This document shows positions 1 to 64,000 of a stretch of 64,000 bases of DNA, piece by piece (positions within the stretch are counted from its first letter, which is position 1; every line of letters starts with the position of its first letter). The translations under genes were made by a program, and so were the position numbers. Source of the DNA: Neoarius graeffei. Lineage: Eukaryota; Chordata; Actinopteri; Siluriformes; Ariidae. The notes below the pieces were generated by a model. That model had not been told where the DNA came from, made no database searches, and saw only the letters and a program-made list of their open reading frames with translations. The stretch is taken from positions 18,254,257 through 18,318,256 of the forward strand of contig NC_083583.1 in assembly GCF_027579695.1 (NCBI RefSeq), in the 5' to 3' direction.

Positions 1-2317
1 TTGCATACCCTATGACCCTAAGCTGGTTTTCTTGCTCTTGGTACAATACAGCACCGAGCCCGGTGGTACTGGCATCAGTGTGGAGTATGTAGGGTTTCTG
101 AGAGTCAGCGAAAGCTAGAACAGGGGCTGTAGTGAGGCTCTGAATGACTGTCTCAAAGGCTTGCTGGCAATCTGGTGTCCAGCGGCTTCCAAAAGGGTCT
201 TTGGGGTTGAGGTATTGGGCTGTCTTTGGTCTTGTGTCTGTCTGCTTTGCTTTGCATTTCTTGTGGTATGGCGGGTAGCCGGAGGTCAAGCTGTGGAGGG
301 GCTTCACGATGCTGGAGTAGCCCTTAACAAATCTCCGATAATACCCAGCGAAACCAAGGAAGGACTTCAGCTCTCGCAGGGTCTGGGGAACAGGCCATGT
401 CTTGAGGGCTGAGATCTTCTCAGGATCTGTCTCGACACCATTTCTGGAGACTACATGCCCCAGGTAACGGACGGACGTCTGGAAGAACATACATTTTTCT
501 GGGGACAGCTTTAATCCAAACTCTTTGAGACGGGTTAGCACTTTTACAAGTCTTTCTTCATGCTCCTCAAGGGTTCTGGAGAACACTATTAGGTCGTCAA
601 GGAAGACGAGGACATCTTTCAGATGCATATCTCCCATGCAGCATTCCATCAATCATTGAAATGTGCTGGGGGCGTTCGTCACTCCTTGGGGCAGTCGGTT
701 GAACTCCCAGAAACCGAGGGGACACACGAAGGCAGTCTTTGCTTTGTCTTTCTCTTCGACCTCAATCTGGTAGTACCCCGACTTTAAGTCCAAGACCGAG
801 AACCACTGTGCACCATTGAGGGCTGAGAACGTGTCCTCCAGCTTTGGAAGATTATAGGCATCTTTGATGGTTTGGAGGTTTAGACGTCTGTAATCGATGC
901 ACAGCTGGACTTGGCCATTCTTTTTCCGGATGACCACTATGGGGGATGCAAATGGCAACTCAGACTCCCTGATAACTCCCGCATCCAGAAGCTCTTTGAT
1001 GTGCTTTCGGACAGCTTCGAGGTCCTGCGGGTGGATTGGTCTGGCACGTAGCTTGAAGGGGGTTTCATCTGAGAGCTTAATTTGGTGTCGCACTTGGTCT
1101 GTCCATCCAAAGTCCAGGTCATGCTGCGCAAACACCTCCGGCATGTTGTTGAGCTGCTCGATGATGCGTTGCTTCCACTCAAGCGGGACGGAGGAATCAC
1201 CAAAATCAAAATCTAAGATGGGCTCAGGAAATGACTGGGTCTCAGAGGTGGTTTGAGGGAATTGTGGCTGCTTAGTCACACTGTGTGCTTTTAGCAGGAT
1301 GGTCTGGTAGGCACTAATTTCTGCTATGGTACACTTTGCAGGAATGACAATGTCATGGTCGGATTCATTGCTGATGACAACTGGCAGTTTATGAGGCCGT
1401 AGCTGAGGGAAATCGACCAGACCGGCTTTCACTAGTAGGCCACCTGGCAAGGGAGACGACGATGGGTGCTCAATAACCACAGATTTCTCATCCTGGAAGC
1501 CACGGACAAGGGCAACTCCCTCCACCACCACAGTTTCACCGGCTGGAATGAGTTTAGGCGTCTTGCCTTGCATCTTCACTACCCCCTGGGGGTTGTTGCT
1601 TGCCTGTTTCCTTCTTAACTCGATGACTTTGAAGACTACTGCATAGCCATGTGGGAGGGGCTGGCAACTGGTTGTGTCAGTGTCGGAGTACATGTCAAAG
1701 AGCACGTCTAAGGTGTTGGTACCTATGAGTAGGAGGGAATGTGAAGTGTCAGGGACCACTAAGGCGAGTGTGTTTACATCTATGGGGGCTCCTATGAAAT
1801 CTTTTGGAAAGGTAATGGTTATTGTGATGTAGCCAAAGTAAGGCACAGGCTGGCCATTTGCTCCTTCAACTTCCAAGAGGTCATGCAGTGGCTTAATGGG
1901 CTGTTCAGAGAAGTGCTGCTTGTAAAAGGACTCAGGAACTGTGGTGACTTGTGACCCAGAGTCAAGGAGGCAGTTGACCTCTTCCCCTCTTACAGTTACC
2001 TGGGCTGTGCTCTTGGTGCCAACTAGTCGGTTTGGGAGTTGGAACCGGTGGTTCCGCTTTGAATGGCGTGGATGGGAATGTGGCTGGGTGGTAAAAGTGT
2101 GTGCTTTAACTTTGTTGGTTTTCACTCGTGTTCTGTTTTCATGGTTTGTTCTATTTCTATTGCTTGTTCTGTTCTCATTACTTCCATTGTGTTCACTGAT
2201 TACACTGTTTTCATGGCTTACATTGGAGGGATGCTGTTGGCTCTCCTCAGCCCCTGTCTGTCCCACAACAGGAACTTTTAGTCGTTTAAAGGCAAACTGG
2301 AACCATTTCGGGCTTCC
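1..2317 (-). pseudogene. Pol (retropepsin and reverse transcriptase), partial, premature stop
   Basis: This frame follows the gag frame by a -1 shift. It begins without a conventional ATG, in line with expression as a gag-pol fusion. The protease active site CLLDSGSQVTTVPESFY lies about residue 117. The reverse transcriptase starts near PFKLRARPIHPQD, with FASPIVVIRKKNGQVQLCID, the A motif VLDLKSGYYQIEV and RLPQGVTNAPSTFQ. A TGA at 653-655 interrupts the RT immediately before the catalytic box; beyond it the same frame is open to base 1 and contains FLDDLIVFS (the YxDD equivalent), a thumb region and the start of RNase H (LHTDASTTGLGAVLYQE). Integrase is outside the window. Confidence 0.9.
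2278..2290 (-). promoter_or_regulatory. Candidate -1 ribosomal frameshift site (T TTA AAC) at the gag-pol junction
   Basis: On the minus strand the heptamer TTTAAAC (2290-2284) lies in the gag zero frame as T|TTA|AAC, two codons before the gag stop TAA (2280-2278). A -1 slip on it enters exactly the frame of the protease-RT ORF. About 11 nt downstream the bases CTGT and ACAG can pair around a 6 nt loop, with further G-rich sequence after it. The heptamer is a canonical eukaryotic slippery sequence; its activity is inferred. Confidence 0.7.
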
Positions 2318-3942
2318 CACTGCTGCTGTCTTTCCTGTAGTTGCCTCTTCTTCTCTGCTACCAGGCGGGGGTTGGCAGGGTCAGTGCAGCAGGGGGCAAT
2401 GTGGCCATCTTCACCACAGTTAAAGCAGTACCAAGGCCGGGGTTTGTTTGTGGGTGTTTTCACAGACTGTCTGTTTGTGCTTGTATCTGGGCCGGTTGTC
2501 TTTGGTGTTCTGTTCTGAGGCCTCCCTGCAGATCCCTTGTGGTTAGCGCCCTGTGTCTTTTTCTGTGACATAAAGGTGGTAAGTTGGCTTTGCAGACTGG
2601 CCACTTGTTTTCACAGATCTTCAATCACATTGATGGCACCGGTGTTCTCCTCTGGTTCAAGAACATACACATCATGATAGTGGACCTGAGCTTTCTGCTT
2701 CGTGATGCCCATGTGTCTCTTCATGCGGGTGGACTTTGCTTCCTGTCGGTCTTCTTCAGAGCGAATCATTAACAGGAGGTCTGAAAAGTGGGGTGGGCTG
2801 TTTTTCTTTTGCTCTAGCTGCAGCGTGCTGATCAGGGTGTTATCCCAACACCCCCGGCAGAACTGCTTCAGGATGTGCTTGTCCCCCTCTTTGGGTGTAA
2901 CTCCCCCTCGTCGTGTGGCATGGTTTAGGGCCAACTGGAGTCGTTGCAGGTACGCGGATGACTTCTCACCGGGGTCTTGTAGGGTGTTGAGGAACTGGGC
3001 GAAGAGCTCTTCTCCATCTGCTACCGTGCCGTAGGCTGAGTCTAGCAGCTGTAGGTAGGCTGTAGGCAGTGATCCAGGCAGCAGGCCTTTAACAACATCC
3101 ACTGCTGGTGAGAGTAAGTTTTCAAGGATCTTTCTGGATATCTGCAGGGGTGACATGCTGGGGTCATTCTGTAACATCTCAATGTGCGTGCGCCATGTGT
3201 CGTAGTCAGTCTCATGGTTAGGTATGGGGGTCTTGCCAGAGAAGGAGCGGAGTCTCACTTGGGACTGCATGTGAGGGAAGGCGTCTTGGCTCCGTACAAT
3301 GTGCTCGACCACAACCTTCTGGATGTCAGGTGGGTTCACATCACTTAGGGAAAGGGACGGTGCTCTCTTAGCATTGGCTAGTGTGGTATGATCAGCATCT
3401 CCATGGCCGTTTGGTGTAACATTGGGAAGTGAGATGTGGGGTGGTTCTTTATAAGTTGGTATGGATGGGGCTGTGGTCTCGACATGTGCAGAGGAGGGCT
3501 CGTCAACTGTGTGTTGCATGGCTTCTATGTCTACTCCTATCTGGGACATCATCTCTTTTAAGACCTCTCCATAATTTTTGCCACTCATCTTAGCTAGTCG
3601 CTTGAGCTCAGTTAAGTATGTTTTGGTAACATTACAGCCAACTTTGGTAGTGTACGTGCTACTGAGTGGTTTAACTTCATAAAGGGAGGGAAATTCACCT
3701 TGTGTCGTGTAAGTGTATGGTAAGTGAGGCTCTAAGGTTTCGATAGCTGAACCGCTAGAATACTCAACAATCAGATTTTGGAAGAATTCGGACTGTTGGT
3801 CTTCAACTAAAAGTACTCTATCAATTTTACCATATTGTTTAAGGAAATCAAGGACTTGTTCGTCTTGTTCGGGTACCTGAGTTATCCCACTAACTAAAAC
3901 AGCATTTGGAATTTTGACACCAGACTTCTGTATAAAATCCAT
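2278..3942 (-). pseudogene. Gag polyprotein, PNMA-like, with zinc knuckle; one in-frame stop
   Basis: Gag forms the capsid of the retrotransposon particle. I start it at the ATG 3940-3942 (MDFIQKSGVKIPNAV...), which aligns in position with the start of PNMA-family proteins; the frame is open further upstream but without an ATG. Residues about 1-80 resemble the PNMA N-terminal RRM-like fold. The middle (around RLRSFSGKTPIPNHETDYDTW) resembles the PNMA capsid region. The C-terminal part has a CCHC knuckle, CFNCGEDGHIAPCC. A TGA at 2611-2613 interrupts the frame just before the zinc-knuckle segment, and the frame then continues to TAA at 2278-2280. The PNMA relationship is known for domesticated gypsy gags (PNMA, ZCCHC12); here it is my reading of the sequence. 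Confidence 0.85.
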
Positions 3943-4172
3943 ATTAGTAATAACAGATTGCTGCTCAATATTGCTGCACAAACAATTGGCTCCTGGCTGG
4001 CTCGCCACTTCTGTAACCAAGCTTTGCAATTAAGAAAAGGGTGAATTACAGTAAATATATATATCAGAAAGCCTGAAACTAATACTATGGACCTGATATC
4101 AGAAGAACTAACATTCGCAAGGAGCCAATGGAATGCAACAATAATGAGACAACAAGGATATTCTTTTTGAGT

Positions 4173-4280
4173 AAATACTCGTATATTGTATACCAAAAAA
4201 GTTATAAATAACCCAACCAAATAGTGGGTGAATACTTATATATTGTATACAAAAAAAGTTATAATTAACCCAACCAAATA
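4173..4280. repeat. Two-copy tandem repeat in the gypsy leader
   Basis: Copies at about 4173-4223 and 4231-4280 share AATACT..TATATTGTATAC, AAAAAAGTTATAA and TAACCCAACCAAATA in the same order. They lie in the untranslated leader between LTR and gag. Confidence 0.8.
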
Positions 4281-4594
4281 ATAAAAATAAAAATAGTGTG
4301 CACACTATGAAAAGAAATGAATTGTCCCCGGGGCCCTTAAACGAAATAAAAAAATGGCAAAAATATAAAGTTGGTTCCCAAGTTCGAATTGTAGGGTACT
4401 TGTGTGAATAGGTGTATATGTCAGAAGGTTCACTTGAAGGGACGGCTCGCCATCGGGGTGACTGGAGGAATCCGGGACCACAGTTGTAGTTCAAACTATT
4501 GTAAACGTTGCTCGGTTGATGAATTTCACCGCAGATCTCTGGACGGACGGGGCAGTTAGCCGACTTCTCGTGGTTAATGCGCTCTCTGGGGGGA

Positions 4595-4990
4595 TGTTAC
4601 GACACTTGTTTTTTTCCTTTTCACCGGTTAAGTTTTTTTTTTTAGCGGTTTCTTACTAGCTCACTCAGGTGACGGTTCTTGATGGTGATGTTTCTAACGG
4701 CTAACGTAACTTAGCGGCTCTGTTTAGTTCTGCAGCGTGAGCCCGAACGTGACTTGCGTAGCCTCTGATTGGCTGCTGATGTTACGCAGCTAGTTGTGTG
4801 AGACATGTGGTGCCATGGAAATAACAATTCGCTGATGGAAACGAGTAAATGGTTCAAAATAAAAGTATCTATTCTGTGTATTCTGTGGATTGTATGTAGT
4901 GTGTGGGTAGTATACTGGGTAGTTTACTCTGTGTGTGCGTGTGTGTGTGTGCGTGCGTGTGTGTGTGTGTGTTTCTAACCCCTGGTTACA
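4595..4990 (-). repeat. 5' LTR of the gypsy element
   Basis: The minus-strand sequence begins TGTAACCAGGGG and ends TGTCGTAACA, the TG...CA ends expected of an LTR. The outer edge is set by comparison with the intact MITE copy, where the sequence runs CGGTTACTTATAATG without interruption; GTTAC at 4991-4995 is the likely 5 bp target duplication. The LTR contains a (GT)n tract at about 4932-4972. I could not match the following bases (4594 downward) to a particular tRNA primer site. Confidence 0.75.
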
Positions 4991-5310
4991 GTTACTTATA
5001 ATGACTAGAACTGGAGTCGTATAGATGTACGTACTTCCTCACTTCCTCGATCAACCGCTCTTCGTGCTGCTCCATCTTTGCTCGTGTTTTTAAAAATGGC
5101 GGTCGTGAAAACAAACCAAACCGGGAAAGTAGGGAAGCGGATGTAGAGTGGACCAATCAGAGCCCTCTTGTCTGCGACGCTGTCTGCAAGGCTTCTGCGG
5201 TGGTCACAATTTTTGGGAGGTGTGCGCAGAGCGTCTGCGAAGGGGGGAGCTATGCAGACACCATCTGGGACGCCATCTGCGAGGACTGCGTTGTCAGCAT
5301 AAATTGGCCT
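4991..5310 (-). mobile_element. Harbinger-type MITE, copy 1 (cut by the gypsy insertion)
   Basis: It is about 95% identical by eye, in inverted orientation, to 7260-7590. Its terminus AGGCCAATTTATGCTG (read on the minus strand from 5310) is preceded by TTA (5313-5311), the 3 bp target typical of PIF/Harbinger. The other end is missing because the gypsy LTR sits at 4990. It carries the same MADF exon as copy 2. Confidence 0.75.
4992..5075 (-). pseudogene. MADF-domain first exon retained in the MITE (copy 1)
   Basis: ATG at 5075-5073 opens a 27-codon frame, MEQHEERLIEEVRKYVHLYD followed by SSSSHYK and a stop. This matches the beginning of MADF (Myb/SANT-like) DNA-binding domains, which PIF/Harbinger elements encode as their second protein. 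The frame ends where a 5' splice site could lie (A|GTAAC). Copy 1 has the MADF-like LYD where copy 2 has LYN. Confidence 0.55.
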
Positions 5311-5313
5311 TAA

Positions 5314-5870
5314 CTCATCCGCGGCCCCGACATGCGGTGTGTGCATGCGCACTCGGCGGAGGCAGCAGTGTGTCGGGCCGTCGGAGGGAACAGAAGCAGA
5401 AATAACACTTATTTTGTCTCCAGTAAACCAGTCTTCTCTCGTTCAATTACATGCTGGCATCAAAAGACACCGTTGGTTGTAAATGAAACCAAACTGAGTC
5501 GTTGGAGTGTATTTTCATACACAAATGGAGAAATGTTCGCTGAGTGTTTAATTGTGTAGCCCCCACTGCAGACCGTTGTCGTTGTTAATTCATAGCATGC
5601 TCAGTTGCGTGAATGTGTCATGCACCGAAAATAAGAGATTTACAAGCCAGGAACGCCTCATGATGCAATACGCAAGAAAAGAAAGAAGATTTACTGCCAT
5701 TTTACTTTGTATTTGAGTAAAGTGAATAAATAAATGGTCTGTGGAAAATACATTTAATCCTGGGAACTGCGTGCACAGGAGTTTATTTTGTGTTTACTCC
5801 CAATCAATTCTGGAGAAATTCAGACTTTATAATGGGTGTCTATGGCGTTACACTTCAGTGGAGCTCGTTA
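5314..5870. other. Unclassified sequence between two transposons
   Basis: I see no gene, splice-flanked exon or recognisable repeat end here. There is a CpG-rich stretch at 5315-5400 and AT-rich sequence afterwards. The part from 5760 resembles sequence resuming after the hAT at 6620, so 5.7-7.2 kb is probably one old unclassified repeat. Confidence 0.4.
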
Positions 5871-5878
5871 AGGTAAAG

Positions 5879-6611
5879 CAGGGGTGGGCAATTATTTTTT
5901 CCATGGGGCCACATGAGAAACAGAAAATTTTGTGGCGGGCCGGACCAAAAGGCTGAACTAAAAATTCTGCGTAATATTAATTGTATTTCTTTATATAAAG
6001 CAGTAAATAACATTGTTTTTACAAGCTGCTAAGACTGGTAAGAGTATGGAAAAAACGAGGTTGCCTTACAAAAAAAAAGGTCATTTATTCAATCAAATTT
6101 CCCAAAACAATGGTTAACAAAATGTGAACATTTGTACCATTTTTTTTCAGTCACATTCACCCCAAAACACAATAAAGACATCACAATATTGTCTTTCTAC
6201 TCCAAATATCAAACAAGATACATCATATTATAATAATGATGCCGTGTCGATTTAGTGTAGGTATCAGATCTACAGATCGGCTCGGGGTCTGGCGCTTGCT
6301 GGTGACATCACACTATGTGATTGGCTGGACCGTTTGAAGGATGACGTACAAGTTTGTGGTTGGTCTGGACAAATTACTGAAGTAGTTATCGCGGGATTAG
6401 GTTTCGTGGGATTTCATGTCATGTAAATGTCGCGCACATTGCGTTTTTGTTGAACACAACTTCAAAATAAAAGCAATGCACATTCAGTCCATGCATGAGG
6501 TAAAATTAGAAAATACATTTATTTTGTAATTTCTAATTAACCTTACGCGGGCCGGACAGAATGAACCAAAGGGCCGGATGCGGCCCGCGGGCCATAAAAT
6601 GCCCAGGTCTG
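5879..6611 (+). mobile_element. Non-autonomous hAT element, 733 bp
   Basis: The ends are CAGGGGTGGGCAATTATTTT and AAAATGCCCAGGTCTG. They are flanked by an 8 bp target duplication, AGGTAAAG (5871-5878) and AGGTAGAG (6612-6619), one mismatch. The CGCGGGCCGGACAG...CGGCCCGCGGGCC motifs near the right end are typical of this fish hAT type. No transposase frame is present. Confidence 0.9.
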
Positions 6612-6619
6612 AGGTAGAG

Positions 6620-7256
6620 TGTAGAGAGCTTGAAAAAGTAGCTCAAACTTTCTCATTTAAACTGTGTTTTCAGCCACAAATTTCACTCTACAGACATCAT
6701 TTTCTCAAAAGTGGGAGTCACACTTGTCTTGATTCACACAATGTGTCTACCTGAGCGATAGGATTTACAGTTTTTGAATGAGAAGCCTGAAAGTAACAAG
6801 AGGACAGGCACGCTGCCCCATTGACTCCCATTATAATCCTGACAGCGCTTTTACTACAAAATCACTTGTTTTTAACTCGCTCTATTGTCCACATTTTTTA
6901 CACTAGAGACAAAAAATTACATCAATGTGTTCGTGAGAGCCTTGTAGCGCTCAATGTGAAAGAATTTTGTGAATAGCTCCTTTCGTTTCCGTGTAAATCA
7001 CCATTGTTCGAGGAGAAGGAACTCTGAGAAAAAGTGCTCTTTGCTTGTCATATTGTGTCTCTTCCCTGCACCTGAGCACCGTTACCAAGGCGACGAGCTG
7101 CACTCAGGGAGCAGAGAGGGGAGGGGCTGCTCTCTCTCTCTCTCAAACACACACAGGCTCAGAGCATCGGAGCATCGGAGCCTCATAGCCTGCGATAGCG
7201 GCTGCTACGCGCACTGCATCACTCTCACCATTTCCCACAGGGGAATTGTCGTCTCC
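6620..7256. other. Unclassified repeat-like sequence
   Basis: This continues the sequence broken by the hAT at 5879-6611. It contains a short (TC)n run at about 7130-7144 and a small GAGCATCGGAGCATCGGAGC duplication at about 7162-7180. No coding signal is convincing. Confidence 0.4.
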
Positions 7257-7259
7257 TTA

Positions 7260-7772
7260 AGGCCAATTTATGCTGACAACGCAGTCCTCGCAGATGGCGT
7301 CGCAGATGGCGTCTGCGTAGCCCCCCCACCTTCGCAGACGCTCTGCGCGCACCTCCCAAAAATTGTTACCACCGCAGAAGCCTCGCAGACAAGAGGGCTC
7401 TGATTGGTCCACTCTACATCCGCTGTACACGCACTTCCGCTTCCCTACTTTCCCGGTTTGGTTTGTTTTCACGACCGCCATTTTTAAAAACATGAGCGAA
7501 GATGGAGCAGCACGAAGAGCGGTTGATCGAGGAAGTGAGGAAGTACGTACATCTATACAACTCCAGTTCTAGTCATTATAAGTAACCGGAGGATAAACAC
7601 TCCACTAACCACACCCACCAACTACTCCTAGCGATTTTGCGACTTCGCGCCCCCTTGCGTTGTGGCAGTGAATAACATCGCGCACGCCTATTACTCCCTG
7701 CTCAACGATAAATTACAACTGTCTGCGAAAAGCTATCTGCGAAAGCCTTGTCGCAAGAGCATGCAGAGGCCC
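7260..7772 (+). mobile_element. Harbinger-type MITE, copy 2, complete (513 bp)
   Basis: The left end AGGCCAATTTATGCTG and right end CATGCAGAGGCCC are imperfect inverted repeats. TTA at 7257-7259 and 7773-7775 is a 3 bp target duplication. Both subterminal regions carry repeats of the type TCGCAGATGGC/TCGCAGATAGC. The interior holds a promoter-like region (ACTTCCG, CGCCATTTTT) followed by a MADF-like exon. Confidence 0.8.
7502..7585 (+). pseudogene. MADF-domain first exon retained in the MITE (copy 2)
   Basis: The ATG at 7502 opens 27 codons (MEQHEERLIEEVRKYVHLYN then SSSSHYK) ending at TAA 7583-7585. The sequence has the L-I-x-x-V-R-K-Y...L-Y-(N/D) signature with which MADF domains begin. 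The remaining domain is absent, so this is a retained exon rather than a working gene. A CGCCATTTTT (YY1-like) motif lies about 25 bp upstream. Confidence 0.55.
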
Positions 7773-7899
7773 TTATTTGTCATGGCTGGCTAGTATGAGC
7801 CTTAGTGGAAAGCTCTGGGAATGCGTAAATGTCAAGTTCGATTTTAGATTTACGAACCCGAAAAAAATGTCGAAAAACCGGCTTTAAAAAAAAAAAATT

Positions 7900-8250
7900 T
7901 CAACCGCACAAACAGCACTCACCCGGCCGGTGGACCGGAAACAGAACATTTTTTAATAATGGCCCTACTGTTCATATACACCTCATAAGCTAGCACCTTC
8001 TCCATTACAGATATTGTACTGTATTTGCACTACTGCTATTTTGTACATTGTTTGATTTTAGTGTATTTTTATATATTATCTATATTTATAAATATGATGT
8101 ATATTGTTTGTTGTTAATATAATTTTTTTTTGTAATCTTTATCTGTTTTTTACAAGTAAGGTGAGAGAGAAACAGCATTTCGATTCTCCTATATGTCCTG
8201 GATATATAGTGAATTGACAACAAAGAATCTTTGAATCTTATTTTTCACAA
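7900..8250 (+). repeat. 3' UTR fragment of an L2/Rex-type LINE
   Basis: AT-rich sequence with TTGCACTACTGCTATTTTGTAC and an end reading AAGAATCTTTGAATC has the layout of fish L2-group 3' UTRs (cf. ...GACAATAAAG...). No coding part is attached. The Tc1 element at 8254 is inserted just beyond its end. Confidence 0.5.
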
Positions 8251-8448
8251 GTACAGTAGTGCTTGAAAGTTTGTGAACTATAGAATTTTCTATATTTCTG
8301 CATAAATATGACCTAAAACATCATCAGATTTTCACACAAGTCCTAAAAGTAGATCAAGAGAACCCAGTTAAACAAATGAGACAAAAATATTATACTTGGT
8401 ATTACTATGCTAGAAACACCTCATGGATGCACTGGGATGCATCCTCAG

Positions 8449-9430
8449 TAGGGCTGTAACAATATGCGTATCGAAATCGCGATACGCAGAGCCACGATCC
8501 GTGTCGCGATACAAGAAGGCAAAATCGCGGTACACCCTTTCAAACTTCTCCTCAGCCCAAAAACAGAGGCGCTTCCAAACTTCAATTTATGCATACTTTA
8601 CTTTTTATTTAAATTACATTTTAAACTTACTTAAATTACTTTTATTTTTTATATCTATTAGTAAGTCGTTTTTTCGCCGACCTGCAACAATCTTCTGTGA
8701 GTCACGCAACGTCCACACTCGCCACTGGCAGAGCATTCATTTCCTTTAAGCAGTCGCCATTCAGGTTGCGACGTGGGGAGCGAATCTGTAAACAAGCAGC
8801 TCATTGGCTGGCTAGGTGTGCCACAAGCCAATCACAATCACTTGACCGGAAAGGCATGCAGTGTTGCCAGATTGGGCGGGTTTAGGTGCTTTTTGGCTGG
8901 TTTTGAACATATTTTGGGGTGGAAAACGTTAGCAATATCTGGCAACACTGAAGGCATGTCTGCTTGGGCGGAAGCCTTCTGCGGCAGTTACATTTTGACA
9001 CGTGAGCAATGTTTCACTATAAAAATTCCGTAATTTCCATCTGTTTTCCGCGATCACAGAAAATCATTGGCCCTATGAGAGTGAGACAGTGAGACAGCCA
9101 CCCCCCAAAAAAAATCTTCACGGATTTACACGATTTGGAAAAATGACTTTTTCAGAACCGAAAAAAACAGAGCTTCCGGCTCAACAGTATTATTTTGAGA
9201 AATAAAACAGTCTTTGGATATACATTTGTTCATTTTTGCATACATATTACTCATTCTCTGCAGTGGTCTGAATTATTTGTTATTAAATAGTTAATGTAAG
9301 TAAGTAAATGTTAAGTCAAATTTACTCCTTTAAAAATGCATTTAAAAAAAAAATCGTGGGTGTATCGAATCGTGGGTCAAAAATCGCGATACGAATCGAA
9401 TCGTGAGTTGGGTGTATCGTTACAGCCCTA
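8449..9430 (+). mobile_element. hAT MITE (TAGGGCTGTAAC ends), 982 bp
   Basis: The ends TAGGGCTGTAACAATATGCG and GTGTATCGTTACAGCCCTA are inverted repeats. They are flanked by a perfect 8 bp duplication ATCCTCAG (8441-8448, 9431-9438). It sits in the 3' part of the R2-like LINE. Confidence 0.95.
8859..8950 (+). mobile_element. 92 bp mini-hAT nested in the hAT MITE
   Basis: The ends CAGTGTTGCCAGAT and ATCTGGCAACACTG are perfect inverted repeats. The flanking 8 bp duplication is AAGGCATG (8851-8858, 8951-8958), also perfect. Confidence 0.92.
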
Positions 9431-9517
9431 ATCCTCAGTGATGTATCCTGGGGTCCTCGGGTGTTTCGGGTCTCGCAACATCATACACCCTCACCCAGGT
9501 GACCCAGCCGGGGTTGA

Positions 9518-12500
9518 TCAAGCCCCGACTTGCGTCCCAGTAGCAGTCCACGGATCACCCCTTTTAATCCAAAGCCACCATGTGGCTTTCACTGCGGCTT
9601 CGCTTGCGGATGCAATGGCCCTCTTCTTAGCTGCTCCTACAATGCCCAAGCGACTCAGGACTTTGCAGAGGGAGCGCCCTGCAAAACCCCTACAGCCAAC
9701 TTCTATGGGCTCGTAGAAGGTTCTCCAACCTCTCTCCCTGCACTCCTCCACCAGCTCCTGGTACTTGGCTCTTTTCCTCTCATTGGCCTCCTCAAGACGC
9801 TCTTCCCAGGGAACTGTTAGTTCCAGAATGATGAGGTATTTTGAAGCCTCAGATGTTATCACCACATCTGGACGGAGAGTTGTTGCTGCCACATGTTGGG
9901 GAAACCTCAGCTGCTCTCCCAGGTCGGCCTGCAGCTGCCAGTCATTTGCCATGTGGAGGAGGCCTGTTGTTATATGTTGGCGTGCTCGGGGTTTCTCTCC
10001 AGCTTTTACGAAGGAGACTGCCTTCTTCGGGGCATGATGGTGCTTGCAAGAGCTAATGGCAGAGGTTAAGCTTTCAGCAACTGCCTTAAGCACCTGGTCA
10101 TGGCGCCACCAGTAGCGGCCATCAGCCAGGGCCTTTGGGCAGCAGCTGAGAAGATGTTCTAAGGAGCCTCTACCAGAACACAGAAGGCAGGATGGTGTCT
10201 CACTCTTTCCCCAGACATAGAGGTTCGCTGGGCTAGGCAGGGCATCATAGACAGCTTGCACTAGGAAACGGACCCGATGGAAGTCTGCCTGCAAGATATT
10301 TGTCCAGGTGATCCTGTGCTGTAGTGCGCGCTCCCACCTTGTCCATGCTCCCTGTTGCCGGAGTCCCACCACCCTGCTCACACGCTCTTCCTCTATGCCT
10401 GCTTGGACCTCCTCCTGGATCAGGTGGTGTCTCTCCTTACCACGGGTCTGGCTGATCAGGGTCTTTGGATAGTAACCCAGGCCTGCTCTTCCTGTTGCCA
10501 CAGTGCCCACCAGTGCCTTCTGTCTTAGGCGAGACTCTGCCACCTCCACTGCTCTCCCAGCCTTCCACTTCCTTCCTGTCCTCACCTCGATGCCAGCTGC
10601 TGACACCTTGCAGTTGCTTGAGTCCCTGTACTGTAAGGCTTCTCTAGTGCGTACCACCATGAACTCCTCGGTGAGGCCACTGAAAGGAAGCTGCAGAGTG
10701 TTACTCACCCCATACAGTGCTGCACTGGTGAGACTACGTGGGAGGCCTAGCCACTTTCGAAGAAAGCCACTGATGTTCCTTTCTAGGGACTCAACTGCTG
10801 TCATTGGGACTGCATAGATTAGCATGGGCCAGAGGATTCGTGGCAGGATAGAATGCTGATAGATCCAGGCTTTAAATCTACCAGGCAAACCAGACTTGTC
10901 AACCTTGGTAAGCCACGTTCCAAGTTCCATGCTGGACTTCTGGATGGCAGCTGAGTCTTTCAGGCTGGAGTCGAAAAGTTTCCCCAAACTCTTGACAGGT
11001 TGTTCTGTGATGGTTGGAATGACAGTTCCTGAGATGGAAAACCGGAACTTGTCAATCACTTTCCCCTTCTTCAGCACCATCGATCTTGACTTGGAGGGCT
11101 TGAAACTCATCCTTGCCCAGGTAATGAGTCTCTCGAGCCCTTGTAGGATCCACCTGCACCCTGGGACCGATGTTGTAGTGACGGTCAGGTCATCCATGTA
11201 GGCCCTTATCGGGGGCTGCCATACACCTGACTTGGTCAGGGGCCCTCTGCATTCCACCTCGGCTGACTTGACCATCATGTTCATGGCTAGCGCGAAAAGG
11301 ATAACAGAGATGGTACAGCCTGTTATTATTCCTTTCCCAATGCAATGCCAGTCTGATGTTTCTAACCCAGAAGTGACCCTCATCCTGAAATTGTTGTAGT
11401 AATCCAAGATGAGGTCCTTGATCTTAATGGGAACATGATGGAGGTGCAATGCAAGCTCGACCAGCTTATGTGGTATGGACCTGTAGGCGTTGGTCAGGTC
11501 CAACCATAAGACCACTAGGTTGCCTCTGTTCTCATGAGCCTCTCTAATCAACTGTGTGATGACTCCAGTATGCTCCAGGCAGCCGGGTATTCCAGGGATC
11601 CCTCCCTTCTGCATTGATGGGTCGATGTAGTTGTTCTTGAGGAGAAACTCTGTCAGTCTCCGAGAGACGATGCTGAAAAGCACCTTCCCTTCAACACTCA
11701 GGAGTGAGATGGTCCGAAACTGGTTGATGTTTTTCGAGTTCTCCTCTTTGGGGATCCATACTCCCTCAGCACACCTCCACTGGTCAGCGACTTTTCCCCT
11801 TCTCCAAATCACCTTCAGGATCTTCCACAGGTGCCGTAGAAGCTCTGGACAGTGCTTGTAAACCAGCTAGGGAATACCACTGGGGCCTGGAGCAGATGCT
11901 GAGCGGGCTGCCTTGATGATGTTCTCAACCTCTTTCAGGCTTGGCTCCTTCAGGTTGAACTCTGTTGTTGGTGGGGGCGGGGTTGATGAGAGATTTGTTA
12001 GGTTCCAGGTCTTGTTCTCTCAGAGGATCACACACTGTGTCCTGGAGGAAGCGATTCACTTGCTCTATCGAGCACTCAAGCCAGCCACTGCGCTTGTCCC
12101 CAAGCAGTTGTTTTGTAAAGCCAAAAGGATTGGCAATGAACGCAGCTCGCTTCCTCACACTCTCTCTTCCCCATCTCCAGTGCCACTCTGCTCTGCGAAG
12201 GGTCATCAGCTTCTTCCGCAGGATGTTTTTCAGCTCTGTTAAAGGTTGCTTCTCCTCATCAGCAGCAGTCTTGTACTGCTTCTTCAGAGTGCGAAGCTCC
12301 TGGCGCAGGTGATGTATCGTAGTGGCCCTGTGGTTCATTGTGTAGGAGGTGGGCTTAGATCTTCCTTTCTCTACCTGCCCAAATCTCTCTAAGGCATAGC
12401 TAAAGATGATGGTGGTCATCGATTGGAGTTGGCTGTCAACATCTCCTTTGGCTGTAGCTTGGATGATGTTGGATACGTCCTGGTCAAACGCCAGCCACTC

Positions 12501-12875
12501 ACTCCGCTTGCTGGCTGGGGGCCACTTAATCCGCTGCTATGGAATTACTCTGCTGGGATTGGGAGGCTCAGGTATGTGGAGGGACTGGGCTCTGTGGTTT
12601 GCCTCCTGGCCGGGCGCCTCCTGCGTCTCACCAGGTTCTGGACCTGTGTGTTGTACCTCAATCTCCTGCTCCAAGCATTTCATTCTGGCCTGATGGATTT
12701 TCAGGCCACGCTGGTTCTTGCACAGCTTTCCGCAAATGCATGTCACATTCATCATCTGTCCATTTGCATGGGTCGTCAACATTTGGTCCGTCCGATTGGA
12801 GATCTCATCCTCCCCCCCTTTCAGGATCTCCTGGGGGTATCTCACTGTAGGGCTTTCCGTAGCTTGTTTGGTCAT
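9518..12875 (-). pseudogene. R2-like RT-endonuclease polyprotein, nearly intact
   Basis: The protein nicks target DNA and reverse transcribes the element RNA. From the N-terminus: a C2HC finger CICGKLCKNQRGLKIHQARM (about 12760-12700); a basic linker (12419-11950); the RT entry motif SASAPGPSGIP (about 11880); the A motif VVLWLDLTNAYRSIPH; the catalytic box AYMDDLTVTTT (about 11200); a CCHC knuckle CLLCSGRGSLEHLLSCC (about 10180); and a restriction-like endonuclease core RPDVVITSEASKYLIILELT. The last 764 codons (11812-9518) are open. Breaks are a stop at about 11871 just after GPSGIP, a frameshift in a C-rich run near 11965-11980, and a break between 12419 and 12537. Confidence 0.8.
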
Positions 12876-13088
12876 TTATTTATTGAGGAAAATGATCCAA
12901 TATTAAATATCTGTGAGTGACAAAAGTATGTGAACCTCTAAGATGAGCAGTTAATTTGAAGGTGAAATTAGAGTCAGGTGTTTTCAATCAGTGGGATGAC
13001 AATCAGGTGTGAGTGGGCACCCTGTTTTATTTAAAGAACAGGGATCTATCAAAGTCTGATCTTCACAACACGTTTGTGGAAGTGTATC

Positions 13089-14171
13089 ATGGCACGAACA
13101 AAGGAGATTTCTGAGGACCTCAGAAAAAACGTTGTTGATGCTCATCAGGCTGGAAAAGGTTACAAAACTAAAGAGTTTGGACTCCACCAATCCACAGTCA
13201 GACAGATTGTGTACAAATGGAGAAAATTCAAGACCATTGTTACCCTCCTCAGGAGTGGTCGACCAATAAAGATCACTCCAAGAGCAAAGCGTGTAATAGT
13301 CAGCAAGGTCACAAAGGACCCCAGGGTAACTTCTAAGCAACTGAAGGCCTCTCTCACATTAGCGAATGTTAATGTTCATGAGTCCACCATCAGGAGAACA
13401 CTGAACAATGGCAGGGTTGCAAGGAGAAAGCCACTGCTCTCCAAAAAGAACATTGCTGCTGGTCTGCAGTTTGCTAAAGATCACGTGGACAAGCCAGAAG
13501 GCTATTGGAAAAATGTTTTGTGGACAGATGAGACCAAAATATAACTTTTTGGTTTAAATGAGAAGCATTATGTTTGGAGAAAGGAAAACACTGCATTCCA
13601 GCATGCACCTTAACACCTTATCCCATCTGTGAAACATGGTGGTGATAGTATCATGGTTTGGACCTGTTTTGCTGCATCTGGGCCAGGATGGCTTGCCATC
13701 ATTGATGGAACAATGAATCCTGAATTATACCAGTGAATTCTCAAGGAAAATGTCAGGACATCTGTCCATGAACTGAATCTCAAGAGAAGGTGGGTCATGC
13801 AGCAAGACAACGACCCTAAGCACACAAGTCGTTCTACCAAAGAATGGTTAAAGAAGAATAAAGTTAATGTTTTGGAATGTCCAAATCAAAGTCCTGACCT
13901 TAATCCAATCGAAATGTTGTGGAAGGACCTGAAGCGAGCAGTTCATGTGAGGAAACCCACCAACATCCCAGAGTTAAAGCTGTTCTGTATGGAAGAATGG
14001 GCTAAAATTCCTCCAAGCTGGTGTGCAGGACTGATCAGCAGTTACCAAAAACATTTAGTTGCAGTTATTGCTGCACAAGGGGGTCACACCAGATACAGAA
14101 AGCAAAGGTTCACATATTTTTGCCACTCACAGATATGTAATATTGGATCATTTTCCTCAATAAATAAATGA
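13089..14171 (+). pseudogene. Tc1-like transposase (element A), inactivated
   Basis: The DDE transposase cuts and rejoins the element. The frame starts at ATG 13089 (MARTKEISEDLRKNVVDAHQ) with the N-terminal helix-turn-helix region. The first catalytic Asp is in WTDETK, the second in MQQDNDPKHTS, and the third acidic residue in DLNPIEMLW, about 35 residues further on. In-frame stops occur at 13542-13544, in a 6 bp insertion near 13611, and at about 13735; the last one is shared with copy B and so is ancestral to both. The protein is otherwise close to full length. Confidence 0.9.
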
Positions 14172-14321
14172 CCAAGTATAATATTTTTGTCTCATTTGTT
14201 TAACTGGGTTCTCTTTATCTACTTTTAGGACTTGTGTGAAAATCTGATGATGTTTTAGGTCATATTTATGCAGAAATATAGAAAATTCTAAAGGGTTCAC
14301 AAACTTTCAAGCACCACTGTA

Positions 14322-15030
14322 GGTCATAACCATTAATTGTTGACATGTGATTTTTTTGTACATGATTAATTTATTTTCAAATGTGATTTTACATGTGATT
14401 AATTTACATTATTTTTTTCACAGTTCATTTATTTTCACATTATTGTTTCACATTTGGCTTCATTTTTCAGATGTGATTTTCTTATGTGATTAATTTATTG
14501 TCACGTGATCCCTATTGTTCATGTAATGTCACGTCTTTATTTGAAGTCACATGTGTGAGTTCAGGATATAAAAGACTGAAATATATCTTCACATGTTTTT
14601 CACACGTAATATGAATAACATATCAAACGGTTATTTGATCTATTTGTTCATTCTGCTCTTGTGTTTTGTTCTCATAGGAAAACCATAATCTGTCATGTCA
14701 GTTCTATAATGAAACAGGTATGTAGGATTTTGCCAAGTGCTGCAAAGTTTTAGTTTGTTACTGGTGGTGCAATAGTGATGAGAAACAACAGTGATGAGAA
14801 CATGATTTCATTATAAATTTGTACAAAATGTAGTTGGATTAAATTCATAATAAATGGTACAAATGGTTACATTGCCGCTAACCTTAATCTTAAATTGTAA
14901 CATTTATACAAAATGAAGTGTGTAAGTTTTTGGTAGTGATGATTGGTTGGTTATGATGAAATAAATGGTGCTCTATAAGCTCTTTAATTTAAATGATATT
15001 TCGCAATGATGCATACATCAAACCGTAGGT
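14322..15030. other. AT-rich non-coding stretch
   Basis: Repeated words such as ACATGTGATTAATTTA and TCACATGT occur several times between 14340 and 14600, suggesting a degenerate repeat. No ends, target duplications or coding frames are visible. Confidence 0.4.
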
Positions 15031-15620
15031 GCTAAAGGCCAGCTGGACTTGCTTGAAATTCTTGAAGACGTTTCACCTCTCATCCAAAAGGCTTCTTCAG
15101 TTCTGTCTGACTAGTGAGGAGTTCCAGATATTTACCCTCTAGTGGATCAAAAGCAACTCTAAGGAGAGTCATTGAGGTCACCTGGGTCATTGGGTCATCC
15201 TGTAGGTGTAGGTCACTGGGGGCCGGGTGTGAATGGTGTTAGCAGCCTAGAGATTCATTAGGGTTGATCTGTGGGTTGTTGGTTTTCTCTGCCATCATGT
15301 GAGTCATTGAATTCAGCTGGGTTTTGGTGTTGATGTGTATTCAGTTATCTGGGAAGTATGCTAAGGACTGCATTATAGGTGGCTGGTAAGTGGGGCCTCA
15401 GGCCACCTCTTCTGTTCAGTGATGGTCATTCCAGGTTGACGATGATGGCTTCTTTTACTCCTTTTTCAAACCACCAGTCTTCTCTGGCTAAAATGCATAC
15501 ACTGCAGTCCTGAAATGAATGTCCTTTATTACTGAGATGAAGATAGACTGCAGAGTCCTTGACTGAGGAACTGGCCCTCCTATGTTGAGCCATGCACCTG
15601 TGAAGCAGTTGTTTCATCAA
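15031..15620 (-). mobile_element. Penelope-like element, 3' fragment with GIY-YIG endonuclease part
   Basis: On the minus strand 15620-15426 encodes LLHRCMAQHRRASSSVKDSA then VYLHLSNKGHSFQDCSVCIL and EDWWFEKGVKEA. This is the C-terminal half of the GIY-YIG endonuclease of Penelope-like elements (R...H...E-x-x-W-F-E-x-G-V-K-E-A signature). The RT and the GIY-YIG motif itself are absent. The rest, to 15031, is the element's 3' region, including the ETSSRISS-type coding remnant near 15060. Confidence 0.75.
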
Positions 15621-15650
15621 AACAAGGTCATAATTGTCATATTTTTCATT

Positions 15651-16312
15651 TCAAAATTCTCCATACATTCTCTGTTGGGGACAGAGGGGACAGTCACTCT
15701 CTTCTTCCACTGACATGCCTTTGTAATGTGTGCAGAATATGGGTTTGCAATGTCTTGTTGAAATTTCCCTGGAAAAGATGTAATTTTGAAGGCAGCATAT
15801 GTTGCTCAAAAAGCTCAACGTACTTTTCTGCATTAATGCTGCCATCACAGAAGTGTAAGTTAGCTTTGCCGAGGGCACTGACACAACCCCATACCATGAC
15901 AGACCCTGGCTTTTGGACTTGTTGCTGGTAACAGTCTGGATGGTCTTTTTCATCTTTGGTCTCGAGCACAAGGTGTCCATTTCTTACAAAAAAGACCTGG
16001 AATACTGATTCATCTGACCACAGTACATGTGTCCACTGTGTGATGGTTCATCCCAGATGTCTCAGAGCCCAGAGAAGTCATTGACACTTCTGGATAGCGT
16101 TAACATAAGGCTTACTTTTTGCAAAGTAAAGATTTAACTGGCATTTGTGGATATAACTTGGTATTGTAGTGTTTGACAAAGTAATCCTGAGCCCATGTGG
16201 TTATATCAGCTATAGATGAATGACGGTTCTTGATGCAATGCCGTCTGAGGGATCGGAAATCATGGGTGTTCAGCTTAAAGCTCACAGGCAACAGTTTTAA
16301 TTTTATGCACAT
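15651..16312 (-). pseudogene. Tc1-like transposase (element H), fragments
   Basis: The minus strand encodes LRRHCIKNRHSSIADITTWA (about 16240-16180), typical of the second helix-turn-helix, and downstream SVMVWGCVSALGKANLHFCD (about 15900-15840), the block before the second catalytic Asp. The following INAEKYVELFEQHMLPS is also typical of this Tc1 group. Frameshifts and stops are numerous. The N-terminus lies across the Kolobok insertion at 18540-18752. Confidence 0.8.
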
Positions 16313-16892
16313 TTAAAACTTTATATGTTAAAAAAACCCTCTGTAATGTTCTCCTGGTCCCAAGAAGTATTGTTAATAAGTAATAATTAAAATAAGTTAG
16401 TGCAGATCATGGCGAATTTCCGTTCGGATATTTTCATGACCACTCGGCACGTGACGTCATTTAAGCCAAACAAACCGCTTGAGTTGAGTCCACTTCTGTT
16501 TAGGGCAATTCCATGTAAATGTCAACCTCACCATGCAAAAATAAAGCAACATGTAATACATCAAAACCACTCCCAGAGATATCACCTAGGCCTGTATTTT
16601 ACAGATGTGAATAAGTTGAACCAATTTGTAACCAACCTAATGTGTCACTGTCAGCCTTTCTTTCTTATAATGTAAAACCCAAGCTAAAATCAACTTTGAT
16701 CATGTACAATTCTATATTATTGCCACAAGCCACAGAAATGTATGCAAAAATCCACAAAACAGCAAAACAATAGCCATCCTAAATATTATTTAAGAACTTT
16801 GATAGTTTTAGCTGATATTTAGAGAGTTTTTCAAAGGGTTATGGTGGTTAAATTGCTGATTTTCTAAACATATGCCATGTCTATTTCAGACG

Positions 16893-17300
16893 CGTCACAT
16901 CCATAACGGAATTTCGTCACATCCATAACGCTGACTTTTCCTTCCGAAACTCTGCATGAAATACAAAATATTTTAAACAAAGATTTTTTAATATTCACCT
17001 TGGACCCCTCTATCAAATGGATATCTCCATTTCGACATTAGGTTTACAATTTCACAGAGTTTGATAAAAATGTACAGTCACCCAAGAAAAGTGATACTTT
17101 TTCTGTCACGTCCATAACGCATCTTTTATTGGCGTTTTCTGGCATGCCCTAGATGTACTATGGGAATTGTTCTTGTTCTATCACTTCTCCAGTATGGTAC
17201 AGCCTTAAAATATGCAACACCTGTTTAAATACTGGGAGACAATAAAACATGCACTGGGTCATTTGTTGCCATTTTGAGTTCAAGTGTCATGTCCATAACG
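16893..17300 (+). promoter_or_regulatory. Four direct copies of GTCAYRTCCATAACG upstream of the THAP exon
   Basis: The copies start at about 16894, 16916, 17105 and 17286 and share GTCA(C/T)(A/G)TCCATAACG in the same orientation. The last copy lies about 75 bp before the ATG. Such arrays may be transposase or THAP-binding sites; that is inference. Confidence 0.6.
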
Positions 17301-17375
17301 CTGGAATTGCTCACTACTTACATTGCCGTTCGGCTTGAGTGCAGACGTGGGTTCAGGAATTTCCAAAGAAAAACC

Positions 17376-17780
17376 ATGCCTTATTGTTGTGCAGTGAACT
17401 GTAACAACAGGATCTGTTCAGGAAGAAGTTTTTACCTTTTTCTGAGAGAGGAGAAGAGGCAGAGAGAGTGGGTTGGCTTTTTCTGAAAAAGGAGAAGAGG
17501 CAGAGTGAGTGGGTTTGCTTTTTCCGAAAGAGGAGATGAGGCAGAGAGAGTGGATTGTGTGCGTGAAGCCAGAGGGTTGTTTTTTCCAGAAGAGGCGGAG
17601 AGAGTGGATTGTGCGCGTGAAGTCAGAGGGTTGGCTTTTTCCGGAAGAGGAGAAGAGGCGGAGAGAGTGGATTGTGCGTGTGAAACAAAATCAAGCAGTC
17701 AAAGAAGAAACGGACCAGCAACGCTCAAGTAAAAAGGAGAAGATTGGAAATAAACATTTTTACTTTTGCTTGCAATTGAC
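17376..17780 (+). pseudogene. THAP-domain first exon, expanded by tandem repeats
   Basis: ATG at 17376 gives MPYCCAVNCNNRICSGRSFY then LFLREEKRQREWV, the N-terminal half of a C2CH THAP zinc finger (C-x3-C pair, Ser/Phe core, R-x-x-x-W). A stop follows at 17484-17486 because the next sequence is a tandem duplication of the exon's 3' part. The last unit again encodes EEEKRRREWIVRVKQ. The second Cys-His pair of the finger is absent. Confidence 0.65.
17445..17690 (+). repeat. Tandem repeat inside the THAP exon
   Basis: Five units of unequal length (roughly 40-70 bp) each contain TTTTTC, then GGAGAAGAGGC or GAAGAGGCGGAGAG, then AGAGTGG. Each unit re-encodes the F-x-x-E-E-x-R-x-R-E-W segment. Confidence 0.85.
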
Positions 17781-18752
17781 AAGTCAAGAATCCTGAGGGA
17801 TCCTGTACAATCATTGTGGAAATGAGACAAAGGGATATTTCCTCGCTTAGAGTCGGCTATAAATAGTATAATGCTGTGGATGGCAGGCTAATGTGGCCTA
17901 CCGGCACACTGTCAAGTAATCATTACCTATATCCACTAGTGAGGGCGGTTTAATTATTCTTCAAAAGGGCTCTTATTTAGTATTACAATGAAAGTAGGAA
18001 TTTATCATAACTACCAGGATAAATCGCTTGGGTGCGAGTCTTGTTGAGGTCCGGGGTCACCACGATCAGAGTCGGCCAAGTCACTGTCCAATTCCGAGGC
18101 TGCACGGTCAAATCAGTGAGCCACATTCACGGATTGCTTTGCAACAGCCATAGGTTCATACATATATGGTTTCACCTCTCGATATTCAATTTGGAGAGTT
18201 CCTACTTCAGAATCGCTATCGCTTTCAGACATTTTACACAACCTCTCATGACCAAAGTCCATACACGTGTGCTCGGTTCCCAAGTAAACACAGAACTGCT
18301 CCCAGTCTGTTTGGCTTAAATGATGTCACGACGACGGTCCCCTGGCGGTGAAAGTGCGCATAAGTGAGATGTAAACAAACCTTCGGAAATTGGGCAAAAC
18401 AGTATATTTTAACCATTTTATTCAATTTTAGGGTGCAAATTAGACACTAGGAAGATTGAATTCGCTTTTTGGGTTGTTCTTCTAGACAATAACGTTGATA
18501 TTCTACATTTCACCTCCGAGCGTTGCCTATGACCTTTAAGCTTGCACCGTTGCCCTTTATGCACTGAAACTCTTTCAGATTCCTTGAATTATTTAATGAT
18601 ATTATGCACCATAGAGGATGATGTATCCAAATCCTTTCCCAACTTTCTTTGAGGAATACTGTTATTAAACATTTCAATCATTGTCTCACACATTTCTTAG
18701 CAAACTGGAGATTCTTGACCCAGCTTTGCTTCTGAAAGACTAGGCCTTTCCT

Positions 18753-20400
18753 CAGGGGCGTCAGAAGCATTTTTAATGTGGGGGGGACACACTGGCAGGG
18801 GTCCTCCCCCAGAAAATTTTTAATTAATTAGATGCCATTTCCTGCATTCTGGTGTATTTTTAACAGGTTGTTAAACACGTAGTTTTATCTTCAAAAGTCA
18901 CTTAATTCAATGACTATTTTCGAGACTCAACAATAAGTCCTCATTTAACTAGTCCATATATTCATCAGCCTGTTTTTAAACCCACCGCTACGCCTAAGAT
19001 AATGAGATGAATGTGACACAATTTATCATCAACAGTGACTTGCCTGCGACCCTGTAGAATAGGATAAAGTGGCTAGAGAATGACTTTATGGGTGCATTTT
19101 ACTTTTTATTTTGTGTTTCCTTTTTTATTTAGTTTTAGATGTAACACAACATGCCACTGTGCCAAGCAATAGTGACACTCAACTGTATGTTTAAAAATAA
19201 GAATATTCATAATTTCACACAATGAACAGGCATGAAATGGCATCATGCAAACTTCATAACACAAAATCACACTGTGCCGAGCAACGGTGACACATAAAAA
19301 ACAACTTCACACAATGAACAGGTGCAATTTTGTTAACCACCAACAGTGACTTTAGTGGGTGCATTTTACTTTTTTCACACAAAATCACACTGTCAAGCAA
19401 TGACACATAAAAGAGAACTTCACACAATGAACAAGTGCAGTTCTGTCAACCTACATGCAATGGTGGTACTACAGTAACATTTACAGATTAGTATAACAAA
19501 TAGATTTATAGATATAACTCCTTACATTGGTGCCACCACAATTTCTACCACTTCATAACTTTTATCCCCCTTTCCTTCACAAACCACCTGGAATAACATC
19601 CATCTCTCTCCATTGCTTTCCTTTCTACTATTCCTTCCCCATACACTGATTTCCCATGTTACTTTCAAGAAAACTGGCAAAGACCAGACAAAACAAGTTC
19701 TTCAAATCACAACAAGGAATCAATAAATATCATCAGAGCAGACTTGACCTCATTCTTGGCATTACAATAAGGTAGGCCTACTGGGGTTGAATTAAATAAT
19801 AGCTAACAATAAGCTAGTTGATACATCTCCTAACATTGACTAACCAGCTAACTGAACTAACATTTCCATTGTGGGGAAATTTTGTCCTGTGGGGAAATTT
19901 TGACTTACTTTCCACTTCTTTGTAAAGAATGTCCTTATGTCCATTGTGTCTGGGGAGGGAGCAAATACTGCAAACAATTCATCATCAATCAAGAATACCC
20001 CATTAGGCTAAGCTTATTTCATTGTTTAGTTGAACATTAATTTAACGTGGCCTAGGGTTAATTTTGAGGGCATATCACAAAAGAATAAGGTTTTAGCAAA
20101 AGCCAGACATTGTGAGGTGGCAATGGGGCTGACGTCACCTCCTCCACTTTCCAGCAGCTGCACCAAAAATGTCTCCGCTCGCGCTGAGATTCACTCGCGC
20201 GTGGTGAGCTGTTGTAGGGAACGCCCGGAAAACCCGGAGTGGAGTTTCAGTGGGATGTGTATTCTCTTATCGATCAAGTGGAATGGATTCTTTCACGAAG
20301 CAATAGAAACGGCGCTGGGTGAACTAATATTTTATGTTAAATGTGTGTGTGTGTGGGGGGGGGGTCCAAATGAAGAATTATGAAATGTGAGGATGACACG
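18753..20400 (-). mobile_element. Long repeat element E, copy 1 (left arm of large inverted repeat)
   Basis: It starts CAGGGGCGTCAGAAGC at 18753, preceded by CCTTTCCT (18745-18752). It is about 99% identical by eye over long stretches to the reverse complement of 22465-24146. Its inner terminus is lost near 20400. The interior contains several diverged copies of TTCACACAATGAACAGG and of ...AAAATCACACTGT. No protein is recognisable. Confidence 0.85.
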
Positions 20401-20456
20401 GAGGACCCCCCTCCCCCCTTTATTTAGTCACAGCATGGCCACCCCTTGTATATCTT

Positions 20457-22220
20457 CCCAGATAGCAGAGGGTCGTTGATTCGACGTGGAATCATCGGCA
20501 TGTTCTTCGACCTATACGCCGTCGAATCACCGTCGATCACCGACGTTGATTCAACACCGCTTTGCTCATACGAGTTTCCGTTGAAACGACGTTGAAAAGT
20601 GGCTGGTGGTCGACAGAGAATAGACCCCCTTTCACCCTTTATTCAACTACGTATTTCGGTCGATTTATAGTTGAATTTTCGGCGATGATTCATCCAACTT
20701 TACTTCCTGTTTTATGTACAACAGGAAGGCTACAAATTAAGCAAAACAGGCTAAATTAAACTAGCTAACAATAAAGCATCGGGGCTCTTGCCTAGGATGA
20801 ACACACACATGCATACTTCAACCATGAAAGTGAAACTTAATTTATGTCAATGTGCGTAGGCTACGGCCTGTTTTATGTACAACAGGATATAAAAATGCAT
20901 GCAACAATGCACCTCTCCTAATGTTTGTCAAGCTATCTAATGAGGCATAACTTTTAACATTTATAAGGAACAGAACACACTTGAACAAGTTCTTAGAAAC
21001 ATTTTATGATTTATTTATAATTGTGGCCTATTCCTCCTGCGGCGCAGACACCTGTACATGGAAACAGAAAAACATAACCAAAATTAATTTGATGCAGCAT
21101 TGATAAAGAAAGTCAGCAGTAGGCTATGGGTTTCTAAATGCCACCCTACCTCATTATTTGGACATGGGGAAAAACTATATTTAAAATCCAAAGAGGGATG
21201 GAGGGAGGAAAATTAAAACAAAAGAAAGAAATGAAATATAGAGTAGAGAATATTTGATAAAATTAAGGATGTTTTTATTCAGTAAACATTTAAAAAAATG
21301 TTCTACAACACTCTAGCCTAGTGACTTACCAGTAACAACATAGACTTGAAGTATTCAGATCCGCTCTGCATAAAGCAGCTAAATCCTCTCTCTGTCTCCC
21401 GGCAGAAAGCTCCTTGGTTTGCTTGTGTCTCAATCACAGCTGGTATTCTGTAGAAAGACTTCTTTTCACCTTTCCCATCAGCTTTGTTAGAACCCTAACA
21501 CAGCACAAAAGTTTACCATTGTAGGTTTATGATGAACCAAGTGCCTCGTGGGTTCACATACCGCGCGCTGCCTTTATTTCCCCCAAATCACGAGTTTATT
21601 GGTCTTCCAATGTGGCGCAGGGTTTGTTTACTTCCGGTTTCGGGTGACGTCAGTGAAAGGGGTCTAATGGGGGCATTACCGCCACCCACTGGATTGGGGT
21701 GTAAAGCAGTCTGAACAAAACGTGTAAACATAAACATAGGAGAAATGAACCCGTTTTTCTAACTCGTCCTCACTTAGTCTACTTTTCTTTTTTGATTAGT
21801 CTGGATTTGATATTGTAAATTTAAATGTGAATCAATGTATATTCATCGGACATGAACAAATGAATAAATCTTGAGTAATCTTGAGGGGCGTGTGTGTCCG
21901 GGGCGCGGTGTCGCGGGGGGGATCGAACGAACCCTCCGATCCCCCCTGGCTACGGGCCAGAATTAGTTGCTCATCCTACCAATGTTGAAAACTGGCCGGC
22001 AAAAGTGACGATGGTTCAACGTCGTATATTCAACCTTCTCTGACGGTCGACAGATCAACCTTTACCCACGTTGATTCAACGGTGATAAATCGACCCTCTC
22101 AGACGGCGGAGAAATCGACGTTTCACGGCGCCGTTTCAACGTTGATTTTCTGACATACGACGGAAACCGACCATTCTGACCAAAACTCTACGTCGTTTCA
22201 ACAACCCTCTGCTATCGGGG
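20457..22220. mobile_element. DNA transposon Y with GTTGATTCAACG-type subterminal repeats
   Basis: The ends are CCCAGATAGCAGAGGGT and ACCCTCTGCTATCGGGG. Many short words built on GTTGATTCAACG/CGTCGAAT lie within 120-200 bp of each end in both orientations, as in CACTA/EnSpm-group fish elements. I found no clear target duplication and no coding sequence. About 1.4 kb of the centre is AT-rich and unremarkable. Confidence 0.6.
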
Positions 22221-22427
22221 TTTGGCCTCCCTTTGGCCACCCCATGTAAAAAATCCTGGCTACGCCACTGCATTTCAGGCTTGCAATACATTCCAAGAAA
22301 AGTTAGGATGGGGCAATTTAGCACAAGTAGTAAGGTAAAACAATTCAGGAATGATATGATTTGAAACAGGTGATGTCAACAGGTGATTATAATCATGATT
22401 TGGTACAAAATTAGTATCCAGGAAAGG

Positions 22428-22538
22428 CATGGGCGTCGCCACCATTGAATGTGAAGGGGACGTGTCCCCCTCACATTTCATAATTCTTCATTTGGAGCCC
22501 CCCCCCACATTTCATAATTCTTCATTTGGAGCCCCCCC

Positions 22539-22569
<31 letters not shown>

Positions 22570-24146
22570 ACATTTAACATAAAATATTAGTTCACCCAGT
22601 GCCTTTTCTATTGCTTCGTGAAAGAATCCATTCCACTTGATCGATAAGAGAATACACATCCCACTGAAACTCCACTCCGGGTTTTCCGGGCGTTCCCTAC
22701 AACAGCTCACCGCGCGCGAGTGAAGTGAATCTCAGCGCGAGCGGAGACATTTTTGGTGCAACTGCTCGAAAGTGGAGGAGGTGACGTCAGCCCCATTGCC
22801 ACCTCATAATGTCTTGCTTTTGCTAAAACCTTATTCTTTTGTGATATGCCCTCAAAATTAACCCTAGGCCTCGTTAAATTAATGTTCAACTAAACAATGA
22901 AATAAGCTTAGCCTAATGGGGTATTCTTGATTGATGATGAATTGTTTGCAGTATTTGCTCCCTCCCCAGACACAATGGACATAAGGACATTCTTTACAAA
23001 GAAGCAGAAAGTCAGTCAAAATTTCCCCACAGGACAAAATTTCCCCAAATGTTAGTTCAGTTAGCTGGTTAGATGTATCAGCTAGCTTATTGTTAGCTAT
23101 CATTTAATTCAACCCCAGTATACCTACCTTATTGTAATGCCAAGAATGAGGTCAAGTCTGCTCTGATGATATTTATTGATTCCTTGTTGTGATTTGAAGA
23201 ACTTGTTTTGTCTGGTCTTTGCCAGTTTTCTTGAAAGTAACATGGGAAATCAGTGTATGGGGAAGGAATAGTAGAAAGGAAAGCGATGGAGAGAGATGGA
23301 TGTTATTCCAGGTGGATTGTGAAGGAAAGGGGGATAAAAGTTATGAAGTGGTAGAAATTGTGGTGGCACCAATGTAAGGAGTTATATCTATAAATCTATT
23401 TCTTATACTAATCTGTAAATGTTACTGAAGTACCACCATTGCATGTAGGTTGACAAAACTGCACTTGTTCATTGTGTGAAGTTCTCTTTTATGTGTCATT
23501 GCTTGACAGTGTGATTTTGTGTGAAAAAAGTAAAATGCACCCACTAAAGTCACTGTTGGTGGTTAACAAAATTGCACCTGTTCATTGTGTGAAGTTGTTT
23601 TTTATGTGTCACCGTTGCTCGGCACAGTGTGATTTTGTGTTATGAAGTTTGCATGATGCCATGTCATGCCTGTTCATTGTGTGAAATTATGAATATTCTT
23701 ATTTTTAAACATACAGTTGAGTGTCACTATTGCTTGGCACAGTGGCATGTTGTGTTACATCTAAAACTAAATAAAAAAGGAAACACAAAATAAAAAGTAA
23801 AATGCACCCATAAAGTCATTCTCTAGCCACTTTATCCTATTCTACAGGGTCGCAGGCAAGTCACTGTTGATGATAAATTGTGTCACATTCATCTCATTAT
23901 CTTAGGCAGAGCAGTGGGTTTAAAAACAGGCTGATGAATATATGGACTAGTTAAATGAGGACTTATTGTTGAGTCTCGAAAATAGTCATTGAATTAAGTG
24001 ACTTTTGAAGATAAAATTACGTGTTTAACAACCTGTTAAAAATACACCAGAATGCAGGAAATGGCATCTAATTAATTAAAAATTTTCTGGGGGAGGACCC
24101 CTGCCAGTGTGTCCCCCCCACATTAAAAATGCTTCTGACGCCCCTG
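22428..24146 (+). mobile_element. Long repeat element E, copy 2 (right arm of large inverted repeat)
   Basis: The left end CATGGGCGTCGCCACC and right end GCTTCTGACGCCCCTG are related inverted repeats. The left flank is AGGAAAGG (22420-22427), the reverse complement of the flank of copy 1. Near 22478-22555 a 36 bp segment (CACATTTCATAATTCTTC...) is duplicated, followed by a long C run and a (CA)n tract. Probably a non-autonomous hAT-like element; superfamily not certain. Confidence 0.8.
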
Positions 24147-24149
24147 GTG

Positions 24150-24395
24150 TGTTATATGTGAATATAGAAATGTAATGCATGAGTGGTGTGTGGGTGAGTG
24201 TGTGTTCAGAGTGCATGAGTGGTGTGTGTGTTGAGAGTGCACGAGTGTTGTGTATACCAGTGAGTGTGTTACATGTAAATATAGAAATGTAGTGCATCAT
24301 GCATGAGTGGTGTGTGTGTGTGTGTGTAAGAGAGGATGTGTGTTGAGAGTGCATGAGTTGTATCTTATAGTGAGTGAGAGAAAGACATAGTGTGT
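24150..24395 (+). repeat. Irregular minisatellite, left part
   Basis: Repeated blocks GTTA(T/C)ATGT(G/A)AATATAGAAATGTA are separated by GCATGAGTGGTGTGTG-type spacers and (GT)n runs. The same array resumes at 27260 after the TTAA MITE. Confidence 0.8.
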
Positions 24396-24960
24396 GTTAA
24401 AGGCGTCGTGCGGTAATTTCAGCAATCAGGCTATATCATGTGTCAAAATGTCGGATTTGGTGGGTTATTCAAGCCCCTCGGTTTCCCGTGATCTTAGTGT
24501 CACGATGCGCCCACTACAAGCATTTAAAGTTGACGCGCACAGCCAAATTTAGGCAGCCAGCCGTTAACTAGGTCAACTTATGTGTGACGTCATACCAGTA
24601 ACCTCCCTTGGGTGATGCTGGCCTGTCGCCATGTTTTCTCTATAGTGTGCGTTTACCAGAGTTGTTTACATTGCGGATTTTGTGGATTTATTCAGTTTGT
24701 GGATAGTTTTGAACACTCAAAACACTATGAAATGATGTATTAATATTCTGTGATACAAAATGCTTAATCGGTGTATTGTGTTTGGCTGTAACAACGAACA
24801 CTGAACACTATTTGTGACTGTTGTTATCAATGGATCTGATTTCAAGGTCATGGCTAGGTATTGATAGAAAAAAATATTTTTTAAAAAACACATGTTTTAA
24901 GTGTTTCTATGTATCAATCATTAATTGTACAAAATGATTTTCATACATTTATGTATTTGT

Positions 24961-26327
24961 TAGGGTTGGGCGGTATCCAAATTTTGATACCTTTAAACTG
25001 TCTCTGTGTTTTCCCGGGGTATACGGTATTACCGAGAAAAAAATAATATTTTGTTTCGGCCTACTGTGTAACGTGCGCCTATGCCTCAAATGTACTATTT
25101 AAAAGCAGCATAGCGAATTGTGTGCATTGTGGTATGGATTAAGCAGCAAAGCGAATTTTGTGCATTGATGAATGGATTAAGAGATATTTCAAAGCATCAC
25201 GCAACTCTTCCTTCATCTTGAAAATAGCATTCAACTGTCGTTTACACATGTCTGCGTTGAAACGCATTTGCAGCACTATTTCACCTACTCCATCAAAAAA
25301 AAGTACACGATGAGCAGGATCATACCCTTTCAAGCATGGGAAATAAAAAAAAGAAAAGAAAAAGAATCAACCAACACCCAAGTCCGTTTAGACTGCGCGA
25401 TAAACCATATTCTTCAGCGCAAATGAGGCGAACCTAATTCAAATGCGTGATAGCTGCACAAGGCAAAATCATATGGGCCCACGTCATGCCATGGCGGGGA
25501 AATTAATAATCAAATGGCCTTACCTTGCTTAAAACGTTGTCTTGATCACATAACTCCTTACAATTATTCCACTTAAATCCATACGGTTTAACACACCCAA
25601 CAAAGATAGCAAGCGCATTGCTAATTCCCACCAGAAACCTAACAGTTTACGCTACGATGTTTTCTTCCGTTTCTTCAGTAGATGACATTTCAAACGTTTA
25701 TTACCCACATCCCAAATGTCATACGTTATATTATTTTACCTTGTTGTTACTCATGTAACCTACTCAAAACACAACTCATTGGAGAGATCTCGTGGAAGTG
25801 GAGTACCCCAGGCTATGGTGTGCCTTAGGGGACATATTAGATTTTTCGTTTGGTTTGAAACCAAAATACTGCCACACTGCCGATGTTGTATTTTTTTTTT
25901 TTTTTGCCACTAACTCGTTATCTTGACTTGCCATCTTTCAACCGCGGTCTCAGTCTCTCTTTTTTTTTTTTAGATAGGACAGTATAGAGAGACAGGAAAT
26001 GAGCGGGGGAGAGAGAGACGGGATCAGGAAATAACCTCGGGTCGGCTTTCTGTCAGAATCCAAATGTCACGCAGGGTTGCCATGGTAACGACATAAACAA
26101 CCCTGCACGCGATGAGAACTTCTTTAGGAAATTGATAGAATTAGTGAAAATACAATCACACAGTTATTCGGGATGATCTTCAATTTATTATTTTATATTA
26201 TGACCTCATGTACTCCATATTTATTTAGATATTATATATTTTTTTTAAATGACGGTAATGAGACCAATACCGTTGGTACTTTTGGATACCTCGGGATACC
26301 TTCTTACCGTAATACCGCCCAACCCTA
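24961..26327 (+). mobile_element. hAT MITE (TAGGGTTGGGCGGTAT ends), 1367 bp
   Basis: The ends TAGGGTTGGGCGGTAT and ATACCGCCCAACCCTA are inverted repeats. They have a perfect 8 bp duplication GTATTTGT (24953-24960, 26328-26335). It lies inside the TTAA MITE. Poly-T runs near 25890 and 25960 are the only internal landmarks. Confidence 0.95.
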
Positions 26328-26799
26328 GTATTTGTCATATCTTTCTTTGTCACATGAAGTGTTGTCTTGATAACATATGTGGCACATAATTTTAGCAAAT
26401 GGATGACAGAAGATTAATTGAAAGATTTATGCCACAGAGCTGCATTTAACTAATAATTATCACTTATTACTGACGATTGTACGTTTACTAAACAATGCAA
26501 TACAAAGCTCAATACTCCCAGCCTATAACGTACTGAATATCAAGTTAAAATCAACCGCAATAAAAGGAAAATGATGAAAACTGGAATATCAAGGGGTCTA
26601 CTGTATCAGAAGGCCCACTGCATTTCGCAAGATCGCAAGCTGTCAAGTTGCTAGAATTCAATCTTTCTAGCTATACTTTCACCCCCTACAGCTATCAGTA
26701 TTACACATAATCATAGATTAATCACACAGCATTCTAATTCAAGTGAAAATGGTCTTTAAAAATACACACAAGTAATGATTTAGTCAGAGAAACCAACCA

Positions 26800-27033
26800 A
26801 AACAAGTCTTCAAGTCGCCGGTCTTCTTCATTCTCGTCTTCGTTTCTGTCGTCGTCAGAACTGTCCTCATTTTCTTCTGAAGATGAGCGCTCAGGTTCAA
26901 ATCTGTAAGGCTGGATACCACCAGGACATTCAGCTGTCAAAATCTCTACTTGTGGGCCATTTTCTTCTTCTGTATCGGTAAAATCAAAGCTAATTTCCTC
27001 AGCATCACTCCTATTTTCTGGTGTGTCCGCCAT
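26800..27033 (-). pseudogene. Acidic first exon resembling P2X7-like (ballast-domain) transposon proteins
   Basis: ATG at 27033-27031 gives MADTPENRSDAEEISFDFTD..., then GGIQPYRFEPERSSSEENED and an Asp/Glu-rich run ending RRLEDLF. The IQPYRFEPE motif followed by an acidic stretch is how fish proteins annotated P2X purinoceptor 7-like (intracellular-domain only) begin; many of these are transposon-borne. A splice donor is plausible around 26803. The Cys-rich domain itself is absent. The assignment rests on one motif. Confidence 0.5.
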
Positions 27034-27259
27034 TGCAACTGCACCGAGTGGTTACTGGTATGACGTCACGCAGCTGTTCCATTGACCGAGAGGGGGCGCT
27101 GCAAACGCAGGAAATTTCAAGTGATGGGCATGACCAAATAAGGACCGATTACAACCGCGGGAAGCTTTTGAAAAATCGACGGTCAATTTATTTCGAATCT
27201 CGAAAGCATTCTGGTGCAGAATAATGCGACTTTTATCGCCACTGCATGACTCCTTTAAG

Positions 27260-27495
27260 AGAGTGAAGTATGTGTTCATACATGAGAGAGTGTTAAGACA
27301 GTGCATGAGTGTTACATTTAAATATAAAAATTTAGTGCATGAGTTGTGTGTCTGTGTTGAGTGTATGAATGTTACATGTAAATATAGAAATGTAGTGCAC
27401 AAATTGTGTGTGTGAGTGAGATAGACAGTGTGTTAAGAGAGTGCATAAGTGTTGTGTATGAGTGAGTGTGTTACATGTAAATATAGAAATTGTAT
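27260..27495 (+). repeat. Irregular minisatellite, right part
   Basis: At least three further units of GTTACATGTAAATATAGAAA occur with GTGCATGAGTGTT-type spacers. It is continuous with 24150-24395 apart from the inserted MITE. Confidence 0.8.
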
Positions 27496-27539
27496 TCTGC
27501 GGTTAGAGTGAGCAAAGTGATTCACAAACTCATCCAAGT

Positions 27540-27949
27540 TTAGGCATTTGGCTCGGCTAGACTCCACTCTGAATTGTCTGAGGACAGAATTGTAACTGTA
27601 TGTCTACAAAGTGAGAAAACTTGAAGAGAGTATGAGATGAATAACTTGCCTCCCAAATTAATCGCACGTTCACGTAGGTTGTGTTGTTGGACTAGACCAT
27701 GACTATCTGATGTCACGACAACCTGCTCATCCACCTGCTGCTTGAACGCGCAAAATGTTTGTGTGCTACGGTAATATGCATCCCCGCAGAAACCAAATAG
27801 GCGGAACAAAAATCCAGCGAGTGGAGCTAACATTTTGTGGGACATATCAGTTTTATAAATTTTATTGTCCAGCCCTGGGGTGGCCAGGGCGGGGCCAAGG
27901 CGTGCCCTGGGTTGCCACGCCCCCTGGCCACCCCTTAGCTCCGCCCCTG
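27540..27949. other. Right-hand body of element X
   Basis: The 27880-27949 stretch is G+C-rich (GGGTGGCCAGGGCGGGGCC and similar) and mirrors the left end's GGGGTGGCCAAAGGGAGGCC. A 101-codon minus-strand frame (27845-27540) has no motif I recognise. Confidence 0.5.
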
Positions 27950-28140
27950 CTGAAATGCAGGAATGGATGTACTAGTATATTAACAAATGGAATTAAGTTG
28001 ACCAGACAAAATATGAAATATCTTGGGTTCATACTGTCTGCAATGAAATACAAGTCAAAGTAAATTTAGAAATCACTGCTTTCTTTTTTTAATCTGCATT
28101 TTCCATACCATCCCCAACTTTTTCTGATTAGGGGTTGTAT

Positions 28141-28530
28141 ACACTGATTTACAATGACTGACAGGTGAAGTGAATAACATTTGATTATCTCATTACAATA
28201 GCACCTCTCAAGGGGTAGCATGCAAAGGCAGCAAGTGAACAGTCAGTTCTCAAAATTGATGTGTTAGAATCAGGAAAAATGGGCAAGGGAAAAGATCTGA
28301 ATGACTTTGACAAGGGCCAGATTGTGATGGCTAGACAACTAGGTCAGAGCATCTCCAAAACCTTACTGTGGGATGTTCCTGGTATGCAGTGATTAGTACC
28401 TACCAAAAGTAGTCCAAGGAAGGACAGCCAGTGAACTGATGACAGAGTCATGGATGCCCAAGGCTCACTGATGTGCAGGGGAAGTGAAGGCTAGTCTGTC
28501 CCACAAAAGACAGAACAAAGGACACCGATT
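28141..28530 (+). pseudogene. Tc1-like transposase, N-terminal fragment (element D)
   Basis: ATG at 28279 gives [28 protein letters not shown], the standard start of one fish Tc1-like transposase group. Stops begin about 30 codons in, and the frame is lost after 28500. It abuts the right end of element H. The rest of this transposon is missing. Confidence 0.8.
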
Positions 28531-28537
28531 ACTCAGA

Positions 28538-30175
28538 ACCACTGAGGCAGCTGGGTTAGGAGTGCCTGCTGGCTTGTGTGTTAGGGCTTTTGGCCTGTCC
28601 TTGCCACAGTACCCCTTGTCAGCTCTGAGTCAGCTGCCATTGGATACTGAGCCCAGAGTGCATGGCATCAGGAGAGACCATCTGCATTTCTGCTCTGGGA
28701 CCCTGCTCAATGTCGAACCTGGAACGAGAAGTGCTGGAGAGACAGAAATCAGCATGTAATTTGTGTCTTTATGGCCTCATCCAGGGGTGAGGGCCTCATC
28801 TGGAGTTCTTCCTGTGCCTGAGCTGGGACTACTGGAGGTAGCCCAAGGTGTCTGGGGGTCTCTTGCCTCCAGTCTTGACACCTTTCTTTTCTTTCTCCTC
28901 TCCCCATGTCTAATGTGGCCAAAGTGTACTCCAGGGCAGTGATCATGTCCTGAGACATTGTGGCTGCCTTCATCCCTACTGCTCTCCTCTCATCACCAGG
29001 GAGTACTCTCAGGAACCTGTCAAGGGTCACTCTTGACAGGTTCTAATCTCTGTTGCTTTCAGCTGGTCCATTTGGAGCCACTGCTAAATGATGCATAGAA
29101 GGGTGTCCATCTGCACTCAGGCCTCTCTGCCAGGTTTGTGGGTCCAGCAGTGGAACTCAGCAGCAGCCCAAGTGGAGAAGAGCCCACAGTAGGCCAATAC
29201 TTCTGCCTAGAGAGTGTGATAGTTTTCTGCTTCTTCTACTGGAAGGGTGAAGTATGCTCGCTGAGCTTCCCTGGTGAGGAGAGGGCCAATACATGGTCCC
29301 ACTCTCTTAAGGGACAGCCTTCTCTGGTGGCAACCCTTTCGAAGATGGCCAAGTCGACCTCAACATCGTCATCTGCTGTCATCTTGGTCAGAAGGTGCCA
29401 TGCAGCTCAGGCACAACTGGGGAGAGGGGTTGCCATGGTGGATGCCAGATGACGAGTGCCAGGAGTTCTTGGCTGAAAGCCTTGAGCCATTTACTGCAAA
29501 AGCTGAGACTGTTGCAGAGTCACTTCGAGGTGGTGAATGATGGAGTCCACAGTCAGGGGAGGGGGTTGGGTCTGGTTCTGTGTCCTCTGCCTACATTCTT
29601 TGTCAGTGTGGCATTGAAAAGTGCCTGGGAGAAGACGGAGACACATGAGGCAGGAATAGTGTGAAAAAATTGTCTTATATTTTTGTTAGGAAGGAAAATG
29701 GTGCAGGGAAGGCGGTGTGCATTCAAGTCTTGGCTGTGAAGGTGAGCTCAGTTCAGGGTAGAGGAATAAAGAGCCTCTGTACCATGGTGCAGTTGGTCTG
29801 AGGTACTGGATCTCTGTGGTGGTGAGGGAAGTCCATCTGGGCTGGAGTCTGCTGGCAGAGATACGGAGCAAGTCAGGATCAGGAGGTAGACAAGCGTGCC
29901 ACTTCACGGCAGACCGCTCCTCATGGAAGGTAGATGAGCATGCCCCTTGGTGCACTCCAGCCATGCCGAGTTGTCTCCCCCTGCCCTCGGGCCATGTGGC
30001 TGGTGCTAGTCCAAAACACTGGTGCTAGTCCAAAACACTGGTGCTGACATGGCACAGTTTCTTCAGTGTTGATATGGAGCACAATGGGTGATGTCCATTC
30101 AGCACCACTGAGGCAGCTGAGCGAGGAGCGTCTGCTGGCTTGTGTGTGAGGGCTTTTGGCCCGCTATCACCCCAG
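28538..30175 (-). mobile_element. Gmr1-like (SCAN-related) gypsy gag relic between direct repeats
   Basis: About 70 bp direct repeats at 28538-28612 and 30102-30170 (ACCACTGAGGCAGCTG, GGCTTGTGTGT, AGGGCTTTTGGCC) bound this region. The minus strand between them encodes a gag piece of the Gmr1 type. The repeats might be LTR remnants, but they are short and lack clear TG...CA ends. Confidence 0.5.
28749..29300 (-). pseudogene. SCAN-like capsid C-terminal domain, broken
   Basis: The minus strand reads LPVEEAENYHTL, AEVLAYCGLFSTWAAAEFHC and WTHKPGREA at about 29270-29120. After a break comes LDRFLRVLPGDERRAVGMKA (about 29027-28970). These blocks match in order the SCAN domain, which derives from the capsid of Gmr1-like gypsy elements (known). 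Several stops and a frameshift lie between the blocks, so it is a relic. Confidence 0.7.
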
Positions 30176-30177
30176 TA

Positions 30178-30235
30178 GACAGATACTTTATTGATCCCAA
30201 AGGAAATTTAGTCACCCAGTAATTTGGTATGACAC
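30178..30235 (-). repeat. LINE 3' tail fragment
   Basis: AGACAGATACTTTATTGATC CCAAAGGAAATTTAG matches, in reverse, the 3' end of the Rex/L2-type LINE seen at 37939 (ACTTTATTGATCCC). Confidence 0.6.
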
Positions 30236-30345
30236 ACACATAATAAAAATTAAGCAAGAGGCACAATAAAAATTAGCCTGTATAATGTAACCGCACTATT
30301 CATATAAACATAGTAAACTGAGACTTTTAATTACAAGGTACCATA

Positions 30346-30447
30346 CATATGGAGATGCAGTCAATAAATAATTTAATAGTGCAAAATGACAGTAAATCAT
30401 TTTGCACTGGTAAATTATTTATATACTGCATCAACAATCTCCATATG
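30346..30447. repeat. Inverted repeat (hairpin), arms about 45 bp
   Basis: CATATGGAGATGCAG...AATAATTTA...GTGCAAAATGA is followed after 7 bp by its near reverse complement TCATTTTGCAC...TAAATTATT...CTCCATATG. The right arm has a 5-6 bp insertion. Surrounding 30240-30860 is AT-rich and otherwise featureless. Confidence 0.8.
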
Positions 30448-30865
30448 GCATAATTTATGGCTGATTGGCATAAGTATAAAAATAAGCATACAAAATAAGC
30501 AATTAAGAGAATAAAATTAAAAATGTATTTACCTCAATGTATTTATATCAGTGTATTTAGTTAGGTAAGTAAAAACCAAGTAATTCAAATAATTTACTCT
30601 AAATCCCTCACATTCTTGACGGCTACTTTTCTTATTAGTTTCGCTTTTATTGAATAATTGATTTTAATTAATTAATTAATTAGCTAGCTGGAGATGAAGA
30701 GGTAAGGTACATTTGGACAGGTGATGAAAAGTTCAGTGAAAATGAATAAATAATAAGATAAAGATCTTTGAAAGAGAAGATAAGGGACTGCAAACTTGTA
30801 GAATGTCAAGAAGTGAAGTAGAAAGCAATCTGAATTAATATTACAGCATTGTCAGAGTAACCCTA

Positions 30866-32049
30866 GGCTGACACTTGCACGACTTTTGGCCACGATTTTG
30901 TCGTGGCAAGTCGTGCCATTTTGGGGCACGAACTGGGAGGCTCCCGCACTGTTCACGACTAGTTCACGCATAGTTCACGACGAGTTCACGAATGCGTGCC
31001 CGTCCACATTCACGAACTGGCACGACGAGTTCACGCATAGTTTGCGCATAGTTTACGCACTTCCCGCATTGGCACGACGAGTTTGCGCAATTCGGACGGT
31101 GTCGTGCCGACTTGGGCACGCCTATGTCATGCACAACCTCATCCTCATCAGATACCCACACGCAATTTCAGAAGTGGACCGCGAAGATCCGGACACACAT
31201 GATCTGATCCCTGGTGGATGGAGGACTGACCGACACCTGCAGGGGCTGCTGCCTCTAACCGGCCATCATACCCAGAAGGATGCAAAGGATCAGCGAGACT
31301 ACCTGTCACATTACTACATGTCCCCTGCTGGTGCTGTCCCTTGGCAAGAAAGAATGGTAGTAGCTTCATGAGCTGCATCCACAGTTGTTCCATTTTTGAA
31401 ATAAAAGAAACGAAACTCCCCCCTCAAAAAAAAGTCATGAAGAAATAGAAAATAAAAGACATTAAAGAAAAAAGCAAGAAAAAAAATTGCGAATGGCGAG
31501 AAGTGTCCGGGAAGCCCTATATATACCCCCGCACCGACGCGAGCGCCACTGTTGCGCAGTAGTCGTGAACTGCTCGTGAACTCGTCGTGAACTGCTCGTG
31601 CCATGCGCAAACTGTTCGTGAAGTGCGTAAACTAGTCGTGAACTGCTCGTGCCATCAATGCGTGACTGTGTCAGTGGGAAGGCACGGCCACGCTGCGACG
31701 CGCACCAATTCGTGAACATGTCGTGAACTACTCGTGAACTCGACGTGAGCTGTTCGTGAACTATTCGTGGCAGTTCGTGACAGTCGTGGCATGGCGCGCA
31801 CTTCCACGCACTGGCACGCATCGTCCCGACGAGTTCACGACGAGATCACAAACAGTTTGCGCATAGTTCACGACCCGGTCGCGAAATTTTCTCGTGACCA
31901 AAATTTTGAACATTTCAAAATTCTCGTCCCGACATGGCATGCAGTCACGACGGGTTTACGCACACTTCACGCCAGTTTACGACTAGTTTGCGCACTGGCA
32001 CGACTCGAGTCGTGCCAATGCGTGCCACGGAATCGTGCAAGTGTCAGCC
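30866..32049 (+). mobile_element. Harbinger-derived element with CGTGAAC arrays, 1184 bp
   Basis: The ends GGCTGACACTTGCACGA and TCGTGCAAGTGTCAGCC are perfect 17 bp inverted repeats flanked by TA. Both sides are filled with TTCACGA/TCGTGAA words in clusters and in both orientations. Only the last transposase exon remains. The flank is TA rather than the TWA expected for Harbinger, unless CTA/TAG is a mutated target. Confidence 0.8.
31108..31371 (+). pseudogene. C-terminal exon of a Harbinger transposase
   Basis: The frame reads GHAYVMHNLILIRYPHAI, then THDLIPGGWRTDRHLQGLLP and DYLSHYYMSPAGAVPWQERM, ending at TGA 31369-31371. HNL-x-R-x-x-Y, PG-x-WR and the YY-x-S-P-x-G-x-VPWQ block are the standard end of DDE_Tnp_4 (Harbinger) transposases. 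The catalytic Asp residues lie in exons that are absent. Confidence 0.8.
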
Positions 32050-32228
32050 TAGCCTTACTCCTATCCACTCAGGAACATCACAGAAACCCAACTGACTCAA
32101 CTCATATCTATCTTAGGAAAATCACTTGAGTGTACTGCATTCATTTCAACTTCTTCTCATGTAGGATTGTACTGTTTTGTAGCTATTATGTTAAAACTAA
32201 TCAGATATTCTTATTTGGTCCTGATTAG
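32050..32228. other. Intron upstream of the GPS exon
   Basis: No exon of the receptor's extracellular region could be recognised here or elsewhere to the left. Confidence 0.5.
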
Positions 32229-32335
32229 ATGACAGGTGGGATGATACAGGTTCTTTCACCAACCTGGAGAATTTTAAAAGCAGCAATATCATAACATGCT
32301 CATATGATCATATGACTCCCTTCGCTGTACTTCTG
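32229..32335 (+). CDS. GPS exon (autoproteolysis site)
   Basis: It encodes WDDTGSFTNLENFKSSNIIT then CSYDHMTPFAVLL. The cleavage triad is His-Met-Thr instead of the usual His-Leu-Thr/Ser, and the tethered agonist would start TPFAVLL. Two of the conserved GPS cysteines are replaced: the one after W-x4 (Ser here) and the one before the Asn-His position (Tyr here). The acceptor is ATTAG and the donor GTAAGC. Confidence 0.85.
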
Positions 32336-35300
32336 GTAAGCACTGAATTATTATCAGAAATCATGTGAGTAAACTAGGTATACTGTAGTTTTGCTAATAA
32401 ATATGAATTGTCTGTCTGTTTGAGCAAGTGTGTGTGTGTGTGTGTGTTATTAGGTTGACATGAATCAGACACCAACTGATCGTGTGCAGTGGAAAATTCT
32501 GTCCTATATTACTTACATAGGTTGTAGTTTTTCGTCATTTTTCTCAGCAGTCACCATCTTCCTCTACATTTTCATGAAGTGGGTATTATAAATGTGTTGA
32601 TATACAGTACATGTACCAGTGAGACATTTTATGATACAATTTAACTGGCTGAGAGCAAATATTTTAAGTGTATTTATAAAAATGTATAAATATTCTAGCA
32701 GATTCCTTAATCAGTTGTTATTTACATGTAATGTCATGCTGTTTTTTGTGATGTGATATGATAACTAAGATACTAGAGTAGACTGAAAAATGTGATATTG
32801 AATTATATAATTAATGTCTATAGTGTCACCAAAGGACTGGACCCCAAGGTGGAGAAGGCCCTTTGAAATCAGAGATTTGCACAGGGTCAAGAAAACATTA
32901 CTGGATATTGTACTGTGTATTTCCATACTCCGGGCATTATTCAACAGGATGTTGTGGCTCACTATCCAAGGGTTTGGTCTACTGATTGGAAAGGGTGTGA
33001 TTTCAAATACCAGCACCACTAAGATCCTTAAGCAAGACCCTTAACGCACAACTTCTGAGCTATACCTCATCTCATCTCATCTCATTATCTCTAGCCGCTT
33101 TATCCTGTTCTACAGGGTCGCAGGCAAGCTGGAGCCTATCCCAGCTGATTATGGGTGAAAGGCGGGGTACACCCTGGACAAGTTGCCCAGGTCATTACAG
33201 GGCTGACACATAGACACAGACAACCATTCACACTCACATTCACACCTACGGTCAATTTAGAGCCACCAGTTAACCTAACCTGCATGTCTTTGGATTGTGG
33301 GGGAAACCGGAGCACCCGGAGGAAACCCACGCAGACACGGGGAGAACATGCAAACTCCACACAGAAAGGCCCTCGTTGGCCGCGGGACTCAAACCCCCAG
33401 ACCTTCTTGCTGTGAGGCGACAGCGCTAACCACTACACCACCGTGCCGCCGAGCTATACCTTCATCTCATCTCATTATCTCTAGCCGCTTTATCCTGTTC
33501 TACAGGGTCGCAGGCAAGCTGGAGCCTATCCCAGCTGACTACGGGCGAAAGGCGGGGTACACCCTGGACAAGTCGCCAGGTCATCACAGGGCTGACACAT
33601 AGACACAGACAACCATTCACACTCACATTCACATCTACGGTCAATTTAGAGCCACCAGTTAACCTAACCTGCATGTCTTTGGACTGTGGGGGAAACCGGA
33701 GCACCCGGAGGAAACCCACGTGGACACGGGGAGAACATGCAAAGTCCGCACAGAAAGGCCCTCGCCGGCCACGGGGCTCAAAGCCAGACCTTCTTGCTGT
33801 GAGGCGACAGCGCTAACCACTACACCACCGTGCCGCCCCGAGCTATACCTTGTTCTGGATAAAAGCATTAGCCAAATGACCAATGTTAAATACTCCTTTA
33901 GATGCTTTTCATGATGAGGAATACATCATTTGCAGGGTTGTGGGCACGAGGTGGGAAAACATTCTGGACAAGCCACAAGTCCATCTCAAGGCATCTCACA
34001 TATTTAGAGTTGCTTTGGAGTCTATTTTTCTGGAAGGTGAAACCAGAGACCCCAGAGGAAACCTATGCAGATACAGGAAGAACATATAGGGAGAACAAGC
34101 TCAGAACTGAACTATTAATTTCATATAAACACTAATTACGGTACGTGGGGGTGGCACGGTGGTGTAGTGGTTAGCGCTGTCGCCTCACAGCAAGAAGGTC
34201 CGGGTTCGAGCCCCGTGGCCGGCGAGGGCCTTTCTGTGCAGAGTTTGCATGTTCTCCCCATGTCTGCGTGGGTTTCCCCCACAGTCCAAAGACATGCAGG
34301 TTAGGTTAACTGGTGACTCTAAATTGACTGTAGATGTGAGTGTGAATGGTTGTCTGTGTCTATGTGTCAGCCCTGTGATGACCTGGTGACTTGTCCAGGG
34401 TGTACCCCGCCTTTCGCCCATAGTCAGCTGGGATAGGCTCCAGCTTGCCTGCAACCCTGTAGAACAGGATAAAGCGGCTAGAGATAATGAGATGAGACTA
34501 ATTATGTGTATATTGAAATTAATGGCTATTCATTATATATCAATCAAAGAAAAAATAACCACCAGAAAATCTTCAGTGCACCTTTACACACTGGAGGGAT
34601 GAATGCCATGCTTTCAAACAATGATCCCTCAGTCAGTGTTTTGATGATGATGGTGTTGTTGGTGGTGGTGGTGGTGGTGCAGAGTGCTAATACAGCATTC
34701 CAAAATCTCCCATAAGTGTTAAATTGGGTTGAAATTTGGTAACAAGGATTTAAATAATTTTTAACTTCATGAAATCATTCAGAGAGCCTTCATACCCTGT
34801 GGATAGGGTGGGGGTCATCCTTGAATCTCATCAGGGTAGAAATGGTTTATCATAAGGTAAAGGTGATCAATCATAAGAACTGTTGATTTGCAGTTATCCT
34901 TCCTCCTAAAGGGATGAGTGGATCCAACCCATGCCAGGAAAATAAATAAATGCCCCCCACAGCATAACAAAGCCACTTTAATAAGTTACCTGGCTGTATG
35001 TAAGATTCAGCAACATACATAAATTATGGAACAAACATATGTACTCTTTTTTTTTTCAGGAGCTCAAACAGAGAGCATTCCATTGGTATCCATGTTTCTC
35101 TGAGTGTAGCGCATTTACTTCTTAACTTCAGCTTCCTGTTCACTGAATGGGGAGCCACATGGTCTCAAGAAGGTGCATGTGTCTTCATAGCAGTGATAAT
35201 ACAGTACAGCCTCCTGTCCTGTTTCTCCTGGATGGCCATTGAAGCCATACACTTGTACTTACTTCTAATCAAAGTGTTCAACACCTACATCAAGCAGTAC

Positions 35301-37903
35301 ATGGTCAAGCTGTCACTGTTTGGATGGGGTGAGGAATCAGACCATGTGGTCCACACTGCAAAACACACTATAATATAAGCCCAATAAGGAATGATTACTT
35401 AATTCAAATAAAAGTGCAATTACACTCAAAGATCACTTTCATGTGGCAGCAGCACAAGGCAGGTTCTCTGAAACTGGACAAGTGAAGATAAGGAAAAGAT
35501 GATGTTTTCCAATCTTCACCTCTCCATTCTCAGATTCCTGTTCTTAAGCCAGTTTTATACTGTGCAATTCCACAGATTCTGTAATTATTGACCTAGTGTA
35601 CTAGATGATCTCTGTGCAATGTGTTCTTCAAGTCAGAGTATACAAAGAAGATCCTAGACGTACGATTAAAGAATATTATTACGTTCTGCCATTCTTTGTG
35701 CAGCGATGCAGCATAGGTCGGCAGCTCTTTGACTACAAATCATAGAAACAGTTTCTCATGAGTAAATAAGGTCAATGCACAGAGCGTTTGCATGCTAATT
35801 AACTAGTTACACTGTAATTCAACTGCTATTTCTTTCTCTCCATGTTGGATTCCCTTTTTGTCCAATCGTGACATGACTGTGATTAGACAGTCTCTCTGCC
35901 ACCTCAATTCAACAAACCACTCTCATGAGGCTTGCGTCATCCTATTCCATCCTCCTATTGGAGGATTTTAGAAGTCTCATAAAAGCCGTCACACTGAGAT
36001 TTTAATTAAAAATTCTGACACTTCCAGAACTGAGCATGTCACGTGTGCATTCTAAGACCATAAATTTTAACTCCCGACCAAAGATTCCGATTTTAAAATG
36101 TCCAACTGTGACTGTGATACCAAAGTCAGGTAAAATATTGTACAAGCTGTGTAAAGCTGACTTTAGGCTGATAGGAGAGAGCTGTGATGTGGTCTTCTGC
36201 TGTTGTAGCCCATCTGCTTCTTCATGCTATGTTTTGGATATTCTCAGATGCTTTTCTCCTCACTACAGTAGTAATGAGTGGTTATTTGGTTTTTCTTGGA
36301 GTTTGCATGTTTTCTCCATGCCTATATGGGTTTCCTCCCACTTCAAAGACATGTAGATTAGGTAAATATTGTCAAATCTGGATAAGAGCATCTGCTAAAT
36401 GCCTGTAATGTAATATTATTTGATTTATCATACTCTTCGTATTTGTCAGCTGAAACCAGTGTGGACATTCTCCTCCTCTGGCCTTGCACATCAGCAAAAC
36501 ATTTCTACTTTCAGAATGGCTGCTCACTGGAAGTTTTTTGTTTTTCATGCCATTCTGTGTAAACTCTAGAGCCTGCTAGACATGAAAATCCCAGAAGTTC
36601 AGCAGATTCTGAAATACGTAGACTAACCAAACAACCATGTCATGGTCAGTGTCACCGAGATCACATCATTTTTTGCCCCATTCTGATGTTTGATGTGAAT
36701 TTCAACTGAAGTTCTTGACCTGTATATCCATGATTTTATGCATCATACTGCTGCCACATGATTGACTGATTGGATAATTGATGAGCGTTTAGGTGTACAG
36801 GTATTCCTAATAATGTGGTCAGTGAGTGTAGAGCAAACATGAGGTTCTGGATTTTTTTTTTCCCCAGGAGTGCCTGCTGTCCTTGTTGGAGGAAGTCTGT
36901 GTGTGTTTGGTAGTAACCCTTTTTACGGTACCACACAAATAAAATTATCAGACACAAACGAAACAATGCAATTGTAAGTAAACACCTTAAAAACAACTTG
37001 CAGTTTATAACATAAAACTGATTTGTTTTTAAATCCCCAAAACACTTTGGCATGAATGTCCAATCAACAGCTCCATAGGGCTGTATTACAAGAAACCTAT
37101 AATACTTTGTGTGCCTTTGCTTTCTGATCCTAAATAATGTCCGATTTGTACTACACAGCTGCTGGATTACTGACTCTCACTTTCTGTATGGTATGAACAT
37201 CACCTGCTTCTGCTTAATGTTCCTGTTCAATGCATGCGTTCTGGTGGCAGTGACAAGTCAGATCTTTAAGCTGCGAAGCTTGAATGATAAAGACAGGAAG
37301 CTTCCATCTCATAAGGACATTTGCACTGTCCTGGGCCTGACCTTCCTGTTGGGAATGACATGGGGGTTGGTTTTCTTCACCTCAGGATACACAAACTATC
37401 CCGTTCTTTATCTCTTCTGTATCTTCAACTCCCTGCAAGGTACTGATATTTTACTCTCAGTGGAATTAATCTGTTCTCTATAAACATTACATTTCTTGAT
37501 TTCTATTCTATTACTGCCAAACTATGCTTAAAAATATAATGTCGATTACATCCTAAATGCATAAAATTTACTGATGCACAACACAAACCATTGTCTAAAT
37601 CTGCCATATGATACATATGATGTATCATTTTATAGATACATGATTCCATAGGTGTATTTTCCTTTGCAGACATTGGGGACATGTCCCCATTACTTTTAAA
37701 CTGATAAGCCAGTTTTGTCCCCACCACTTTTTTAAATTGTAGTGTGTTAAAATGATTTTATATTAAAGCTCATGGCAGAAACCAATCCACCAATTTCTAA
37801 AAATTTGTGCAATTATTTTCTCACTAAGGTTTGATTTGATTTGATTTATTTGGCAATAATACAGTACATAAAAATGATAGCAAACGTATACAAAAAAATT
37901 ATC

Positions 37904-37940
<37 letters not shown>

Positions 37941-38540
37941 ACTTTATTGATCCCTTTGGGAGGGTTCCCTCAGGGAAATTAAAATTCCAGCAGCATCATT
38001 ACAGGATAAACAGAGAATAAAAAATAGAGAAAACTTCTAGATAAATTAAGTATTAACATATACAAATATAAAAAAATAATTAAAAAAAAAAAGTCCAGCA
38101 GGAGAGGTATTGCACATTTATATTGCACATTGTCCAGTATTGCTTTTTGTCAGGCTAGGCTACTGCTCCTTCCCGTCCTCTGTCCTCCTGTTGCCCCTCC
38201 TCCCCCCCAGAGAGGAGTTGTACAGTCTGATGGCGTGAGGGACAAAGGAGTTTTTAAGTCTGTTCGTCCTGCACTTGGGAAGGAGCATTCTGTCACTGAA
38301 CAGACTCCTCTGGTTGCAGATGGATGGTGTGCAGAGGGTGACTAGCATCGTCCATGATGTTCAGTAGTTTGTCCATAGTCCTCTTCTCTGCCACCATCAC
38401 CAGAGAGTCTAGCTTCATGCTGACCACAGAACCGGCCCACCTGATCAGTTTGTCCAGCCTGGATGTGTCCTTCTTGGATTTGCTGCCCCCCCCCCAGCAC
38501 ATCACGGTGTAAAACAGGACACTGGTGACCACAGACTGAT

Positions 38541-38599
<59 letters not shown>

Positions 38600-41500
38600 C
38601 ACAACTTTATTCATCACACACTTGTGAAATTTCCTCTCTGCATTTAACCCATCTGAAGCAGTGAACACACACATGCACAATGAGCAAAATACATACCCAG
38701 AGCAGTGGGCAGCCATGCTAACAGCACCCAGGGAGCAGTTGGGAGTTAGGTGCCTCGCTCAAGGGCACCTCAGCCCAAGGCCATTCCATATTAACCTAAC
38801 CTACATGTCTTTGGATTGTGGGGGAAACTGGAGCACCCGGAGGAAACCCACACAGACACAGGGAGAACATGCAAACTCCACACAGAAAGGCCCTTGCCGG
38901 CCACTGGGTTCGAACCCAGAACCTTCTTGCTGTGAAGCGACCATGCTAACCACTACACCACCATGCCGCCCAGAACCTTCTTGCTGTGAGGCGACCGTGC
39001 TAACCACTAGCACATCACTAGTAGATGATAGAACATCCACAGGAGTTTCCTGCAGATGTTAAAGGACCACAGCCTGCTATTTAACTTCCTGTACAGGTGG
39101 TTGGTGTTGCAAGTCCAGTCCAGCTTGCTGTCCAGCCACAGCCCAAGGTACTTGTAGGAATCCACAGCCTCCACCTCGACTCCCTTGATCAGAACTGGTC
39201 GTGACCTTGGTCTGGACCTCCCAAAGTCAATGACCAGCTCCTTGATCTTTGAGGTGTTGAGCTGCAGATGGTTCCTATTGCACCAAATGGCAAAGTCCCT
39301 CACCAGGCTCCTATACTCCTCCTCTCTGTCATCCCTGATACACCCCACTATGGCTGTGTCATCGGCGAACTTCTGAATGTGACACATCTCCAAGTTGTAG
39401 CAGAAGTCCGCAGTGTACAGGGTGAAGAGAAGAGGGGCCAGCACTGTACCCTGGGGTGCTCTGGTGCTGCTAATCACAGTGTCAGACATGATGTCCTTCA
39501 GCCTGACGTACTGTGGCCTGTTGGTGAGGTAGCTGGAGATCCACGTTACCAGGCAGGGGTCCACTCACATCCTGTTCAGTTTGTCCTGAAGCATAAGGGG
39601 CTGGATGGTATTGAAGGCACTTGAGAAGTCCAAAAAGAGGATCCTCACTGTGCCATTTCCCTTATCCAGATGCAAGTGGGCTCGGTGTAGCAGGTAGAGG
39701 ATAGCGTCTTCCACACCAACACCTGCCCGGTACGCAAACTGCAGACAGTCCTGAGGAGGCTGAGGAAGAGCCACTCCAACATCTTCATCAGATGTGAAGT
39801 GAGTGCCACCGGTCAGAAGTCGTTCAACTCTCTGGGCCAGTTCTTCTTAGGAACTGGAACAATGCATGATGACTTCCAGAGGGTGGGCACTCTCCCCAGC
39901 TGCAGGCTGAGGTTGAAGATACACTGGAGTGGTTCACCTAATTCAGCAGCGCAGGTCTTCAGTAGTCGGGGACACACCTTGTCCGGGCCTGCTGCTTTCC
40001 TGGGGTGAAGCTTCCTCAGTTGACCTCTGACCTGGTCTGCAGTGATGCATGGAGGAGTCTGTGTTGAGGTAGGGGAGGAGGGGGAGGAGGGGGCTGCTGC
40101 AATGGCTGGGGGGAGGTGTATTGAGGGAAGGAGGAGAGATGGCTGCAGTGGGGGGTGGGGACATGGATTGATTGAACGGGTTAAAAAAGTCATAGTCAAG
40201 ATAAACAGTATTTAAAAATACTGTGGTGTACATTTATGCAAAATATCTGCACATTTCCTCAATGTTAAAACTCCCACATTGTTCAGAAAACCTGAACGCG
40301 TTTTGCGTGAACCTAGATGTTTGTGTCACATGTTGAAACGATCCCATGATCTAATCTCTTTGGTTTACTTCCTATTCCTTTTTCCACTGGCTCTCAGTGA
40401 AACTTTAGGTTGAGTTCAACATAAATCAGACATCAGGTAAAGAGAGACACTGTAGCTACATTTTGTAGGATTTTTTTTTTTTATCCCCCGCCCAAACGAA
40501 GTTTGGGCGGGGGATATAGAAATGGGTTCCATCTGGCTGGCTGTCCGTCCAGCTGTCCGTCCAGTCATGTTTTCATTTCCAGGCCATATCTTTAAAACTA
40601 CTGAAGATATCTTCATGAAACTTTGTATACATATCAAGCAACATGTGGATTGGTGCCTTTTGCTATTTGGGATTTTTGGAGAAAAGTATTTTTCAAAATT
40701 TTACATAAAAAATAGATTTTGACTTAGTTTCTAAGAGCAATGTTTGTTTCCGGAGCATATATCTAAAACTATTCATGATACGGATTTGAAATTTGGTATA
40801 CATGTTAACAAGGTGATGTAGATGTGCCTTTTCATACTAAGCAATTTGAGAAATTAAAATTTTTCATGTTTCCTTGGAAACAATTTCAGACTTCATCTCT
40901 CAGATTAGTCTAGGGGTAGGTTTTGTTTCCGGAGCACAACTTGAAAACTATGGGTGGTATGGGCTTGAAAGCTGGTATATGTATTGATTAAGTAATGTAT
41001 ATGTGCCTTTTGATACTAAGAAATGTGAGAAATTTTAATTTTTAGCTCACCTGGACCAAAGGTGTGGGTGGGCTTATGCCATGAGCTGCTGAGGTCAGTA
41101 TAAAGAGGTAGGGTTGGTTTCCTGCAGCAGAACTTGAAAAATGTGACAAATAATATCTTGAAACTTGGTATATAGGGCGCCGGATATAGATGACTCTGTC
41201 TTCTTGTTTTTTGGGTGTTTTTTTTTTTGTTACACTTATTAGATAATGACACACGTGGTGTAAGTGGTTCGCACGGTCGCCTCACAGCAAGAAGGTTCTG
41301 GGTTTGAGCCCAGCGGCCGGCAGGGGCCTTTCTGTGTGGAGTTAGCATGGGTTTCCTCCGGGTGCTCCAGTTTCCCCCACAGTCCAAAGACATGTGGTTA
41401 GGTTAATATGGGACGGCCTTGGGCTGAGGTGCCCTTGAGCAAGGTACCTAACTCCCAACTGCTCCCCGGGTGCTGTTAGCATGACTGCTCTGGGTATGTG

Positions 41501-42433
41501 TGTGTGCTCATTGCTCACGTGCATGTGTGTGTTCACTGCTTCAGATGGATTAAATGCAGAGAGAAATTTCACAAGTACAGTATGTGATGAATAAAGTTGT
41601 TCTTTCTTTCTTTCAGTGAAACCTGATGGGTTGGGATTCCAAGATGAATCCGTCGCACTAAAGTGTGCACTATAAACTTATCACATTGATTTCTATTTCT
41701 AATATTAATGCAAAACTATGCTACAAATGTAATGTCACAACACAAAACACTAAATGTGCATAAATTTGCCCTATGATACATATGATGCGTTGTTTTATAA
41801 ATACTTGTTTACGCAGGTGTATTTTACTCTGCAGATGCTACGGATATGTCCTCACTACTTTTTAAATTGTAATGTCTTCAAAGAGTAGTGTCTTCAAATG
41901 GCAAAAACTGATACACTAATTTCTGGGGGTTGGGGGGTGTTTGCATGGAATTAGTTTCTCACTGTGATGAGCGTAATTAAATATCTGCACATCTCAATGA
42001 TTAAACACTCACCTCCAGACAGCTTTGAAATAACACAAGCTGAATTTTGTGTGAAGGGGGATGTTTGTGTCACACAAACCCACAATTCTTTCAATGTTAA
42101 ATGAAAACTGATCAGACTAAATACTGATAAAGAACACAGCCTACCAGTTAAAAAAAAAAGAAAGAAAAAAGCTGAAAGCTAGAGAATGCATTCTGGCAAG
42201 ACCAGAGACACTAAAACTGCTACATGACATTTTTAGGAAACCATCAATGGGGAACTGAGTTCAGTGAGGGTGCATAACGTTCATTTATATCTTGTTGACG
42301 TGCAGGGTTGTTTCTCTTTCTGTGGTTCTACGGTACAATGAAGAGGAGCAGACGTCTGGAGGCACAAACTTCAACCATGTCAGCAGCAAACAGTAATACA
42401 GCAACTGCCTATGAAAGCAGCTTTGCCCAGTGA
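32229..42433 (+). CDS. ADGRG-type adhesion G protein-coupled receptor, 3' six exons
   Basis: A cell-surface receptor of the adhesion class, 7TM part complete. Exons: 32229-32335 (GPS), 32454-32578 (TM1), 35060-35328 (TM2-TM3), 36868-36973 (TM4-ECL2), 37159-37439 (TM5-TM7), 42306-42433 (C-tail, TGA). All have GT..AG borders and phases that chain without a stop (0, 2, 1, 2, 1). ADGRG-like marks: IEAIHLYLLLIKVFNTYIKQ in TM3, GLTFLLGMTWGLVFF in TM6, and LYLFCIFNSLQG|LFLFLWF across the last junction. The short tail ending AYESSFAQ most resembles ADGRG5/ADGRG3. Extracellular exons upstream of the GPS were not found and may lie beyond the transposon cluster. A second receptor gene follows on the same strand. 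Confidence 0.92.
32454..32578 (+). CDS. TM1 exon
   Basis: It encodes VDMNQTPTDRVQWKILSYIT then the hydrophobic YIGCSFSSFFSAVTIFLYIF. It enters in phase 0 after a GT-rich tract and TTATTAG, and leaves with two bases (AA) before GTGGGT. Confidence 0.9.
33067..33450 (-). repeat. Mermaid/DANA-type SINE, copy a
   Basis: Read on the minus strand: tRNA-like head with A and B boxes (GTGTAGTGGTTAGCG, GGGTTTGAGTCCC), the conserved body (CTTTCTGTGTGGAGTTTGCA, ACAGTCCAAAGACATGCAGG), and a tail TAATGAGATGAGATGAGATG. Flanked by GAGCTATACC at 33057-33066 and 33451-33460. Confidence 0.9.
33461..33839 (-). repeat. Mermaid/DANA-type SINE, copy b
   Basis: Same structure and orientation as copy a, separated from it only by GAGCTATACC and followed by a third GAGCTATACC (33840-33849). 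Confidence 0.9.
34147..34496 (+). repeat. Mermaid/DANA-type SINE, copy c, full length
   Basis: Head GGGGTGGCACGGTGGTGTAG, B box GGGTTCGAGCCCC, tail GATAATGAGATGAG. ACTAATTA lies close on both sides (34131 and 34497), the probable target duplication. Confidence 0.92.
34497..35059. other. Intron of the receptor gene
   Basis: AT-rich; a (GGT)n run of about 20 bp lies near 34660. No exon is visible. Confidence 0.6.
35060..35328 (+). CDS. TM2-TM3 exon
   Basis: A T-rich tract and CAG precede SSNREHSIGIHVSLSVAHLL (TM2). Then come EGACVFIAVIIQYSLLSCFS and WMAIEAIHLYLLLIKVFN (TM3, with the extracellular Cys in EGAC) and MVKLSLFGWG. The donor is G|GTGAGG. Confidence 0.92.
35329..36290. other. Intron of the receptor gene
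   Basis: No exon or clear repeat end was recognised between the TM3 and TM4 exons in this part. Confidence 0.55.
36290..36415 (+). repeat. SINE remnant
   Basis: GGAGTTTGCATGTTTTCTCC and CTTCAAAGACATGTAG come from a Mermaid-like body. GGATAAGAGCATCTGCTAAA is the tail of the other SINE type, so this looks like a chimera or an older relative. Confidence 0.6.
36460..36835. repeat. High-copy fish repeat remnant
   Basis: The stretch ACTGAAGTTCTTGACCTGTA...TTTTATGCAT...TTCCTAATAATGTGGTCAGTGAGTG matches by memory a very common fish interspersed repeat. It contains no coding sequence. Confidence 0.5.
36868..36973 (+). CDS. TM4 and second extracellular loop exon
   Basis: It encodes VPAVLVGGSLCVFG and then the loop NPFYGTTQIKLSDTNETMQ with one N-glycosylation sequon (NET). 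The acceptor is TCCCCAG and the donor TT|GTAAGT. Confidence 0.88.
37159..37439 (+). CDS. TM5-TM7 exon
   Basis: It begins FCWITDSHFLYGMNITCFCL (loop Cys for the TM3 disulfide, then TM5). It continues through the third intracellular loop LRSLNDKDRKLPSHKD, TM6 LGLTFLLGMTWGLVFF and TM7 VLYLFCIFNSLQG. The donor is G|GTACTG. Confidence 0.93.
37460..37820 (+). repeat. Intronic duplication, unit 1
   Basis: Shares in order CTATAAAC, GATTTCTATT, AAACTATGC, CATAAA.TT, GATACATATGATG and GTGTATTTT with 41665-41980. The copies are diverged. Confidence 0.7.
38160..40195 (-). pseudogene. LINE reverse transcriptase (Rex/L2 group), broken
   Basis: Blocks in order on the minus strand: LRKLHPRKAAGPDKVCPRLL, SCIVPVPKKNWPRELNDF, DCLQFAYRAGVGVEDAI, LFLDFSSAFNTIQPL, RAPQGTVLAPLLFTLYTADF and the catalytic QKFADDTAIVGC. 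After the SINE come LFYTVMCWGGG and SFVHAIRLYNSSLG-type residues of the C-terminus (SFVPHAIRLYNSSLG). Stops and frameshifts near 39810, 39565 and elsewhere. The endonuclease part is missing. Confidence 0.85.
38539..39009 (-). repeat. SINE with Mermaid-type head and a different tail
   Basis: On the minus strand the head and body match the Mermaid-type SINE up to ACATGTAGGTTAGG, then continue GGGCTGAGGTGCCCTTGAGC and end TGATGAATAAAGTTGTGC plus (TTTC)n at 38539-38600. The head end carries an extra 37 bp partial head copy (38972-39008). Confidence 0.85.
40483..41195. repeat. Element tipped by a perfect 33 bp palindrome, with three diverged internal units
   Basis: ATCCCCCGCCCAAACG and AAGTTTGGGCGGGGGAT form a hairpin at 40483-40515. 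About 190 bp units starting CATTTCCAGGCCATATCT, TTTCCGGAGCATATATCTAA and TTTCCGGAGCACAACTTGAA follow at about 40567, 40745 and 40925, with a fourth partial unit near 41115. The region ends GGCGCCGGATATAGATGACT, echoing the palindrome's GGGGGATATAGAAATG. Confidence 0.7.
41248..41618 (+). repeat. SINE with Mermaid-type head and GAATAAAGTTGT tail
   Basis: Same chimeric type as 38539-39009, plus strand, with a degenerate head (GTGGTGTAAGTGGTTCGCA), a deletion in the body and a (TTTC)n tail. Confidence 0.85.
41665..41980 (+). repeat. Intronic duplication, unit 2
   Basis: Diverged copy of 37460-37820. The homology resumes at about 41970-42130 with 40240-40350 (AAATATCTGCACAT, GATGTTTGTGTCACA), so the original unit was longer and later filled with transposons. 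Confidence 0.7.
42306..42433 (+). CDS. Last coding exon: end of TM7 and C-tail
   Basis: After TTGACGTGCAG it encodes LFLFLWFYGTMKRSRRLEA and a Ser/Thr-rich tail ending ESSFAQ and TGA (42431-42433). It completes the codon split at 37439. Confidence 0.9.
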
Positions 42434-42472
42434 CCACGTCATTTAGTGGTGATACATCATATACTGATTTTA

Positions 42473-42473
<1 letters not shown>

Positions 42474-42571
<98 letters not shown>
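42474..42571 (+). repeat. (ATCT)n microsatellite in the receptor 3' UTR
   Basis: About 24 uninterrupted tetranucleotides starting 40 bp after the stop codon. Confidence 0.95.
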
Positions 42572-43117
42572 AAGGCAAGTACTGTGACAAGTTATACAAG
42601 TGATCACATGATTTAAAATCTGGTTAATCACTTCACAAGTTTCATAATCAGTCACACAGTTCACTTTTTTCATGCTGAGCAACTGAGTTCCCTATTGTCA
42701 TTACAAAAGTAAATGTACATTGTTTTTGAGAAACTATACTGTGCATCTAATACGTATAATGGTCCAGTACACTTTTGACTGAGTAATTATTAATTCAGCT
42801 TCAGCTCTACTCCTGACTACAGTGATCTGATCTGACATTTTGGAATTCCATATAAACCCATTGCCCTTATCCTTTAACGAGCAGAAATGTCTGTAAATGT
42901 CTGTTTGTAATCACATTGTATATGATTATTTTATATGTTGATTATGCAGCTCTCTTATACTATATTAATCTGATATTCTGTGGAATTAATGTTGTTAGCG
43001 TTTTCATTTGTCATGTTCATTTCCTATGCATGCAGCTTTACTTCCTCCTGAGTTTCTGCTTTTTTGTGTTCCTCAAAATAATACCTGCTTTCTTTATTTG
43101 CTATAACCTTTTGTGTA

Positions 43118-43123
43118 AATAAA
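43118..43123 (+). terminator. Poly(A) signal AATAAA of the receptor gene
   Basis: A canonical hexamer lies 685 bp after the stop codon and about 180 bp before the next gene's ATG. The stretch 42434-43117 would be the 3' UTR. Confidence 0.6.
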
Positions 43124-43304
43124 ATGGTACCATGTAATACTTCTGGTTCAGCATGACAGTTGATGACATGAACATTAAATGTCTGTGTGCCATGTGATTT
43201 GCATGATTCCTTCCGGTCGATGAGGAAACCACAGAGTATGAAAAGAGACTTTAGTTGCATCAAGTGTAGTAGCAGTAGACAAATGAGATCTTATTCGTAA
43301 AAAA

Positions 43305-43365
43305 ATGTGGCTACTTGAATTGCTTATTATTTGTATATTTTTCTCCATGACACTGGCCATGGAAG
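43305..43365 (+). CDS. Signal-peptide exon of a second gene
   Basis: ATG at 43305 gives MWLLELLIICIFFSMTLAME, a typical cleavable signal peptide, ending in G|GTAAGA. It lies 0.9 kb after the first receptor. Its end phase (1) does not fit the phase-0 acceptor at 43609, so either a small exon is missing between them or one of the two is wrong. Confidence 0.65.
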
Positions 43366-43608
43366 GTAAGATAAATAACATCTGAATATAATTTCAGTTT
43401 AATTTAAAATAGCCCTGTCTATTGGCTTATGGTTTTGTGTCAGAAATAATAATGCAAAATGGTTAGCTAAAGCTATAATGGCAGGGAAATATTTTTGTAA
43501 TGGATTTTCCTTGTTTTTTTGTATGTAAAACAAATACACTTCAACCCACTATCGAGTTAATGTGTCAAATGGAGAATGTAGGACAATAGTGACAGTATCT
43601 GTGAATAG

Positions 43609-43802
43609 TTGGCGTATAGAAAGAGTATACTAATTTCGAGACCATATGCTGAAATAGAAAAACTTTGTCCTATTGATCTGCTTGAGAAAGAGCATGTTGG
43701 TAAAATTTCTAACAATCTCTCTTGTCCCACATCCCATCAAGAACGCATAAGATGTTCTATGGTTCTTAAATATTGTGAAGAAAAAGACCAAAACGTCCCT
43801 CT
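43609..43802 (+). CDS. Candidate Cys-rich extracellular exon of the second gene
   Basis: It encodes RPYAEIEKLCPIDLLEKEHV, NNLSCPTSHQERIRCSMVLK and YCEEKDQNVP with four Cys and one NLS sequon, then CT|GTGAGT. An in-frame TAG sits immediately upstream at 43606-43608, overlapping the AG acceptor. Its end phase matches the next exon at 44272. No domain recognised. Confidence 0.5.
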
Positions 43803-44271
43803 GTGAGTTGGCAAGTTTAAAAACACATCTGAATATAAATATAAGAAGTATAAATGTTCTCTATTTAACCTCTTAAACTCTCAGATAGCTCAAGAAATTA
43901 CTGGTTTCTTTGTATTAAAGCATATTATTCAGTAACTACTACTAATGAAACTAAAAGAAAAATGCATGTATGAGAAGGAATATCTAAGTCTGGGCTCATG
44001 AATGGGTTCTGAGAGTTTAAGGTGTTATGGTAATGTGTATAAATTTATTTTAATATGAATGTTAAGCCTGTCTTTTTCTCTTGAAATTAAAAACACAGCT
44101 TGTGATGTTAATTCATTTCGCAACACCTTTTGACCACTTGTTCTAATATGTTATCATTTATATAGTAACAACTTATGCATATAACTTACTGTATATAGTG
44201 GACATTATGATGTGTAGAAAATGGACATAATTTGCCTTTACATTGTATAATGGAGAATTTTTTTTGAACAG

Positions 44272-44365
44272 GTGTCTTGAAAGAAAAATGAGAACTTGTT
44301 TTCATGGACGAGATCTTCATAACAGAGACTTTTATACCAAGAATTTTGAGTATTTCTCAAATGAG
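44272..44365 (+). CDS. Candidate exon of the second gene
   Basis: After TTTTTTTTGAACAG it encodes CLERKMRTCFHGRDLHNRDF then YTKNFEYFSNE and a GTAAAT donor. It enters with one base completing the codon left by 43802 and ends in phase 0, which is the entry phase of the exon at 63760. No domain recognised. Confidence 0.55.
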
Positions 44366-45200
44366 GTAAATGTCTCGCATTCTTATTTAAAAGACAGCAT
44401 AAAAATGGTGCATAAATTTCTGTTACTTAGTAGCAGGGCCGCTGACAGCTTTGGCTGGGCCCGGGACAAAATGCTCTGAATGGGCCCCCCCAACAACCCC
44501 CCCTCGGGGCCAACCCACACACACACCCACCTCTCTTATCCCAGTCTCTACTCACTCCAACCCTTAAATGACAGGTATTCAAAAAACATTCAACCGGTCA
44601 ACAACCATTTCATTTTAGCATTTCAACATTTTTACAGTTTTAACATTTTAACATTTCCTTAGAAAAAAAAGCCCAAAACCAGCAACCTCACACATATTGT
44701 GATCCTGTGAAGTAATCCCCAATTTCACTGACTCTTTCCCCCCGTACTGTAACGGAATAAGCGGTTACTGTTATTTTGTATCCTTTAACCGAACGCCATT
44801 AAATGTATTCCGTTACGCCCCAAGCCTGCATGCGACAGCCCCTGCAATGCCTTCCTAAACTCGTGGATAGTCTACTATAATCACGCAATTGGGGTGCTCT
44901 TGAAGGAGCAGCGATGGATGGGGGATTTCGGGCAGGGCTGGGGGCGAACATAGTATACTGTGCGTGTGTACTATCCAGTGTGAAAAGCAGAGAAGAACAC
45001 ACCGCTCGAGAAACGGCGGGATATGATTGCGGGCTAATGTGAATATTCTTAGCTTCAATCAGATATATGAAACAATGTTATTAAGCCATTGTGGTTATGA
45101 AATGATTCAATGCCCTGTGCGTTTGATATGGTGTTCAGTGTGACTTGCTCTCCCCTCGTTTGTAACATGAATTGCGTGCCGCGCGTGCCTTGGTTGGGGT

Positions 45201-46444
45201 TAGAGGTCTGCACGGGTCGGATTTTTCAATCCCGCTCCCGCCCGCATTGTGCAGTCCCACTCCCGCCCGCGCCCGCAAAGAATTATGATTTTCAGTCCCG
45301 CTCCCGCTCGCCCCCACAAAAAAATTATGATGTTCAGTCCCACTCCCGCCCGCGCCTCCCATATTTTGTCCCGCTCCCGCCCGCAAATCCCCGCTCCCGC
45401 CCGCGCCTGCCATATTTTGTCCAGCTCCCGCCCCTGCCCGCAAATCCCGCATGATGCAGACGTTCGCGTTATTTCTCAGGAAAGTTCTTGTCTTGACACA
45501 GCGTGATGGTGCCTCGCCCTGTACTTTGAGTGGATTTGAGCATAAATATCTACAGCTCATGTTCACGTTTGTTATTGTTTACCTTGTTTCTGAATTCAGC
45601 ATGTAGTGTCTTCAATAATAATAATAATTAGTGCTGTCAAGCGATTAAAATATTTAATCACGAATCGCACATTTTTATCACATGAGAAACCATTGTAATT
45701 CTTTGATCAGCATAAAAAAGTGAATGGGCTTGCTTTGTACCAATGGTGTTTTGTTTTTTTTTTTAATTGCAAAGCAGAACTAGTAAGAGAAGTGAATTGA
45801 TTTACTGCTTGAGTTAATCTACAACTTTAATCAGAGAGACAGGTTACACAGTGACGGTAGGCTTGACTCAAGGCTATCCCAGAAATCCTTCCTGTAATAT
45901 GCAAATTTGGCGGCCTCTGATTGGACAGCCAAATTTGCATATTACAGGAAGGATTTCTGGGATAGCATTGAGTCAAGCCTACCGGCACTGTGTAACCTGT
46001 CTCTCTGATTAAAGTTGTAGACTAACGCAAGCAGTAAATCACTTCACTCATGGTTCTCTTGCTAGCTGGGTGTAAACTGCGAGTCATTAGAGTGATCAAA
46101 GGATTTCCTGTTAGGGCGATCAGTTAGGGTGATCAATGGCAAGTTTAAGATGCTATTCCTCACTCAATCTGGCAATCTGACTCTCTCTGCAAATTTAGGC
46201 ATCTTAAAATGTTTTTATTAATGCCAGCACAAATTATATATGATAGACATAAATTAATAATTTATAAATTTTATTTCAAACACATTTTTAGTTAGCGGGA
46301 CTGCAGCTTATCACCGCTCCTGCCTGCGCCGCATATGTGCACTCCCGGTCCCGCCCGCGCCCGCAATGAGCTTTCAAAATTTGTCCCGCACCGCACTGCT
46401 TTGCGGCGGGTCCCGCGGGACTCCCGCAGGAGTGCAGGGCTCTA
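45201..46444 (+). mobile_element. Nested hAT MITE rich in CCCGCTCCCGCCCGC, 1244 bp
   Basis: The ends TAGAGGTCTGCACGGGT and AGTGCAGGGCTCTA are inverted repeats with a perfect 8 bp duplication GTTGGGGT (45193-45200, 46445-46452). The left 250 bp consists of diverged CCCGCTCCCGCCCGC units; the right end holds CCCGCCCGCGCCCGC words. From about 45632 it contains the beginning of another MITE (GTGCTGTCAAGCGATTAAAA). Confidence 0.93.
45791..46049. repeat. Giant hairpin, arms about 120 bp, 16 bp loop
   Basis: Left arm 45791-45911, right arm 45928-46049. The arms are nearly perfect reverse complements (for example AGGAAGGATTTCTGGGATAG against its complement), with an octamer-like ATTTGCAT next to the loop. 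Confidence 0.93.
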
Positions 46445-46959
46445 GTTGGGGTTACTTTACGGGGCTGGAAAAAGTTGGCTGTGTCTTACCTGGCTCAGCT
46501 GCCACACTGCCTTTGCTAGTACCTGCTGCATCATCCGAATCTTTTTTTAAATATTTATGCAGTGAGCCCCTGAGTCTCTTGGTTTCTTCCTCTCTTTTTC
46601 TCTTTTCTTTTCTGTGGTCCTGACTTGTGCATGTTGGCAAATGGCACGCACGCTGATTGTCGAAGCGCTATGATCGAACGATGTTGTTTTTTCCCCTTAA
46701 TCAAAGAGTCAGACCAAACCATTTTTGCATTAGGGGTGGTAGGGGGTTCTTGATGCCTTTTTCAAAGACAATAAAAGCAAAAGATCTAGAAATCATTTAT
46801 TGAATGCAAATATAGCACATTTCTCCCCCAAATCAACACATTTTGAAATGAAATAAAATAATCGCAACTTCATGAGAGCCCAGTTCTGGGCCCCCCCCAT
46901 TCCTGGGCCTGGGACAACATACCCGTTTGTCCCCCCCTGTCGGCGGGCCTGCTTAGTAG

Positions 46960-47220
46960 CACTCATTTAAAGAATGTAAATTAATGCAAGTCATTACATA
47001 ACAAAAGCAAAGAGAGTGCAATGCAACTTGTTAAAATACACTGGAGACAAAGTTCAAAATTGATAATGACAGTAATAATGATAATAAAACATTTTGTTCT
47101 GCATCAGTGTCAAGTAATATGTAGTTGGGACAGGCATTCCTGCTTTAATGTCTCAGACACCCAGGATAAGTGAAGTGGTTCCAGACTTAGACACTTCACT
47201 TTTGTAACGACATCCACATT
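46960..47220. other. Intron sequence without recognised features
   Basis: AT-rich, no exon and no repeat ends seen. Confidence 0.5.
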
Positions 47221-47221
47221 C

Positions 47222-48003
47222 TATTATTCTATCCACATTCACTGGATATGAGTAATCATGCCCTCTGATTGGCTACTCTACTACGAGGCTATCAGCTCAT
47301 ATACTGTGAGTAGAGAAAAACAAAATGCCAGACCATGTTGCTAAACCAACTGAGGACGAAATAAAAACTCTACTCAAAAACAAAACACCAAAATTGTTCT
47401 CAAGTATTTAAAAGAATCATCAATCCATCCATTATCCGTAACCACTTATCCTTAGCCTATCCCAGCTGACTATGGGCGAAAGGTGGGGTACACCCTGGAC
47501 AAGTCACCAGGTCATCACAGGACTGACACATAAAGACAAACAACCATTCACACCTACGGTCAATTTAGAGCCACCAATTAACCTAACCTGCAGGTCTTTG
47601 GGGGAAACCAGAGCACCCAGACAGACACGAGGAGAACATGCAAACTCCACATAGAAAGGCCCCCCTCAGACACTGGGTTCAAACCCAGAACCTTCTTGCT
47701 GTGGGTCGACAGTGCTAACCACTACACCACCATGTTGTCCTTTAAAAGAAACAGAAATAGCTAAAAGAATATAGTCTTTTCCATCCAATATCTCCTGTTC
47801 CACACTCTAGCCCAGTTGGTGCCAGTAATGCACATTAAGTTGGTTTGCCAATCGCCAAAAAACCCTAAAGAAGAAGAAGAACCCCCCAAAAAAATACACA
47901 AAAAGCAACAATCAGTTGTGTATAAAGTTTTTATTTATCGAGTTTTCAAAAAAACAAAAATGCTCTGTTTCTCAAAATCCAGTGAATGTGGATAGAATAA
48001 AAC
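47222..48003. mobile_element. Short DNA element with 24 bp perfect terminal repeats
   Basis: TTATTCTATCCACATTCACT GGAT at about 47224 is the exact reverse complement of ATCC AGTGAATGTGGATAGAATAA ending near 48002. The frame MPDHVAKPTEDEIKTLLKNK starting at 47325 is a possible retained first exon (ends at TAA after about 29 codons); I do not recognise its family with confidence. A SINE is nested inside. Confidence 0.6.
47420..47742 (-). repeat. Mermaid-type SINE, degraded, copy f
   Basis: GGATAGGCTAAGGATAAGTG-type tail variant, body CTTTCTATGTGGAGTTTGCA and head read on the minus strand; the middle has deletions. Confidence 0.8.
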
Positions 48004-48071
48004 AGTTATTCCACTCAATCTCATCGTACATGGCTTATAGCTGACTCAACACTACGCACCTCATCGGCTAT

Positions 48072-48443
48072 CAGCTCATCTCATCTCTCATCTCATTATC
48101 TCTAGCCACTTTATCCTGTTCTACAGGGTCGCAGCTATCATCTCATCTCATCTCATTATCTCTAGCTGCTTTACCCTGTTCTACAGGGTCACAGCTATCA
48201 TCTCATCTCATCTCATTATCCCTAGCTGCTTTATCCTGTTCTACAGGGTCGCAGCTATCATCTCATCTCATCTCATTATCTCTAGCTGCTTTATCCTGTT
48301 CTACAGGGTCGCAGCTATCATCTCATCTCATCTCATTATCTCTAGCCGCTTTATCCTGTTCTACAGGGTCGCAGCTATCAGCTCATCTCATCTCATTATC
48401 TCTAGCCGCTTTATCCTGTTCTACAGGGTCGCACCTATCAGCT
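48072..48443 (+). repeat. Minisatellite made of the SINE tail, 60 bp period, six copies
   Basis: Each unit reads CATCTCATTATCTCTAGC then GCTTTATCCTGTTCTACAGG and GTCGCAGCTATCA. This is the reverse-complement 3' tail of the Mermaid-type SINE joined to the local word GCTATCAGCTCAT. Units differ by a few substitutions. Confidence 0.92.
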
Positions 48444-49165
48444 CATGTAATACCCTGTCCACACTAGGGATTTTGTACCGATACGATACTACTTTCGTAG
48501 CGCAACACCTGTCCGCACTAGAAATTATACCGGTACTGTAGTGGTATAACTGTATCGGTACGAAACCCACAAATGTATGGGTTTTGTACCGGTACAGTAT
48601 CGGTACTGTAGCGCTTCGCTATAGTGTGGACAGATGAAGCGGCTCTGTATCGATACAAATATAATGCGCATGCGAAAACGAAACAACCGTGGAGCTACAT
48701 GGAGCAAAGAAAGGGGGGGGAGGGGGAAAGAGGGAGGAAGAGGGGAAAAGGGAGAGAAGGGGAGGGGGAAAGAGGGAGGAAGAGGGGAAAAGGGAGAGAA
48801 AGGGAGGGAAAGAGGGAGAAAGGGAGGGGAAGGGAAGAGGGGGGAGAAAGGGAGAATCGTTTTCTTTGTTTCTTTCTCAATTGCCTCGCGAGTTTTATAC
48901 GATTCGACTGAATAAATGACCACCAGAAATACAGACTGTACACTGACAACAAAAAGCACACACACGTTGTTTCATCCGCCATATTCTCAGAAGGAAGTTA
49001 CTCGGTAACCACAGAAACATTTCGCGCACGTGCATTTCAACTACCGTGAAAGAAAAGCGCAAACATTTCTCGCTAGTGTGGACAGATGCACTAAACTGTA
49101 CTGGTATACTTTGTATCGATACAGTTATACCACTATCGTACCGGTATATATGTGAACACAGCATA
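48444..49165. mobile_element. Non-autonomous DNA element with GTATCGATAC-rich ends
   Basis: CCCTGTCCACACTAGGGATT with TACCGATACGATAC near 48463 mirrors GTATCGATACAG...GTACCGGTATATATGTGAACACAG near 49100-49160. The flanking TIR pair ACAGTTATTCCAC (about 48001) and GTGGAATAACTGT (about 49180) suggests that it sits inside a second element. Centre: a 150 bp polypurine tract (48709-48855). Confidence 0.55.
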
Positions 49166-49628
49166 AAACTCAATTTCGTGGAATAACTGTTAATTAGTTT
49201 CACTGTATAATGTGCTTTTAGAAGAATAAAAAATAATAATCTTGGAGTTAATACAGATTTTAGGGGTAAACACAGTCATGAATTTGTTGACCTTAATTTT
49301 ATGAGTTTAGGCTAATGACTATAAGAGCTCACATATAGTCCTCCAAAAGTATGGAACGGCAATGCTCTTTTTTATGTAATACACTGAAGACATTTGGGTT
49401 TGAGATCAAACAATGAATATAAGACAAGAATATGAGACAATAGATTAGAATCTTAGCTTTCATTTCCTGTTATTTACCTTGAGATGTTTTAAACAAATTA
49501 GAGCATGGTACTTTTGCTGGCAGACCACCCAATTTTTAGGTGAGCAAAAGTATTGGTACAGACAGTCTTAATGTAAATAACAATACATATTTGGTTTCAT
49601 ATCCCTTGCTTGGAATAATTGCATCAAT

Positions 49629-50099
49629 CTAGTGACCAACTGACATCACCAAACTGTTGCATTCTTCTTTTGTGATGCTTTTCCAGGAGGGTAGTGCAGC
49701 TTCTTTCAGTTGTTGTTTGTTTTTTTGGGGGGGGGTTCCCATCAGTCTCCTCTTCAGGAGGTGAAATGCATGCTCAGTTGAGCTAAGGTCTGGTGATTGA
49801 CTTGACCAGTCTACAACCTTCCATTTTTTTACCCTGATAAAGTCCTTTGTTGTGTTGGCAGTGTGTTTTGGGTCATTGTCTTGCTGCACAATGAAATTCC
49901 TCCCAATTAGATTGGATGCATTTCTCTGTAAATTGGTAGACAAAATGTTTCTGTAGACTTCTGAATTCATTCTGCTGCTACCATCATGATTTAAATCATC
50001 AATAAAGATTTGTGAGCCTGTTCCCAAAGCAGCCATGCAAGCCCAAGCCGTGACACTAACTCCACAGCACTTGACCAATGAGCTTGTGTTTTGGATCAC
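49629..50099 (-). pseudogene. Tc1-like transposase (element C), C-terminal part
   Basis: The frame contains NFIVQQDNDPKHTANTTKDF (second catalytic Asp) and WSSQSPDLSSTEHAFHLLKR (third acidic residue, here E in STEHAF where NPIE is usual). It ends near AALPSWKSITKEECNSLVMS. The N-terminal part, upstream to 50560, is broken by frameshifts. Confidence 0.85.
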
Positions 50100-50919
50100 A
50101 AACAGAGCCTTTCTCTACATTTTGGCCTTTCCATCACTTTGGTCAAGGTTACTCTTGGTACCAGAACTTTTGTGGCTCATCTTTGTATTTCTTTGTGAAT
50201 TCCAACCTGGCCTTCTGAATCTTACTGCTGATGAGTTGCTTACATCTTGTGGTGTGGCTTCTATATTTCTGCTCTCAAAGTCTTTTTCAAACAGTAAATA
50301 GTGATATCTTCACCCCTGCCTTGTCACGGATGTTGATGATGTCACTGACTTATCTTTGGAGTCCACTTCACAGCTCTCACAGTGTTTCTGTCATCAACTG
50401 CTGTTGGGTTGTCAGGGTTTTTTTGGCTGACCTGTTCAATGTCTGGTTGTTAGTACATCAGTGGTTTCTTTCTTTTTCAAAACATTCTAAATTGATGTAT
50501 TGGCTATGTGCAATGCTTGTGCAAAAGACTGAGTTTTTCCCTTCTTTTTTCAGCTGACTTTGCTCCCATACATTGGTGCTTGAAAGTTTGTGAACCCTTT
50601 AGAATTTTCTATATTTCTGCATAAATATGAACTTCATCAGATTTTCACACAAGATAAAGAGAACCCAATTAAACAAATGAGACAAAAATATTATACTCGG
50701 TCATTTATTTATTGAGGAAAATGATCCAATATTACATATCTGTGAGTGGCAAAAGTTTGTGAACCTCTAGAATTAGCAGTTAATTTGAAGGTGAAATTAG
50801 AGTCAGGTGTTTTCAATCAGTAGGATTACAATCAGGTGTGAGTGGGCACCCTGTTTTATTTAAAGAACAGGGATCTATCAAAGTCTGATCTTCACAACAC
50901 ATGTTTGTGAAAGTGTATC

Positions 50920-51980
50920 ATGGCATGAACAAAGGAAATTTCTGAGGACCTCAGAAAAAGCATTGTTGATGCTCATCAGGCTGGAAAAGGTTACAAAACC
51001 ATCTCTAAAGAGTTTGGACTCCACCAATCCACAGTCAGACAGATTGTATACAAATGGAGGAAATTCAAGACCATTGTTACCCTCCCCAGGAGTGGTCGAC
51101 CAACAAAGATCACTCCAAGAGCAAGGCGTGTAATAGTCGGCAAGGTCACAAAGGACCCCAGGGTAACTTCTAAGCAACTGAAGGCCTCTCTCACATTGGC
51201 TAATGTTAATGTTCATGAGTCCACCATCAGGAGAACACTGAACAACAATGGTGTGCATGGCAGGGTTACAAGGAGAAAGCCCAAAAAGAACATTGCTGCT
51301 CATCTGCAGTTTGCCTTCTGGCTTGTCCACGTGATCTTTAGATCATGTAGACAAGCCAGAAGGCTATTGGAAAAAATGTTTTGTGGATGGATGAGACCAA
51401 AATAGAACTTTTTGGTTTAAATGAGAAGTGTTATGTTTGGAGAAAGGAAAACACTGCATTCCAGCATAAGAACCTTATCCCATCTGTGAAACATGGTGGT
51501 GATAGTATCATGGTTTGGGCCTGTTTTGCTGCATCTGGGCCAGGACGGCTTGCCATCATTGATGGAACAATGAATTCTGAATTATACCAGTGAATTCTAA
51601 AGGAAAATGTCAGGACATCTGTCCGTGAACTGAATCTCAAGAGAAGGTGGGTCACACAGCAAGACAACGACCCTAAGCACACAGGTCGTTCTACCAAAGA
51701 ATGGTTAAAGAAGAATAAAGATAATGTTTTGGAATGGCCAAGTCAAAGTCCTGACCTTAATCCAATCGATATGTTGTGGAAAGACCTGAAACGAGCAGTT
51801 CATGTGAGGAAACCCACCAACATCCCATAGTTGAAGCTGTTCTGTTTGGAGGAATGGGCTAAAATTCCTCCAAGCTGGTGTGCAGGACTGATCAACAGTT
51901 ACAGGAAATGTTTAGTTGCAGTTATTGCTGCACAAGGGGGTCACTGCACAAGGGGATACTGAAAGCAAAGGTTCACATAC
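50920..51980 (+). pseudogene. Tc1-like transposase (element B), inactivated
   Basis: ATG at 50920 is followed by a stop in the third codon (50926-50928). Downstream the protein is recognisable throughout: KEISEDLRKSIVDAHQAGKG, DETKIELFGLNEKCYVWRKE, QQDNDPKHTGRSTKEWLKKN and DLNPIDMLWKDLKRAV. A 50 bp palindrome at 51314-51363 replaces a few codons. Stops are present at about 51593 (shared with A) and 51829. Confidence 0.9.
51314..51363. repeat. Templated inverted insertion in transposase B
   Basis: CCTTCTGGCTTGTCCACGTG ATCTTT is followed directly by the reverse complement of itself (AGATCATGTAGACAAGCCAG AAGG). Element A has only the second half at this site. Confidence 0.93.
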
Positions 51981-52509
51981 TTTTGCCACTCACAGATATG
52001 TAATATCGGATCATTTTCTTCAATAAATAAATGGCCAAGTATAATATTTTTGTCTCATTTGTTTAACTGGGTTCTCTTTATCTACTTTTAGGACTTGTGT
52101 GAAAATCTGATGATATTTTAGGTCATATTTATGCAGAAATAGAGAAAATTCTAAAGGGTTCACAAACTTTCAAGCACCATTGAACACAGCTCTCTGGTCT
52201 TCATGTTGGATTAACCTTTTTAATAACAAATGCAGGTCTTCACAGTTGAAACCCAGGGTTCAAACAAAAGGTGCCATGTTCTAAATTTTTTAACACATCT
52301 AACTATAAATATCATGAAAGCTGAAATTCTGATCTATCATTTCTACTCATCTTTGGATCTCGAACCCAAGTGTTTCTAGTGTATAACAAAACCAAAAGAA
52401 CTGGCCTTGCCATTATAACACTGTCAGAGGAGACTGAATAAAAACTTTAGTAACAGTTTATTTTCACCATTGTTACCAAATTACAAAAGTTGTGGGCACC
52501 TTGGTTCTA

Positions 52510-52780
52510 TGGTTTGAGCCCAGAAGCCGACAAGGTGTGAAGTTTGCATGTTCTCCCCGTGTCTGTGTGAGTTTCCTCTGGGTGCTCTGGTTTCACCCAC
52601 AGATCAGACAGGTTAACTGGTTCCTGTAAACTGTCCATAGGTCTGAATGTCTGTGTAAATGGTTGAGAGAAGAAAACCTTTATAATAATCCAGTAGAAGG
52701 CAATGGGAAACCACTACTGTAATCCTTCCCTAAAAACTTTAATGGCTGAAGCCGTCAGAGTGGACCTGCCATCAGGCAGA
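52510..52780 (+). repeat. SINE-like remnant
   Basis: GTTTGCATGTTCTCCCCGTG and GGTGCTCTGGTTTCACCCAC match the Mermaid body. The tail (GGCAATGGGAAACCACTACT) differs from both other SINE tails in the window. Confidence 0.65.
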
Positions 52781-52787
52781 ACACTAA

Positions 52788-53460
52788 TGGTGCTTTTCCA
52801 CTACCAACGCGGCTGAGTTGGGCTGAGCCATGCGGTGCTGAGTTGGGCTGAGTCGAGCTGAGTGGGGCTGTTGGGGTTGCATTTCGACTACAACCGCGCT
52901 GAACCATGCTGACTGGAAGTGGGTGGACACATTGGGTGGAGTTAGCGAAAGTGGGTGGACGTCACGTGATGTCGTTAGGCGGTGCAAACAGTGACATTAG
53001 TGGCCTTTTAAGCGGTAGTCTCACGACCCAGATAGTAAACAATAAACATGGAGGACATGGAGTCGTTAGTGTTGCTGGTCTTGGTGCTGTGGCTTGTTGT
53101 CACCGCCAACGCCAACAGATACTGGCAAGAGCGTATAGATGAGGCGAGGCGCATAATTTGTTGTAATTCTTCTTCTTCCGGGTTTACGGTGTTTACAGAT
53201 GGTGGTTCCCAGTGTGCTCGCGGGGCGTGTGTGGGCATGTGAGAACACTCCTCCTCACCAATCAGTGCACAGGGGAGTGTCTCCTCACGCCCCTAGCCCC
53301 ACTCAGCTTGGTTTGGCTCAGTTCAGCCCCACTGCAAAACGGTGCGAGTTTTGGGTGCTGAGTAAGGCTGAAGTGAGCTGAGTCGTGCTGCTCTGAGGTA
53401 GTCGAAATGCGAGCCGTGTTGGGCTGAAGTGAGCTGAAAAAGGGTAGTGGAAAAGGGCCA
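52788..53460 (+). mobile_element. Harbinger-type MITE (TAA target), 673 bp
   Basis: The ends TGGTGCTTTTCCACTACC and GGTAGTGGAAAAGGGCCA are inverted repeats between TAA (52785-52787) and TAA (53461-53463). Both sides are packed with GAGCTGAGT/GGGCTGAG words. Confidence 0.88.
53048..53170 (+). pseudogene. Retained first exon in the Harbinger MITE
   Basis: ATG at 53048 gives MEDMESLVLLVLVLWLVVTA then NANRYWQERIDEARRI. This hydrophobic-then-basic N-terminus is like the starts of fish Harbinger transposases, but the match is weak and no catalytic part follows. ACGTCACGTGA lies about 85 bp upstream. Confidence 0.4.
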
Positions 53461-53740
53461 TAAAGAAGATGACCCTGGTTCTGTTTCACAGACTCCACTC
53501 TGAGAACCACAGAATACTCACCTATTTTTGCTTGCGTAGTATCAGAAAATCCCTTACTTTTTGTAATTTATTTGAAACATGCTCCATCAAGAATATCATC
53601 ACTTCAAGTTGCTTCTTCCTCTTTCCCAGTATTTCAAAAGGAGTGCATTTCCCATTAACAAAACAATGAATGACACATTTGCAGTTACTCAACAACTGTG
53701 CTTTAAAAGTTAAAGCACTCTTACAAGCCCACTTTTTTTG
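53461..53740. other. Intron sequence without recognised features
   Basis: A polypyrimidine tract and CAG at 53612-53633 resemble an acceptor, but no downstream coding frame or donor is convincing. Confidence 0.4.
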
Positions 53741-55015
53741 GACTAGTATACAGTGAATATAAAATGTCTACACACCCTTCTTTAAATCACAGATTTTTGT
53801 AATGTAAAAAAGTGAAACCAAGATAACTCATAACAGATCTTTTCCACCTTTGATATGATATAGGAACCAACAAACCTGGTTAAAAACAAACAGTGAAAAA
53901 CAAGTAGAAATGTAAAGGGAAAAAAACTGAAAATAACCAGATTGCACAAGTATACACACCCCTTAACTAATACAGTACTTTTTTGTCATAGAGCACTCAG
54001 TCTTTTTAGGTAAGAGTCTACCCGTGTACAGGGTGCGATTTGTCAAAAAAACAGAAGGGGGATGATTTTTTTTTTTTATTCAAATGAACCTTAGATTTTT
54101 TACTTTGCCTAAATAGGCCCACAATATTACTTTGGATTGTATCTGCAGCAACGTTTTACTTTTAATTTTCACCATGTTGACTGCGATGCTATATGGAAAA
54201 AACCCCGCAAAAAGTAGGCAGGCCCTTTTTCAGGTCCGTGGATTAATCTATCCCAACGTGGCAAAACATTTTCATCTGAACTTCAATCAAACACTCAAAA
54301 ATAATTTCCTAAATAGGCTAGCACAACATGATGTCAACACTCAGGAACAGGTTTGACAAACTAGACTAAGTAAACATACCGCCGATCCAGTGCACGACTG
54401 TAATTCAGCAAGTTGAAAGAAAAAATTGCAACACTCCCCTTCAAAGGGAATTCTGATGTAAATGGTCAGACACGTTTTATTTGAAACGGTTGTGCTCTCA
54501 TCACTGAGAATGCTGAACTTGTCGGGTGAGTTTTTAATAGAGTCCACTAAAAGCACTGACATTTTCTCTGCAGTAAACATCAGCATATTCCGGCATGCCT
54601 TGTCAGACTGCAGCATGTTGCCAAGGTTAACGCCGTTGAGTTGTTGCAGTTCGACCAGGTGTGGCTGCATTTTGAATGAGAGGTCAGTGTAACACAGGGG
54701 TCATCAAACTCCGGCCCGCGGGCCGACTCCGGCCTGCCACCCCCCTTTGACCGGCCCCCAAGCCCCTCTGCCCCCCACCACTTGAACCGGCCCTATGAGG
54801 CAATCCCCAAAAGTGGTCATGGCCTATTTTTTTAAATTGCTTTTTGGCAAATAATAACATGTCTGCATCTTGTATTTTGTTGATTTTATCAATTAAAATC
54901 GATATTTAGTTATAAAATGAACTATTCATATTTTCCGAATTTTCGTCATATGCTTGAGATCAAGCAGTGACAGGCAGCGCACGCGCAGAGAACTGTCAGT
55001 GTTCAGAACAGCAAA

Positions 55016-55397
55016 ATGGCGAGCGGTAAGCGAAAAGCTGACAGAGAGTGCAGAGTTTTTAAAGAACAGTGGACCACTGATTATTTTTTCGTTCAGTGTA
55101 AGGACCGTGCAGTTTGTCTTGTATGTAAAGAAAGTGTGTCGGTTTTCAAAGAATATAATCTGCGTCAGGCTGCTGTCCAAGCAAGTATGCATGCTTGCTG
55201 TGGCCGAGGAGGTGTGTCCCGACAAGAAGGATGCGCTCAACGCGGTGAGTCTCTCCGCACCTACTATGACCAGGCGAACCGAAGATTTGGGGGACAACGT
55301 GTATGACAAGCTGAATAAGAGAGCATCAGAATTTGAGTTTTTTGCTTTGGCCATGGATGAGAGCAATGACGTGCAGGACACAACACAACTGCTGTGA
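55016..55397 (+). pseudogene. hAT transposase N-terminal fragments (GTF2IRD2/Charlie-like)
   Basis: ATG at 55016 gives MASGKRKADRECRVFKEQWT, YFFVQCKDRAVCLVCKESVS and VFKEYNLRQ, the zinc-finger start of this transposase family. A frameshift near 55190 follows. Then comes VCPDKKDALNAVSLSAPTMT and the DDE region start EFFALAMDESNDVQDTTQL, ending at TGA 55395-55397. Between them a large internal deletion is likely. Confidence 0.8.
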
Positions 55398-55734
55398 TCT
55401 ATTGCTCATATTATTATAATTTCACTGTTTTTTAAAATGTATTTATTTTATAGGCCTATTTATTTGACCTTTATTAAGTGCTGCACACAATTATTATTAA
55501 TATTATTAATAATATCAACAGGCCTACCTACAATTTATAATTTTCCACTCACCTTTGCCAGTGTCAATCACCTCAACTAGGCAGATGTTTCTTAGCTTGA
55601 CAGCTTTGATGTTATTTTTATTAGAAAATAAATAAATGGAATATCTGTGGTATTTTAAATTAAAACAAAGTGTGAAGACTCGATTACTACTTTTGCAAAC
55701 CACTAGTAAAGATAAACAAATATGTGCCAGGAAT

Positions 55735-55917
55735 CAAGTGTTGATATAGTAGTGGGGATATAGTGGTGTGGATATAGTAGTGGGGCTATAGTAGTGGGGA
55801 TAAAGTAGTGTGGATATAGTAGTGTTGATATAGTAGTGGGGATATAGTAGTAGGGATATAGTAGTGGGGATATAGTAGTGTTGATATAGTAGTGGGGATA
55901 TAGTAGTGGGGATGGCT
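55735..55917 (+). repeat. 15 bp minisatellite GATATAGTAGTGGGG
   Basis: About 12 units with small changes (GTGTTGATATAGTAG variants). Confidence 0.92.
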
Positions 55918-56317
55918 GTGGCAGGCTAGTAATCTCTACTACACAATGAGGCCTGCTGGTGGTCATATTTGTCTGGGTCATACAATTCTATGTTATATAG
56001 CTGACCGGCCCCCGGCCCCCCATCACAGTCAGGAACGACAATGTGGCCCCCAGAGAAAAAAGTTTGGTGACCCCTGGTGTAACACATCATATAAGCTGTG
56101 CGAAAGCAGTACTCTGTGGTTTTTAAACACTGTTCATGATGCTTTTGCCACAGATCTGCACTGTTCTCAGCTGCCTTCTCAACTGTGGTCTCTTTTTTTT
56201 TTTTGTAAAATTTCAATGCATTTGATGTGGCTCTGACACTTTCCGTGGTTGCTAATCTTGTCATTTAATTTGTTTGCGGTTTTGGCTTTTATGCCATTAA
56301 TGAAGGCAGAGTCAATA

Positions 56318-56653
56318 TAAAAAGCACAGCACAACTTTATTCATCACACACTTGTGAAATTTCCTCTCTGCATTTAACCCATCTGAAGCAGTGAACACAC
56401 ACATGCACACACATGAGCAATGAGCACACACACATACCCAGAGCAGTGGGCAGCCATGCTAACAGCACCTGGGGAGCAGTGGGGAGTTAGGTGCCTCGCT
56501 CAAGGGCACCTCAGCCCAAGGCCGTTCCATATTAACCTAACTGCATGTCTCTGAACTGTGGGGGAAACCGGAGCACCCGGAGGAAACCCACACAGACACG
56601 GGGAGAACATGCAAACTCCACACAGAAAGGCCCTCGCCGGCTGCTGGGTTTGA
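56318..56653 (-). repeat. SINE with GAATAAAGTTGT tail (chimeric type)
   Basis: Same type as 38539-39009; body reads GGTGCCCTTGAGCGAGGCAC and the tail lies at 56335. The head is truncated at GCCGGCTGCTGGGTTTGAA. Confidence 0.85.
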
Positions 56654-56673
56654 AACATATGAAGTCTCTCCTG

Positions 56674-57003
56674 TGTCTCATCTCATCTCATTATCTCTAG
56701 CCGCTTTATCCTGTTCTACAGGGTCGCAGGCAAGCTGGAGCCTATCCCAGCTGACTACGGGCGAAAGGCGGGGTACACCCTGGACAAGTCGCCAGGTCAT
56801 CACAGGGCTGACACGTAGACACAGACAACCATTCACACTCACATTCACACCTACGGTCAATTTAGAGTCACCAGTTAACCTAACCTGCATGTCTTTGGAC
56901 TGTGGGGGAAACCGGAGCACCCGGAGGAAACCCACGCAGACACGGGGAGAACATGCAAACTCCACACAGAAAGGCCCTCGCCGGCTGCTGGGTTCGAACC
57001 ATA
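56674..57003 (-). repeat. Mermaid-type SINE next to the previous SINE
   Basis: The tail TCATCTCATCTCATTATCTC starts at 56678 and the body runs to the same truncated head GGCTGCTGGGTTCGAA. ATATGAAGTCTCTCCTGTG occurs at 56657 and again at 57000, directly flanking this copy. Confidence 0.85.
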
Positions 57004-60000
57004 TGAAGTCTCTCCTGTGTATGTGGCCTTAAATCTTTTACGTCGGAACAAGCTTGGCACTTGACTGACCCGTCTGTGCTGACAACAAGCCACTCACGAC
57101 CCTCTCTCCATTTAGCAAAGTGCGCTGGCTCAATGCACCCTCCTACCACGTGTCTCAGATGAGTCGCTAGCAAGTAGGTCTACCTCGGAGTTTCTTTCTT
57201 CATCGTGAGGCTGGGAGTCGACCTGTACATGAGCGCTAACCTCCATCGCAGCATCATCATTTCTTGCGCTGTCACTCTCAGGTGTTAATCTAGTTGTTTT
57301 ATTTGCGGGTCCTGTAAAATATGACGATATGCTGCTCTGAATGCATTTAATTTTCTCGGACCTGTTTTCACTACCGCTCTCGGCCAAGTTCCCACACTAA
57401 AATGTTACAATGTTTATATTGTGTCTGGTGACGTTCAGAAACATTAAGTGTAGCTGCGCCATCTGTCAGTAGCCTACTCTGATGTATGGGCTGCATGTTT
57501 GAAGATCGTTAGATTTTAAGTAGCATCAGTTAAGTTGCATTCATCGCTATCAAGGGAGGATAGTTCGTGTCCCCAGCGGAGATAAAAATAATTTAGCAGA
57601 GGTAGGGATAGGAAAACCAGAAGGAGAGAAATCTCTCCCATCCCCCCCCACAAATCGCACCCTGCCCGTGTAGCTCATCTTGATGTGGCAATTTTATTCC
57701 ATTCTTCCTTGCAAAAAGCCTCCATGTCTATCATATTGCAAGGGGATCACCTGTGTATTGCACTGTTCAAGTCAATCCACAGGTTTGGCCATTCCAAAAT
57801 GTTGATCTTCGTCTGAAGCCATTTCTTTGTTGCAATGGATTTGCGCTTTATGTTGTTTTCTTGCCAGAATGTGAATTTTTTTTCTTTTTCTTCAGCTGTC
57901 TAACAGAGACTTGCAGGTTGGTTGGTTTGTTTATTTTATTTTATTTTTGCCAAGATAGATTGGTATTTGGAGATAGCCATGATTGCAGTATGGCGGCGCA
58001 TGATGAGGATGCTGCGGCTACAAGCTCTCCCTACCTGTGCACGTTTTTTATGTTTTTTGTGTGTATTTTTGCGTGTTGTTCGTCTGTACCGGACTTCAAT
58101 ATCCACTACAACCGTATCGACTTACTGGACATCGGTTTCCAGCAGAAAATGACGGTTTGTAGCGACTTCCATCGCATGCACAACATTCCGGACGAGATAG
58201 CAAGACCAGCGGGGTCTCCGTGGATTGTTATCGGGTCTGGCAGGCGAAGGAGGCGGCGTCGGGAGAGGAAGCAAAAGCGAGGCTGCAGAGCCGGCCTGTT
58301 GACTAAGCTCAGAAAACAGCCACTCAAACCTCCACTGCCAAGCCTCTACCTCACCAACGCCAGATCCATGGTAAACAAGACGGACGATTTGGAATTACAG
58401 CTGGCTGGAAATCGTTACATTCGAGAATGCTGCATGTTAATCATCACAGAGACGTGGCTACATCCACAAATACCCAACGCTTCAGTGCAGCTAGCAGGCC
58501 ACACGCTACACAGATCGGACAGGACCAGCGACTCTGGGGAAAAAAAAGAGGTGGTGGGCTTTGCATCTACATGAATGAAGGTTGGTGTAACAATAGTACT
58601 GTACTGGACAGACATTGTTCCCCGGACTTAGAATTCATGTCGGTGAGATGCAGACCCTTCTTTCTGCCCAGAGAGCTAGCCGCTGTTATCATCACTGCCG
58701 TCTACATACCACCGGATGCTAATGTAAGAACCACTCTCTCTCTACTGCTTGACACCATAAACAATCACTAGCGTGCCTACCCAAACGGCGCGCACATCAT
58801 CGCAGGAGATTTTAATCAGGCAACTCTCAAAACTGTTTTACCGAAATTTCACCAGCACGTGAAATGTTCAACAAGGGAGGATAAAACTTTAGATCATGTG
58901 TACTCTAACCTCAAGAGTGCATACAGATCCATACCCCTCCCTCACCTGGGACAGTCAGATCACCTCTCACTGTTCCTGGCTCCAGCATACACCCCCCTCA
59001 GCCGACAAACAAAGCCCAAAAGACAGACCATTATCACCTGGCCTGACGACGCCCTCCCCCGACTCCAGGACTGCTTTGAACAAACACAATGGGAGACTTT
59101 CCACCATGAGGACCTGGCTACATTCACAGACACAGTACTGTCTTACATCAAGTACTGCATGGGTATGGTCAGTGTGGAAAAGACCATCCAGGTGTACCCA
59201 AACCAGAAACTGTGGATGACCAGCCAGGTCCGCTCACTTCTCCAGGCCCGCGATGCAGCCTTCAGATCCGATGACAGAGCACTCTACAGCACAGCTCGCG
59301 CCAACCTGAGGAGAGGCATCAAGGCCGCCAAAGCAGACTACAAGGGGAAGGTAGAAGGGCAACTCAACAACCCCCGACAGGTGTGGCAGAGCATACAGAC
59401 CCTCACCAACTACAAGGGCTGTGCTGTGACACCTGGGGACTCAGACGCGGCACTGGCAGAGGAGCTAAACAGCTTTTTTGCCCACTTTGAGTCCCAAGCT
59501 CAGAACTCAGTCACACCACCCCAACCCCCACTACAACCCACACCAACCTCTGACACCACCCCACTCACCGTGGAGGTGGAGGACGTGAGACGTGTGCTCC
59601 GTGCTGTCAACCCCAAAAAGGCCACGGGACCGGATGGAGGACCAGGGAAAGTACTCAAGGCATGTGCTGACCAGCTAGCACCAGTCTTCAGTGACATTTT
59701 CAATCTGTCACTGGAACAAGCCAACATCCCAGCCTGCCTAAAATCGGCCACCATCATCCCAGTCCCCAAAAAGTCACCCACAACCAACCTCAACGACTTC
59801 CGCCCAGTAGCACTCACTCCAGTCATCACAAAGTGCTTTGAAAAACTGGTGATGAGACGCATCAAAGCCTGTCTCCCCCCCACCCTCGACCCACAACAGT
59901 TTGCATACCGGCCAAACAGATCCACTGAAGATCCAATAACCACTGCCCTCCACACTGCACTGAGCCACCTCGAGAAAAGGGGGAGCTATGTCAGGATGCT

Positions 60001-60202
60001 TTTCATTGACTACAGCTCAGCCTTTAACACAATAATAGAGATCTTGCATGTGACGTCACAGCCGATCCAGATTGTGACAGATGCCATCTTGTAGGTCAAA
60101 CGCCATATTCCGCCTTCTACTTCTACTTCTGGTTCTACTTCTGCTTTTACTTCTACCTTTTCTTCTGGAAAACCCTACTATATACAATTCTACTACAACG
60201 GC

Positions 60203-60626
60203 TGTGGCTACAAGCTCTCCCTACCTGTGCACGTTTTTTATGTTTTTTGTGTGTATTTTTGCGTGTTGTTCGTCTGTACCGGACTTCGAGATCCACTACA
60301 ACCATATGGACTCACTGGACATTGGTTTCCAGCAGAAAATGACGGTTTGTAGCGATTTCCATCGCATGCACAACATTCCGGACGAGAAAAAAAAAAAACA
60401 TTCCGGACGAGACCAGATTGCGAGACCAGCGGGGTCTCTGTGGATTGTTATCGGAAGCAAAGCGAAGGAGGCGGCGCCGGGAGCCGAAGCAAAAGCGAGG
60501 CTACAGGCAGAGCCGGCCTGTTGACTAAGCTCAGAAAACAGCCACTCAAATCTCCACTGCCAAGCCTCTACCTCTCCAACGCCAGATCCATGTAAACAAG
60601 ACGGACGATTTGGAATTACCTTATTC
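60203..60626 (+). repeat. LINE 5' segment carried inside the ISL2EU-type element
   Basis: It matches 58010-58402 of the surrounding LINE (TACAAGCTCTCCCTACCTGT, GGTTTCCAGCAGAAAATGAC, GACGGACGATTTGGAATTAC) with about 90% identity, an extra GACGAGAAAAAAAAAAACATT duplication, and then TTATTCTATTCTAT. Confidence 0.9.
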
Positions 60627-60656
60627 TATTCTATAATCGGCTGGTCAGTGCTATAC

Positions 60657-60890
60657 TCAATACTTAAGTGACTTACCCATCCAGTGAGGATCATTTTCTT
60701 GTTTACAAGATGCCACATCTGAGTCGCTGACAAATCCTGAATTTCTGTAGAGATAACTGTCCAGAGATTTATAAGCACGCAGTGCTTCACCACTGAACAG
60801 CGAGGGAAAGTTGATAAGGTAATCATACACGTCCGGGTATTCCGCTGGCAGTTCAAAATCCGGTCGTGAAAACTCCGTCCGGAAAGCCAT
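60657..60890 (-). pseudogene. Retained first exon of an ISL2EU (SWIM/YqaJ-type) protein
   Basis: ATG at 60890-60888 gives MAFRTEFSRPDFELPAEYPD, VYDYLINFPSLFSGEALRAY and KSLDSYLYRNSGFV, ending HWMG with the donor GTAAGT near 60674. 'Y-L-x-x-x-x-S...G-E-x-L-x-AYKSL-x-x-Y' is the usual start of the YqaJ-associated proteins of ISL2EU elements. The nuclease part is absent. Confidence 0.6.
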
Positions 60891-62579
60891 AAGGGTCACA
60901 AATCTGTAGATCGTTTATTTTAGACATATATCTAGTTATCTGTTCATTAGAAAAATGAGCCGTGTAGTCCGTCGGTTGAAATTGGTCCATTCTGTACACG
61001 AGTGCAGCAGTATTCAGTGGTGTTTTTGACCGACTTGATGGCGGTTCTGTACTTTCCAGTCACGTGACTGCAAGATCTCTATACCGGACATTCTTATCCC
61101 CAAGTTGGCCAACCTGGGGCTCCCACCCTCCACCTGCTCCTGGATTAAGGACTTTTTGGTCAACCGACCCCAGCACGTGAAGCTGGGTCCCCACCTCTCA
61201 TCCACCCGCACGCTCAGCACCGGCTCGCTCCAAGGCTGTGTGCTGAGCCCACTACTCTACTCACTCTACACACATGACTGCAGACCCACCCACCCTGAGA
61301 ACATCATTGTGAAATTTGCAGATGACACAACGGTGGTGGGGATGATCACAGAGGGGAATGAGGCAGCCTACAGAGATGAGGTCCTGAGACTCAGTGAGTG
61401 GTGTGCCTTCAACAACCTGGCGCTGAACATCTCCAAAACTAAGGAACTCATCCGGGACTTCCGACGGAACAAAGCTGCCCCTGCCCCCCTGTACATCAGC
61501 GGCAAAAGCGTGGAGCGAGTGGAGTCCTTCAAATTCCTTGGGGTCCACATCTCTGCTGACCTCTCCTGGGCAGCCAACACCACCGCACTGGTTAAAAAGG
61601 CGCAGCAGAGACTACACTTCCTGAGAGTGCTCAGGAAGGAGCAACTTGACACGAACCTGCTGGTGACCTTCTACCGGTCAGCCATTGAGAGCCTGCTGAC
61701 CTATGCTGTGTCAGTGTGGCACTCAAACTGCACAGAAGCGGACAGAAAAAGACTGCAGAGGGTGACTAACACAGCACAAAAGATCATCGGCTGCCCTCTA
61801 CCTCCCTTGTCCACCATCTACAACTCCCGGTGCCTAGGCAGGGCAAAGAGCATCATAAAAGACTATACACACCCTGGCTTCCACCTCTTCGACCTGTTGC
61901 CCTCTGGCAGGCGCTACAGGGCCATACCAGCCAAAACAAACAGACTCGGGGACAGTTTCTTTCCAAGAGCTGTCACAATACTCAACTCAAGTTAGCACTG
62001 AGGAACTGTCATGCTTGAACACCACTGACAAGGTCACCATCACCACAATGTTCCTAACCACTTGATCTCAAACCTAGTCTCTCCTTGTCAGACTGTAAAT
62101 TGTCATATTTGCACTGTAAATGTCACAAGACTGTCATATTGCACTATCATATCAAGTCAGTTCATCTGTTCTTAGACATCCTCTTTTTTGTCATTTTAAG
62201 TACTGTAAACTGTCATATTTGCACTGTTAATATCATAGCTATCTGTAAACTGTCTTATTGCACTATCATACTAAGTCAGATCATCTGTTTTTTAGTTGCC
62301 TACATACTGAAAATAGGCGTCTGTACATGCCAGTGCTACCTCTATCACTTGATGCAGCTAGTCACTTTATTCTCAACCCTGTTACTGCTATGCACCTGTG
62401 TTCCTTCAGGGACTTGCACAAGTTTATGTATAGTTTATGTATAGTTGTCAGTAGTTTTTAAGTAGTAGTTTTATATTAATTTTATTGTACATATTTTCCT
62501 ATGTTTATTTTAGTATTTATGTGTGCACTTTATGGTGAAGCTGTAAATCTCATTGTACTTGTATAATGACAATAAAGGC

Positions 62580-62617
62580 TTTCTATTCTATTCTATTCTA
62601 TTCTATTCTATTCTATT
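62580..62617 (+). repeat. (TTCTA)n tail of the LINE
   Basis: About seven pentanucleotides following GACAATAAAGGCT, as usual for fish L2 3' ends. Confidence 0.95.
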
Positions 62618-63233
62618 CCCTATATCTTGACTTGAGCCCCAGTCCCAACTGAAGAGACCCAGCCCTATAGCACCACCATTTTTCACCATGGGTATGGTGT
62701 ACTTTGGGTAATACATTGTCTTGTTCTTGCATCAAATAGATCATTTATAATTATACCCAAAATTTTATACCTTGCTCTCATCAGACCAGAACACATTTCT
62801 CCTTTAATGTTACCATTGGTCTCTTGGCAGCTTCCCTGATATGATTTCATCTTGTCATTTCAGCTATTTTGACTCATGTCCTGTTTTTGATATTGTCATT
62901 GTGGTTCCTCAATTTCCCCACTTGCTGATGAAGGCCTTCACATTGCTTCATGGTACATTTAATTTTTGGAAATTCTTTTATACTCCTCCCCTGATTGATA
63001 ACATTCAACAATCATGCTTTGTAAGCCCTTTGCCAGCCAGTCAGATGAAACCAAAAAGAGGTCAAGAAAACCTTACAGAAACGGTAGTCTTTATTTGGAG
63101 TTAATCAGAATCAGTTCACTGATGACAGGATTATGATACTTAATTTTGAACATGAATTTGAATGTCCCATTATAAAAAGGTGTGCACACTTATGTAACCA
63201 AGTTACTATATTTTGGTTTATTGTATAAAAGTG

Positions 63234-63512
63234 GGGCGGCACGGTAGTGGAGTGGTTAGCACTGTCGGCTTACAGCAAGAAGGTTCTGGGTTCAAGCCCA
63301 GTGGCCAATGGGGGCCTTTCTGTGTGGCGTTTGCATGTTCTCCCCGTGTCTGCATGGGTTTCCTCTGAGTGTTCCGGTTTCCCCCACAGTCCAAAGACAG
63401 GTTAGGTTAATTGGTGGTTCTAAATTGGCCATAGGTGTGAATGGTTGTTTGTTTCTATGTGTCAGCCCTGCGATGACTTGTCCAGGGTCTACCCCGCCTC
63501 TCTGGGGTGTTT
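63234..63512 (+). repeat. Mermaid-type SINE, 3'-truncated
   Basis: Head GGGGCGGCACGGTAGTGGAG, B box GGGTTCAAGCCCA, body to CCAGGGTCTACCCCGCCTCT, then unrelated sequence; the TAATGAGATGAG tail is missing. Confidence 0.9.
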
Positions 63513-63759
63513 AAGGTTTTTTATATCAACTGTATAATAAATTATTTCTTTATTTCTCTTTTTCATATATGATGCATGGTAAATACACATAACAGATGAC
63601 TGTGGTTCAGTATTCATGACAAAGAGTTGGTAACTTCTGAAAATAGGAAACTTACTGGATAAATTGAGAATTGAACTGAGAAATAATTTGAGAAATCTGA
63701 TCATTTTCTAGTATTGTGAAATAAATTTAGAAGTCACATGTAACCCACTGCTTTCACAG

Positions 63760-63885
63760 ACTCAACTGGTGACGAAAGATGGGCATGTAATCCATATTCC
63801 CCATGAAGCCCTCATGAAAAGCGGTTTGACAAAGAACAGTAGTGTGTCCCTGGTTGTATCAATATTCAACAACCGTATTTTCAAG
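63760..63885 (+). CDS. GAIN-domain-like exon of the second gene (adhesion GPCR)
   Basis: After TGCTTTCACAG it encodes TQLVTKDGHVIHIPHEALMK then SGLTKNSSVSLVVSIFNNRI and ends FK|GTTAGT, phase 0 to 0. The pattern 'V-x-IP-x-x-L...V-S-x-VVSIFNN' resembles the beta-rich GAIN region of ADGRG receptors just upstream of the GPS. With the position and strand, this supports a second ADGRG-type receptor continuing beyond 64 kb. Confidence 0.65.
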
Positions 63886-64000
63886 GTTAGTGTCAGATTT
63901 TGCCCAATGCTATCACTTTTTACTATTTACCATACTTGTTACAAACAAAACCACCTTTAAAATCTTCCATTCAGTCATAGAACCACATGGCCTTCTGATC

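What the first reader, a model, noticed from the sequence alone, without database searches (positions are those of the whole stretch)
18745..27957. Inversion between two copies of one transposon, read from split target duplications
The Tc1-like element H is in four pieces. Its 22271-22427 piece lies in the wrong orientation. Flanking 8-mers prove the flip: copy 1 of element E has CCTTTCCT on its outer side (18745-18752), and copy 2 has the reverse complement AGGAAAGG on its inner side (22420-22427). The duplication of element X reads CATTTCAG at 22271 and CTGAAATG at 27950. Both pairs become ordinary direct target duplications, and H becomes continuous, only if the segment between the two E copies is turned back. 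The E copies are inverted, about 1.65 kb each and about 99% identical by eye, as expected for homologous recombination between them.
Basis: partly seen in the sequence, partly recalled or inferred. Interest (0 to 1): 0.75.

Follow-up and report, generated by a model that had tools for sequence, protein, structure and literature searches.

The report
Small inversion between two transposon copies
About three kilobases of a large genome appear to have been flipped by recombination between two nearly identical, oppositely oriented transposon copies, a well-known kind of event that can be reconstructed here unusually completely from the surrounding transposon debris.

Summary
Both 8-base pairs are exact and match only in reverse complement. 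The window's own 2.34-Gb genome could be searched. In 29 other copies of element H, the 22271-22427 piece lies opposite to its window orientation relative to its neighbour H2 in 29 of 29, and to H4 in 27 of 27 that have it. Reversed, it overlaps them by exactly 8 bases in 25 of 25 and 12 of 12 testable copies. Element X shows the same flip: in 12 of 13 nearby end pairs elsewhere its ends share a strand; here they do not. Other E copies have perfect direct 8-base duplications in 16 of 24. Changes private to each E copy switch sides near 19818-19828, as in chimeric copies, but the test is borderline (permutation 0.02-0.05) and nearest relatives of the halves do not swap. Best explanation: ectopic recombination between two inverted E copies turned about 3.2 kb around. 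Copy 1 also lacks the last 33 bases of E, and about 0.7-1 kb of X is missing beside it. An assembly flip is not excluded. The mechanism is known (Galileo, Drosophila buzzatii), so interest is low to moderate.

The parts
15621..16278 (-). Element H piece 1 (transposase-derived; 'Tc1-like' by recall)
   Evidence: translation; matched in 26 of the 29 other H loci; Pfam DDE_3 only E=0.06
16279..18535 (.). K: TTAA-flanked element inserted in H
18536..18752 (-). Element H piece 2; its last 8 bases CCTTTCCT are the E target site
18745..18752 (+). Target duplication CCTTTCCT of ancestral E copy 1, first half
18753..20400 (+). E copy 1 as it stands: outer part plus exchanged inner part; lacks the last 33 bases of the family's end
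19818..19828 (.). Best-fitting crossover interval in copy 1 (mirror in copy 2 about 23071-23081)
   Evidence: borderline statistics
20401..20456 (-). X left part, inner (inverted)
   Evidence: joined with 22221-22270 it matches 40 listed genome places at 93-98%
20457..22220 (.). F: inverted-repeat element inserted in X's left part; 36 other listed places at 97-99%
22221..22270 (-). X left end (CAGTGGCGTAGCC...), inverted
22271..22278 (+). CATTTCAG: inverted half of the X target duplication
22271..22427 (+). Element H piece 3, inverted relative to the rest of H
   Evidence: opposite to H2 in 29 of 29 and to H4 in 27 of 27 other copies
22420..22427 (+). AGGAAAGG: inverted half of the E copy 1 target duplication
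22428..24146 (-). E copy 2 as it stands: full length, both terminal repeats, mismatched flanks TAACACAC / CCTTTCCT
   Evidence: L042
24147..24400 (+). X interior, tandem GT-rich part; GTGTGTTA at 24147 is the outer flank of E copy 2
24401..27254 (.). Y: TTAA-flanked element inserted in X; its empty site is seen in L072. Z (24961-26327) is nested in Y with direct duplication GTATTTGT
27255..27949 (+). X right part and right end (CAGGGGCGGAGC... read inward)
27950..27957 (+). CTGAAATG: second half of the X target duplication
27950..28145 (-). Element H piece 4

Best explanation
A small inversion made by ectopic (non-allelic) homologous recombination between two inverted copies of one hAT-like element, E. 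Ancestral state (inferred): element H carried E copy 1 at CCTTTCCT and element X at CTGAAATG, and X carried a second, oppositely oriented E copy. A crossover within E, best placed at 19818-19828 and its mirror near 23071-23081, turned about 3.2 kb around. That exchanged the inner halves of the E copies and split the target duplications of E copy 1 and X and the body of H. Shown: the flip relative to the H and X families and the exchanged duplication of copy 1. Supported but borderline: chimeric E copies. Inferred: that it was a homologous crossover, the order of insertions, and that the chromosome itself, not only the assembly, carries the flip.
For: Exact reverse-complement 8-mers at both element boundaries. 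H piece 3 is opposite to H2 in 29 of 29 and to H4 in 27 of 27 other copies, with 8-base overlaps in 25 of 25 and 12 of 12 testable when reversed. Uninterrupted target sites in other H copies. X left and right ends lie on the same strand, in order, in 12 of 13 pairs within 10 kb; the 13th uses a left end that also has its own right end. Other E copies have perfect direct 8-base duplications in 16 of 24 with both ends found, whereas the window's full copy has 7 of 8 mismatched. Private substitutions: up to 19818, 9 in copy 1 and 2 in copy 2; beyond, 3 in copy 1 and 7 in copy 2, plus two deletions and a duplication in copy 2. One cut fits 18 of 22 merged events (permutation 4,140 of 200,000) or 16 of 20 in the strict set (10,541 of 200,000).
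Against: The mosaic statistic is borderline: 0.007 unmerged, 0.038 merged, 0.021 with indels, 0.053 in the strict set; the first two left out two changes private to copy 1 at 20393-20394. Nearest relatives do not swap between halves: in the outer part the two copies are each other's nearest (1.31%); in the inner part copy 2 is nearest to copy 1 (2.17%) and copy 1 to L044 (1.70%). Four states are shared by the two window copies only, which the hybrid-insertion rival also predicts. Mismatched flanks alone are not diagnostic: 8 of 24 other E copies have 1-7 mismatches, some apparently shifted by a base. Copy 2's own duplication cannot be checked, since one end is missing. Sequence alone cannot separate a real flip from an assembly flip.
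Confidence: 0.74

Rival explanations
1. Assembly artefact: the chromosome is not inverted, and the assembler joined the segment between two 1.6-kb inverted repeats the wrong way round.
For: A flip placed by the assembler inside E would give the same exchanged duplications and the same mosaic E copies. No read data were available.
Against: 38 contigs for 2.34 Gb and no N in the 64-kb window or in the 151,704 bases of the 41 loci held suggest, without proving, a long-read assembly. The arms differ at 28 sites and four indels besides the missing end, enough for long reads to tell apart.
Confidence: 0.13
2. Hybrid-element insertion (aberrant transposition): ends of E copy 1 on sister chromatids jointly inserted into X, creating the second E copy and the inversion in one transposase-driven step.
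For: E copies 1 and 2 share four states seen in none of 22 others, and in the outer part they are each other's nearest relative. The predicted layout of flanks is nearly the same; PMC2775673 section 10 (part 1 read) says the two models differ in identical versus chimeric copies.
Against: The private changes switch sides once along the element (borderline). The matching duplication at the X insertion point is not there, the E end being truncated. Other pairs of E copies share as many or more exclusive states (8 and 5).
Confidence: 0.08
3. Break repair or template switching without a crossover in E, with breakpoints that happen to lie in E.
For: The E/X junction at 20400/20401 shows a local loss of sequence, possibly at a short CACG present in both E and the X copy L074, so break repair probably acted here.
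Against: The two outer E ends and the 22428 end are exact terminal repeats, and both breakpoints fall in one family in opposite orientation, which chance breakage does not predict.
Confidence: 0.04

Closest known systems
Galileo-generated inversions of Drosophila buzzatii, above all 2z3 (PMC2775673; passages and section 10 part 1 read)
   Same: Two copies of one transposon in opposite orientation, exchanged target duplications, copies that look chimeric, crossover placed in a short interval, other insertions around the breakpoints.
   Different: Here the element is hAT-like with 8-base duplications, the inverted piece is about 3.2 kb inside nested transposons, the second copy's duplication cannot be read because one end is missing, the chimera test is only borderline, and no non-inverted chromosome was compared.
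Alternative-transposition inversions in maize (PMC8225341; search listing and start of abstract only; that the element is Ac, a hAT transposon, is recalled)
   Same: hAT-type transposon ends at inversion breakpoints.
   Different: There an aberrant transposition; here the evidence leans towards recombination between pre-existing copies.

Membership tests
Transposon-mediated ectopic-recombination inversion (criteria of PMC2775673) | Two homologous copies in opposite orientation flanking the inverted segment | tested here: met
Transposon-mediated ectopic-recombination inversion (criteria of PMC2775673) | Exchanged target duplications | tested here: met
   met for copy 1 (CCTTTCCT), with X (CTGAAATG) split in the same way; the pair of copy 2 cannot be read, as one end is missing
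Transposon-mediated ectopic-recombination inversion (criteria of PMC2775673) | Both copies chimeric | tested here: inconclusive
   one switch at 19818-19828, permutation 0.021 and 0.053; nearest relatives of the halves do not swap
Transposon-mediated ectopic-recombination inversion (criteria of PMC2775673) | Single uninterrupted target site in non-inverted chromosomes | not testable with these tools
   no second haplotype held; other H copies in the genome do show the sites uninterrupted
hAT-like non-autonomous element (E) | 8-base direct target duplications | tested here: met
   16 of 24 other copies with both ends found are perfect; the other 8 have 1-7 mismatches
hAT-like non-autonomous element (E) | hAT transposase gene or source element | not tested
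   the hAT label rests on duplication length and CAGGGGCG-type ends, recalled
Tc1-like element (H) | DDE transposase domain | tested here: inconclusive
   Pfam DDE_3 E=0.06, below cut-off; PAS_2 at E=0.0004 just passes its cut-off (21.5 against 21.4 bits) and is taken as spurious

The most novel reading that the evidence does not exclude
The inverted E pair is a switch that still flips: with arms about 98% identical and 2 kb apart, both orientations coexist in the population, so the locus would be a recurrent, transposon-made micro-inversion whose alleles can be typed by the exchanged target duplications.
Probability: 0.2. Interest if true: 0.4.

Novelty: new member of a known kind. Interest (0 to 1): 0.27.

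Why it matters
It is a well-resolved example of recombination between nested transposons in a large genome (a fish, by recall of its repeat families; no call names the species), with E, H and X all pointing to one flip. The same logic, split duplications plus family orientation, could be run over whole genomes to count micro-inversions that ordinary alignments may miss. No gene or function was shown to be affected.

Tried and rejected
Searches for relatives outside the genome found nothing: viral contigs by protein (five stretches matched a pattern, none confirmed) and by DNA patterns, bacterial and archaeal genome contigs, phages, plasmids and E. coli genomes, and paper text for six sequence strings. 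These collections are not where such DNA is expected, so the misses say little.

I considered that E copy 2 might be a natural part of X. Not favoured: next to the matching part of X, the loci L072 and L073 carry more X-type repeats and no E beyond a 41-base shared stretch, though neither locus reaches X's left end; and E has its own family with target duplications. L074 shows the right end of an E copy at another point of X.

I considered a single template-switch event that made the second E and the inversion together. Not favoured: the 24146 end is an exact terminal repeat.

Rows dropped: six of 28 other E copies (L065, L067-L071) were left out of the mosaic test for large insertions or missing ends; of the 22 kept, L047 and L050 had one end set from the match. 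Seven sites at which the window copies differ but which also vary among the others were not counted as private in the strict set. Deletions overlapping copy 2's two private deletions, but different from them, occur in some other copies. H loci L024-L026 give the same alignment coordinates and may be one event counted three times. The X pairing used the 40 listed left and 40 listed right places, one right place being the window's own, out of 242 and 239 first-look candidates.

A species name, the polymorphism state and read support were not obtainable.
Full report
WHAT WAS CHECKED. The window lies at G000:C15:18254257-18318256 of a 2.34-Gb genome in 38 contigs. The two E copies are inverted repeats at 18753-20400 and 22428-24146. 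Random 8-mers of this window coincide 77 times in 2,000,000 draws.

H, THE TORN ELEMENT. The 22271-22427 piece was searched in the own genome; 40 of 1,460 first-look candidates were scored and 30 loci were cut, one of them the window itself. In the 29 others the piece lies opposite to its window orientation, relative to H piece 2, in 29 of 29, and relative to H piece 4 in 27 of the 27 that have it nearby (two have no match to piece 4). When reversed it overlaps piece 2 by exactly 8 bases in 25 of 25 copies where both ends align, and piece 4 by exactly 8 bases in 12 of 12. The 8-mers there are CCTTTCCT in 26 of 26 readable copies and CTGAAATG in 17 of 18 readable, one reading TTGAAATG; readability required the match to reach that end, which favours agreement. 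So in the family the pieces are continuous, and each insertion duplicated 8 bases. L024-L026 may be one event. The split between pieces 1 and 2 is an independent TTAA-flanked insertion.

X, THE SECOND WITNESS. X's right part (27500-27949) matched 40 main places, the window's own included. Its left end, with insertion F left out, matched 40 listed places at 93-98%. Thirteen left-right pairs lie within 10 kb: 12 are on the same strand with left before right, and the 13th uses a left end that also has its own right end. In the window the left end is on the minus strand and the right end on the plus strand. The five shortest same-strand pairs span 1,916 to 2,095 bases; the other seven span 3,008 to 7,169. 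The window's X pieces add up to about 1.05 kb. In L074 the comparable stretch between the junction site and the part next to E copy 2 is 739 bases. So about 0.7-1 kb of X's interior is missing here; the tandem repeats in X make the figure rough.

E, THE RECOMBINING ELEMENT. A search with the full copy gave 28 other loci. Both ends were found in 24; 16 of 24 have perfect direct 8-base duplications, and the other eight have 1 to 7 mismatches, some apparently shifted by one base. The window's full copy (22428-24146) has TAACACAC on one side and CCTTTCCT on the other (7 of 8 mismatched), as a recombined copy should; mismatched flanks alone are not unique to it. In 26 of 28 other copies the right end was found and reads like the 22428 end, so copy 1 lacks the last 33 bases. 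Copy 1's broken end meets X where E and the X copy L074 both read CACG. I infer a deletion there that removed the end of E, its duplication and X interior; its timing relative to the inversion is unknown.

THE MOSAIC TEST. Against 22 alignable other copies (six of 28 left out), the substitutions private to one window copy are, up to 19818, nine in copy 1 and two in copy 2; beyond 19818, three in copy 1 and seven in copy 2, one of these seven in a duplicated stretch. Two deletions and a duplication private to copy 2 also lie beyond 19818; a 5-base insertion there is shared with L054 and L066 and was left out of the strict set. A single cut at 19818/19828 fits 18 of 22 merged events when polarised by three copies with indels (permutation 4,140 of 200,000) and 16 of 20 in the strict set (10,541 of 200,000). 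Earlier counts without indels gave 746 of 100,000 unmerged and 3,782 of 100,000 merged, but left out the two copy-1 changes at 20393-20394. This is what a crossover between a more mutated E in H and a less mutated E in X would leave. Against it: nearest relatives do not swap between the halves (outer: the two copies are each other's nearest at 1.31%; inner: copy 2 is nearest to copy 1 at 2.17%, copy 1 to L044 at 1.70%), and four states are shared by the two window copies only. The chimera is therefore suggested, not proven.

MECHANISM. Shown: the flip relative to two independent families, and exchange of the duplication of E copy 1. Suggested: chimeric E copies with a crossover near 19818-19828. 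Inferred: homologous recombination as the agent, and the order H, then E and X in H, then E in X. Turning the roughly 3.2-kb piece back restores direct duplications for E copy 1 and X and continuity for H at once.

LIMITS. An assembler that flipped the segment between the inverted arms would produce the same sequence. No N was seen in the window or in the 151,704 bases of the 41 loci held, which suggests long reads but does not prove them. No second haplotype or related species is held. The names Tc1-like, hAT-like and fish rest on recalled features; the Pfam scan was weak.

COMPARISON. PMC2775673 (passages and part 1 of section 10 read) sets out the criteria: opposite orientation, exchanged duplications, chimeric copies. 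The first is met, the second is met where it can be read, the third is inconclusive. The kind of event is well known. I found no report of this particular inversion, but searched papers only with general terms and one set of strings.

Noticed in passing
window 20457-22220: F, an inverted-repeat element inserted in X's left part: 36 other listed places at 97-99% identity, so a young family; its flanks suggest a duplication of only about two bases (TT).
   Followed up: partly
window 16279-18535 and 24401-27254: Two TTAA-flanked elements (K in H, Y in X); Y's empty site with a single TTAA is visible in L072. Z (24961-26327) is nested in Y with a direct 8-base duplication GTATTTGT.
   Followed up: partly
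L074 1-315: The right end of an E copy sits in the left part of another X copy, so E has entered X at more than one place.
   Followed up: partly
L049 and L055 (C28, about 86 kb apart): Two E copies share the same unmatched flanks GACATATG / GATGAGAA, as if one had been rearranged and the region then duplicated.
   Followed up: no
window 24147-24400 and 27255-27512; L072-L074: X carries internal GT-rich tandem units that differ between copies.
   Followed up: no
window 12870-14319 and 50699-52182: Two direct copies of another element, 94-97% identical in blocks, 37.8 kb apart; recombination between them would delete the interval.
   Followed up: no
window 4991-5144 and 7433-7586: A 154-base inverted repeat, 97% complementary, with 2.3 kb between the arms, possibly the ends of another element.
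   Followed up: no
window 48026-48505 and 55709-55946: Tandem arrays with 60-base and 14-base spacing.
   Followed up: no
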